Both the position numbers and the translations under genes were made by a program. This document shows positions 1 to 64,000 of a stretch of 64,000 nucleotides of DNA, piece by piece. Numbering within the stretch: the stretch's first letter is position 1; every line of letters begins with the position of its first letter. Origin of the DNA: Pocillopora verrucosa (taxonomy: Eukaryota > Cnidaria > Anthozoa > Scleractinia > Pocilloporidae); the NCBI RefSeq assembly GCF_036669915.1, contig NC_089320.1, forward strand, positions 18,473,868 through 18,537,867. The letters are read 5' to 3'. The notes beneath the pieces were generated by a model. That model saw only the letters and a list, made by a program, of their open reading frames with translations, made no database searches and had not been told where the DNA came from.

Positions 1-124
1 ATTAAAAATATTCCTTCATTAATCAAGGGACTAATTTTTAAAACTTGCCAGAGTTGCCATGTTGTATACCTCTATCAAACAAGCAGAAAACGGACTTTTT
101 TTTTACTTTTTGAAAGTGAAGTTA

Positions 125-300
125 TAAATGTTTGTTCGCAGTCGGAGCGAGTGAAGAGGGGCTAACTCTCGAAACGTCAGCCTAGACACTCTTTACGGTG
201 GCCAATTTACGTTATCAACCCAGTTCATAAAACCGAATTATCTTGATATTCTCCCCCTACTGACGCAGCACCGTAGTTCCTCTAGAAACGTATCCCCTTC
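125..300 (+). repeat. Fragment resembling the 3' end of a coral dispersed retroelement
   Basis: The stretch around 135-235, with the words GGGGCTAACTCTCGAAACGTC and GGCCAATTTACG, matches my memory of a sequence that recurs at the 3' ends of Penelope-like or LINE-type elements in coral genomes. No reading frame of the element is visible here. The family assignment is from memory only and could be wrong; that it is a dispersed repeat is more likely than its exact class. Confidence 0.35.
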
Positions 301-3024
301 ATTCATATGTTTGGAATAGTAGTATTATCGTCCATTAGCCGTGTTGATCATAGATTAAGAATGAGAAAAAAGAAAATCGTTCAATTTATAGCAAATGAAA
401 AGAGATATCGAGAAGAGATGTAAAAAGTTAGGTTTTTTACTTATATATTTATGTATTTACTGATTGCAATATTTTTGCATCATTCTCAAGCAGTGCTATT
501 CAAACTTAGAACTATCGTGATAGAGGTGGAAATTTACGAAGTGGATTTACGAAGTTCACCAGTGAAACCTCTCGGAAATATTTTGAAATGACTGATCACG
601 TCGTTTTAGACTGCTCTCTTCGCAAAAAGTTCCTTGCATCAAAAATTGTTCCTTGCCAGTTTTAAAGCCTTAAAATATGTTCCATTTCAAATCCCTTGTC
701 TGGCAAAACAATTGATCTTGACAAGGACGCCCCTTGACTTAGGAACGTGCAATTATTTATGCGTTTACATGCCCTTTAAGCGCTGAAACTTGAACATCTT
801 GAATTTATCTTAGAAAAGTCCGTTGACACGAACATATCATTTGTTAGATGATAAATTCCAGAAGGCTTTCATCATACCAGTTCTTTATAAAGCGATTAGA
901 TAGCATAGTTTAAAAAGGAAAATACAAAACGTATCAACCAAAGCGTAACAAAGGTCTCTGCCGACGGTAAAGACATAGGGTATGCCTACATCATTTAGCA
1001 TTATTATTCACCCGACATTAACGATTCCGTTTATAATGAAGAACTTTAAATAGACTCTTTGATATTTCTACAAACAAAGAGTTGAGTTCCTGTTCAGACA
1101 ACGCCTATAGATACTATCATTTACATCCTGTTTGGCAACGTAGCCAAAAGCCATATCCAATCAAAGACTACATGTAAGGCGTTTTAAGTTTATTAGAGTT
1201 TTTTCTTAGAGTTTAAAAACTCTAAAATCAAATAATCGATGAAAATTTTCCATGCAAAAGAAGCTAGGCGTTTCAGAGGTAGGTAACTGAGTTTTTTGAA
1301 GCGATCAGCCGTTATCTGGATTAGTTTAACCTCGTTAGAAGGGATAGTCAAAATTCTTTACTTTCTTCCTTTGGTTAACTGCAGTTTATTACATCAATGA
1401 AGATATATTTGTCACGTATAATCCACTGTCTGTCATTTGTAAAATGATCGAGTGGGAATTTGTAAAGATAATACATCCTAATATGCTCTGTTTTTCCTCA
1501 GGAGTAATCTAGATCATTGTGATTAATTTCCGGCCACGCGCCAAGACTTCAAAGAGCTTTGATTACACTGAGGTTAAAAACCAAGTGAAGCTCAAGAACA
1601 TCCAGGTCCTCTTTCAAACATTGATTGTCTTCTACTTTGCCCAGTGTCCTTGCCGGTATGGGTTACTTCTCTTCATTTGATCGATAATATTTTGATGTTT
1701 TTATCTTAAACTAACTTAGCTGAGAAGCTGAAGCTGTCAACGTTATCGGAGTTTCCTTGAACAGTTTTGGCCATGATTTCGAAACGATTTGATTTTTTTG
1801 ACTTTCTAATGAATTTGAATTTCAAGTTTTTTCCATTAGTCCACTAAATCTACCTTGAAATAGGGCGGTCATCCATCGCTTTATTCTTCGATCAGATTTT
1901 TTAGTCATTTAGTAAGGTTTACAATTTTTTTTTTAAGAATCAGTTTTAATGAGAACATGTATAGGGAAAAAGAAAGATGGAATGAAGGATCTGCTATAAG
2001 TTCGTTAGGTTTTGAGTTTCAGATAATTCATTAACAATACTTTTTCTCTGACTCGCGTTAATCCGTGTACTGTGTGCAAATGGTTGTAAGGGGAAGTGTG
2101 ATCGCGCACGAAGCTATTTTACAACCTTGGTCCTTTTTAATTCATGCTGATAATTTTTATTCTGCGGTTCAACGTTGCGTAGCCACCGGAATCTTTTGCA
2201 TCTTTAATTTTCGCACAACTGAACTCCGTCAGCGACGCGGTTTTTTCACCTCTTAACCTCAAAATTGAACGAAATCGCTTCAGAATTAATTATCAGTATT
2301 GTTTACTTGCGAGCATGCAACAGATGGGCGGTCCATTCTAGAACAGGAACGGTCCGTTTCATCCAATGGACGGTCGATAAGGAGTCTCTTGAGCGGACGA
2401 CTGAACGGATCCGAAGAGAATTTGAGGATAGAAATGACCCTGACTGCCTACCTAAAATACTGACCCGAAAAATTTCAAACACATGAAATCATTCAAAAAA
2501 ACCTCGGAAATCCGGTTTTTAGAGTGATAAACATATTTAGAACCCACGCAATCTCTTAAGCCTCTGATCGTGTGTAGGAACATCTTGTGGCCGGTAACAA
2601 AGCCCTATTTGCCCAACCCTTCGGAAGATAAGTTCGACGAGAGGAAATCAAGAATAGCGAGTATTCTCGCGCAACGATTGAAGAATCGATCAAACGTCTA
2701 TTTCATATTTCTTTAGTAGCAATTGACATAGAGTCATTAGCGCAGCAAAGTAATTTTCGCCAATGTTGGAAAATGACGAAGAAATTAGAACCAAAATTTC
2801 GCAATTTACGTGACAGATTGCGAGATAATCTGATGCGTATAGGAATTCAAGAGCTTTAGGCATCGTTTGAAACTCCTTAATTATAACAATCATTAGCTAG
2901 TAAAAGGAAAAAGTTGATTCCGACTTGGTAAAAGCTATTAGAGTTTTTTCTCTCGTTTTGTTTTACCATACTCACATTTACTCGCAGCTTTAACACTCAA
3001 ATTTCAGATCCAACATTTAAAACT
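301..3024. other. Intergenic stretch without a supportable gene
   Basis: AT-rich sequence with only short open frames (for example 2065-2256 and 2265-2486) that show no recognisable domain, signal peptide or splice partner. The last bases before 3025 include a plausible acceptor (TTTCAG at about 3002-3007), so part of this stretch may be an intron or 5' UTR of the following gene. Confidence 0.5.
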
Positions 3025-6000
3025 ATGCAAGTCCTTTGTATCGTTCAGTTACTATTGCTGCTATCCTGGAGCAGTCCAACGATAGGTCAATGCGGAAATG
3101 AAGATTGGACAAGCACATTTGCAATAGCTGGTGACTCTACTTCTCAATGCACGAGTAGTGTCTCCTATGTCAATGGACTGAGAAGCGAGGGTTATGGTAC
3201 CCTGTTAGAAACTGGACCTGGTGTTGTCAAGGCAGCTAAATGCTGCTCTGTTGACCAGCCATACTCTCAGGAGAGTAATGATTGTTATCAGGCCCAGTGG
3301 TGGACTGATTTGCAGCGGTATGTAAGAGTGCTAACATTTTTAATGATAAATTCCTCATTTAAGCAGCGACATGGTCATAATCGGATAGAGAAAATAATGG
3401 TTTTTCTAACTGGGCGGATGTTCGATGCTCTACCATCAAACTCAAAGAAATTCGCGCCTATTAGATCGTAGGCTTAGTTTATGCGAAACTACCCACAACA
3501 CAGCTTTTTTATCTATTTATATGCCTACGTTTTTCGAGGAGATAATTAGGTAATTGATAATTGGATAAAGAAATATCCGGATTTTTCCATTGATAAATGA
3601 GTGGGTTCTCTACCCTCAACTACAATAAATTCACGACTGCCAGATCTTAGGCTTGGTTTATGCGAAGTTTCCCAAAAAACAACTTTTTCTCAACTTAAAT
3701 GTACCGTATTGTAGGAAGTTAACGATGCATGGTGACCACGCGGATAAGATTTACGTTACACAAAATTAACACGAATTTTCCACAAGTTAGGTCTACGTAC
3801 ATAAAATTAACGCGAATTCCTCCGGCGAAAACAATGTGCACCCAAGATCGAGGATATCTCGTGTATCGTACAAGCTGAAAGCCTTTCATGAAGCAAAACT
3901 CACGTCTGAACATGAAACAGATAATGAACATGATCGGTTTGTAGTCGCTGGACAAACAATTCTTCCGGGGACGCTATTTCTTTCCACTAAGTCAAACTAA
4001 GTGTTTTCCCATCATGATAGAACTGAGCCGATATATCCGGTTGTTGAAATAAACGTGCTGTAAAACAATAATGATGTACCATAGTTTAATTAACATTGCG
4101 ATGTAATTGATTAGCACGGTTTTTTAAAAATAGCGTTGATAAAGTGCAACATTAATTTCCTATAATAAGGTATAAAATTCTATAAGGAAGTACTACCAGA
4201 CCAGTTTAGTTTAATTATACGCGATCGCTTTTTAAAGTGATTCAACAACAATTACTCATTGCCTGGTTGTAATAACTCGACATTATTTTTCCCGAGCTAG
4301 ATAAAAATTAATTATCAAATCCATCGAAAAAAAGTGCCACGAAATTAATGTCATTGATTCCAGTGTTTTTTCAATTTTTTTCAATTTCCCTTCTTTATGG
4401 GTAATTCAAGTTAGCTTCTCCGCAGAATATGTCCGAGATGTTTGCGCAGTCGTATCAGATCTCAGTCGTGCGCTTCTCTCCCTCCCATCCCCCTCAAAAA
4501 AGTAATACAGAAATGTAAACGATTATGGAAAGTATGCGATTTAATTTAATTACATTTAGGTTTTCTTTTAATTTATTTTTCAAAATTTTCCAATTAGCCA
4601 TGATTCGTGGGCATTGTGCGAGAGGCCGGGATACCATCTACGCGGGTTTTTCACCGTTGGGAGAAATTTCTTGGCTGACATTGGCGAGGGTGTTTGCTGT
4701 AAACCCGAGAGTCACCCAGATCAAGATGGACCATTTAGAGATATCAATGTTAATTTCACAACAGATGGGATGAAGCAGTGTCCAAATGGCATGTTCCTTA
4801 AGGGATTGTACAAAACAACATGTTCCACGATAGACTGTCTAACGAAGATCAGATGCTCCGAATTGATTCCAGGTTGGTGGCGGTGTCCTCTCTTTCTCAG
4901 TAATCTTTCATTCTTATTACCTCTTTTTGACTCTGACAGTGACCAGCATCTAATTTCTCCTTACAATATCAGCCTTAAATCACACATTGAGCTCACGAGA
5001 ATAATAGAAATGGTGACCAACTAGAAAAGCTCTCGATTGTTTAACAAATTCCCCTTGTCAGTACCCTGGGAAATTTATGGAGAATAGTATGGAGAAAATG
5101 GATACTGACCTAAGGAAGACTCTAAGATTAAAAGTAACCACTTTCTCGCACCATTTGAAGGATTTTTTCTTCTAAGAACCGTTCCCCTGATTGGTTCTAC
5201 TTTTTTCCTTTATCATGTGTACAAGGATATTGCTATTTGCTCGTTGGTATTCTCGTTAGCACTAAATTTGTTTATTTCTGTTTAATATATCGGCGACGCG
5301 ACCGCTCTTTTTCCACGAAGAAGCATTTTCTTTTTATCCGTGCTCTTTCTTTTCTTTTTCTTACTGATTTTTCACTCACACAGGAAGGGTTGACGGTGGC
5401 TGGTCAAACTGGGGAGACTGGAGTCCCTGCCCTGTGACTTGCGGGGGCGGCACTCAGATAAGATTCCGCGCGTGTTCAAACCCGCCACCATCAAATGGAG
5501 GAAGCAACTGTGTTGGAGATCCGGTGGAACTACAAGGATGTAACCTGAACCCATGCTGTATGTTCAACAACTATTTTGCATATAATGTTGCAAAAGTATA
5601 AAACAGCGGCTGGCCTGCTTAGCAGCCCTAAGCAGGGAGACAGATGGAAGACATTAGCTACAACGTTTACGATTCCCTTCACCCATTTTCCCAACTTTTC
5701 TAAGCAAATGGGCCAACCAGAGCATGGCTTACTCGTATCATGCTATTTCATACAGAAAGAATATTGACAAATGGTAAATTTTGAGTAAAATCGATGAATG
5801 ATACGGCATCTTCTTGAGGTAACGATCGAACTCAATGTCCTTGATCTGAAAGATGTCGGGATATGGGGGAGGGGGGCACATCTTCATTCAGCCAAGCGTA
5901 TACCGCCGTTCTTTGCGTTGTTTAGAGGCTCAAGCAAAACAAACTTTACAGTCTTTTTTTTATAAACGTTTTGTGACAAATTAGAGTCTTTAGCATATAA

Positions 6001-6349
6001 CTTCTCTAAAAGCTGATTATTTGCCAAGCCAATTTTGTTGCTTTTGAAAAACAGCAATCAAGGACGATAAATTTCGGCAAGGTGGGTACTCAAAAACGAA
6101 ATTCAGTTTGCTGATAAATATTGCTCCCAGTACTCAAACGTTGTTCATTGTAGAGGAGATATATGCCACTAAACGCTTACCATTTTCCAAGGCTGTAAAA
6201 CGTATAATTCATAATTTGCAAATCTCTACCGTGACATGTGGCACAACCTTACGCAGTGCAGTTAAACCCCGAAATTAGCACAAGTTGCTAATCAATTTTA
6301 ATAGAGCTTGACACTCATGTGTTTTTCTTCTTTTTTACGCCCTACAGAG
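3025..6349 (+). CDS. Secreted cysteine-rich protein with C-terminal thrombospondin type-1 repeat
   Basis: Coding exons 3025-3317, 4598-4872, 5384-5557 and 6348-6349 join in phase to 247 aa. Residues 1-21 form a signal peptide (hydrophobic run LCIVQLLLLLSW). Residues about 22-189 contain three copies of a cysteine module with the pattern C, then Y or F-x-L/N-G-L/F, then L or V, then CC or C. Two clear copies start at LCERPGYHLRGFF and QCPNGMFLKGLY. The spacing recalls dermatopontin-like modules but I cannot name the family. Exon 3 encodes a TSP1 repeat with the W-x2-W-x2-W motif (WSNWGDW), CPVTCGGG and six cysteines ending in NPC. The stop is assembled across the last junction: T at 5557 plus AG at 6348-6349. 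If intron 3 is retained, the frame runs about 15 more codons. An extracellular or adhesive role is inferred from the TSP1 repeat. Confidence 0.8.
3377..3725. repeat. Diverged tandem duplication (about 180 bp unit) in intron 1 of the TSP1 gene
   Basis: The segment from about 3377 to 3545 is repeated, with many substitutions, from about 3555 to 3725. Shared landmarks are GGATAGAGAAA / GGATAAAGAAA, CTCTACC, GATCTTAGGCTTGGTTTATGCG / GATCGTAGGCTTAGTTTATGCG (compared, not identical) and ACTACCCACAACACAGC / TTTCCCAAAAAACAAC. It lies inside the intron and does not affect coding. Confidence 0.6.
4929..5125 (+). repeat. Dispersed repeat, copy 1 (shares sequence with 19100-19285)
   Basis: This intronic stretch and 19100-19285 share a series of words in the same order: CATCTAATTTCTCC / TGTCTAATTTCTCC, AAATGGTGACCAAC / AAATGATCAGCATG, CTCCTTGTCA / CCCCTTGTCA, GGGAAAT..TAT. 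Similar sequence is common in coral introns as short non-autonomous elements. No coding capacity. Confidence 0.65.
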
Positions 6350-6455
6350 ACACATCGCATGCGCCTGAAGAAGCCACAAGAAAGATGACAACTGAAAATA
6401 ATGCTGCACTTAAAATCATGTCACAGTATCGCTGTTAAAAAAAAATTTTCAATGC

Positions 6456-6461
6456 AATAAA
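6456..6461 (+). terminator. Polyadenylation signal AATAAA of the TSP1 gene
   Basis: AATAAA lies about 107 bp after the inferred stop, within the last exon and followed by T-rich sequence. It supports 6348 as the start of the terminal exon. Confidence 0.6.
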
Positions 6462-6499
6462 AATGATTTGAAGATTTTAAAAATTGTTAAAGATTGATT

Positions 6500-7459
6500 T
6501 TTCTCATTTAGAAAGAAAGTTCTACCATGGATATCTCTCAAGGAAGAAGAGTAAAAAATATTTCAGACTCATGTTCAACTCGCGCTGTGAGACTATTTGT
6601 CAATCACAACCTTCCTTTGTTCGCACTTTTAAAAAAAACTAATTGAAAGAACAAATTAATTGCAATACCGATAAAATTGATTCTATTACAAAGCCGAGAG
6701 AACTTTCCTTACCTTGCATAAAGCTTTTTCTATGTATCCATCTATTGCTGAATTATGAACATTATGAAGCAGCGCACCCTACAGAAGTGTAAACTTTATA
6801 ACAGAATAATGCTTGGTTCTTACAACTAAAAGTCGAATTTATTTGCTCTACAATAACATCAACCGGCATGGAATTGTTGATGCACTATTGAAAACGTGTT
6901 TTGCATAGCCTTCGATCATGTTGCGGACCTCGTGAGGTATTCTTTTAGGGCTTAGAGGCCATATTCCTGCATTGCAATCGGATGGCTTCCTTTGAATTTT
7001 TTTTGGCTGTTAGATTTTCGAGAGATCGTGATTAATAAAGACATGAAAGAAATTGGTAAAGTGTGGCACTGAATCTCAGTGCTTGATGCACAAAACCGTC
7101 CGTCAGCATGCACTTCACCACATATTGGGATTGCAACATATCCAAAATATTTTAATTCGCGTGCAAACGAGCAACAAGGATTTGGAATAGTCTGACCGAG
7201 GACTTGAATCAAACTAGGAATAATCTTACCACAGAGAGCAATGTGGAACTTTGATGTTACGTACAATGTTCAGCTAACTTTCATTTCATTGACAACTGAA
7301 AGACGTTCAATCTATTTTTCTCAAATGCAAGTCATAAATATATAATATATCTATCAACTTATTGCTCTCATTCTATTTTATTGCTTCAACATCAAACAAG
7401 CTAGAACTTGTGGCCGTACTAATGTAACTTCCACTGCCATCTCTTCTTGCTTTTGTATC
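6500..7459. other. Intergenic stretch, nothing recognised
   Basis: No open frame with domain or splice evidence on either strand. The frame at 6952-7266 on the minus strand has no recognisable features. Confidence 0.5.
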
Positions 7460-10155
7460 GTAGCCGATTTTGGATTTCGGACGCTCGTGGCCGATTTGTA
7501 TTTTGGACACTAGTGGCCGATTTTGGATTTGAACACTAATGGCTGATTCTGAGTTTTAGACAATAGTAGCCGATTTTAAACTACGAACATTAGTGGCCGA
7601 TTTATGAATTTTAGACACTAGTGGCCGATTTTAGATTTTGGACACTAGTGCCCGATTTTAGATTTTGGACCCTTGTGGCCGATTTTAGATTTTGGACACT
7701 AGTGCCCGATTTTAGATTTTGGACACTAGTGCCCGATTTTAGATTTTGGACACTAGTGGCCGATTTTAGAATTTGGACACTAGTGGCCGATTTTATATTT
7801 TGGACACTAGTGGCCGATTTTAGAATTTGGACACTAGTGGCCGATTTTAGATTTTGGACACTAGTGCCCGATTTTAGATTTTGGACACTAGTGGCCGATT
7901 TTAGAATTTGGACACTAGTGGCCGATTTTAGATTTTGGACACTAGTGGCCGATTTTAGATTTTGGACACTAGTGGCCGATTTTAGATTTTGGACGCTAGT
8001 GGCCGATTTTAGATTTTGGACACTAGTGGCCGATTTTAGATTTTGGACACTAGTGGCCGATTTTAGATTTTGGACACTAGTGGCCGATTTTAGATTTTGG
8101 ACGCTAGTGGCCGGTTTTAGATTTTGGACGCTAGTGGCCGATTTTAGATTTTGGACACTAGTGGCCGATTTTAGATTTTGGACACTAGTGGCCGATTTTA
8201 GATTTTGGACGCTAGTGGCCGATTTTAGATTTTGGACACTAGTGGTCGATTTTAGATTTTGGACCCTTGTGGCCGATTTTAGATTTTGGACACTAGTGGC
8301 CGATTTTAGATTTTGGACACTAGTGGCCGATTTTAGATTTTGGACACTAGTGGCCGATTTTAGATTTTGGACGCTGGTGGCCGATTTTAGATTTTGGACA
8401 CTAGTGGCCGATTTGTATTTTGGACACTAGTGGCCGATTTTGGATTTGAACACTAATGGCTGATTCTGAGTTTTAGACAATAGTAGCCGATTTTAAACTA
8501 CGAACATTAGTGGCCGATTTATGAATTTTAGACACTAGTGGCCGATTTTAGATTTTGGACACTAGTGCTCGATTTTAGATTTTGGACCCTTGTGGCCGAT
8601 TTTAGATTTTGGACACTAGTGCCCGATTTTAGATTTTGGACACTAGTGCCCGATTTTAGATTTTGGACACTAGTGGCCGATTTTAGAATTTGGACACTAG
8701 TGGCCGATTTTATATTTTGGACACTAGTGGCCGATTTTAGATTTTGGACACTAGTGGCCGATTTTAGATTTTGGACGCTAGTGGCCGATTTTAGATTTTG
8801 GACACTAGTGGCCGATTTTAGATTTTGGACACTAGTGGCCGATTTTAGATTTTGGACACTAGTGGCCGATTTTAGATTTTGGACACTAGTGGCCGATTTT
8901 AGATTTTGGACGCTAGCGGCCGATTTTAGATTTTGGACACTAGTGGTCGATTTTAGATTTTGGACCCTTGTGGCCGATTTTAGATTTTGGACACTAGTGG
9001 CCGATTTTAGATTTTGGACACTAGTGGCCGATTTTAGATTTTGGACACTAGTGGCCGATTTTAGATTTTGGACGCTGGTGGCCGATTTTAGATTTTGGAC
9101 ACTAGTGCCCGATTTTAGATTTTGGACACTAGTGGCCGATTTTAGATTTTGGACACTAGTGGCCGGTTTTAGATTTTGGACACTAGTGGCCGATTTTAGA
9201 TTTTGGACACGAGTGGCCGATTTTAGATTTTGGACACTAGTGCCCGATTTTAGATTTTGGACACTAGTGGCCGATTTTAAATTTTGGACACTAGTGGCCG
9301 ATTTTAGAATTTGGACACTAGTGGCCGATTTTAGATTTTGGACACTAGTGGCTGATTTTAGAATTTGGACACTAGTGGCCGATTTTAGATTTTGGACGCT
9401 AGTGGCCGATTTTAGATTTTGGACACTTGTGGCCGATTTTAGATTTTGGACACTAGTGGCCGATTTTAGATTTTGGACACTAGTGGCCGATTTTAGATTT
9501 TGGACGCTAGTGGCCGATTTTAGATTTTGGACGCTAGTGGCCGATTTTAGATTTTGGACACTAGTGGCCGATTTTAGATTTTGGACACTAGTGGCCGATT
9601 TTATATTTTGGACACTAGTGGCCGATTTTAGATTTCAGACCCCTGTGGCCGATTTTAGATTTTGGACACTAGTGGCCGTTTTTATTTTTCAGACACTGGT
9701 GCCCGATTTTGTATTTTGGACACTAGTGGCCGATTTTGTATTTTGGACGCTAGTGGCCGAGTTTATATTTTGGACACAAGTGACCGATTGTGCATTTTGG
9801 ACACCAGTGGCTGATTTTGTATTTTGGACACTAGTGGTTGATTTTGTATTTTGGAGACAAGTGGCCGATTTTGCATTTTGGACACCAGTGGCTGATTTTG
9901 GATTTTGGATTTTGGACAGTAGTGGCTGATTTTGGATTTTGGACACAAGTGGGCGATTTTGCATTTTGGATGCTAGTGACCGATTTTGGATTTTGAACAC
10001 TAGTGGCCGATTTTGGATTCTGGACAAAAAGTGACCGATTTCCGATTTTGAACACGACTGGCCGATTTTTTATTTTGGACATTAGTGGCCGATTTTGTAG
10101 TTTGGACACCAGTGGCCGATTTTGGATTTTGGACGGTAGTGGCCGATTTTGGACA
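7460..10155. repeat. 27-bp satellite array, about 100 units
   Basis: The unit is 27 bp and contains the perfect 8-bp palindrome CACTAGTG (with an ACTAGT core) followed by GCCGATTTTAGATTTTGG. Central units are nearly identical. Common variants are GCCCGA for GGCCGA, GACGCT for GACACT and GAATTT for GATTTT. The edges (7460-7620 and 9600-10155) are clearly more diverged. A higher-order repeat of about 917 bp is visible: the diverged edge block starting at 7491 recurs at 8408. Because 27 is a multiple of three, the array stays open for long stretches (7621-8430 and 8538-9929) and would read (V/A)ADFRFWTL repeats, but nothing supports translation. Confidence 0.95.
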
Positions 10156-11368
10156 TTTTGCATGGGATTTTAAATTGCAACATTACCATTTACTATCATT
10201 TTACAACCTTTATACCTTTATATCAGTAGCCAGATGCAGTCTCAGACTGCCTAGTTTTTGTAGTATACAACACGAGATTAAAAATATTAATGTGATAAGT
10301 AACGAGGGTTGCCATCAACATCGCGGTACTTCTGATACATAATTGGATATGCAAAAGAGGGGTAGCCCCTAAGTAAACTCAAAACGTTGCCAGTATCACT
10401 ATCGCAGAGGTCTGAGCGGACAGCAGAGAGAACATATCATAGAAATACGCTTCTCACAGCGGAAAAAGACTATGTCGTGAGAAGAGGGTTAGTGTTTTCA
10501 TCACCATAACTCATGGGGATATTTTGCCGCCAAGAAACGGAACTAGCGAGCCAATGACAATAGATCTAAAGAGGGCACTAATAAAGTGAAAAATAAAATT
10601 GATTGCTTAGGTTTTGACTGACGAAGGATTTTAAGTATTGCCACCTTTTTGTCTTTTATTGTATATATTTTTTAGTAGTTAGTTGTTGCTGTCATCTAAT
10701 TTTTAGTTCAGTTTTTAGTGCATAATTAGACAATGGATCACCTGAAAACCAGTTGATTTTGCTAGGCGAAAACTCCACGTTGAATTAAGTATCGTATCGT
10801 GTCGTATCGTTAATATTGCCAGGCAGCACACTCTTGTAAAAACTTCATAACAGAAATATTTTGAATACTTGCACTGTAGTATTGCACTTTTCAATACTTT
10901 AAGCTACGGGTACTATCTGTCGTTGAACATGCTTTATTGATTATGCTATTTACATTGCCGTCAATCAAACGACCGACTTGGCGTGATGTTTCGGAGGGTT
11001 CGAAAAGTCATTTTTTAGAGCTTTAAAGGAACACAATATACAAAGTTGCATATGGTGGAATTTTAAAGATGATTTCAAAACAGGGTCACGTCGTAACAAG
11101 TTAGCATTTCGAGATGGGGTGTTCCATTCGACGGTAACAAAATGTTAATTGTACTCTTTTTTACAGCAAGTCAGTCTCTCCAGAGGCTGAATACTTCGCT
11201 TAATACAGGGAAACTGTCCCTGTTAACATCATGTCTGCGAAATAGTTAAAAAGGTATTTTGCAAATCCACTGCAAAGGAGTCGTGATCTTAACTTTTGCC
11301 AAATGTCTGTGAGAAGCATGAATGTCATCCTTTTTCTACATGTTTTTTTTTCTTCCAACTCCTCTCAT
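10156..11368. other. Spacer between satellite and CDC40 3' end
   Basis: No gene is visible. TTTATT at 10933-10938 gives AATAAA on the minus strand and could be the CDC40 polyadenylation signal, about 430 bp beyond its stop codon. Confidence 0.4.
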
Positions 11369-14300
11369 TCAGTCCCAGTACTTGATAAGTCCATCCCAGC
11401 CACAGGTTACCACCTTTGACGTCTCGTGAGGATGCCACAGGCAAGCGATGCAAACTGCATCGTGTGCTTTGAACTTGCTGTAAGTCAAAACCAACAAAAT
11501 TTAACAAAGAATGTGGCACTATTTGGTAAATAAGACAAAAACAATGAGTTGTTGCGACAAGGTTAATCATTTTCCCTAGTTTCCCTTACACTCATTGAGA
11601 AGTGTGTCGACAAATCCAGTTTTGAAGTCTCTCATAGCAGATTACAGCACTTAAACCTATTTTCGATCTGAGTTATTTAGCCCACCAAAATGTGAATAGC
11701 CAATTATAACATGTCAACATAAATGACCCCGAAGAGTTTCTAGCGGCAAAACACCCTACTCCTTGTATTCCAATCGCGTAAACATCTCCTGATTTCGATT
11801 GCACGCTCATGGAGATCATTTCTATCCATGTTAAGTCAATGTCACTTCTCTATATCACTTTAAGGCCATACACTAACATCAGAGAAATGCTTAGTCCATG
11901 ATTGATACACTTAAGTGTAATTGCAAGCCACGAGTTACCAAAAACACCCTTCACTTCTGCCACGTCAAAAATGACCACAGCAGCCTAAATCTTTGTAGGT
12001 GTAGCGAGGGCGATTTGGATAAAAGTTAGCAACAACTCCTTCACAATAATAATTTCTAATAATGTTAATACTTATATAGTGCCGTATAAATGTGAATATG
12101 ATCAAATACGTTTTAAAATAACTGAAATAAATATGTAAACCTAACAATGATTAAACAAATTTGTTTATGCAGATCTTGCGACTATCGAGATTACTAATAT
12201 CTGTATAAATAATCTAATAACTTTCCTATAAAAACTTACAGTAAAATACTTTAAGAGGCAAAATATAGATATTATTATATATGATACAACTTATAGTCGA
12301 CGTATAAATGCATAAATTTGTTGTATGCAGATCTTACGATCATCGACATTGCTAATATTTCTGTATAATCTAACACCTGTCCTATAAAAACTTATAAAAT
12401 ACTTTAAGAAGCAAAATATAGATAATATTATCTGTGATACGATTTATAGTCAAATGTTCAAAGAAATAGACAAGTGAACGGCCTATAGAAATATTATAAG
12501 CTGACTATAAACCGAGGAATAAACGCAAAATCATTTTTCCTACGGTTCAAAAAAGAGAAAAAAAAATAGGAAAAAAGAGGCTGATATTACCTGTAGAGTT
12601 TTGTTGATTTCCAGTCCCATATACAAAGTTTGCCATCTGCATCGCCGGAAATAAGATAACTACAACAACAACAAAAGTACATTCCCGAAAATTATAGTGA
12701 TTTTAATCAATATAGTTGAAAAAAAGGTCAAAGAAAATCCATACGAAGATCATGTCGATGTATGTATATTTTTACTGAAATTTGATAGCAATGGAAGGAA
12801 GACCCCGATAAATATTTTCTACACAGAAAGAAATGGTGTGATGAGGAAGAATAAGAAAAATTCTTCAAACTGTTTTCACTTAAGACATTAATTTTTTTTT
12901 TTTGGATTCATTTTCAGATAGGTACGAGGTTGAGAACAACGTTTTCGGTTTACCTTCCATCCGGTGAGAAATTTAACTGACAAGCGTAGCCCGCAACCTA
13001 AACAAAGAAGTAGTTGAGATTTATTTAAGACAATCGCATCAAAAGCTAAAGAATAAATAGATCAAATGGCTCGCTTCTCACCATGTGGCCTTTAAACGTT
13101 TTCTTTCGGTTTTGACGGAAACGATTTAGTACTGCGAACACCATGATTTGGTTGTCCATGGACTGACATGCCATCCATTTGTCTGCAGAAAGAACAAAGT
13201 GAGTAACTTCATCTGCTTTCTAATTCTCTTTTCAAGCTACTACTTACTCCCTTAAGCGCGAGAATTTGGTGTTTTATCAGGAGAAAACCATAAAGCTCAC
13301 CACTTTTTCTATTGCTGAATAACATATTTTTATTGTAGTGAGAGGTTGTATGGTAATCACTCCTGGGAGAAGAGACATCTCTCACCAATCACTAGAGAAG
13401 GGCTTGGAAACGAGTGAGTCATCTATCAATTGTCGTTCCCATCACACTTTGCACTTGGTACAGTCGTCAAAGATCTTATTTAATAGCGGGGAAGTACGAG
13501 CTTAACAATTTCACGGTGGAGGTATCAGGTTATTTAAAAACACAATGAAATTTAAAACGAGCAACTTACTGTTGGGGTGAAGAGCTACTGCGGGCATGGA
13601 GTGCATACTAGGTTCGGCAATATACTTAAAATCCACAGGAATGTCCCTGGTTCGAAAAATGAAACTTACGAGTCAGATGACACAGTCTGCTATGATTCTG
13701 AGAAATTCGCCCTGTGCGAGTAAAATGGGATCGAAAGAAAGAAAAGTGGAGGAAGAAAAAGATAAAGAGATGAATAGCTAACTGTGTGTTCCTCGTCTAT
13801 TGTTTCCGGTCAAATCGGAATTTAGAGTGTCAGAGAGCCAAGAGAAAAACCCTTGAGGAAAGGCGAGAATAATCAACAGACTCAACCCAAATGTGACGTC
13901 ATACTCGACAATCGAGCCAAGGTCACAGCAATAAGCATTTCCACCTCTGCGCAACCCCACTTCGAAGAAAAGAGCAAGGTTTCTTTAAGATAAACGGTCA
14001 TCGCAAGAACTTGACGAATGATGGCTGCTTTTTATAAACACGAATGGACTAAGAAAGATAACAACACAGTTACTCACCATTCCCATACTCTGATACTTTT
14101 GTCATCAGAAGTCGTCACGAACCTTCTGTTTTGATCCACAAACGTTATCGTGTTAACCGCGCCAAGATGTCTGAAATGGAGTCAATATTTTAGACAGAGC
14201 TCTCTTTAAGGTAACACAACTACATGTACTTTTAAAAGTACAAAGTTCATGGTTTCGTACATTTGGCTTGCATTTTCGAAGCTTTTTATTTACGTCTCAT

Positions 14301-17300
14301 ATTTACCCTCTTGGAGAATTGCTACCTCACAAATTCATAATTTCGATGTTTTTTCCTTATTCAGAAGGCTTAATTGTGATTCGACGTGACCAAAAATGAC
14401 TCAAAACACTGTTACACACTTGTACCATTGCCTCTAGGTAAACAAGTTAGAAGTTTTGACCAACCTGTCATATTCTTGAACAATTTCGTTCGCTCGCGTG
14501 TCCCACTAGAACCACAGATATAACCATTAGTAATTTGTTAAACGCCCGGAATTAGGAGCTATGCGCATTTTCTTTCTTTTAAACGGATGGAACATTCGCA
14601 ATGTTCTCCAGCGCATTTTGCTGGGGCACGTTCTTAAAAAAGTATGTAACACCATCAAAACGGTGGCATAGTTTTGTTTTGCTTGGTTGATCACTCATGT
14701 ACTCTAAAATAATATCGTCTGGAAGAAATTTTACATCGATACAAAACTTTAACATTCAACAGCAAACGTTACTTCGACTGAAAGATTTCCAATTGTTACC
14801 GTTAATATTTTCTTGTCTGATGTTCCACAAACGAATAAATGCTGCTTATCCTGAGAAGAAAGAGAAAAATGGTTTTGTCCACGCAAATCGAGGAAAATCT
14901 TGCAAAATTGGCAAACAACTATTATATTAATGAATTTAACATTTAACAGCAAACGTTACTTCGGCTGAAAGATTTCCAATTGTTACCGTTAATATTTTCT
15001 TGTCTGAAGTTCCACAAACGAATAAATGGCAGAGTAACGGTAGATCTAATCCGGAGGTCGTGGGTTCGATTCCCACCGAGTTCAAAAGATTTTTTCTTTG
15101 CCTCGTGTGGTTCCCTGTTTCCCTTTATTAGGGCTAACGCCCTGTGGGTTATTCATGGGTTTAAATAGCACTTTAATTTACACTTCAGAGTTAATTCTCT
15201 GTTTCACCAACTATTATATTAAGTTTGAGCAATAGTCCATTTTACAGTTGTGTGCTTGGTTGCCAAGCCTTTGAACAGGAGTGAGGCTAAGGGTGACCTT
15301 GTTATGTTACAAACCTTGCTGCTTTTGAAATGCAAATTAATTTGTTATCATGCTAACTAGATTCTGGTCTCTAACACAACAAGGTCACCTTCAGCCTCAC
15401 TCCAAATAAAAGGCTTGGCAACTAAGCACACAACTGTAAAATGGCCAATACCTCATCAGTTCTGGTTTATTTCAAACCCATAAGGTGTGTACCTTACCTC
15501 GTCAGGATTAAACTTGACACAGTACGGAATTTTTCGGTTGGTAAAACGTCCAGTGCACTGCCCTGTAACGTATGTGTCATATAAATGCTACCAGGAAAAT
15601 ATAAATCTGAATAGAAATTCACTGTAACGTTGACAAAAATGAAGACATTTTTTTCAAGATTCCCCACCTGTTTCTGTGTCCCATAGTTTGACATATCTGT
15701 CATAAGCAGCACTTAGAAACTGTGCCCCACTGTTGTTAAACGAAATGTCACGAACAGCTTTACTGTGACCTAAAAAAGGACGACGACATATTGCAATATT
15801 AACATCTTGTGGGAGACCAACCTTCATCTGTCACGTAGACATGTTCTGAGACTGACGATGCACCAAGGTGGGAAGCCGGGTGGGAATAGGTGAAATGCCC
15901 CCTATGTCACTCAATCCTCTCGTCTTAAACATTCCCACGTCCTTTCTATGCGCTTATGAAACAGTAGTTACTGGCTCGTTTATTGATTACGGCAGAGGAA
16001 AGAGTCAGAACAAATTTGTGAAACCACGCGAGCTTATTAAAGTTTGGAAAATGTACACCTCGTGGACTAAATTTCACGTAAACACGAAAAATTAATTTAT
16101 TTGCTTTAATGTGTGGCGCATTATGCTGTGCAAAGGCAAACTCAGAAGAAATAAACGAAAACATACCCATGAATGTTCTCAAACAACGTCTTTTGCCGTA
16201 AACTTCCCACAACTTGAACCGACAAAATAAACAAAAGAAAAACAACATCATAATAAAAAAAAAATTGGGATGAGATACCCCACAATCAGCATTGCAGCAC
16301 AAAATTTCGTGACTCAGTGACTGATATTTTCAGCTCTGGCCTGTTACTAGTGATAACGGAGCACAAAAACGACTCGTGCTCAACAAATGCGCTGATGCTA
16401 CATGTTCATGTTATCTTGAAGTGAGAGGGAAAATTTTCTCTTATTAACTATTATGTTATTACCTGAGGCACTCTGTCTTTTAGATTGAAAGAATCCTTAG
16501 ATTTTTTGATTAAGCAAGTTACTGTCTAGCCATTTGTTCTACTGGCCAGACCTACCTTAATTTTGCAGTCCATACTACAAGAGAGTAAAAGGTGAGCTGA
16601 TGTTGGAAAGAACCTGATGGAGGAGACACCCTTTGAGTGTCCAGTCCTAATGAGAGATAAAAAACAAAGACACACTGTAAACAGCACTGTTGGCGAGAAT
16701 TATTTCTCCGATGTTCACGTTTCAAGTAGTTCAAAGAAAGTCACACTGGATATTGTAAAACAATTTACAGAATTATACAGTAGGTTGTGTGACAATGATC
16801 ATTGAGCCTCTGGTGAATAACAAAGAGGCCTGTTTTTAATTTTATTTCAATCAATAATTCCTTTTTCAGAAAAAATGCTTATGAATCACAAAGCAGTACT
16901 TCGGTATCACAATCTTCAATTGCAGTTGATTATCACAAGATAAGATGTGTTATTTGACAAATCATGCTACAAGAACAAGGTACATGCACATGATATGCTA
17001 AATAATATTTAATAATAATAAATTTAATACTTATAATGTGCATATACCCATTTACATGTGCTCATATGCATGCAAACAAATAAACAAATATTTCAAATAG
17101 ACAAAAAGTGTTTGAAAACCCTAACTGAAAGGAGGCAGACCAGTTGGCTATTTACAAAGCACAGCCAAGGAGTTGAACTTGGGGCCACCAAGAACAAATC
17201 CAGTGAGTAGCAGGGCAGAGGACTTGAACCTGGGACCACCAGATTATAAGACCGGGGCCCTAACCACTCAGCCATGCTGTCTCCACAAGAATTCACATCT

Positions 17301-20300
17301 TTCTACACAAAACTCTCAACTTACTGACCATGTGTGAATGTGTTTTTTTGGTAAGTAACATCTCTCTGGTGGTTCATCTGTATCCAGTTTCACATCCAGA
17401 TCTTTTGGAATGTGAAGATATGAGCGACCCTGATAATCCACAGAATCTTGAACTGAAAGGAAAAAAAAAATCAAGAAATTAAAGTAAATCACAGTATTTT
17501 TAGGACAATCTGCACACAATCATGTACAAGTCATGAACAAAGACAGAGGATGGCTCCATCTTAAGTCAATACACATGTAGTTGTGTCTATGAAGCATCAC
17601 TGTCATGTACAAACAGTATTTCAAGGTTGCAAATAGCTTGTTCATATACAAGGATACAGTCATGTAAAATCAGGCATTTCAATGAAAGGCACTTACTGGC
17701 AGTCTACTGCTGCCTCTAAGACCTCTCACAGCTGTCACTTTAGCCTGCCAAACAAGCTCTTTTTTGGGTTTCCCCTTACAACAAGCTGCCATTATGCTAT
17801 TTGCAGCTGTTTGTGGAAAGAGTTGCCAAAACTCCTGAATTATAATTTGTACTTGAAACTGACATTTTCAAAAATTGTGAACAAATAAAAGTTTTTCTTT
17901 CAATGAACAGTGGATGGATTTCTTATGAAACCATTTTTTTTTTAAAATCTGCTAACTCTAATATTTCAGTCCAAGCCTATACATTCCCTCACCATGAAGA
18001 GTGGTCTTTTCTTCCACAACTTGTTCTTCTTTCTTAGTTCTCTTTTGCTTTGTCATCTCAAACTCTTCAAGCTTAGCTGCTTGTTCCTAAAGACAGAAAA
18101 AAGTTACATTTTCTTTCCAAAGGTCGACAAATGTCAACTGATAAATTTAATGTTATTTAAAAACTTTCTACTTATTTCACCTCAGATGGCTTAGCAACTT
18201 TAGCTTCATCAACAAATGTTGCCCATGGACCTGAAAGGGAAGGCTAATGTCATTAAATCTTCTATGCAAAAATAAGAAACTTCAGATAACTCAGATTTGC
18301 ACCACAAAATATCACAAAAACAGAATGGTATGACGAGAAACAGGAAAATTGCCTTAGTGTATCAAACTATAGTACATGTACTTCCAATATAATCATTATG
18401 ATAAAAGTTGGTCACAAATTCAAAAAATATATTTCATAGTAAATTATGTAAACTATGAACAATGTAAGTTGCTCTTTCTTTGTATTCTTTACCTTTGTAT
18501 CCTTCAATGTCTCCTGGATCACCAGGTTTTTCTCGTTTTCTTTTGTCACCTGGGCGAGCTTCTGTTGCTTCAAATATTGTCAAGCCTGGAGAATACACAT
18601 ATAATAACTTATACCCTATGATACAATTCTGCCACAATTATTGTGCTGACGAATGGACAAGCAAGCACATTAAAAACAACCACCAAAAACAAAAAAAAAT
18701 TGACAAAAAAAAAAGAAAACAATCACCCAGTCAAAACACACCGAAATTATCCACAGAAATTCTGAAATGCTCCTTGCAAGCATGTAACTAATGGTACATA
18801 CCCTTCTTCTCCTCTGCTTTTTCTACATCTCCAACAAACCTATTTATAAATTGCAACGTTTCGATGAATAATTAATCAAATATACAGGATAAAAAAAATC
18901 TGCTGGTTGAAAAGCTGTTTCAAATGTACATTATGTTGCTGGCTGCCTTCTGTTTTAGGATATCCCTAAAGTCTTTCAGGTTAGAGAAGGAGAAAGAGCA
19001 TTCTATATGTACTTCAAAACTCTCAATTAACCTCTTTCCTTTCTGTACCTTGAAAGTTAACACAATGAAAGCTTTTTTTCAGCTGTCTCATTGGCCTTAA
19101 CCTATTAACCCCTGAGAGTGACTAGTGTCTAATTTCTCCATACAAATCACCAGTTAATCAAACGTAAAGGCTATAACAACAAAAAGAAATGATCAGCATG
19201 ATAATAGGCTCTTAGTTGTTAAATAAACTCTCCTTGTCAATAAAATGGGAAATATATCGAGCACAGTATATTCATAGAAATTCTGTGAAGACAAACCTGT
19301 CCCCTCTTGTGCTGGCTCCTCCTGTTACACTGGGATCAAGGGCATAACCTGACAGATTTCATACAACACTGTTCAATTCAAATAGTTATTTCAGAAATAC
19401 ATTGAGTAAAACTATTCAAGCTTTCTAGATTTATCACAGCTGTTTTCATATGATAAATGAACAATGATAAACACTAATACCTTTAAATCTACAGAAGAAA
19501 AATAGAATGACTATGACTGAAATATAAACCCTCTAACTCCCAGAGGTGATCAACATGTAAGTTCTCTCTATAATATCCATACACTATCCAGCAAACAGGT
19601 TAGAAGATTACTCAAATTTATCAGGCAGAAGTTTTAATCTTGATTTAATACCAAATTCTTGCAATAAATTTAAAAGGAAATGTGTAGCAGCTAGAGGTGA
19701 GAATTAACAATCAGATCTTGGCAGTAAAGGGTTAAAAGAGGTTGACAGTTAGTAATGACAATTATCTGTATTGCCTACTTATGCTATAAGACACTGAACT
19801 TTGCTGAATATCCTCACCATAACTAGTAAATGTTCTTCTTTGAGTTTCAAATGTAAAGTCACTCATGTGAGCTGGTTCAACATAACCTGAAACCAAATCA
19901 ATAGATTGATTTCTGGGCACATGTGCAGAGCTGTCATTAAAAACCAAAAATAAATGCAGGTGGCAGCTCAACTTGTATGAAAATCAAACTTATTATAAAA
20001 TCATGTTACCAGCTAGCGCATTCTTTGGAGCACTTTGCTGCCTAGTTTTAAAGGGATTTGATGGTCCAACCTATCCACAGACAGTAGAAAAGAATTGATA
20101 TATTAATTTATAAAACATATTAGTTAACTTCAAATAACATATGATACCCTGAAACTTCATCACCCTGCTCTGATAAAACTACTTGGCAATTACATGAAAA
20201 TTTGCAGTAAAATTCATTGATGTACAAGTTGTGTTTTCAGTTGAAAACCAAGGCCCAATTCTTCAAAGGCCAATTAGCCCTAGCCCAGGGTTAAATTTTA

Positions 20301-21097
20301 ATCCAGGTTTCTATATTTCTCCGTTCAAAAGCCGTTTTGGAATAATTTTACCCATTGTTTTAAGAGCATTCAATTATCAAATTGTAGTCAAAAAGAAATA
20401 AACTGAATTTGTTCTTCAAACTTTCAGATCTGAAATCAAATTTCACACTAACCCTTGGTTATCTTAACCCAGCTTTGAACAACCCGGCCCACGCTATAAC
20501 GTTTTTCGTTGAGCACTAAATGTCTTGAGATGACGACACTTGTATAAAATATTCAGTCATCTCCTTCGCAACTTTTCTCATGGTTCAGTGTCCTACATGT
20601 ATCACAATTTATGATTCTGAGTCCCAAAATGACGCCTTGAAAAAAAATAAGGCGGGAAGCCTAAAGATAAAAGTTTTCCGAGATAAAATTGAACTGTGGA
20701 GTGTTCCATGCACTAAATTTTCACCTCAGGGGAGAACATCTCCTCATATCGCGGATTGTAAGTGACCTCCTTGGTGGTGGGATCCACTTGTCTAATCACA
20801 CCAACAGCCTCCTTAGGGATCAAAACAAATCACTTGTTAAACCTTCTTATAATCCATCTGATATTTTCGCATCTTGAGAAGCGCGAAGAATTCACCAAAC
20901 CTGACTGATTCGTTACCAACCTTTGCAGTGACAACAGGGGCACTTTTAACCTGAACTTTAGATTGAAGTTGTGAAATTGAGACATTAGAGTTCAGATGTG
21001 CCGTATGATCTGCTGTAGTTTCCTCTTCAGGACTTTCATTTCCTTCAGAATCGCTGTCATCACCATAGGCATTCGCAAGAGCTTCTATTGCCGCCAT
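11369..21097 (-). CDS. CDC40: Pre-mRNA-processing factor 17 (CDC40/PRP17), WD40 splicing factor
   Basis: Twenty-two exons join to 577 aa, close to the usual 579 aa: 20921-21097, 20725-20811, 20010-20070, 19818-19886, 19297-19348, 18802-18839, 18493-18585, 18181-18230, 17993-18086, 17329-17452, 16556-16646, 16167-16212, 15668-15769, 15498-15562, 14800-14850, 14465-14505, 14078-14170, 13570-13646, 13082-13182, 12954-12997, 12591-12659, 11369-11477. All phases close. CDC40 acts in the spliceosome at the second catalytic step. The N-terminal half carries conserved blocks such as [20 protein letters not shown] and [15 protein letters not shown]40 repeats run from about residue 283 to the end, for example [27 protein letters not shown] and [11 protein letters not shown]. 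The start is the ATG opening [18 protein letters not shown], matching the acidic family N-terminus. The gene is intact, and its introns hold several MITEs and SINEs. Confidence 0.97.
12163..12450. repeat. Tandem duplication (about 150 bp) in the last CDC40 intron
   Basis: 12163-12300 and 12318-12450 share ATGCAGATCTT-CGA, CTAATAT-TCTGTATAA, CCTATAAAAACTTA, AAAATACTTTAAGA and GCAAAATATAGAT in the same order. The two copies are diverged and noncoding. Confidence 0.7.
14937..15029 (-). repeat. Partial duplicate of CDC40 exon 15 and its donor site
   Basis: 14937-15029 repeats 14748-14840 with only a few substitutions. The copied part covers most of CDC40 exon 15 (frame reading [14 protein letters not shown]) and the downstream donor GTAACA, but not the exon's acceptor or first residues (DKQ). 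In transcription order the truncated copy comes just before the real exon. Without an acceptor it is unlikely to be spliced in, but it provides a decoy 5' splice site. Confidence 0.8.
15029..15180 (+). mobile_element. tRNA-derived SINE, 5'-truncated
   Basis: Contains a good RNA polymerase III box B / T-psi-C-like segment (GTGGGTTCGATTCCCACC at 15059-15076) preceded by CTAATCCGGAGGTC, then a body with AGGGCTAACGCC that I remember from coral SINEs. No complete A box is visible because the element abuts the exon-15 duplicate. The tRNA head cannot fold into a full cloverleaf, so it is not a tRNA gene. Confidence 0.65.
15231..15450. mobile_element. MITE with about 70-bp terminal inverted repeats
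   Basis: The left arm (about 15236-15303) and right arm (about 15372-15446) are near-perfect reverse complements. The left arm reads CCATTTTACAGTTGTGTGC and then TTGCCAAGCC and AGTGAGGCT-AAGGTGACCTTGTT. A short AT-rich centre separates the arms. The element sits in CDC40 intron 14, has no coding capacity and would form a strong hairpin in the pre-mRNA. Confidence 0.85.
17105..17287 (-). mobile_element. tRNA-derived SINE (minus strand)
   Basis: On the minus strand, from about 17287 downwards, there is a tRNA-like head with an A-box-like segment (TGGCTGAGTGGTTAG) and a B box (GGTTCAAGTCC). It is followed by GGATTTGTTCTTGGTGGCCCC and AGTTCAACTCCTTGGC, a body I recognise from coral SINEs. It lies in CDC40 intron 10 in the same orientation as the gene. 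Confidence 0.75.
19100..19285 (+). repeat. Dispersed repeat, copy 2 (shares sequence with 4929-5125)
   Basis: Same order of shared words as the copy in the TSP1 gene. Here it begins AACCTATTAACCCCTGAGAG, suggesting a terminal motif related to the TTAACCC-ended MITEs. It sits in a CDC40 intron. Confidence 0.65.
19526..19735 (+). mobile_element. MITE of the TTAACCCTTTAACTCCCA family, copy 1
   Basis: Begins AAACCCTCTAACTCCCAGAG and ends GATCTTGGCAGTAAAGGGTT, a diverged pair of terminal inverted repeats. The interior shares CTCTATAATATCCATA-A-TATCCAG, TCTTGATTTAATACCAAA-TTCTT and GGAAATGTGTAGCAG with the copy at 26325-26800. It lies in a CDC40 intron. Confidence 0.75.
20252..20490. mobile_element. 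MITE with imperfect terminal inverted repeats (GGCCC...TTCAAAGC)
   Basis: The left end GGCCCAATTCTTCAAAGGC and the right end GCTTTGAACAACCCGGCCC are imperfect reverse complements. Inside are AGCCCAGGGTTAA near the left and AACCCAGC near the right. It sits in CDC40 intron 2 and resembles a MITE I remember as abundant in corals. Confidence 0.7.
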
Positions 21098-21859
21098 GTT
21101 GTTTTGGAGTTGGCCAGGTTACGTAGTAAGCATGAGTTTGGCCCGGTTACTCTGTCATGTAAGTTACCACAGAATGTTCCAACAAACGATAGCTCGACGG
21201 GGAAAAATTACGCCCGGTCAGAGTAAAGGGGCATTCAGCGGACACGCATCTGGAGCTAAATATGCATACATGACAAAAATAACACATAAAATGATTGATG
21301 TTTCTCGTGCAAAATATGAATTTTAGTCAACTTCCACATGGAATGGCTGTTACTGACCTATGTTTTGTAAAACCCCATGTCAGCTTACTTTATCCAGAAC
21401 TGGGAATGCTACCGTGCGATTTGAAATTTTGGGGGAAGATCCGCGCGCAGTTGCATATTAAATGTCTGTCCAACTATTAGACAAGAAATCGATAATGAGC
21501 ATGAAATAGTTTTTACAATTATTGTACAAAACTGACAAAAGACAAAAACCAAGAAAAGCAAAACTAAAATCAGTTCCCTGTTTCCTGCTCAGTAGTCTGT
21601 ACCTTCACAATGTTATGATGTATATCACTGGCTCTCAGTAAGGGATCTAATTTTGGGGCCAAAATGAAAGTATTTTGGAGGGTATGTTTTATAGGCGAAG
21701 AGAAAATTCAAAACGTTCCTTTCGTGTATCAGCAAAGCCACGAACATTTCAAGTGTTTCATTGATAAAGTTATATTTACATAATGTGTAATTTTCCTCTT
21801 TTCTTCACACAACCCCACAAGCTCGTAGCTTAAAATATTATCGTGTATAAATAAAGGTC

Positions 21860-21892
<33 letters not shown>

Positions 21893-21950
21893 GTTCTATT
21901 TATGTATGTATGTATGTATCTATCTATCTGTCTGTCTATCTGTCTATCTG

Positions 21951-22007
<57 letters not shown>

Positions 22008-22010
22008 ATA
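21860..22010. repeat. (CTAT)n tetranucleotide microsatellite
   Basis: About 150 bp of CTAT/ATCT repeats, interrupted by GTAT and CTGT variant units at 21900-21950. Likely polymorphic in length. Confidence 0.97.
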
Positions 22011-22113
22011 TTAATCTAACAAATGAATGCCTCGTCCGGTGAAGAGTGAACGTAAAGTAAAAGAAATTTATTTATGACAACTGCGTCCACAGAGGTAAAA
22101 ATGCGTGATACCT

Positions 22114-22246
22114 GGGTCCAGTTGTATAAAGGGAGAATAACGCTATCCAGCGGATAAGTGATAGAAAAACGTAGAGCGTTATCCACCGGATATAATTTTA
22201 TCCAGTGGATAGCGCAATCCAACCTTCGAACAATACCGGGGCCTGG
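22114..22246. mobile_element. Foldback/MITE with TATCC-GGATA inverted repeats
   Basis: CGCTATCCAGCGGATA at about 22141 and TATCCAGTGGATAGCG at about 22199 are inverted copies. Outer ends (GTCCAGTTGTATAAAGGG and CCTTCGAACAATACCGGGGC) are loosely complementary. A degenerate relative lies at 35302-35445. Confidence 0.65.
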
Positions 22247-22514
22247 TGTGTAACATTTCCCGGGCACACACTTGATAAAGGATTGCTTCCGTTGAGAAGT
22301 GTCCACATCGTTGTCTTTAAAGAACCCCGGCAAACAAGGCCTTCCGCCATCACGACATATGCTAATATTCTTCTTCTTTGTTTGATTCATTTCCTTTATT
22401 TCTGACCGGAAACGCTCTATTGCTCTCAGTGAGACAAACCTCCTCACCCTACCCCCCAAACCGGTATTTAAAAACTCTCAACACCGACAATTTATACTAG
22501 TAATTTATGGAGTT

Positions 22515-22715
22515 TCAAGATGGTCGACTGGTAATCGTGGGCGCGCAACGAGTGCAAGTGAGGTCATCGAGGTCGCGGGTTCGAATCACGCTATAGGAGT
22601 TATTCTTAATCTGGCTTGGGGGCCGAATAACTTCTCCCCGAGTATGATTTGGAGCTGGCGGACAAGGAGTAACTCTCAAACTGGCTTGGGGGCCGAGTAA
22701 CTCCTCCCCGTAAAA
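22515..22715. mobile_element. SINE-like element with a B-box motif and an internal duplicate
   Basis: GTCGCGGGTTCGAATCACGC at about 22572 is a box-B-like motif. Downstream, CTGGCTTGGGGGCCGAATAAC and CTGGCTTGGGGGCCGAGTAAC (differing at one base) occur about 70 bp apart, each followed by TTCTCCCCG or CTCCCCG. No A box is visible, so class assignment is tentative. Confidence 0.45.
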
Positions 22716-22974
22716 TTTCTTTTTTTCCATTTTTCTCTCCTTCGTATCACCATTTTATAGTCTTTTTCCAGTTTTCTATCTTTTTCTTTCTGAGCAGTTG
22801 TCTTTTTGGTACGGTTGTGGTAAGTGCCGGTTTCTTTTTATAATTAAATGTAATATTATGTTATCATTATTTTATTTTAACTTCATTATTTTTTTATTCA
22901 AATTTTCCATAGATGGCTCATGCATGTTGAGCGACAGTTGCATAGCAATTGAAACTGGGTAGTTTTGATATCAA

Positions 22975-23625
22975 CCCCAGTCATAAGGCATCGTTTCCCG
23001 TCACTAATTATCATGAACCATCAATCGATCTACCGTAATTCACCGCAATGGACATCATTCGCCAACAGTGGGCGTCATTTACTGTCAGCAAGCCTTGTAC
23101 ACCGTCGCTTAGCTTTCGTCATTGTCTCTAACCACCAATTACCGTCAGTTGGCATCCTAAATCAATGAACATCACTCACGGCACATTAGCATCATTTAGT
23201 GCAGGTTACCGTCATTATGCTTCATTTGCCGCAGCTTAGCATCATCTATAGTCTATAGGTGCATTCAGTGTCAATAAGCCTCACCCACCACTATTAAGCA
23301 TCATTGACCATCACCCAGGCGTCATTCACCATCACTAAGCGTCATTTACCGTCACTAAGCGTCATTGACCGTCCACTAAGCGTCATTTACTATCACTAAG
23401 CGTCAATCACCGTCACTAAGCATCAATCACCGTCACTAAGCTTCATTCACCGTCACTTATCATCAGTTATTGTTATCAAAAATCATTTCCGTCAGTAAGC
23501 GTCATTTACCGTCCCTAAGCGTCATCCGCAGTTACTTAGCGTCATTCACTGTCATCTACCATCATTTATTGTTATCAAACATAATATCCGTCAATAAGCA
23601 TCATTAACCACCATAAAGCTTTTTA
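22975..23625. repeat. Degenerate minisatellite of about 20-bp units (CACTAAGCGTCATT-ACCGT)
   Basis: Many imperfect copies of a unit reading roughly GTCACTAAGCGTCATTTACC. The order is clearest at 23290-23560 and more diverged on both sides (ATCATT, GTCATT, ACCGTCA). Short open frames inside it are by-products. Confidence 0.85.
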
Positions 23626-24582
23626 TTTACTTTTACGAGACACCATAAGCATTATTTCTCGCGACCAAAAATTACGATGACTTTTAAAAAACATAATTTT
23701 CTTTTACAAGGTTATTCACGCGAGACTTCATACTAAGAGACAAACTACCAAAGCACATTTGAAACATTACAAGTTTATTTTCATTAAAGAAAATTAACAA
23801 CCTGTATTTCTAGCTAAGAAGTACGTCTGGCAAAAAGTTCGAAAATTTCATACAAAATGGAGTCTAATTAGTCTAGGAATGGTAATGTGATTGGTGGAAA
23901 AGGCTGAATTACTTTAATTTTAGTAAAGTTCAAGAAAAATAGAAATATTTGTATCTAAGCCTTCTTTCCACCATCATCATCTTGATAAAAGCATTTGACA
24001 AAAACACTCTATAACTTAAACTGTATTTAAATATTGAGCTCATCACAAAAGCATCAACATGTTGCTTTCCAGCAAGTCTTGAATTCTTGCACCAAGACTG
24101 CCTAAAAATTTTGCTGTATGTTCTGCACGAAATGCTTCCCAAAACCATTTACATGCTTTTTGACTCTAGACTTAAACTAGTCTCATACTAAAAAAAATTT
24201 CAAATTCAGTCTAACAATATGTATTGCACTTTGCTATCATAAAAAAAATGCTCCACACACCTGTTACCAAGAAATAAACAAAATAAAGGGAAAAAACAGC
24301 AAAGATTGAGACAAGAATCTCAACTGAAGTTGATCAGTGGATGTATTCAAAATTTTATCCTGCAACAGGAAAGAAATCAGAATCACTCATGGATAAATAT
24401 CTCCTTTGTGAAAAAGGCAGCAAATGTTTCTTTACATAAGGTGTATATTCATCAATTTTCTTAGAAGGGCTAAATTTGAGGAATCCAATATTTTTTAAAT
24501 AAAAACTGTTAAAAATCTTTCCAGAGATATGCAGCACATGGCCTAAACCTAGGAATACCAGCCAGGCAGATTATGTGAAAAT
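23626..24582. other. Spacer 3' of the collagen gene, nothing recognised
   Basis: AT-rich with no supportable exon. It may hold the collagen 3' UTR: AATAAA on the minus strand (TTTATT at 23773-23778) is a distant candidate signal. Confidence 0.35.
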
Positions 24583-24794
24583 TTAACCCTTTAACTCCCA
24601 TGAGTGACCAAGACAGAATTTCTCCTTTCAATATCAATACAATACAAAGCAGACAAGTGATCAAAATATCAAGAAATTATCAATCAGGGGATTACAAGTT
24701 GATCCAATACCAAATCCTCCAGACTAACATTATAACAACTGTATGCAGACAGTAAGGAGAATTACCAATGAGATCTTGGGAGTTAAAGGGTTAA
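24583..24794. mobile_element. MITE with perfect 18-bp terminal inverted repeats
   Basis: The left end TTAACCCTTTAACTCCCA (24583-24600) and the right end TGGGAGTTAAAGGGTTAA (24777-24794) are exact reverse complements around a 212-bp element. It is the reference copy for the relatives at 19526-19735, 26325-26800 and 44530-44743. No coding capacity; the mobilising transposase is not in this window. Confidence 0.9.
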
Positions 24795-24968
24795 GCAAAT
24801 TTCAAGCTGACTTTTCTTTTCCATTGTTCAACTTGGGTTGTAATGACCAAATCATATGCATTTACTGGTTTCACCAGACAATTTTTCAAAAGATTTAAAG
24901 TGTACCACTCAATAACTTATGAAGAGATGAGCTTGACTCACATTAATTTTAAAGAAATTGTCACTACA

Positions 24969-27900
24969 TCATTGTGTTCCTGTTTGATCAGGTGGTACAG
25001 GCAACTCCCCTGGGGGACCGGCCACACCTTGTTCCCCTTGGGGGCCTCTTTCCCCTTGAGGTCCTTGTTCCCCTTGGGGACCCTGAGGTCCTGGAGGGCC
25101 TTGAGCTCCTAAAGCAAAAATGGCAATAGAGTTTAGACTTCATATTCAAACTACCTGCATATGCTCTATGGATGGCTGCATGATCCCTTATAGGGTCCAA
25201 CATAGGTTTGGCAGGATGTGGGATGAGGCTTAAAAACAAGGTGGGATGTGGGAGATAAGAAATTTTGAGGCAAAATGCAGAATGAAGATAGGAAGGCAAG
25301 AATGGGATATGCTCTGTCTAAAGGAGGGATAGGGGATAGGACAGGTTTAGGATGGATCATAATTTAGCTCAAGTTGCAAGTCACATGACCTAAGAGACAA
25401 AAAAAAACTATTTACTTGCTTTCCCCAAAAACCGTGTGTAAAAATACATGAAATTCCTATGATTACCTAACATTACATGTTCATTTTTTTCTTGGGTAAC
25501 ATCTGATGCAATTTAATCACAACCTTCACCAGACAAATTAGTCAAAAGCTATGTTGACTCTCTGGTTGGTTCATTTACAACAGAGCAATTTCTATGACAG
25601 CAACACCATCAAAATTGCTAGCCTCATCAAATATTAAATAGTAACCTAACTAAAAGTGACCACTTAGTTCAGTCCTCAAGCCTGCCAGTAATAACGCCAA
25701 GGAACAACCATTCTTTTAAGCCAGCTAAATATGCTTTGAGAAATTTATTGTATTTCTCCATAAAAAAGAGTACATTATCAGTATTGCAAAGGCTTCAATT
25801 TGCCCATCAGTTTAAATAAGGTGGTGAACTAGGGAAACTTGGGTTTAACCAGGTGGGATCAGGATGAAAATGTTCATTGTGGTGGGATGGCAGAATGGAA
25901 TACAAAGTAGCAGCAGGATGTGGGATTGGAAAAGTCTATTTTGGACCCTCTTACAGCACAGGAAAGTTAGGTATGATTCACACAAGGAACTTGTCATGAC
26001 CTAGCCTAAATACTGGTAACTTGAACAACAAATATTGTAAGTCTTTCTCATGTCTAAAAGATCATCTTACCAGGTTCTCCATTTAATCCATCCAGTCCCC
26101 TCTCTCCTGAAGGCCCTGTAATAAAAAGCAATTATGCAAATGAAAAGAGAAAAAAAAGAAAAAAAAGAGAGATCCAGAAACAAAATTGCAACAAGAAATA
26201 ACACCAACCAAGGCTTTCCATCTACCAATGATTTGCTGATTAGAAATACAACCTGAGGGTAATGATGGTATGGATGCTTTCGAGAATATTAGCAGTACAC
26301 CTTACTGGTAAATAATTATGATTGTGACCCTTAAACTCTCAAAAGTGATTAATATGTAACTTGTCTCTATAATATCCATAGATTATCCAGTTCCAATACA
26401 ATACAATAATATACAATATAATATTTATTTGCCATATACGACATTTACAGATGGAAAAAAAAAAATGAAGAAAATTGATGACAGAAAATAAATGGCGAGA
26501 AAACCTGAAAGAAACCACGAGGCTTATAACAAGTCAGGCTTTCTCACTTAAAATAACTAATCTTATATTAGAATTACAATATGTACTTATGGTAATTAAC
26601 TTTGACCGCGCACACGTACACACACACACACGCACACACATATTAAGTAAGTTAGTTAAGAATTACTGCCTTACAGAAGTATCACAAAGAATTTCTTATC
26701 TTGATCTAACACCAAAATTCTTGAAACTAATTAACAAGGAAATGTGTAGCAGTTAGAAGGGAGAATTAACATTCAAATCTTAGGAGTTCAAGGAATAAGG
26801 GTCCTAACCACTATCTCATCGCTTGTCACTTCATTATTAATATCCCAACAGTGGTCTCCTTTTCAGGCAGTAACCAGTAACATTTACTGCCTGTAGTACC
26901 TCTTATTACTGTTTAAAATTACTTGGAATTCTTGAAAATTCAACAGGTAAAATGATTGCTTTACCAGTTTGAAAATTTATTTTACCTGTCATGCTTAAAA
27001 TAAGAGAGAACACTACCCAAGTTGCCCACTGCAACAATTGTTCAAACTTGAACAAATGAGAAGGAAAATTGTGGAGTTGCAGCTAGCTAAATTTCCTTTG
27101 CAACAGCTCAAAAATAAAGTGGTGAGGGCTTTAAAAGAAACAACAACAGGTATTTCAAACACACCTTGGGGACCCTGTGGCCCTTCTGCACCTGTGTTAC
27201 CTAACGTAGAAAAGAAAATAGGAAAAAAGAAAAATCAATACTAGACCAAGCCAAAATTTAAGGGTGTATTTGTAAGTACTGCTCATTTTAAAACCCATAA
27301 TTATGTAATAAGAAGATTATTTACTCTGTATGTTTCTGACATGTTTGTTATTATGATTCATATAAATTCAAATTTCTCATCTTCTAACATAAACTATCTT
27401 CAATAGTGTGTGCATACCAATGCAAACAGTGGTAAACTACAAGACACGTTTAAGATGTGGCATGTATAATTTGGGTACTCAGGCTAACAATTACATCACT
27501 TTTTCCGCTCTGCAAGTAACATCACTATATATGGTGAAATAAATGCACTTACCCCTCTCCCCTTGTGGACCTGCAGGACCTGCTGGGCCAGTCTGACCAG
27601 TTGGACCTTCAATAACATCACAGAGAACATGATATCAACAAGGTACCTCACTAAGTTCTTGCGATTGAGGGGCATTATCAAAACATGCTTGAAAGTAAGG
27701 TAAAGAACCTTAATGAGATGGGTCACTTACTCTTAACCTCAGTTAGATTAAAAATACTGCCTTCAGACATTCTATTGCAGAAATTAATGTGAAACAATGA
27801 TACAAAGAACCAAATCTATTCCATCAACATGATTTTTTCTTGACTAATAGAGCACCGGCAACAAAACATGCCCAAATCTTGTAAAAATAATGAATTCTTC

Positions 27901-30900
27901 ACAGCAAAAGAGAAAAAATGATAGCAATGGAGATTGGTCACAACAATGAACATTGTAATTCATTGGGTCCATGCTTGTGGCAATAAATAAAATACGAGAA
28001 AGTGAACCTCAAGTGGATTACATCATACTGCCAAAACAGGCTGTTTCATTAATATACTTACCATCAAAGGACTTACACTAGCTAAAAAACTTATTTAAAA
28101 AAATGGAGGAATTGAGTGCTGGTTATGAATCAAGGGCAAATAGATACAGGCCTTTTTTTTTTGCTATAACTGTGATCATGCAGCTATTTTTTTACAATAT
28201 GTGGTATCTAAAACTAGAATGTTTTTTTCCTTGAAAAATTTGAAGTATAAGCAGAACCAATCTGTGTTATATTCTGAGTCATTAATATCTTCAAAAAGGA
28301 ACCTTTTAGCAATAGAATTCAGTTTTAACTTTTGCACCTCTCATTTCAAAGACTTTATAAAACAACAAGTATAAGAGGCGACAGAAGACTTTTATTTTTA
28401 TTATTTAAGGATTTTTTAATTTTTGACAGCTTTTAAATCATAAGTTTAACTAACAGAAAAAAGCAGATAAAATACTTTAAAGTTAATGAGTTTTTAAAAT
28501 TATTCAAATCTTACAGATTGAGTACCTTTGTCTCCAACATCCCCTTTGGGACCTTTTTCACCCTGGGGTCCCTTTTCACCAGGGGCTCCTGTCTCTCCTT
28601 TCTCGCCTGCAAGTCCCCTTGGACCCCTTTCACCTGTTAGACCACGTGCACCTAAAGTATCCCCAAATGTTCCATAGGGAAGGTTTCTATGTGACCATCA
28701 TTGGCTTTCAAGTAAAATATTTTTGAGCTTTATCTTTTTAATGTTAATTGTTAGGTGCTTCCTAACATGATAGTTACACTCAAGGTTTTATGTCAAAACT
28801 CGGCTGTCTGATAGACAGTTAATTTAAGTGGATTATCTATCCTTTATACAGTGGATTATTTATAAAATAAATTCCAATTTATATATGAAAATATTTTAAG
28901 AACTTAAGAAGAGCAAGATATTATTCTGTTATATTTTCTAGCAGCTCCCTTATGCAAAAGTAATACATATTTTTCAAAATAACTTTTCAACACTGCTATG
29001 TCTACAAAATAGAGAAAAATAGAATAATCTCTTTTTAAAGATTAGCCACCTTTGGAATTTTTTTTTTGTCAAAACATGTCACCAAATATTAGACGACAGA
29101 ATACCTTGCATCCCTCTATCCCCCTGGGATCCTTCATCCCCCTTGGGTCCAGTATCCCCCTTGAAGCCTTGTTCCCCAGGGTCTCCTTTGTCACCTTTCT
29201 CTCCTGGATCCCCTTGGGCACCTTTCTCACCTATTTTGCCTGGGACACCTGTATAAAGTTTCCATTTCCATCAGTCTGGTTCATTAGAGACAAGGCCAAA
29301 AAAATGACTTTGAGATAAGCTTAATAGTGTAAAAATAATAATAATAAATAATAAGCAAATCACCAAAACTCTTAGCCCTTTGTTTTAAACCAAAAAATTA
29401 ACTATTCAAAAGTCTGAAAACTCTTCTAGATATTATGAAGAATATATTAACCTTTAGCTTCCAAGATGTCAAACTCAATTCTCAACTCTGTTCACTATGT
29501 TTTGAATTTAGTACCAAGAATTTGGTGTTTGATCAAACCATACTTCAAATTTGACATAATTATGCTTCAAAATATAGGAGAAATCCCTTTAGAATCACTG
29601 TAAGCAGTGAAAGAGATACAACAAGTCAACCTACATATGCCTGAAAGGTTTCAGGAAGTCTAGGTATCACAAAAAACTATTTTTCTGCTATGAAATTCTA
29701 ACCCTGACTTGTATTGTTTTAGAAGGGTATTAGCTTTCATCATATGTTACAAGATGTGTAAAGGAAGAACATTCACTAGCCTCCATAAAGAGTGGTTGAT
29801 ATACAGTTATCAGTCCTATGAATTAAAAGTGTTTAATTTTAGGTTGAAATACTCATGGCAATGAACAACTTAAAATGAATGATCAGATTAGTTACATTTC
29901 AGACTGGGAAATTGTATTTATTTGATTTCACTTTCAAAGGGAGATGAGTAAATCAAATTATATCAAATTTAATTTTCTACAGAAAAATTGCTTTCTTAAG
30001 GTTGCAAAAAAATTAAGAATTATTTATTAATTCACTTTTTTAAAGTATACTTTACCAGATCAGTAGATAATTCTCATCAGAAAATATCAAGCCAGTCTTA
30101 CAATAAACTCAAACGTTTACAATTTTTTTTAATCTTAGATTTCGCTACAAATTAATATTCCATTGACATGGTTAAGGAACGGCTGAGTCAATATTTATCA
30201 CGTTCTGTAAATACATTAAAGAAAATTATTGCAAAAAGTCCTTTTTCAAATAAAAATATTCATATAAAGTTAGTTTAAGTTTCACTGTTTGCTTTATTAA
30301 TACCATTTTGAGCACAATATGGCATTGATAATCGATAGTTAGGCAGAAAGCTTGCCAGTGCCACGTTGACAATCGTAGAGTTCGTGACACAATGAAGATT
30401 GCGTGAACGGTTTTCGAAGGTTTCTTTTAGAGCGCATAATCGCAACTTGTTGATGAAAGTTTTAAATTGACACGTTAGTCATTTGATTGGCTTCTTCTTC
30501 TAACTTTGGGGTTGTTATTCGACTTGAAATAAATTCAGTGTCATTTACATTAATTTTAAAGTAAAGCGTTTTTAATGCGTGACATCTCACGGTAATTTTA
30601 CGGTCAATAAAAGCATCGAAGCCGGTTAGTTCTTCTCGAAACAAAGGATTTCGACTCAAGCTGTGCAGGATCACCATTTCATAAGAAAGCAAGGAATAAA
30701 AGTCTCGATCTAATAGTGTAAATTGAAATCCAGTTAAAACTCTGAATTGAGAAATCCATATGATAAAGGAGAGGCTGCTTGCGCAAACAAACGGGCCCAC
30801 GAAATAAATCACTTACCCGCTTCTCCAGGCATTCCTTGGGGACCAGCCGGTCCTGATTTCAAATAAAAAGGAAATTTTAGTGTCATAATATCACAATAAC

Positions 30901-31443
30901 TACAAAAGCTTCGCATACCTCTCATCGTAAACCACACATTAATTTATCTTCTTAGGAAATAAATGCAAATGTTCCATACCTCGTTCTCCGGTTTTTCCAG
31001 GGGGACCATCGCATCCTGCATGAAAATACAATAAAAAAAAAAAAGGATGCAAATTAGGACAGGATCTTTCTAGATTTAACGTAAGTTTTAGAGATTTTTA
31101 GACTACAGGGATAAAGTTTCATTTGTCTACATGGCTCCTTAACCTCTAGCGGGCCGACCATTTGTTCGCGTGCACTGCTGTATTAATTCGCTGAAAAAAG
31201 TGGATGCCCATATTTTAGGAACACAAAGGGAAATTGCATCTAAGAAATAGTTCGTATGCGTAAAGGAGGGATGTATCGAAATTTACCTTGTAAAGGAATA
31301 ACTCCGTAGATCATGGCAAAATTCATTGCCATAGATGAAGTGGCGATCACAAATATGAGCAGTTGAAATGCGGAGAAACCTCCCGCACCCTTGGCTGCAG
31401 CCTGAGTGTCCTTTGTATCCTTTGGTGCTTTTTTTGCGGGCAT
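24969..31443 (-). CDS. Short membrane-anchored collagen (type II topology)
   Basis: Nine exons, 31287-31443, 30980-31015, 30817-30852, 29105-29248, 28526-28651, 27553-27606, 27165-27200, 26071-26115 and 24969-25108, join to 257 aa. Residues 1-22 are lysine-rich, residues about 23-49 are a membrane segment ([17 protein letters not shown]) and residues 53-247 are 65 uninterrupted Gly-X-Y triplets starting [12 protein letters not shown]. The tail is a ten-residue non-collagen end, [10 protein letters not shown]. Each internal exon is a multiple of 9 bp (36, 36, 144, 126, 54, 36, 45) and splits a glycine codon after its first base, as in classic collagen genes. The single cysteine after the first glycine could link chains. 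There is no C-terminal trimerisation domain (C1q, NC1, TNF-like, SRCR), which is unusual for transmembrane collagens. Topology and surface role are inferred. Confidence 0.9.
25180..25960. repeat. GGTGGGATGTGGGAT-type degenerate repeats in the last collagen intron
   Basis: Two clusters (about 25200-25370 and 25850-25935) are rich in GTGGGATG, GGATGTGGGA and related words, against AT-rich surroundings. Probably one dispersed family; no coding potential. Confidence 0.4.
26325..26800 (+). mobile_element. MITE copy of the TTAACCC family, split by a nested insertion
   Basis: The left part (26325-26390, ACCCTTAAACTCTCAAAAGTG then CTCTATAATATCCATAGATTATCCAG) and the right part (about 26690-26800, TCTTGATCTAACACCAAAATTCTT, GGAAATGTGTAGCAG, ATCTTAGGAGTTCAAGG) match the two halves of the copy at 19526-19735. 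About 300 bp of unrelated sequence between them, including ATACAATACAATAATATACAATAT and a (CA)n tract at 26610-26640, interrupts the element. Confidence 0.7.
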
Positions 31444-31731
31444 AATGCTGAATCAAAATCAGATGATATATGAGGAAATGTTACAAATACAGCACTCACG
31501 ATGAGGGTAATGCCTGCACGCGCAGACGGCTAAATAGAAGTGGCCGTGTTGAATAATCAATCAAGAAGATTGGGGTCAAAATATCGCAGACTGGTTCTAT
31601 TCTCCCGCGGTCCAATAGCCTGCGCCTGCTGAAACTTTGCTCACGCAGGGCGGAAGAATCTAAATAGTTCACAGAAGTTTAGTTGTAATCAATATTTAAT
31701 TTTGGACATACTGACGGTAATTTAAACTTCA
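31444..31731. promoter_or_regulatory. Divergent intergenic region, collagen / MPPED-like
   Basis: Only 288 bp separate the two divergent start codons, so both genes probably share a bidirectional promoter. No clear TATA box is seen; the region is less AT-rich around 31505-31640 (GCACGCGCAGACGGC, CTCCCGCGGTCC). Confidence 0.5.
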
Positions 31732-34248
31732 ATGAAGAGGATTTTGGCTAAGGCGAAAGCTAAGCAAGATGGAGGTGTTACTGTGGAACATGCCCTCGAA
31801 AAATACGTGGATCGTCCGACAATTGCATGGAATCTTCTCGAGTCATCTCAAGTTGTAGAAAGGCTAAAGCTAAATGATATACGAAGCCCAAAGCCTCCTG
31901 GGCACACAAGATTTGTCTGCATTTCAGATCACACAACAGAACGGATAGAATGGAACATGCTATTCCCGATGGGGATATCTTAATTCACGCAGGAGATTTC
32001 CACCATTGTGGAACCCGTGATCAAGTGATCCACTTCAACAGATTTTAGGGACACTCAATCCCTCACAATGTTGTCATCTCTGGTAATCAGCCATTTCGTT
32101 TGATCTCAAGAGCTACGATTCTCTGTGGGCAAACTTCACATGGATCAGAGAGGAACCTGAGGAAACTCGGAAGCAACTTACAAACTGCATTTATTTGGAA
32201 GACGAGAAATAACTGTGCGTGGATTTCGAATGTATGCTCCCCATGGTGAGATACTGCGGCTTGATTTAAAAGAGGCTAGAGCACATTTCTGGAGAGGCTT
32301 GGTATAAACCGTATCTTGAAAAGCTTTTTTAAATTTCAAATACAGGTTTTTGTGACTCAGGTGTCTATCAAGTGTTAACAAAACAAGCTCCTAGATGATA
32401 ATTCCTAGGACATTAATTACACCAAATTTGTTTGGGGATCAAGCATTACATGGGTCATAACATGCATGAATACATTCAAAGTATTGTCATTAGTTTACAT
32501 GACACCACATCTGATGTCCTGCTTGGCAGCACAGGGGCAGTATAGGTGTTTACATGTCATTATTACCATCAGAGGAATTTCCTTGGGAGAGAATCAACTG
32601 GAGATTGAGAGATCTCTAGGTTTTGGATGTTGCTTACCTTGTTGTATTCTCTAACTCTAAATTCCCTCTTCATTTTCCTTCAACTGGCGATAAGTAAGGT
32701 GCAAGCTTTGTTTGCCTTAGATACTTTCTTTAGTTACTACAACAGATTTATATTCTGATACAATTCTAGGTCACCTGAGTTTTGCACTGGCCTTTATGAA
32801 GCCTCGTGGTCAGTCAATGCAGGAGACATGGAACAAAATCCCAGATGGCATTGATATCCTTGTGACCCATGGCCCACCCTTAGGTACTGTAGTTTGCTCA
32901 AATCCTTAACACCCTACATCATGTGCCTATTCTCTATACTGTTCTCATCACATATTCTCTTGTTTTGATGAGGAAAATTGGTTTGACAATCAAACTTCTT
33001 CAGCTTCACTGAATAATAATTTCCTTTATCCTTACAAGCTAATGCTTGATTCAGCAGTGAGACTGTAGAATAAATCGATGCTTGTCACTCTCAGGGTTCA
33101 AGGATTAGGCCACTTAAAATTACTCATTATTTGAGTGATATTTAGCAATAGAGCTCCCTTATCACTCTACATTTCTGTGAAGCTCAAAAAACCAAAAGCC
33201 AGCGAAGAAAATTGGTGGAATACTATTGTGTCCCAAAGAAAAAGCCACAGTGTGAAGAAAACCATACCACAAAGTTACCATTCCAGTAATTAGTTTTAAG
33301 TGTGAAGGTTTTACTTGTGCTTTGAACTGTATTGCACAGTCATCTAATTTTCCCGTAACTAATTGACTTATTATATCAAACAAAGTGTTCACTGTTTTCT
33401 CAGCCTCAAAGTGTTACTTTACTCTTTATAGGTCATGGTGATCTTGCAGTTTCAAAGCTAAGAGCTGGATGTCTTAATCTCTACACACAATACAGTCTCG
33501 CGTCAAGCCCAAGTATCACATTTTTGGACATATTCATGAAGGTATATAACCATGTAAAACATAACCTCAGTTTGTAATTTGTATGACTCAGTTATTGTAA
33601 TAGTTGCACTGTACAGTCACTGTGATAAACAGTGTTTCACTGCCTCCATGATTAGAAAAGTTGAATGTGAAGTAAATTCTGTGTTCTAATCAGAACCCGC
33701 TGGCAGATGAAAAAGCAAAAAATTTTGAAGTATTTGGTTTATCATATAATAAATCCTTAAAGTTATGGTCTGTTTGGCTTCATTCTGTTAAGGGTTTTTT
33801 CATAACCTTGACAAACAAACAACCCAATAAATGGAGTAAGTTTCTAAAGAAACCGTGTTGTTGTATTGGCAGGGTTATTACAAGATAATTTGGTTTTATA
33901 AACTGAGGTGACATTAATTAAAATGGCCACTGGTGAGAGTTTCTAAGCTGATGTTTTGAGCATTAGCAGAATAAATGATGTGATAATTGGTAAATTCTGA
34001 ATACGTCTTTTAACCTAATTTTTTTAATATAATGACATTCAATAATCATTTAGTCACAGATGTAAGATAAACATTTTTCAATTGTACTCCGTAGGATATG
34101 GAATAACTACAGATGGAGTTACGACATTTGTAATGCCTCATCAGTAACAATCCAGTACCGCCGTCTCATCCACAATAGTATTTATCTCCCAAACCAAGAA
34201 AGCCTTGATCATCTTGATTTAACCTTTGCAGCATTCACTTTCTGTTAG
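31732..34248 (+). pseudogene. MPPED1/2-like (UPF0046) metallophosphoesterase, frame-disrupted
   Basis: Segments 31732-32245, 32770-32883, 33432-33541 and 34095-34248 match the MPPED1/MPPED2 metallophosphodiesterase family, with normal splice sites. The open part begins MKRILAKAKAKQDGG and reaches PKPPGHTRFVCISD, where a missing base at about 31930 breaks the metal-binding SDTH motif. Family motifs continue in shifted frames: DGDILIHAGDF, the GNH region near 32092, and TWNKIPDGIDILVTHGPPLG in the intact second exon. Frame breaks are also visible near 32047, 32207, 33494, 34133 and 34160-34181. Every premature stop follows from a one-base indel rather than a substitution. The gene is either a decayed copy or, more likely in my view, an active gene seen through uncorrected sequence. 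In a correct frame it would end DHLDLTFAAFTFC. Confidence 0.8.
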
Positions 34249-37200
34249 TTTTAACATGGGGTGTATTTGAATCAGACTCTTGCTTTCAGATGCTGTGTGC
34301 CCTCCAGTAGTATAACTGGTAATTGTGATGGGTCCCTTCCTTACTGCTGCCATAGCATATTCCTTGGCAGACCTAAATAGCTATGAAACCTCAGTTATTT
34401 TTCCCAAATGTACTGACACAAGTATGTATAGTACATGAAAGCAAGACTTTGAAGCAAGTACATCACATGTTACAACAAACAGGCTGTTCCTTCAGATGCA
34501 CAAAGCCTGTCATGCTTAAGCAAAATGATTTAACTCAATTCCAAGCGAGGGCTCAGAAGTAGCCTATTTTTCTCTTTAACAATTTCTCTTAATTAAAAGT
34601 TTTCAAATTGTAAGAAGGATCGTTTTATATATTTAAATAACTTCATTCAGCTGAATACCTAGAATTTGAGAACTGCAGCTTATATTACTTTGAATTCATA
34701 CATATTTATTCCATATTTTTGAAGTGTATAAAATTTGAAAAAAAACCTAGAGCTGTATGTAAATAATACTCAACTATCACAGCTTACATACTAGAAAAAT
34801 ACTATAGATGGGTCAAAAACTAAAAATTAGTCTACTAAATTTATTCTAAAGGGTCTAACAGAGAACCTTTTTTAATGAGTTATTTGTTTTTTGAACACAA
34901 TCTTGGTGAGCCAAGTTTAAAGGTCTTAATAAATTTAATACATCTTGTTTTATGGCACATCACTGTCTCTTGAAATCCAAGGTGCTTCTCCCATCTAGCA
35001 CAGTAAATCTTGTAAAATTTTCAACTATCAAACAATTGTAATTTTAAAAAGAAGCCTAAAGTTGATTGATGTTGCTAGCCATTTTTCATGGCAATTAGAT
35101 TTTTCAGCATGTCAAAAGTGTTTCCATCTGGTTGTACTGATAATAAGTTACACAGACTTGGTTTGCACTAATAAGAAACCAATTCATCAAGTCCTATTAT
35201 CATCACTTCCTCCTTGTCTTTCATGTCATTCACTGACAGGTTAACAGTCACTTCACTGAAAAGAGATTCAAGAATATATAGTTTATTTAAAGTACCAGGC
35301 CCTGTTGTTCATTGGCAGATAAAGTTATCTAACAGCTATATCAACTATTGGGTGGATAAATGTTAACCAACCATACTGCACGATCCATGATATAGAGTTT
35401 ATCCAGTAAGATAGCATTATCCACCCTTAAAACAACTTGTGTCAGGCTTACAATTACGGGGTGTATATGTGTGCACTATTTTGTCTTTGAAAAGTGGTAC
35501 TTTAAAAGTTGAGACATTATAAATGTATTTGCCACACCTACATTATCTTGTATGTCATGAACTTGGCATACTGTTTACACAAGTTTAAAATAAACAATGT
35601 TCAGTCTTTAGAACCACTCATTGTTTCCATTTGATAGTCTTTAATGTTAGTAGTGATTGTCATTTTAATTTTTTCAGCATTAATTATCATAACTGTTAGG
35701 TACGAGCTCAAAGGGTCCAATTTGTAAGTGCAGATCAAAACATGACCAAAAAATTCTGACACTGTTAGTTCACCTTACTGTAAAATTGAAAAAAAAAACA
35801 TCAGCAGTTAACAGTGGTGATACCTAGATGATATGATCCCTCAGCAATAATACAAATTTACATTGGTGTGAACTTTGACCCTTCTCATGGAACTAATCTT
35901 TTCAGTCTGATACCAAATTGACATTGACCATATATCATGCACTAGTGACAGCATCAGCAACAATATAGTAACAAAAATTAATCCTTTCACATACCTATGA
36001 AGCCGAGCGGTTGTAGTATTTATTTTCAGAAAAGGTGCAGAACCATTCTCCTGGAAGTCCTCAATAAGGGCTTCTATTGTGTTTACTGTTCTTGCCCGCA
36101 GCTCTTCCATAAGTCAGCTGCTGTAGGTCAGTCCCCCACGATCACTATTATAACGTGAAATTATCTCATTAACCCTGATGGTAGGTTCTGTGTTGCTGAT
36201 GTTAATTCCCCATTCCTCAGTGAGAAAACAAGAATTTCATGAAGAATGCCACTAATCCTTAGTCAATATGCCGTTAGCCTGACCTTGCTGTTTTAAATTG
36301 ACAGAATTGGAAAGTGTCGTGATTCAAGGCAAAAGCTTTTGATCAACTAGATTGTACAAATTGTATTCCAACAAATGATATTCCTGTTGTCATTTTCAAA
36401 TCTTACTTTGAACAGTTTAGTGAGCTAAGTTGCCAAATCAACCACGCTTGAGGGTCATCAGCCGAACCATTTTTTTTTCTTGACCCTTTGGCTACATATT
36501 ACTGTATTTTGCTTGGACAATAGAATCAGCATATAGAAACTACAGTAGTAACTTATGAAGGGAAAGTGTTTTGATGGGATACATCCTCTTCAGCACTTAA
36601 TTGTATTGATAAAATTGAACCAACTGTAGCTACCAATGAAAGTAAGACTTTTAGATAAACACAGCAACACTTACCCATCACACAGCCCCGCATGTTTCTC
36701 TGTTGCTGATGATGTCACAATACAAACAACCTCCAATTTTAATCTTATTGCCAAAAAAAACATCATTGGGGGCATTTGACGGGCGGATGTTGATATCCTT
36801 TGTTAAGAAACAACATACTGTGGAGTCAAATGACTTCTGGCATTAATATCCACATTTCTAAATATTAAAAAACATCTCAGGCATCTCGTCTCAGCCCTTG
36901 CCTAAAGTTTTTAAAACTAAGAAACAAAAGATTAAATAGTTCAAACCACCATAAATATTCGCAAAAAAAAATAGCAATCTCCATTTTCAGGTTCAGATGT
37001 TCTGTAAACTTCCGTAAAGTTGAAAAAAAGGGGCTAAATGTTTATGACAACAATGATTTCTTCACCCTCAATTGCCTTCATTGTGATGCAGCGCCAGAAT
37101 ATCAAGTTTGTTATTGTTCTAAAGATAGGATGTACTTATTTTCCCTCCCACATCAATAGGTGATCATCTCCAATTCAGCATTTCGTTCTTCTTCATAGTG

Positions 37201-40200
37201 TATTGCGCAGCAGCTGTGTTATGTATATTACGTCATATCCTGGTTGAGCTGTGATTGCCTCCACAGGTCAGCCCGTGACGCAATGTGCTGTAGGTAGGGT
37301 GGTCTTCTAACCAAGGTTGGATGCAAATGTGAATTTTAGCATGACGGTACAACATTAAACAACCCATATTGGAGACAGCCACCCATTTTCCACCCTCGGC
37401 CTTTGATTCTGATGGCAAAAAAATTAAGTTTTATTTATATGGTGACACAAATGCAATCTGTGATGAACTATGAATTAATACATATATGTTCATTAATACA
37501 CTAGGTCCTCTACTTACATTATTAACCAAAGGGGAAATTTTAAGCCCATTCAGTCGATACATTTGTTATAATTAATAACAACTACTATCATAATGGAAAT
37601 TTAAGAATCCAGATCAAATGAGGTGTACCCCTCAACTGTTTATGCCAAGATTTTGCTAAGATTATCATGAGCTCACTAACCATTTGTAATTATTTTACAC
37701 ATGGTGTTTGAGTGCAATTTAGTGTTCATAAGCACAAGTAAATTTTCAAAGACAGCACATTAATCATGTTGTGACTTTTATGATAATTTAGTAATTTTAA
37801 AAAAAAGGCATCACAGAAAGTTAACAGAGATGAAGTTTGAACAGCATGCGTGCTATTTGGTACTTTGCACTCGTGTTACCTGAAAATGGACTTGTTTTCC
37901 AGCCAATGAGATACACACAATTTTATCATGTAGATTATCACATGGCTTACCCTGGCCTTTAACTTGCTGTCCTGCAACAACAACCATCCCCACATCTTCA
38001 GGGATATTGAAGTAAAGGTATCATTCCTAAATTAAAATGACATTAAAAAAAAAAAAGAAAAAACAAGAGTAGTGAGAACAGAGTATGACTTTGAGCCATA
38101 AAACATGGAAAACTGTTTCAGGATATTTCAGTTGTCCAGAGACCGGAGCCTGCTTTTTAACAGGTGTACTTAGAAACCTATCCACACTTAATACCTTATG
38201 CATGGCACTTCATGAATACTTTAACTTCTGAGCCTGTTGAAGGTCAGCCATTATCTTCAAGAAGCACTTTTACGAAGGAGGAGCTTATTCAAGAAAAGCA
38301 CTTTTAATTTTCATATTAAAAATGCATTATTCTTGGTACAGATGACAAATACTAACCCATCAAAGATTGTTTGTGTGGATGTGATTACATCAGTGTAGAA
38401 GACAACTTTTCCCAAAACTTTAGTTTTTAAGTATTTCTGGTAGGTGCTCCAGTTAAAAGAAACAGCCTTAGAGTTTTCCTCATGACAGATAACTGGTAAT
38501 TTCTCCTCTGTGACATTTGGAATATGCATTTCATCACTTGCCACAAAGTGTAGTGAGAGCTGGTTTCCTTTACAGATGCCGTCCTCCAGTGATGATCTTA
38601 AAGACTGCATAAGTTTTTGTTTATCCTTTAAATTATAAGAGACAAATAGCATTTAACCATGAATGTTACATGAAATATATCTTAAAATGTTATTATTTGG
38701 AGAAAGTTGGGCAAGCATAAGTGGCATGGTAAAGATAGAGATATTTCCATGGCAGATTGAGTAGGAGTTAGGGAATAGGTTTAACTTATAATATCATATT
38801 GGTCACATGCTTGATGTCTTCTTGTAATACGAGGTGAAAGTTAGTTAATAGTTTTATTTTCACAATAAGACTTACAGGGCACTCCATTTCCAATTTATTT
38901 GATTTTGTCATAGTATGTCAGTGGAAAAGCAAGGGGGCAAATTTTTGACTTACAAGGCAATAATTTTTTTAATCTTATTTCCTTACTTTTCTTTCAAATT
39001 TTTATGAAAAGAAGCTTACCAATTCATTTCCAAGAAGGAATAGTGGAGTCAGTTCTGGCACTTTCAGAGGCTTAAAACTCAATTTTAGTAGTTTTAAAAT
39101 ATGCAGCAACATCTTCCTTCTGGCATCACTGGATTCTCTCAAGCTTTTTAAGTTCTGTGTGTCTTGCTCAAGACTGACTAATTTTCCATTATCAGCAAGT
39201 GACTCTAAATGAACAAGGCTAAACACAGCATTGCCAGAACCTTCGGAGATCTGAATGATAACTGGTCTCTGTGAAGTTTCTTCTTCTGCAATAATATTCA
39301 CTCTCTCACCTGTATTTATTGAAAAAAAAAATAAAATCAATCCCTTGTATTTTAAACATAAGGGTTTAAGTTACTCAGAACCGCTCACCTTCAAAATAAT
39401 AAGGCTGACAAAGTGCAGAGAAATGGAGCTTCACGTCAGAGACTACGTCTTGATTGGTTCTGAAGGATCCAATGAAAGGCTCTTGGTAGTCATCCAAGGG
39501 CTTTTTGACAACTTGACACGTAAATGAACTACACAGGCTTAGAATCTGTCCGCGACATTTAAGATACTTCAAAAGCACTTCTTGAACTTTGATGACATTG
39601 AGTCACTATTTCCAAGAACCAATAGAGCAGTGTTTTCGACCCATGGATGGGTGGTGAGCTGTTGTTCATAAATTCTGTATATTACATAGCTATGCAGATT
39701 TATAACTTGTGACAGTGCCCTCTTAACTTCAGTGAACCTCCTGCCTTCTGTGTCATAAGTTCCAGTATATATAAGGATGTTCGGAGGCTTTGAAGATTTA
39801 GTAGTCATAGCTTTGCTAACTGGACTAGTTAACCTTGAAGCTGGGGAATAATGCAGAGAACTTAAATTAGTGAAATACCTTTATGTTTCAATTTAAGAGA
39901 CCATTTTTAACAAAACCATTGTCATGATCGAGGAAAATATAAAATTGGTTTTCTGATAGAATATTGTAGACGGTATTGTCACGATCCTTTACATGAGATA
40001 CTGCCGCGTTCATTTTCAAAAATGCTCCTAACCTTTACTATTCTAATATTTCTGTTAACTGAACATTTAAAAACAGTCACACATAACCCTTCGATTCGTT
40101 TCAACTGGCTATCAAGAGAGATAGTGCTAGGATCACATGTTTACCTGATGACGATCGAAGGATCGAAATTTCATTTACACCTGCAACCTTCGTACACGAC

Positions 40201-40310
40201 GAAGTCAAATTCAGAATCCTTAATTTTGTTAGGGCAAAACCAGCTAACCAACTAGCACCCAGCATTTTAAGGACGTCCAAAAGAGCGCGTTTCTCACATG
40301 ACAAAACCAC
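34235..40310 (-). pseudogene. HLCS: Holocarboxylase synthetase (biotin-protein ligase), frame-disrupted
   Basis: HLCS attaches biotin to carboxylases and histones. Recognisable exons: 40145-40310, 39389-39840, 39020-39309, 38357-38625, 37951-38026, 37232-37400, 36675-36797, 35995-36215 and about 34235-34372. The N-terminal region shows KPPNILIYTGTYDTEGRRF. The third and fourth exons are intact (DARRKMLLHILKLL, YLKTKVLGKVVFYTDV). Catalytic-domain pieces survive in mixed frames: EDVGMVVVAGQQVKGQG, AEGGKWVAVSNMGC, NDVFFGNKIKIGG, GINISNTEPTI and ARTVNTIEALIEDFQENG. The last exon resembles the C-terminal barrel (SESKSLIQIHP). One-base indels occur at least near 39572, 38020, 37395, several places in 37240-37340, 36700, 36775, 36080-36100 and 36020. 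Splice sites remain good. It is either a pseudogene or a real gene in an unpolished part of the assembly. Confidence 0.85.
35302..35445. repeat. Degenerate GGATA/TATCC foldback copy
   Basis: GGGTGGATAAATG at about 35350 and CATTATCCACCC at about 35412 are inverted. Outer GTTGTTCATTGG and AAAACAACTT are weakly complementary. Related to 22114-22246. Confidence 0.45.
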
Positions 40311-40611
40311 TACAACGTCTAAGGCTTTAGACAGACCAGGGGAATCACCGGTAGGAAATCGCGGGCGCTGTGTGTTGAGTGCTCATCTATGTAACCTTCA
40401 TCATCTGTCTCGGGGAGTAATAAGGCTAGAAAACGACGGGAAAAAGAAGAAAAGGATACCGCAGGTGCCACCTTCAACCAGGAGTGTGTCAACAAATATA
40501 TAGTTTTTGTGTATGCAGCTTCTCAAATGATGTTAGAGAGGTATTAAAACTTAAGAGTATTCAACCTTGCCGCAGACGAAATAGAGTTATATGAAGTTTT
40601 GTTGGGACGCT

Positions 40612-40617
40612 TTTATT
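40612..40617 (-). terminator. Polyadenylation signal AATAAA (minus strand)
   Basis: TTTATT on the plus strand, 57 bp past the stop codon at 40674-40676, gives AATAAA for the 211-aa gene. Confidence 0.6.
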
Positions 40618-40673
40618 AGGTCTAATTCGATTTGAAAGACTCGGCAAAGTGATTGGAACCTCAGACTGTTACA

Positions 40674-43454
40674 TTACATTCGATGCTCTATTCGTTTCAA
40701 TGCACTACCCAATTTCGAAGAAGCTATCATTAAACGTAACAAATAATTCATAGCTATCTTTTCCTCCTCTTCTTTATCTTTACTCGGATTCTCTGAAGCC
40801 GCTGATTCCAGGCAGGAATTACAGTTGGGACATATTTGTTCTCTGTAGTCATATCTGATTTGGTCAAGAAAAGAAGTAAATATAGTCAGTTTTTTTCAAT
40901 ATATTGTACCGTTGATAGTCATTGATTGTCATAAAACAGAGTTAATAAGAGTAGGAAGCCATAATTAAAGACACTTAATCTCAAGCCACATTAGGATGCC
41001 TAAACTCCAGTTTCTCGAGGGGAGGACCTTCCCTTAGGTCAAGGCTCTCACACCTCATATTCTGAGTCAAATTTTCACAAAAGTGGATTATAATCGCGCC
41101 TTAATTTTAGTTGATAAGTGAAGAAAGATTGGTTCACCACAATACAGCCTTATGGAAGCCACCACCGTAGGATTAGAAAATACCGTCGATAACACATTAT
41201 CAATTCTTACTACAACATGCATTAATCAGAACTCAGCATTTCCTACTTCATTGATTCCATAAAGATAAAAAAACTTATTCAGCCCAGTAGGAACAAGGAG
41301 GAAACGACAATAAGCGGAAAGGAAATGAGCCAAGGTGTATTATTTAAAAAGCCACTTACTGTGTAACTGCTGCAGCATCACAATCAGAGTCACCCTCCGC
41401 TAGAAAATGACACCCATCTGTTAGAAAAGGAAACTGCAGTCATTTGCGATGTGTACCTTCTGATGAAGGAAACAGATAATTTTAAAGACGATGATTACGA
41501 ATTATGATGTATGGAGAGAGGATCAGCTCGTCTATTCACTAACCTGAGCTTGTTTCATCGCTATGGTTATTTTGGGGGACGACATGGCATGCCGATGCCT
41601 GCAACAACACGAACAGATGAAACTTAAATGACAAACTCTGCCAATAGTTACGCGTGTCGGCACTTTTTTCCTTTTTCATCAATCTTCATTCAAAACTATT
41701 TTACCCAGATGAGTTAGGCCCTTCTCGTGTACTGGTATTAAGATTTCATCCAGTCAAAATATCAATTGAAAAAACCGAAAAGAGTGAATCAATTCTCCTG
41801 TACCGAGTGAATGCCCTGCTTCAACTCGTATATATTCGACCACCATATTGCTAGGGGAAGAATGTTGTTGGGGGTTCTCTATACTAGGATTCCATTGTCT
41901 GAACCTCACTTCCTTCAAAGTGTGGTGTGATTGACGGAGAAAACAGTCATTAGAACCTTTCAAGAAAGGGAGAAATGAGAATGCAAGTTACAAACTTCTT
42001 CCAGAGATATATTCTTCTGCTTTCTGAGTGTTTTCTTTGTTATAAAAAGTCTCGAATTTTAAGACTTGCCTCTGAAGAAGAAAGTTCACCATGGAGCCCA
42101 AAAGCCCGCGTAAAATCTTGTTGTTGATCGGACAGGATTCTATGCACATTATGTTTAAGTTTTTCAAGTTCTCCGTTTATTCTTTCACGCACAAAGTTAT
42201 CTGTAAAAACAAAAATAAAATCAATGAAGTGTAAACGCTTCTCAAAAATGGTGAAAATGTTATATTTCTGTCCTTCTGTAATTTCAGGAACCTACAGGAC
42301 ATGCAAAGGACATGCATTAAGGGCCGGCGGGATTGAACCGTCTGTCGTTCAAAAGAAAAGTTAAATGGAAGCGAACATACGAGGTCATACGAAATCCCAT
42401 CCTCTTGTCTGCTTATATATTTTGTCAATTTGTATTATTCCTGCAATATAGCAATAAAGATACTGGTACTGCTACGAATAACAATAATGATACTAGTATT
42501 ACTACGAATAATAATAATAATAATAATAACGACGGTGATAATGATAATGATAAATCGGTAATGACGATATTAATCGATAAAGAAATTTATCAAATAATCA
42601 GAGAACCTAGCGACAAAGGCAGTAGGTGCTGCTTCAAAAATTAGGAAAGAGTTGGGATTGTTTTGAAGAAGTGAAAAGACAAAATATGCATTTTTAAAGC
42701 TATTTGATTAGAAATATTTTACATCTTCTTACCTAGATGTCGGAACACCGCAGCGGCAGCAGCTGAATCATCCGTGGAGCTGGATACTGACATGGCCTCA
42801 TCTGACATGGGATTCATGTGCCCCACCTTCTGAGTATTTTCAACATCGTCAGCTATTTTCTTATAGCTATTTGAAAATCGAACAAAAATATTGTTGTAAT
42901 AATGTTACAAGACACAAAAATAACACATCCTAGTGTGCAGGGATCAGTCGTTTAATCTTTTTCCCCCACAACCATTCTGATTTGCAAGGAAAAGAAAGCT
43001 AACAATAATAAACATATTTGAGCGATGCAAAACTGACAGGAAAAAACCTTAATGGTCTGTGACAGGTTTATATTTCAAAGCCACTCAGTGTTTGGTCGTC
43101 CTACCCTCTTTGCATTTCCTACAACTTCGATCATTCAATTTTTAATCCCTTGAAGATTGTGCACTGGTCAGTGTGAAAACTCCCCAAAAATGTATTTTGT
43201 TGTCTGTTCGTCGGAGTTTCAATTTACAACAAGAGCTACATTCCATTTTTTATTGAAAATCAAATTCTGAATCTGAATAATCGTTTTACATTCTTAAATT
43301 AGTGTAAAATTGCATTCTCTCGGCAAGCCAGGATGCTTTTAGTTTAGATGTCTACCTACCTTTGGTTGTGATCATCTGTGAATATGGTGCAATAGTTGTT
43401 CATCAGTGGAGAGGCTTCATAAATATTCGTCAAGTGATTCGGATCAGCAGCCAT
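40674..43454 (-). CDS. Uncharacterised 211-aa protein with CPNC motif, divergent from TEX11
   Basis: Exons 43360-43454, 42733-42866, 42070-42200, 41544-41598, 41360-41399 and 40674-40854 close in phase to 211 aa. I do not recognise the protein. It starts MAADPNHLTNIYEASPLMNN. Residues about 52-73 are Ser/Asp/Ala-rich (SVSSSTDDSAAAAAVF). Residues about 78-105 look helical and charged (FVRERINGELEKLKHNVHRI). Residues 139-150 are acidic. C160-x2-C163-x2-C166 (CPNCNSC) could be half of a metal site, and the end is a basic helical stretch (SSKLGSALKRIEHRM). No signal peptide or membrane segment is seen. The third intron appears to use a GC donor (GAG/GCAAGT at 42068-42070). Its start lies 631 bp from the divergent TEX11 start, so germline co-expression is possible but untested. 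Intactness across six exons argues that it is a real gene. Confidence 0.7.
42476..42556. repeat. AAT/GAT-rich microsatellite
   Basis: Imperfect trinucleotide repeats of AAT and GAT with an (AAT)n core at 42506-42530, inside intron 2 of the 211-aa gene. An open frame on the plus strand here is produced by the repeat. Confidence 0.85.
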
Positions 43455-44085
43455 CTTTGATAGGTTTCGTTGTTTTTCAGGCTGTGGAACCACTTACTGT
43501 CGCATCCTAATAAAAATCAATATTTATAAAAAAGAAGGCCTCTTTTTGACTTGAAGTGAAGTGATTTTTACGCATTTGATAAAAAATAAGCAAATTGAAT
43601 GATTGTGATTAGCTTGAAGCGCATATAATCTGGGAATATTCTCAAACAGATTTCTCTAGCGCGATCTAAAGAACTCTATTAATTTACCTCTCCTCGAAGA
43701 ACGAGGAAATTCTCAGTTTCAATCTGTATTTTGTGGAAATTTGGCCATTAATAATGTGAAGTGGTAGTGATGTGTTTTCCCCAAAATGGATTCCTCCAAG
43801 ATAGTTTTCGATGGCTAAGTAAACTTCAAAACGGCAGCTCAGATGTGTATTTAGTTTTCTGTTGATACATTTCGCGCCGAAAGTGACGCGCGAGCCGGTT
43901 TCCCGCCTTTTTCTCTAGTGCCCGCGGTTGGCAATACTTTGAGATCTCCCGGTTGTAAGAGTTATAGATAGGATTAAAGCCTTTACAGTTTTGTAAAGTT
44001 TTCCTTTTTTTGGCCACAAGATGCTTCATCAAGCTTAGCAAATTTACAAGAGTTAACTGGCTTACATTCAGCATAAAACTCTAAG
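43455..44085. promoter_or_regulatory. Divergent intergenic region, 211-aa gene / TEX11
   Basis: 631 bp between two divergent start codons. A locally GC-richer patch (about 43860-43930, GCGCCGAAAGTGACGCGCGAG) may mark a shared promoter core. The minus-strand open frame 43826-44074 inside it has no family resemblance and is treated as chance. Confidence 0.45.
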
Positions 44086-47000
44086 ATGAACGGCGATGGT
44101 CTAGAGGACATTGGAAAAGCTTCAACTCTATTGCAAGGTGAGCTGATAAATTGTACAATTAACTGAATTGAATTATCTCAACAATTTTCTTTCCTTGAGT
44201 GCAAACGTTTACCAGGTTCCGCTTATTCTACATTCAGCTCTCGTGAAGGACTTGCGTTCAAATCAAAACAGTGCGGAGAGGGTGGCAGTGTTGGCCGATC
44301 GTATAACAAACCTGACGTGCAGAATGCATCAACTTACATTTGAAAGAGCTGACAATAATGCAGTGTTGATACAGATTCATAGCAATGCTGTCACTCTGTG
44401 GAATATTGCTGTGGCAATGAAGACGGGTAGTGGGCAAACTGGAACAACCGAAAATGCAAAATGTATGTATTTTTTTCCTTCTCACTACCTGAATTTAGTT
44501 GTTAAAGTAAGGTTCCACCTCAACCATGCTTTAACCCTTCCATTCCCAAATCTTATTAGCAATTCTCCTTATAGTCCTGATACAATTCGTACGGTACTTG
44601 TTCGAAGAATATGGTACCGGATCAACAAATAATCAGCTAACTGATATCTTCGTTATTCTCATCACTTGCTTGCTTGAAATTGCATCAATTTGACATTGTA
44701 AAGATAATTTCTGTCTCGGTCACTCATGGGAGTTAAAGGGTTAAGGAGATATTGCTTTTGAAACTGCAAGAGTAACAAATTATTAAGTCAGATTTCTTCG
44801 CTTGCTCGAATGAAGAGAAGATTTTTTTCAATCTTGAATATTACCGACTCCTTTGTATTATAGTAAGACTATCCGCATTCGCGCACTTCATGACTTCCAT
44901 TTGCAACCTTTTCCAGTGATCTACTCACAACAGGCGACATTTATGCTGACACCGGCTGACCCAAAATATAGCGCTAAACTCAACCAAAAGCCTTGGAAAT
45001 GTCAGCCGAGTCGGTTGACCATAAAAAATTACTGCGAGTGGTCGTGAGATATTCAAGAAAGATTTTGGAAGCTAGTATCCACAACGACTTACATATCACA
45101 TATGGCCTTATCAGCCTCTCCACCCGTAAGACGAATTTTAAGTTAGATGAAGGACTTTTTGGAATGAGTACACTGAAAGTGTAGTTCGGAAAATACCCGA
45201 ATTGGTGTAAAATATAAACCTTTTTGGATATAAAATTGTATAAACAAAAATTTCTCTCCCTTTCCCTCCTTCACTTCTTTCGCGTAGTGTGAACGTAAGA
45301 ATGCCGCCCTCAATTATCCTGTTGCGATTTTACCAATAGGGGCCTCTGACCAGTGAATATGAGGAAAAGGCTTCCTTGGCGGAATAATCCATTGCTTTAA
45401 ATTGTATTTTTTTTTCTTTCAGTGAGGTATGCAGCTTGCAAGCTTTCATTTTTGGCTAATGCTGCTGAAACATGTGAAGTAACCTACCGGAAACAGTTAG
45501 TGGTACGGAATTATGTAACAATTTTATAAATGAAATAAAAATTCCAGTTAAATGAATTAATAATTTTGTTCATAATGCAACACTTGATGATCTCTTTTTT
45601 TTAGATGACGACGAAAACAGGACGAGCCTGGCTGGGTGAGCAAAAATATTTACTCAATATTATAGCTTCATTATAGAACATAGCCGTTTCATTCACTTTG
45701 CAAGAAAATTTTTAAGTCAAAGTTTAATTTCCGTCAAGTGACTAACCCCTAGGTAATCGCCTAAATAAAACGAAGACAATTAAACTTTGCATTTGATACG
45801 AACATGGGTAGAAATAGTCGGGAAAGTGGGTAATTGAGCGCAAGATAAATCGATAAAACCATCGTTATGTTTAGTTAAGACGATGAGGAAAAGCCCAATA
45901 AATAAGTTTTTCGGGATGAACAAGATTTTATCATTAACAATCATACCTTTATCTTTTCCTTTTCCTTTCATATATTTCAATGTCGACCAACTTGTGTACT
46001 ACAGATTGTCAGAATCCAGCCATGGCAGATGAATGCCTTGCCTTAGCAACTGAGGCAAGTTTGTCGACTACATGAGAATATTATGATTTGAAAACACGAT
46101 TAATTTTTTTAGTATTAACGGTGGTATCTAAGACGACTGTTTTGTTAAAATTGCAGTGTTGGAATGGGCTGCAGAAGTCGTGGTCATCAAGAGATGAACA
46201 TGATTCACCTACACCAGAGCAATCTAAACAGATCGCAGAATGCGAGCGATACATGTTCAGAGTCTACTGTTATAGAGCAGAAACGGTGAATATCATTTAC
46301 CGTTACTCTTCGTGTGATCCAGTTTATCAAAATAATTATATTAATGAAAAATAACAAATCCAGGAAGACTAAACGTTCCTCTGGATTTTTTACGTTTTTT
46401 CGTTCCAAGAGAATACAGTTGATGTGTGGTGGCCATTGATTAAAACCAAAACGAAAACCTTCCAGTCATTCCCGAATCAATCATAGGAAACCTTTCCGGC
46501 TTTCCTTACCATACAAAATGTTCGAATTTGCCCTGAGAAGTCTTTATGCTGTTCGGGAAAGCTATAGAAAAAAGACACAAGCAGCAGGGTTGACGGCATG
46601 TTCTAGGAGAAAATATAATATACATTTTTTAGTTCTATTGAAGACACTCTATTCCCATTTTTATGGCGCAACCGCAATTACTTAGCTAGCATATTTGTTA
46701 TCCATCAAAGTATAATTTGATTTTTTTCTTGCAAAATAGAGCTTTTCAATGTGTCAGCAAGATAGAACACAATTGTATGTAGCCAAAGCTAAAGAATTCA
46801 TGGGCAGACTTCCTGCAAAGGAGGTAAAGGTTCAATCTAAAGTTGGTCTATTTGACATCGAGCGGCTATTTACAGCTTTGATTTTCTTAATTTTTTCGTC
46901 TTAAATTTTGTTTACATAAGTGCATTACGCTGGCGGAACTGTGCTACAATTTTGGGGTTGATACATATTACAGAGAGGAATACGAAAAATGTATTGCATG

Positions 47001-50000
47001 GCTAAGGTAGGTGAAATTTTGGATACAACTGAGATTGGCCTACTTTTGTTTTGAGACAATTCGTTCCGGATTTCTTACAGTAATCTACAGCGTGATAGAG
47101 AGTGAGCTACCGGAGAGTCACCATTTCCCAAATCAAATGTTGGAAAACGAGTGATTTGGGGAGATAGGATAGGTATCTAGAATCTTAGGATCTTCTTAAT
47201 ATTCTTTTAGTGTACGTCATATTATAGGCGAAAAGACGAAATTGCATCACCGAGCAATTATGACAATTAGTGTCCGAGAAACATGGTCAAATTTATCTTT
47301 CACTCACAATTTTTGCAGGGAAAGTTACGATATTCGGAAAGAAAATGGTTCTTCAGGAGCTAATAAACGGGTGAGCGCCTTTAACTCACAAGTAAAATGT
47401 TATCCTTTCATCCACTTACTTTGTCCGAGTAAGAAAAAAAGAGCATGCTCGGCCGTTCAGCTATTTCTTAAAGTGAAAAAAGCTATAGAATACTGTAAAT
47501 TATAGAGTTAATTTCAACGTTGCTTCAAACTTGTAGTGCTGATCAAATTTCTGGTTACAGCAAGCTACTACTTTGCGTCTCATGGCCAATGCATATCTTG
47601 ACTGGGACTCTAAACAACATTGGCAAATGGCTCTTAATGCAGCTGGTAGGGAAAAGTTATTTGAATAAAGTATTTTTAATTCTTTTTTTTTTTTTTATCA
47701 GTCTAAATGGTTGCTTTTGAACATTCGTGTTCTATGCTTGGTTTAATTCCACCCTTGACCCCGATCATTTGTCACCCAACTTCCGTAGTTTTAGTGCTAC
47801 AGTTTCAATAAAATTTAAATTCAATCCAATCATCATGTTTTCTTTGAATTTTGAAATCTTTCCCAATATATCCAACCCGACTAAATAATATCTCTTCCAC
47901 TATTTTTTTTCAGACCTTGCGAACTCTGTAAGTGGCGTTGCTTTCTTTTAATACGTTTCATTTCCTGTTTCAAACCTCCTCCGGCTATTGATTCTTCAGC
48001 CATGAAATGATAAATTTTACGTCGTGTTTTAGGAGCATGGGCATCCGGCTGGGCTTTACTTAAAAGCCAAACTTCTTTTGATGGGTAATGGAGACGAAGA
48101 GTTGCCGTGTTCAAGATTGTGGTCTGGTATGAGGGTCTTAGGAATACTTTTCTCTTAAATTAAGATGAACTCAACTTCCAAAGTAAGTTGTCGTGCAAAG
48201 AAATTTTAAAGGATATCTAATCCAAAATAGACTACAACATATTAGTGCGATAAAAAAACAAACAGCCACAAAACATCAACAGAAACAACTTAAACAAAAA
48301 AACAAGAAAACAAGGGAGGCAACCATAAACAACGGAAGAAAGAGTCCTTCAATGATGACCACGTAAGGAGAATATTACGAGCGATTCCAAACCACCTATT
48401 AGAATAACGTGGCTCGACGTTTCAAGGTCTGCACGCTGTGACCTATCAGCTCCCTCAATATATAATCATTGGTACGCGTTTATAGCTATAGATTTTGAGG
48501 ACGAGTCGAACGGGATGCAGATTGAGAAGCTCCATTTAAATTCTCACCTTTCCTTTCACCCAGCATTCGAGGATACTCTCCGGCACCCTGACTTAAAAGT
48601 GGATCTTGGGCTTTGTGCTGTAAACCTAGCCGTCCAATACAAGAGGTGAGTGATCTATAATATCGTTGATAGTATGATCAACCATGGTTTGTAATACGCT
48701 TACCAGTTACATAATGTATTACCATTTTTACCTTTTGGCAAATGTGGTAGCCTGTTACACTTCTTTATGGAAATAGACATTAAGAGTCGCAGATTTTCAT
48801 GTTTATGAGAGAACAAAGCTTGATGAATGTATTTTATTACGTTTTTATCCTCAGAACAGAGCTGGCTTTTGACTGCTTGAAAATCTTGGAATCTAGATTT
48901 AAAAATTCTCCCGACCTATACAAAGTTCAGTTAGAGCATTTGGTAAGTTTCAAATAATTCATGGCGTTGGCACAATATTTTGATTCGGTTGCACCCGTTA
49001 TAGGGTAAAGTTCCAAATCATCTTGATGTAGTTTCACAAGGTATTTAGACGTGTAATTAAAGTAAGAAAATCTTCTTTTGGTTAAAGGTTGGTACAGACC
49101 TGCTGCTCCCAACTGTAGTCGAGTTCAATAAAGGACATAGTTGGAGGCAGATAGTTATTATAGCCCGAATTGATCTATTACCATAAAGTCTTAATTACCA
49201 AAACTGACCTCAATTTTCTCTCTCTGCTTTCCATATCTAATCCTTGAAGGAACTTCTTCTGAAGAACAACAAAGATGAAGATGCCAAAGCTCTCATCGAA
49301 AAATGCATTGTTGGTATGTTTTTTTCCGTTTTTCCTCTTTTGAAATCGCTAAGAAATTTTTGAGTGGCGAGGTCACTGTGACGAAGTCATCAGGGATTCT
49401 TTGTAACATGATTGTTATTCTTATTGTAGATTCATTTTCGGAACTTTAAGAAGGAATAAAAGAAATTATAATTATTCTGATTAGACTTTCCGAGAACCAC
49501 TGCCCATTTCGGATGAGATTATACGTAAAGCAGGAGTACGTCGTTTGTTTATCAGTGATTATTCAAAAAACTCACGTATTCTTGTTAAACTCTGTTATAG
49601 CACAGCTTTTTTCTGTATTTTCTCTAGATGAAATGGAGAGGTCTCTCGATTTTCAGATTTGTCAGCGATTCCATATTCTCTTGTGGGAAAAAGCTGCTTC
49701 TGCTTACGAGGTTAGGGCAACTGTTGGCAGTTATCATAATCCATTAATTCATTTTCGCACGTAAACAGAATTTTGTTCAACGATGTAATATACTAGCTTT
49801 TCTAGGTAGCACCATTAGGCTAGCACTATCATTGACCGACAACTTTCTCGATCTTTCCTTAGAGGAGAAGCTACAGAGAAGCCTTAGACTGGTACAATTA
49901 CTCTTTGAGCTTCTTTTCTTCAAAAGAGGAAGACATAAAGAATATTGGGAAACTCCTGGTTAGTGGTTAGTTTTTTTAGGCTTAATTAAATTTAATCGAA

Positions 50001-53000
50001 ACGCCTCATTGAAAAACTAAGCAATGACAGGTATTATCTATGATCTGGGTAAGTATGACATATCTTCAGCAGAATTTATAACACTTCAGACGAGAACCTT
50101 TTCGCAGGAAAAACCGAACCAAACAGAATGATAAAATAGCAATATAAAAATTATAGTAATATTGGACTCACTTCACTTACAATCAGGATAAGAGAGTTCT
50201 CTACCTCTTTTTTACGCAGAGGAACAAATGCTCCTGTTACATGAATCTTCAAGATTACGAAAAGGTCGGTATTAATAGTTAATTTTTAGTCATTCGATAA
50301 ATGCTGTACTTTCAACATGGTGGATAGTTTTGTACGACTGAATATGAACGCCTCTCCCTTTTCAGTTCTTGTACTTGCGTTAGGCTTATTATCTCCCTGA
50401 TTTCATCTGACAGGACTGTGATTTATTTCATAGAGCAAACCGGAGTTAACTCCATGAGCTAGTTGATCACTCAATTAAAATCTCATGTTTCTTCCATTTT
50501 CTATCTCATACTCCTATGGAAAAGTACCAAATAAACAAACAAAGTTTAAAATAAGGCCCTTTCACTTTCTTCAGCTTATTTTTCTTTGTTTGTTTCTTCG
50601 TTTGCTTTATAGGCCAAAGAAGTTATAGTAGAAGCGGAGCAAAGTGATCCTGACAGTCCTGTCATTCAATTCTACAAGTTTAAAATCGCTCTCGCCGAAG
50701 GACAAGATGTTGTCGGTCAGTTGTGCATTTGTATTCTTTGACATCTTTTTACGGGAATGTTGTGAGAGGTTATTCTTGTCACTGAGAGGCACGAGCTTAC
50801 TCAGAAAAAAGGCAGGATAGGTGTTTCAAACCTAAATAGAAAACACGACCCTCCTATTACTGATTCTTGTCTCCCATGTTCTCTCTCCATTGGTTTGTTG
50901 TAGCTGTAGACGCAATGACAAAGATAAGCGAGGTTGGTTCAAATCAAGATAATGACGTAGCAGAGACTAATGCTCATGGACTGATCTGTCTTGCTGCACA
51001 GCTAGCTCTAGAGGTAAACTTTCATGTTACAAACAGATGGACAGCAAATACGCTCTGCTGTTTACGTTCCAGGTCGGAGTACTGATTGTTCTTCGCTGTA
51101 TTGTGGATTGAATTGACTCGGTGACACCAATTATTTGAGCGATATCGCTTTTTATATTGATTACTACATAATGACTTGGGATTTCTATAGCACGAAATTA
51201 ACAAAATGTTAACTTGAATGGACCGTGATCAGAGGGGTGTAGCTAAAATTTATCAAACCCTTGTGCGCATAGAAGATGAAAATAGGAATTTTGAATACAA
51301 AGTAAGAAAACTTGAGTTCTTTAAAGATTTAAGGTTGGTACGCAAGTTCCTTAGATACCTTTTATTCCACTAATCTCTTTCCATACATGAACTCTTCCCA
51401 TATATGCATTCTTTCCATATACGAACTCTTTCCACTTCTGCAAATTCCCACAATAGTGATTTGTTGCTAGAAAGCGCAAGATCATTTTTATCAGAGAAAA
51501 TGCAGTCTGCAGTCACCAGGATAGACTGAGATAAATGACGTGTACCTTGTCCTTCAGCAAAAGAACCATAACGTAGCTGTCAGTGCCTTAGAAAAAGTCG
51601 TAGCGAGCAGCGCCGATAACCAGCAGGTTCTAACCTCACTTAGGTAAGTCATTCAAGTATTTTCCTCTCTTTTCATCACGATCGCGCTTTTGTAATGAAA
51701 ACAGACAGGTGTGCTGCTGCTGACACGGTTTGATAAGCTAATTTGCTTGACAACGAAAATGGTGCTTGCGTTTAGTCGGTTTCTTTGAGTTTCTTCTTCA
51801 ATCCATCTCCAGTGCTTGTTGTTCAAAATTGCCACGCTTGGTAATTTTTTTCTGAGACAGGCTGTTTTATCGTAGTGTGAGAGCTCCATTTCACCGAATG
51901 TGTAAAATCCGTGACGCAACCCAGTTTTTCATTCTCTACCCAGAAAATTAATAATAGGACGGAAAAATCATGGAGCGTTCCCTTTTTTGGAAGAAAAAGA
52001 TTAGCCGTGATCGCTAATTCAAAATGTTTTTAATAGGTGCCTGACAAGATTAAAACTGACGCAGTCCACAGATTCTGGAGCAAAGTAAGTTAAGGAGGAA
52101 TTCTACCTGGATACCTATTATTAAGGCCAGGTAAAAGGAGGGGGTAAAAAAAAAGGTGGATTGAGGGATTACATCCTTTTTGTTACGCATTATTTTACAC
52201 TATGACAAACACATAAAAGAAAAAAAATTCCAAGAAAAAATGAAAAAACAAAAAAGAAAAAGGATACTTCTATACAAGGTAGCCTTAAGAAAACAGTGTC
52301 ACTAAACATTTTGTTTAAACACGACTGTTAGCCGTACTTTTTATGTCCCAATGACTGTCTCTCATTGTCAATAAATTCGTTATTATTAATCAGTTCTGCG
52401 GCTCTTTTCCATTGATTCAGAAAAGATTACAGCAGCTTTTTGCTTTACCTACAGACCGGTAAGTGTTACACGATTTTAGAAGTCTGATAAGAAGGTTTCA
52501 AGTGAAGTGTCCCTTAGATAGAGGTAGCTACCTTACCCCTGTTGGTATAAACGTAACCTTTTATGAATCCACTGGATTCAACTCCAAATATTTTTTTCTG
52601 AATCCCAACTAGTGGAAAACTTGATGCACGACAGGATCCTTACTTTGTTCGTAGTTTTTTTATCTGTAAAGTTTGTTCAACTATTCCAGTCAAATCCGCC
52701 TCTCATTTTCTTTTTTAGCTTTAGATCGCTTGAATCAGATGGAGCTGGTGAGCGATTCTAATGTGCAAACAGAAGCCGCATGGTTCATGAAAATTGGTAA
52801 ATTTTTCCTAATTATTTGATACTCTTGTATTTCACGGGGTGCGAAGAATTATATATTAAGAGGGTTACTCAAGAACGAGGAGAGATCTTAAAATCAGATG
52901 TAAGCTATACATGTAATTTGTGCTTATTGTCTTTGACTGATATCCAGTAAACATAGTGAAATGATAGGACATCACGCAGATAATATATAGCTTTAATACA

Positions 53001-53266
53001 TAGCGGGGATGTGGAGTATGAGATCACCGCTTCCCGCCCCTTTTGACATCCGGGACATTATTCGAATTCCAGCTTTAACTATGTAAAATAAACACACCTA
53101 TGTCATAACAGACAGGGAAATGGGTGGGGACAGAGAACAATTCCATCTCAAGTTGTTAAATATTCGGCGCTAGAATTTATTTTCAGCCCTTAATTCTGTG
53201 ACAGACAAAAGGAATCACTACAAGACAACAACTTAGTTAAAAAAGAAAAATGCCCCCACCCCCCTA

Positions 53267-53297
<31 letters not shown>

Positions 53298-56200
53298 TGT
53301 ATTTATATAATAAGCGCAGTTATGCATGCATTCTGATTGGTTCTCACTTATGATCTATTGGAGGACAGACGTATAGATGACGTCATCGTTAAAACTTTTT
53401 TTTCCGTATGTTTTAATTCTTTATTATATAAAACAAATAGATTCCAAGTTGCCGTGCGTCTGTTCAGTAATAGATCACAGATGACGTAAAAAATGTGGTA
53501 AGAACATCAGTGACACACTCGGCTGCGCCTCGTGTGCCACTTTTTTGGCAACTTGGAATCTATTTGTTAAATATATGAATAAAACAAAAATAAAACTTAT
53601 CATAAGCATTATATGGCATTTGCGAAAAAAGTTTCTTTGTTTTTTTAGCGTGGAATCTAGCTTTGGAAAGTACCGATTGTTGTGCAGAGATGCAGGAACT
53701 TTTCCTATTCTGTTACAAGGTGTGTGTTTACGAGTTTTTCCTTATTTGTCCAGGGACAATTGTTGCCAGTAGTTTTCTACCGGCCTTGTAATTTTCTTTT
53801 AGAAAGAATGACTTACGGGGTGGGCATAGATAATTAGTTTTCAAAAATATTTAGTATAAGTTGTTTACTACTATAACTGCTTGAATGCGATTAATCCAGA
53901 AATTGTTACAATTTTTTTTTATTTCAAGTTTTCAAGTCTGTGTCTCATGGAATCATCCAATTTGGTTCGTCAAAAAAATTGTCTGGTAATGGCAGCAGCT
54001 TCTGCAGTTCAAGCAGCGAGAGAGCAAATCAGTGGAGATGAAAAGGTTTTGCAAACGTCTTTCAGACTGAGCAGTAAATCAAATAATACAAATATGTAGT
54101 ACAATTGCGTCAATAACTAGGAGCTTGTATCCTTTAACACTCCGCAAAGGAGGCCGAAATCTCAAACTTGATGGAAGTTCCATCGATGAAAGGGAACAAG
54201 CGACTGGTTTTGCTGTTATTCCTTACATTCACGGTGTTACGGAACTCATCAAGAGAACGTTAAACAACGTTAAAGTTGCTCAAAAACCTTTTCAGACTTT
54301 GGGGCTTATTTTTGCCAAACCTAAGGATCCTGTCACGAAAGAACAACGAACCGACGCCATTTATTCTATTCCTTGCAATGACTGTGATAACGAATACATC
54401 GGACAGACCAAACGTCAGTTTGGTACTCGTTTGAAAGAGCATCAAAGAGCGGTTTTCGTTTGCAAAAAAGAAAATTCAGCTTTATCGGAGCACAAATGCC
54501 TAACTAACCATGCAATTAGGTGGGATAAGTCTATTATTAACTAATTTGGTTCTCTCAAAACGAGCTTTTTTAAATTTTTTTTTTCAGACTAAGCTTTTAC
54601 GGCAGTGTCTCGGACATGTTGATGCGTGTCGCGTCTTACGAAAGAAGATTGGAATCGGAGGTTTAAATAGCAGCCTGAAAGGTGATAAAAACATTTTTTT
54701 GTGCTCCTTAAGCATTTTTCTCCCAAATTCTGATGCCTTGTTCTAGAATCAAAATTTTTAAAAAATGGATGACCTCTCAAATTACGTACTTCTCAACATA
54801 TTTGCTCTAAAAATCTAAAGGATGTCCAGTTGCACGAGTAAAGATCTTTTAAATTAACAGTAATTCATATCTTTCAGATGAATCGATATTACTGCTGGCG
54901 TTATATGAATTCGAAGCAAAAGCACAACTGGGTGATTCAGACCTCTGTTTCTGTCTTGACGCTGCTGAGGCTCTACTCAACGCAGATCCAGGAACATTTG
55001 AAAGCTTTGCTGGTACAATTTTCAAAGTTCAAAATGTAGAAATATCAATTTTTCACAAATACCGATTTTCTAGTCTTTTTCATTTTAATTTTATGAACTA
55101 TCTTCCCTTTCTGTAGAATTTACCGTGTTTTCTCATTTTCTCTAACTTTATTGGCAATTAATTCGTTCTCCCCTCCTCCTGCTTCTCTAATTTCCACCCG
55201 GGGTAGTTTGATTGTGTGGTATTTTAGCTTTCTTGTGATCGAATCCAGCGCTTGCAGTTGAGCCGCCTGCTTACCACAGGGAGATAAGCATGAGGGCACT
55301 GAGAATTGCGATAAAGAAACACTTAGCTATGGACGTGACTGACTTCACTAAATTAAGGTAACTATGTGTGTCGTTTCCATCACATTGGTCTAGACGACTT
55401 TAACGTCTTAGACAACTTTAACGTCTCCAGCATAAAAACGGCCATTCACGTTATCACTATTTCTAACATACCATTGCCGCGAGCTAAAGCAATTTCCGAA
55501 GCGAATGTACGATACCCTTCTCTTGCTTCTTTTTTGTAGCAAAGCTTTTCATAGTCTGGTGCACCACGCATTAAGTAGTGGTAGCAGCAGTGATGCCGAA
55601 AGTAAGGAAGAGGCCTTCGCTGTTTACCAGGACATATGTAAAATCATCGAGAACCAAGCGAAGGTACCCACTAAAAACAAATAGATAACTACAGTATGTT
55701 TGGGTCCAAGCTTCAGTATAGACATATATATATAAAACATTGAGGTTGGTAGCGTGATAGCCTTTTGAAAAGGCGGAGTAGGTCACAGGAAACGATGTTA
55801 AGATCACACAGGCTCATTTCTACTCCAGAATGCAATTAAATAGTGGTTATCAACCATATGCTGAGTGGTAACCTGCATGGTAACATTTTAGATAGTACGA
55901 CTGAATGAAGCGAAGAATGTCCGCTTGCAATGAAATAGCTCATGCTCTTTTAAATCCAGGGCTGTTATCCTGAAATTCAGATCTTATGGCTGATGACAAA
56001 GGCATGGAACTGTGGAGTAAACTTATTCAGGTACTGCCATAGTGAATGATGAACTTCACAAGCCACAAAAAAGTGTTTCGTTGAATTAAAACAGTTTGCA
56101 ATGATAAATCTTTCAGCCCAACCATCCAGTCTACCGAATGACTAACAATAGAAAAAAAAAACCCTGTCGAAATCAGAATATTTTTATTGTGGAATTTGAG

Positions 56201-57114
56201 AGGGGATTTCAGTTTGTTACGAGACGTACAGAAATGACTCGACGGTCAATGGTGTGCCATAAGTGTGCCAACCGATTGCATCTGATGGTGAAATCCCTTT
56301 TAATGATAATCCAAAATCATGCGAGAGATGGCTTTAAATTAAAGGCAGATTATAATTTTTTTGTTTAACAGAATGTTTGAGGTTAGCTTTGTTAGATTTC
56401 TATCTGTAATTTTGCAACTGTATTGTAAATCACTGCAACTTTGCTATACTTTTCGCGTTCCACTGGTGTAGTCACGGCTTGTATAATATTCCCTAAAAGA
56501 AACCAGTTCTTTATTAATTATAAATTAAGCAACTAGACTATAGCCGAGGTAGTTAGAATATTTGAATAATTCTGCAAATGCGCAAAATAATGCAAATCAT
56601 TCTCATTCTAGCGCTGGCGGTCACGAAGCCGGAGAGAAATGGTGTGGATTGGCCATGAGACTGCTTCATCACTTGTCGACATTTAAGTGTAACTATCAGG
56701 ATAAGGTATTCCATGTAAAGCCATTTCAAGTGATTAAACTATCCATTTCACTATTTATTTAGTCATTACATTTTCTCTCCTTCTTTAATAGATTGAATCA
56801 AAATCAAATAAATTTATACCAGATAGTCATCCATTTCTTGATATTTACTAAAATACAAGAAATGTGACATCCATCAAGATGATATGTAGAGAATAATAAA
56901 TGGGCGTGCGTAGATATGGAATTTCTTTTCGAGTGTTTAACTCGATAGCTCACGAGTGAGATGGTTATGGCCTTTCTCAGGGTTGGAAATCCTTGTGTAA
57001 CACCGTAGTTTATATTGTAAAAGGTTTTTGTTTTTACCATAGATGACCAAAGTTTACGGGGATATATTGGATCGTATGGAGAGGAACACATTAAAAGGTC
57101 AAGTTGAAGAGTGA
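44086..57114 (+). CDS. TEX11: Testis-expressed protein 11 / SPO22 (ZIP4) meiosis protein
   Basis: Thirty-three exons join in phase to 929 aa, near the usual vertebrate length of about 940. Exons: 44086-44137, 44238-44462, 45423-45502, 45605-45635, 46005-46054, 46157-46285, 46740-46823, 46921-47006, 47319-47370, 47561-47645, 47914-47927, 48033-48126, 48564-48645, 48855-48942, 49250-49313, 49628-49710, 49863-49958, 50220-50264, 50613-50715, 50904-51013, 51558-51643, 52037-52084, 52421-52458, 52719-52796, 53649-53719, 53929-54045, 54588-54681, 54878-55012, 55249-55357, 55540-55663, 55960-56030, 56612-56705, 57043-57114. TEX11/ZIP4 is a TPR-like scaffold of the synapsis-initiation and crossover complex on meiotic chromosomes. 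Matches include TGRAWLDCQNP, LCYNFGVDTYY, TEAAWFMKIAWNLALE, LALYEFEAKAQL and QILWLMTKAWNCGVN. Intron 5 uses a GC donor, exon 11 is only 14 nt, and exon 26 has a weak GTTTTG donor just before a Penelope-like insertion. Confidence 0.95.
44530..44743 (-). mobile_element. MITE of the TTAACCCTTTAACTCCCA family, inverted copy
   Basis: Left end TTAACCCTTCCATTCCCAAA and right end CATGGGAGTTAAAGGGTTAA form the terminal inverted repeats. The left interior (TCTTATTAGCAATTCTCCTTA) is the reverse complement of the right interior of the copy at 24583-24794, so it is inserted in the opposite orientation in TEX11 intron 2. Confidence 0.85.
53275..53298. repeat. (AT)n microsatellite
   Basis: A run of AT dinucleotides after a poly-A stretch in TEX11 intron 24. 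Confidence 0.95.
53432..53568. mobile_element. MITE with perfect 22-bp terminal inverted repeats
   Basis: The left end (53432-53453, beginning AACAAATAGATTCCAAG) and the right end (53547-53568, ending TTGGAATCTATTTGTT) are exact reverse complements over 22 bp. The 137-bp element contains CAGATGACGT and ACACTCGGCTGCGCC. I remember longer relatives in coral genomes, so this may be internally deleted. A fragment with related words (GATCTATT, GACAGACG, GATGACGTCA) lies just upstream at 53350-53390. Confidence 0.85.
54105..54548 (+). mobile_element. Penelope-like element fragment with GIY-YIG endonuclease domain
   Basis: The open frame 54125-54544 encodes the linker and GIY-YIG endonuclease end of a Penelope-like retroelement protein. 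Visible pieces are a linker (LIFAKPKDPVTKEQRTDAIY), a cysteine pair (PCNDCDN) and the nuclease signature EYIGQTKRQFGTRLKEHQRA, followed by a conserved histidine stretch (SALSEHKCLTNH). The upstream reverse transcriptase is absent, so this is a 5'-truncated copy. It lies in TEX11 intron 26 in gene orientation, starting about 60 bp after the exon and ending about 40 bp before the next, so it fills most of the intron. Its frame has no internal stop, suggesting fairly recent insertion. Confidence 0.85.
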
Positions 57115-57498
57115 TGTTGAAGCTACCTGCGTGTACGATCTGATTTTGCTTTTTTCAAGTTCTGTGTGTAATTCGCCTAGTAAATTTGTCAACTTTGTCG
57201 TGACCATTAAGTGTTCAGATAAAAAAGGAAACAACAACAACAAACAAACAAGAACAATTATGTGGAGCTAAGTGCAGAAATTTCAGTCATATATCTGAAA
57301 GTGTATAAGGCGTTTGAACCAGAAGCAAGGTGAATTTAGAGAAATAAGTTTGGGTTTGGACAATTCAGGTTCGAAATTATTTTCCCAAATTTAACTCTCT
57401 CAAAAGTTAACACAATTGTCTCTTTTTTAATGAAATATAATTCAATTTGGTTTATTAAAAGTTTTACCTTTCCTCCACTTAATAAATATAGCTCTCAG
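57115..57498. other. Convergent 3' spacer between TEX11 and the glycosyltransferase
   Basis: 384 bp between two convergent stop codons holding both 3' UTRs. No other gene is seen. Confidence 0.6.
57451..57456 (-). terminator. Polyadenylation signal AATAAA of the glycosyltransferase gene
   Basis: TTTATT on the plus strand, about 43 bp past the stop codon at 57499. Confidence 0.6.
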
Positions 57499-60400
57499 TT
57501 ATTCATCATCCCACATGCCCTTTTTACTATGAAAATAATGAAAAATATTTGGATGTCGCAGTCGATCATATTCCATTCCAGAATAAACGATTCTTTCCAT
57601 GAAGTCCCAGTCCTCTCCGCCCCATTTCTCGTCAAACGCTTTTTCATTAAGACCACCAACTTTGTCCCAATCACTCTTATAAACACCAACCAATCCAAAG
57701 CCCAATGGTTCCCATTTTCCTTCTGGGGTTTCTGGAGTTTTCCCACAACCCAAGCGGATGATAACGGGAGTGTAGACAGAACGACCTTCAAAGCAATGCT
57801 GTGGAACAGATTTAGAAATAACTTCATTTTTTAAAGTAGGGTTTTTAAAACGAGAAAGGCATCTTCGACGGTAAACTACAACCGTCTATAATTGCCGTCG
57901 TTGACTAATAAGTGATTGTTTCCTAACTTACCACTAAAATAACGTTATTTTATGGTCCCGTCGTATTTGTGCCACCTAGTTTTGGTAAATACCTCCATAA
58001 GGATACAAGTGCGATGAAACCTATCGATATTACCCGTCTGCTTTTTAATCTGATAACAGGCCTCGTTTGTTCCCGTTTTTCATGCGATGTACAACTTCAA
58101 CAGTCTTTGAGTAAACCGGAAAAAGTACTTATCCCTATGTCAAATACAAGCCTGATTTCTGACCTTGGGAATCGAGCTAACATGGAACATACGAATGTAG
58201 GAGTTGTGGGTGCAGGCCTACATAAGATCAGTAAGTAAGTTTTGGAATGGGTAGAAATGTGGTTCATTTCTATACCAAAATTACTAATTCCTTTACTTTA
58301 CATGTCAGTCGTCAGTTTAACGGAAATCTTATGAAAATGTTATCTATGCTCACTTTACGGATGTCGTCAAAGATTGTGGAAGGTAAGTCCAAGTGAAGAT
58401 CAAGAGTGAACACGATGGTTTTCGGATCCTGAACTTGTTCCACAGCCCTGTTGAAGGATTTGGTACGAGAATAGTGCTTTGCTTCGTGAACGATGACTTT
58501 AGTGGGAGGAAGTTTCCTTTTCGCCAGCTCCTGTTCCAGATTCATGTCGGAGCTTTTATAATCGTATATCACTAGACTCACTTTGTTGTCCTTTGAAGCA
58601 CTGTATATTTCTTCTAAGTTGTTTAGGAAGTGTACCATCCACCGTCCCTGGTTTTTGAGGGTGATAATCAAGGCGATTTTTGCATTTCTATTCCACTGGA
58701 ATCCCTTGGGATAACACAAGTTGTCGGAGCCTTTGGGCCAAAAGACAGATTCTGAAAGCATGACCAGTTCGTTTTTTCCCGTGACATTTATTAGGAACTC
58801 AAGAAAGAATCGACTTCCCAACTTCGGATCGACTTTTCTTTCCACGTTAACGAGTTTCACGACCTTGAACTTTCTGCATGATAAAGTAAAATTGTCGCTA
58901 AATGATAACAATAACTACAACCACAACAACAACAATAATAATTATAATTTGAGCCGAGAAATTTCCGAGATTTAAATGATTGACAGTATCACTATTTCAG
59001 TGTAAAAGTGGTATATATAAAGCAAAAATAGACGATATAACAAGGTTACCATGACAACACTGACACAACAACGATTTGCTTTTGTCAGTTTCAAAACAAT
59101 GGCGGCAAGATTTCGGGAAATTTCCGGTGAGGAAATACAAAAGCTCGCCGGAAAAAACAGTAAAACAAAAGTACAGTCAAAACTAGAGACGTGGATGAAC
59201 GTTTGGAAGTCGTGGGTAGAAAGCAAGGGTCTTAACGATGATGTTGTCGAATACGAAGGTAAGGAACATGACAAATGCCTCTCGCGATTCTTTGCCGAAA
59301 TTCGCAAAAGCGATGGCTCCGACTAACTACGGGACAGCCTAAGGGCTACGTTAGCTGCCTTCGCCATGCACCTCAAAAACATCCATAACGAACGACCAAG
59401 AATTTGTTAAGTGCAGAATGTTCCCGGAAGAAAAAAAAAAGAGCTCTTCGCGAAAAAGGCCACGGAAAATGGCTAAATGCAACAAAAGCCCCTACCGTCC
59501 TCGAGAAGCTGTGGAAAAATCGTGTACTTGGCGAACAAAACCCAAATTCACTCCCCCATACTTTCATTTTAATCTTTGGGGTTGCCAGGAGCACCATGAA
59601 ATTTTTGTCGAAGATTTCAGTTTAAACAAGGACGATCAAGGTACAGAGTGCGTAAAATTCGAAGAAAACCCAATAAAGACCCAGCAAAACTGTCTAAGAA
59701 AGAAACGAAGAGCCACCCAGCCAAACATCTTTGCCACTGGAGGTCCCCCTTTTTACTCCACTTCTTTAAACATGTCTTTCCCACAGACCTGAAGAAATGC
59801 GAAACAGTGACCCATATTATCTCGCCATTATAGAAAAACCGAAATACGAAGTGTGATACAAGAATCAAAGGAAAGGTTTCAATAAGGTCGACTTCTTCAT
59901 AAAAAAGTATGGCCTTGACCTGAGGGAAGAAAGTTACCCAACCATTTGGTAAGAAAAACGCTTATGAAGAAGCTGAAGGCCTCGAATCATGCAGCCAAGA
60001 ACTGCTATCATCGGTGTAACAGGCCACACAAACTACGAGGAAGGTCACGAAGCAAAACAGCGACAGATCTCATCTATTATCAACCTTCCTGTCTGCCAAA
60101 ACGTTTAGAATTCCCTTCCAGTTCTTTCCTGTTTCCCCATTCAGTACAACCATACAGCGACTCCAGCCTGCCAAACAATAGTCCACCACTTTCATGGCTG
60201 CCAGGTGACGATAAATTACGGAGCTGGCGTTGGTGTTTTTCAACAAAGCAGTAGTTAAATACTAGGAGAAACTTGCCCGTACCTTAACTTAATTGTGGTT
60301 TCGCTTCACCGCTGCCGTGACAGCAAAAACCGTGATTTTAGAATTTCTTCCATTGAACTAATTCATGTTTTTTGCCTTCGATAGTTTGGTAAAGAAATTG

Positions 60401-60627
60401 TTACCAATACAGACGCCTGCGTATTCTTTTTGTTTGTTTGTTTTTCTTTTTTAACTGTCACGAAATAAAGGTTTCCTGTGCGTTACCGAAAATTTCTCGG
60501 CTTCTCTTATAAACAAATAATGGTATAACCAGTGCGTGGTATTACGACTTGTAATATTTCAAAATTGTCCAAAATACCACTCACCCTTCGCGGCACGTGG
60601 CATTTTGAACAATTTTGAAATATCACT

Positions 60628-60664
<37 letters not shown>

Positions 60665-62894
60665 TTTACCTCTACTAATATTAATTAATATTGATATGAT
60701 AACCCGGGCCAGTATCTGTAGGAGATATTGGGTTATCATGTCGAGTTCAAAGTCTGCCTGCCTTAAGCCCCTTGTCCATGTAGTGTTCTCAAACATCTGC
60801 AGACTCAGAAAGAAGTGCCTTCTTTCGCAGATTGTTTAAAAAAAATGTGTTATGGAACAATTATTTAATTCGTTTTTCAAATGATAACTCATACCTCGGC
60901 ATTGATAATTCATGCTGTATCATGCTCAACTTCGTCCAATAATAGGTATTTGCATTGCCTCATCCTTCGGCTTCGGCAGACAACACAGTTGCGAGATTTA
61001 ATAATTTTTGATATCATGCGAAAAGCGAATCTAATAATTGCTTTATTATACATTTTTAATAATAATGTGCAATAATCAGCGAAAGAAGACGCTCTCTCTG
61101 AGTTTGCAAAGGTTGAGAACACTTTACGGACGAGGGGCTTAGTGTAATATCCGCTGTATGGGGTTATCATGTCAACTTCACACGCTTTGTATATTGATTG
61201 AATATTCTCGAACACTCAAATTTTAATGGTTAATAAAAATAATAACAATAATGATAATATAATCGACTGAGTCAGTTCTGTTTTAACTGGTTCATTACAA
61301 CGTTGAAAGCCACAAGATTTTAGAATAAGGCAAATTCGCCCATCAGTTGGTTGAGGCCAAAACAGCCTACAGCTGGCCAAACAAACCCTCATGTTTTTGG
61401 TGTAACGCTCGCTGTTCAGATGCTAACGTAGCCTAAGAAGCTGCAAGCCAAAGAAAAAATGGAAAATATGAAGATTTTTGCAGCTTGAATGTATTTGGCC
61501 TTCTTGCACGCTTGCGTGATTATTCACACTGTAAGGTTACCTTTTTTTTTTGGTTCTTATTTTCTCAAAGCCGTCCAGTGCGATGATAATAGTAATAAAG
61601 TTTATGTTATCGGGCAAAAATACATTTGGCCCCTCCAAGAGCTCATTTTAACCCTCGTTTACTAGCCCGGCCTAAAAGGCTCTGATTCGGGCCTAAGACA
61701 TATCAATGCCCACGACCATAGAGTCTACTTTTATAAAATAAATAAATAATAATAGTAATATAAAAAAAATTTTAAAAAAAACCGAGCCAAGCGTGTATCT
61801 ACTCACCCTGGGTGGTGTTCATGTAGAGCATCCACATACTTCTTTGCAGCTTTTTTTGCGATCATCATATCCAAACTATGATTCGCTAATTCTGGATAAT
61901 ATTCCACCACGCTTTTATACTCAACATCTGGGTAACTCTTTATGGGAATAAAGTAACCGTTTAGGAAGTCGTAACCCCTTTTCGGGCCTCTGGGTGCTTC
62001 TTTCATGGTTAGATAACTTGGTTCATAAGCGCAATGAGGCAATACGTTGGCAACTTCGTCGTGAAAAAGGTACACAGGTCTGGATTTGGTGTTCGTTTCT
62101 AAGCTTTGAAAATGACTGTGCCTTGATTTACAAGCGGGACTTTCTGGAACAGAGTTGTAGTTATTTTCCGTTACACTGTTGTCAATGAATAGAGAAAGGT
62201 TATCGGCGGGAATCGTCTCAAATTTATCTCTTTTCATTCCAGGCAGGCTCCATGCGACTCGAACAAAATCATCTCCTCCCATTTGAAGATGAAGAATTTC
62301 TATGAAATATTTGTGACCCATTAACAACTTTATTTCGATGGAAACTTGTGTGGGCGAAAGCTGAAAATTGTTTCTGGTGGTCCATTCACTCAGGCTACAA
62401 ATCAAAACAGCATTTTCTGGGTATTCGTTTGAGCTGAGCCACAGTTCAGAGAAGTCATCGGAAGCTAAAGCAAATTTATAATATCCTGTTTTCGGCGGGT
62501 GTAGAAACCCAAAAATTCTCTGAGCATAATCACTTTCATATCTTGAAATATCCAATGAGTTTACAACGGTTTTCACGTCTGGTGCCTTTGGAAACAACGG
62601 GTGATAACAAAGAAGTTGAATTGAAGATTGGCAGAAGTCGTTCCAGATATGGGTATTCGCTCCCAATAACTCCATTTTGGCTGCTTGATTGGCGACTGCG
62701 AACCTTTTCCGGTAATTCGAGTTCAATTTATAACTTTCATTGTCAAAAGAAACATTAAATTCAACTGATATCCGGTGCCTTACTGTTACTAAAAACGTTC
62801 CACAAATGACAAAGGCTGCAAATGCTAGAGTAATGCTCTTGGTGAGTCGCTTTCTGCGAAAGAGAAACATAAAGAATTTACACAGTGGCTTCAT
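57499..62894 (-). CDS. PA14-domain beta-1,4-N-acetylgalactosaminyltransferase (B4GALNT3/4-like)
   Basis: Three exons, 61807-62894, 58354-58873 and 57499-57798, join in phase (2, then 0) to 635 aa. This is a Golgi type II membrane enzyme expected to transfer GalNAc to GlcNAc-ended glycans. Residues 1-20 are basic and cytosolic, 21-38 are a membrane anchor (ITLAFAAFVICGTFLVTV) and about 85-235 form a PA14-like domain (GFLHPPKTGYYKFALASDDF, then GHKYFIEILH). From about 363 the CHGN-type transferase domain follows. The metal-binding DxD equivalent is D521-L-H in FTLDLHLDLP; the acceptor-site motif is WGGEDWDF at 595-602; the end is HYFHSKKGMW. Vertebrate B4GALNT3/4 are about 1,000 aa; here the middle linker is much shorter. 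The 2.9-kb first intron holds a recombinase pseudogene and foldback repeats. Confidence 0.92.
59096..60200 (+). pseudogene. Crypton-derived tyrosine-recombinase-like (DUF3504 / KIAA1958-like) pseudogene
   Basis: Collinear pieces of one protein lie in changing frames: FREISGEEIQKLAGKNSKTK and WVESKGLNDDVVEYEGKEHD (59111-59260), REKGHGKWLNATKAPTVLEK (about 59450-59510), EIFVEDFSLNKDDQGTE (about 59600-59650), LRKKRRATQPNIFATGGPP (about 59690-59750), a region like RPEEMRNSDPYYLAIIEKP near 59788, and VRKTLMKKLKA (about 59947-59980), which carries the conserved arginine of the recombinase active site. At least five frame changes and several stops separate them. The family derives from Crypton DNA transposons and is abundant in coral genomes. 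It lies antisense inside the first intron of the glycosyltransferase gene and has no introns of its own, consistent with a transposon or retrocopy remnant. Confidence 0.8.
60551..60626. repeat. Near-perfect 29-bp inverted repeat (hairpin)
   Basis: 60551-60579 (GTAATATTTCAAAATTGTCC...) and 60598-60626 (...GAACAATTTTGAAATATCAC) are reverse complements with about three mismatches and an 18-bp loop. GACTTGTA just outside the left arm has a complement, TACAAGTC, at about 60652, suggesting the remnant of a longer foldback element. Confidence 0.8.
60764..61141. mobile_element. Foldback element with about 70-bp inverted arms
   Basis: The left arm 60764-60836 (TAAGCCCC-T-GTCC, AGTGTTCTCAA, GACTCAGA, TCTTTCGC) and the right arm 61071-61141 (GCGAAAGAAGA, TCTGAGTTTGC, TTGAGAACACT, GAGGGGCTTA) are imperfect reverse complements around 230 bp of AT-rich centre. 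GGTTATCATGTC flanks both sides (60731 and about 61163) in the same orientation, with an inverted copy (ATGATAACCC) at about 60696. Noncoding. Confidence 0.75.
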
Positions 62895-63700
62895 GGTTCT
62901 TACTTTTAAAATAAATGGCCACTATTTAGCTTCGTATGTTAATCAATCACCTTGCGTGTGTATTTTGACACGGTTCGGACAGATTTTTACAAACTTCACT
63001 AAATCACTTAGATACGCTCCAGCAGAAAAGTTTTATTACTTTATCGTTGTTTGCAAAGCCTGCGTCATTTGTTTATTTATTTATTCACTTTTTTTTTAAA
63101 TCAAAAACCTCTTTAAGGAAAAAAATAAAAAATGCTCTTCTTACCAGGAACTGAGACTGTATTGACGCGACAGGTTCAAGAGTTTGCGATCTCTTTAAAA
63201 TTAGATCATGGACTCGTCGTTTCCATGGTATCATAGCCTACTTATTGCGTTAATATATCAAAAAGTTGCCCAGATACGAGTGTCCATTTAAATGCGTCGA
63301 ATGTTTTGAATCCTTTGAGGCCTTTAATTTTGGTGTGCTTAAAACCGAAATACTCATCTTTTAGATTTAAATATTCACTCAAATTAAATGCACCATATTT
63401 CAAAGGTGAGAAAAAAAAAACTTCCTAGTAAGAGTATAAAATCCCCTCAAAGAACGATATTCTCTGGTAAGCTACTGTAATCTAATACTAACCATGATAG
63501 CCTAGTACAGTGCTTTGTCTATCTAGTAGTTATTTTTTTAATGTTATGTTATAGTTGTGTTTCAGTTTTGTAGTACTTTTGTAAACTGTATGCCGATTTT
63601 TAAGTATCAAATGATTAAACGTACTATTTTAATGTTTAAGTTTTTATTTGGAGTTGATTGTTTTGGTGAATAAAATGAATATACAACAAGGGGCGATACG
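62895..63700. other. Upstream region of the glycosyltransferase gene, nothing recognised
   Basis: AT-rich sequence holding the promoter and possible 5' UTR of the minus-strand gene. No other coding evidence is seen; the plus-strand frame 62740-63099 overlaps the real gene and is a shadow. Confidence 0.45.
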
Positions 63701-63717
63701 AATTTTATGGAAAATGT

Positions 63718-63831
63718 GTCCGTTTGGTATTTATCAGTACGAGTTGGCAGGTATCACAAATCGAACGAATATGCAATGCGAACGAGTGTGATTTCTTATA
63801 CAAACTAAAAGTGCGTGAATACCATACGGAC
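63718..63831. mobile_element. Short MITE-like element with 14-bp inverted ends
   Basis: GTCCGTTTGGTATT at 63718 and AATACCATACGGAC ending at 63831 are inverted with one mismatch around 114 bp. Inner words (GAACGAAT, GCGAACGAG) suggest further degenerate symmetry. No target duplication is evident. Confidence 0.55.
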
Positions 63832-64000
63832 CGAGGGAATATCAAATTAGCTACCCCTGCTGTTCAACTTCTTTTTTAATTACAAAATTCCTCAAACGTC
63901 CTGACATTGGCCGGGACCAACTTCAAAACAATTTTATCCTGTACAAAACAAAATATCCTTAGAGAATTAGAAGCATTCCGTCACGGTGCTTGCAAAAAGT

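Follow-up and report, generated by a model that had tools for sequence, protein, structure and literature searches.

A six-exon orphan gene head-to-head with TEX11 in the coral Pocillopora verrucosa and a candidate E2F-type promoter between them

Among mammalian germline genes, Tex11, Mael, Stag3, Smc1b and Ddx4 are named as having promoters of the E2F6/PRC1.6 type (PMC6895862). In the mouse, Tex11 is probably repressed by PRC1.6 and is drawn as a possible E2F6/DNMT3B locus (PMC6895862), it is derepressed in Pcgf6-deficient animals (PMC12435664), and its expression is raised by STRA8, with E2F motifs enriched among the genes that STRA8 activates (PMC6392498). The TEX11 promoter of the coral Pocillopora verrucosa likewise carries the E2F consensus, but differs from these mammalian promoters in that it belongs to a divergent pair with an orphan gene, the 631-bp gap between the two genes contains no CACGTG E-box, and control by E2F is a prediction. 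The literature search found nothing on E2F and meiotic genes in Nematostella and, judged by titles, nothing on TEX11 in cnidarians or corals.

The orphan gene has its own closest counterpart in the 'dark', i.e. unannotated, genes of cnidarians. A survey that took in 205 datasets of cnidarians and outgroups counts 11.4% of 7.1 million proteins as unannotated (PMC13044578), so that an unrecognised coral gene is unsurprising in itself. The present gene resembles these dark genes in being an intact coral gene to which neither a family nor a function can be ascribed, whereas the abstract of the survey stresses families that arose in bursts of duplication, and no second copy of this gene was found. 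The arrangement of the locus can be compared with bidirectional (head-to-head) promoters of less than 1 kb, with which it shares the 631 bp between ATGs on opposite strands and the locally raised GC and CpG content; it differs in that the gap holds no CCAAT box and in that a common core region for both transcription starts and co-expression are here predictions.

The analysis covered a 64-kb stretch of the P. verrucosa genome (the window; Table 1). The initial annotation had placed a TEX11 gene next to the orphan, and this identity is borne out by the joined exon translations, which match the Pfam profile SPO22 with an E-value of 1.3e-40 (140.1 bits, against a cut-off of 27.5). For TEX11, the chain given by an exon-chain dynamic program that scores codons and splice sites comprises 28 exons and runs to 54099, with some of the exons and the 3' end doubtful. 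A start of TEX11 exon 2 at 44216 was rejected because it breaks the phase with exon 1, which 44238 restores. The N-terminal part of TEX11 was not found a second time in the coral's own genome. Searches of this genome with the SPO22 and HORMA family profiles returned 0 matches each; given that TEX11 is present, the SPO22 miss must stem from the shortness of the exons, and neither miss indicates absence. Just past TEX11, a plus-strand open frame at 54071-54544 has a weak match to GIY-YIG (E 0.009, below the cut-off) and is perhaps a retroelement remnant. On the other side, the gene downstream of the orphan shares its strand and resembles biotin-protein ligases (BPL_N, E 5.7e-5, 22.6 bits, against a cut-off of 24.2). 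This gene is presumably HLCS; its likely first exon, which reads MLGAS..., possibly encodes a mitochondrial leader. The locus is thus compact on both sides of the orphan, which makes the closeness to TEX11, taken alone, a weaker argument for a connection between the two genes.

Table 1. Coordinates of the orphan gene, its neighbours and the features between the divergent genes (positions within the window).
Feature	Position	Strand	Remarks
HLCS-like gene, likely first exon	40249-40265 and around	minus	about 400 bp past the orphan stop
AATAAA poly(A) signal	40617-40612	minus	57 bp beyond the orphan stop codon
Orphan exon 6	40674-40854	minus	CPNCNSC cluster, basic C-terminal segment, TAA at 40674-40676
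Orphan exon 5	41360-41399	minus	acceptor of the initial annotation; 40 nt
Orphan exon 5, alternative in-frame acceptor	41360-41417	minus	58 nt, six more residues
Orphan exon 4	41544-41598	minus	
Orphan exon 3	42070-42200	minus	amphipathic helix-like stretch; GC-AG intron next
Orphan exon 2	42733-42866	minus	
Orphan exon 1 (coding part)	43360-43454	minus	ATG at 43454-43452, context AAAGATGGC
Possible orphan 5'UTR intron	43507-43687	minus	putative; donor GAG/GTAAAT 8.6 bits, acceptor TTATTAG/GAT 7.1 bits
Divergent intergenic region	43455-44085		631 bp between the two ATGs
E2F consensus site TTTCGCGCC	43870-43878	plus	exact motif match
E2F consensus site TTTCCCGCC	43899-43907	plus	exact motif match
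TEX11 (SPO22/ZIP4-like)	44086-54099	plus	exon 1 44086-44137, exon 2 44238-44462

The structure first proposed for the orphan gene stands in nearly all respects. Between 43454 and 40674, read on the minus strand, the six exons join in phase into 636 nt, i.e. 211 codons and a TAA; the AATAAA said to lie nearby is where it should be, and the distance of 631 bp to the TEX11 start is exact (orphan ATG at 43454, TEX11 ATG at 44086). Four of the introns are of the GT-AG type, and intron 3 is GC-AG (GAG/GCAAGT), a donor that occurs in TEX11 too. Scored with a matrix built from 17 donors and 16 acceptors of TEX11, mixed with a general consensus, the donors of exons 1 to 5 reach 9.8, 8.7, 8.6, 9.3 and 4.8 bits and the acceptors of exons 2 to 6 reach 4.5, 9.8, 7.8, 4.6 and 3.7 bits. 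The splice sites, described at the outset as good, deserve that name for the most part, with the exception of the weak acceptors (3.7 to 4.6 bits) and the exon 5 donor (4.8 bits). An in-frame TAA 14 codons upstream of the orphan ATG (open frame 43356-43493) favours a translation start at the ATG at 43454, except in the case of an upstream exon spliced in downstream of this TAA.

The exon-chain program, to which the previously proposed exons were not supplied, recovered the same start, the same stop and five of the six exons; for exon 5 it chose an acceptor 18 nt upstream, in frame, and the score of its model is 74.4, compared with 70.1 for the original one. The program's performance on TEX11 (13 of 17 hand-placed exons exact, two with one end changed and two missed, with the start of one exon taken as 46005) is not an independent control, TEX11 being part of its training set. 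In 300 dinucleotide shuffles the score averaged 23.6 (sd 7.8) and peaked at 57.5, so that none came up to 74.4; the orphan region read on the opposite strand scores 18.7. Scores at least as high as that of the orphan were obtained for 14 of 200 tiles cut from arbitrary parts of this genome (20 stretches of 10 kb each) and, within the window, for 18 of 152 tiles (those over the minisatellite left out); most of the 18 lie on TEX11, on the glycosyltransferase-like gene or on the probable gene at 13-21 kb. The orphan score is therefore gene-like and not unique, the high-scoring tiles presumably being mostly real genes. One of the 18 chains includes an exon at 43907-44029, upstream of the orphan gene, and continues into that gene, which makes a different 5' structure possible.

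Elsewhere in the window, the minisatellite is long (7611-10169) and open on both strands, with repeats such as SATSVQNLK and FRFWTLVAD. The best exon chain at 11289-21097 on the minus strand reads like a WD40 splicing factor, presumably CDC40/PRP17. At 22515-32673, also on the minus strand, an exon chain encodes a hydrophobic segment followed by collagen-like GPxGxx repeats and probably represents a transmembrane collagen, and minus-strand open frames at 57499-62921 match the chondroitin N-acetylgalactosaminyltransferase and PA14 profiles and probably belong to one gene.

Codon usage points in the same direction as the exon chain: the stated frame of the orphan scores +18.4 bits and the other five -3.8 bits or lower, in a comparison that favours an open frame by construction. 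Of 3000 random pieces drawn from presumed noncoding regions, 4 reached the orphan's per-codon score of 0.087 (known genes, left out singly, range from -0.05 to -0.003). These regions, which also supplied the background of the exon-chain program, hold probable exons of other genes, so that the null is imperfect and errs towards strictness. The orphan might be noncoding all the same: its open exons could line up by chance, or the TEX11 promoter could give rise to a noncoding transcript in the divergent direction. The three weak acceptors (3.7 to 4.6 bits), the 40-nt exon with its weak donor and the GC-AG intron would fit such a reading. It is very improbable in view of the 0/300 shuffles, the low score of the other strand, the excess in the coding frame, the poly(A) signal in its place, the good start context, and the presence of the GAG/GCAAGT donor in TEX11 as well. 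With a start, in-phase exons, splice signals, a stop, a poly(A) signal and a coding bias all in place, the orphan is almost certainly a real protein-coding gene, and the original view of it as intact is upheld by the exon-chain program, the shuffles and the best codon usage among the six frames.

The predicted protein has 211 amino acids (23.5 kDa and pI 4.9 for this form), or 217 with the alternative exon 5. The chain looks disordered and Ser/Asp-rich and appears to include an amphipathic, possibly coiled-coil helix at about 82-110, where the helical moment is highest; there is no transmembrane-like stretch, the largest hydropathy over 19 residues being 0.92. Cysteines occur at positions 22, 124, 145, 160, 163 and 166, the last three of which make up the CPNCNSC cluster, which matched no zinc-finger family in Pfam; the C-terminal segment 184-211 is basic, with a net charge of +5, and probably helical.

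Similarity searches identified no family for this protein. Queried with the full 211 residues, the longer 217-aa version and three fragments, Pfam gave a best E-value of 0.0079 (for a fragment), below the curated cut-off; NCBIfam gave zero matches, and no credible match was obtained among PDB sequences (best E 0.018, for a fragment). The weak hits themselves, to Redoxin, UBN_AB, DUF2576 and DUF1690 in Pfam and to FHIT-like chains, an H2B chain, BRE1A and an M protein in the PDB, were rejected as insignificant or below the cut-off. No profile of a known meiotic ZMM or synaptonemal family in Pfam, and no solved structure of such a protein in the PDB, matched the sequence. The 85 pattern matches in GTDB prokaryote genomes and the 26 in IMG/VR include no relative and, like a phage search, are uninformative for an animal gene; Rfam gave 0 matches over 38000-46000. 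The earlier statement that the protein matches nothing known holds for Pfam, NCBIfam, PDB sequences, prokaryotes and viruses, which for an animal protein is a weak test. No second copy was found in the coral's own genome either: a search at E-values up to 10 hit six places, five of which are the gene's own exons and the sixth of which has an E-value of 0.99.

The gene is probably restricted to corals and their near kin or else has diverged past recognition. A particular form of the latter would be a fast-evolving member of a known small coiled-coil family of the cell cycle or meiosis (centromere, centrosome, synaptonemal), conserved beyond corals and lying below the reach of sequence detection. 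The length of the orphan, its acidic low-complexity linkers and its short amphipathic stretches fit small coiled-coil proteins of this kind, and an E2F promoter would suit a cell-cycle gene; with no significant match in Pfam or among PDB sequences, such membership appears improbable.

The gap between the two genes is distinguished by its base composition and by its E2F motifs. At 43800-43999, the observed/expected CpG ratio is 1.39 and the GC fraction 0.43, compared with a CpG ratio of 0.73 for the window, and GC rises to 0.51 at 43850-43949. The E2F consensus, which is taken here to be TTTSSCGCS, occurs three times in the 64-kb window, and two of the three sites are in the 631-bp gap. With six sites in 200 kb (20 arbitrary stretches), the background is 0.03 per kb, and about 0.02 sites would be expected in 631 bp against the two observed, although the CpG-rich core raises the chance of such motifs. 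At least three sites appear in 18 of 100 shuffles of the window, so that its total is not high, and the unusual part is the occurrence of two E2F sites within 38 bp at one promoter. The choice of the motif followed inspection of the sequence, after which a set of 16 motifs was counted. The 353-Mb genome contains 215 tandem pairs of the motif at this spacing, many of them visibly in repeats, compared with 53 for a reversed-pattern control.

The positive control was 27 kb of sequence upstream of MCM genes, at five loci out of the eight counted in the same genome. TTTSSCGCS occurs there six times, where 0.81 would be expected; the sites fall at four places, two of which are palindromic and count once on each strand, and in four of the five stretches. 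The laxer motifs are less enriched (TTTSSCGC, seven against 2.2; TTSSCGC, nine against 4.3, the weaker case). Two of these places precede apparent start codons, by about 60 bp and by 102-113 bp, at loci that are presumably MCM5- and MCM3-like; the fifth stretch, which may not reach the start of its gene, has no E2F motif. Among the tandem pairs listed, which run as far as C9:2.99 Mb and end before the present locus, none is at promoter-like distance from the five MCM loci that lie on the listed contigs (C3, C5, C6 and C7), so that the control backs the single motif and not the pair. One listed pair is 1.3 kb before a MutS_V exon (C5:25.96 Mb); the MutS_V domain being C-terminal, this pair is unlikely to be a promoter.

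Taken with the control, the motifs make E2F-type control of TEX11 likely and a candidate E2F-type divergent promoter between the two genes plausible. Two tandem E2F sites at a cnidarian TEX11 promoter recall the mouse Tex11 gene and may hold more interest than the orphan gene does.

Whether the orphan shares this promoter, as the initial annotation had suggested, is a separate question, on which the evidence is divided. The gap does hold the two E2F sites, which may serve TEX11 alone: they are separated from its ATG by 179 bp and from that of the orphan by 416 bp. The start of the orphan, AAAGATGGCTGC, resembles the YY1/TISU short-leader element, with two mismatches to the consensus of that element, and AAGATGGC at this start is the only one in the window; such an element would put the transcription start at the ATG, about 400 bp from the E2F sites. 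These features would be expected if the orphan were an ordinary housekeeping or somatic gene, a chance neighbour of TEX11 with a short-leader start of its own, E2F sites that belong to TEX11 only and no functional link between the two. The short gap would then follow a local rule, to which the HLCS-like first exon about 400 bp past the orphan stop also conforms, and unannotated proteins are common enough (11.4% in the cnidarian survey, PMC13044578). However, the strong Kozak context together with an Ala second codon accounts equally well for the likeness to TISU, mismatched at two positions as it is, and the possible 5'UTR intron from 43687 to 43507 would move the transcription start to about 43,860, close to the E2F sites. 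On balance, a chance neighbour is rather unlikely, and co-regulation of the orphan with TEX11 is a tentative proposal, slightly short of an even chance.

The explanation preferred here, which as a whole has about an even chance of being right, is that of a genuine single-copy gene that has an E2F promoter in common with TEX11 and encodes a small adaptor protein. The gene, with six coding exons and an acidic product of 211 or 217 residues, would be read in the direction opposite to TEX11 from a compact promoter, rich in CpG, with two E2F sites in its core. Factors of the E2F family would bind there, opening the pair of genes in germ cells and dividing cells and closing them elsewhere, and the protein would most likely act as a small adaptor that binds its partners via its two predicted helices. 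A meiotic role of the protein is unlikely, and its proposal as a meiotic partner is a guess.

What is new at this locus is the pair of exact E2F consensus sites in the gap between the orphan and TEX11, the orphan itself being of an ordinary kind. Coral genes with no assigned function are common, and this one stands out by a candidate E2F-type promoter in common with a meiosis gene. There is a small chance that it is an unrecognised anthozoan factor of meiosis or the germ-cell cycle on a conserved E2F-controlled promoter common with TEX11; if so, E2F control of meiotic promoters would be older than the split between cnidarians and bilaterians and would have captured a lineage-specific partner gene. 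Should both genes follow the E2F promoter, the locus would provide a candidate germline factor of corals and bear on the age of E2F control of meiotic genes.
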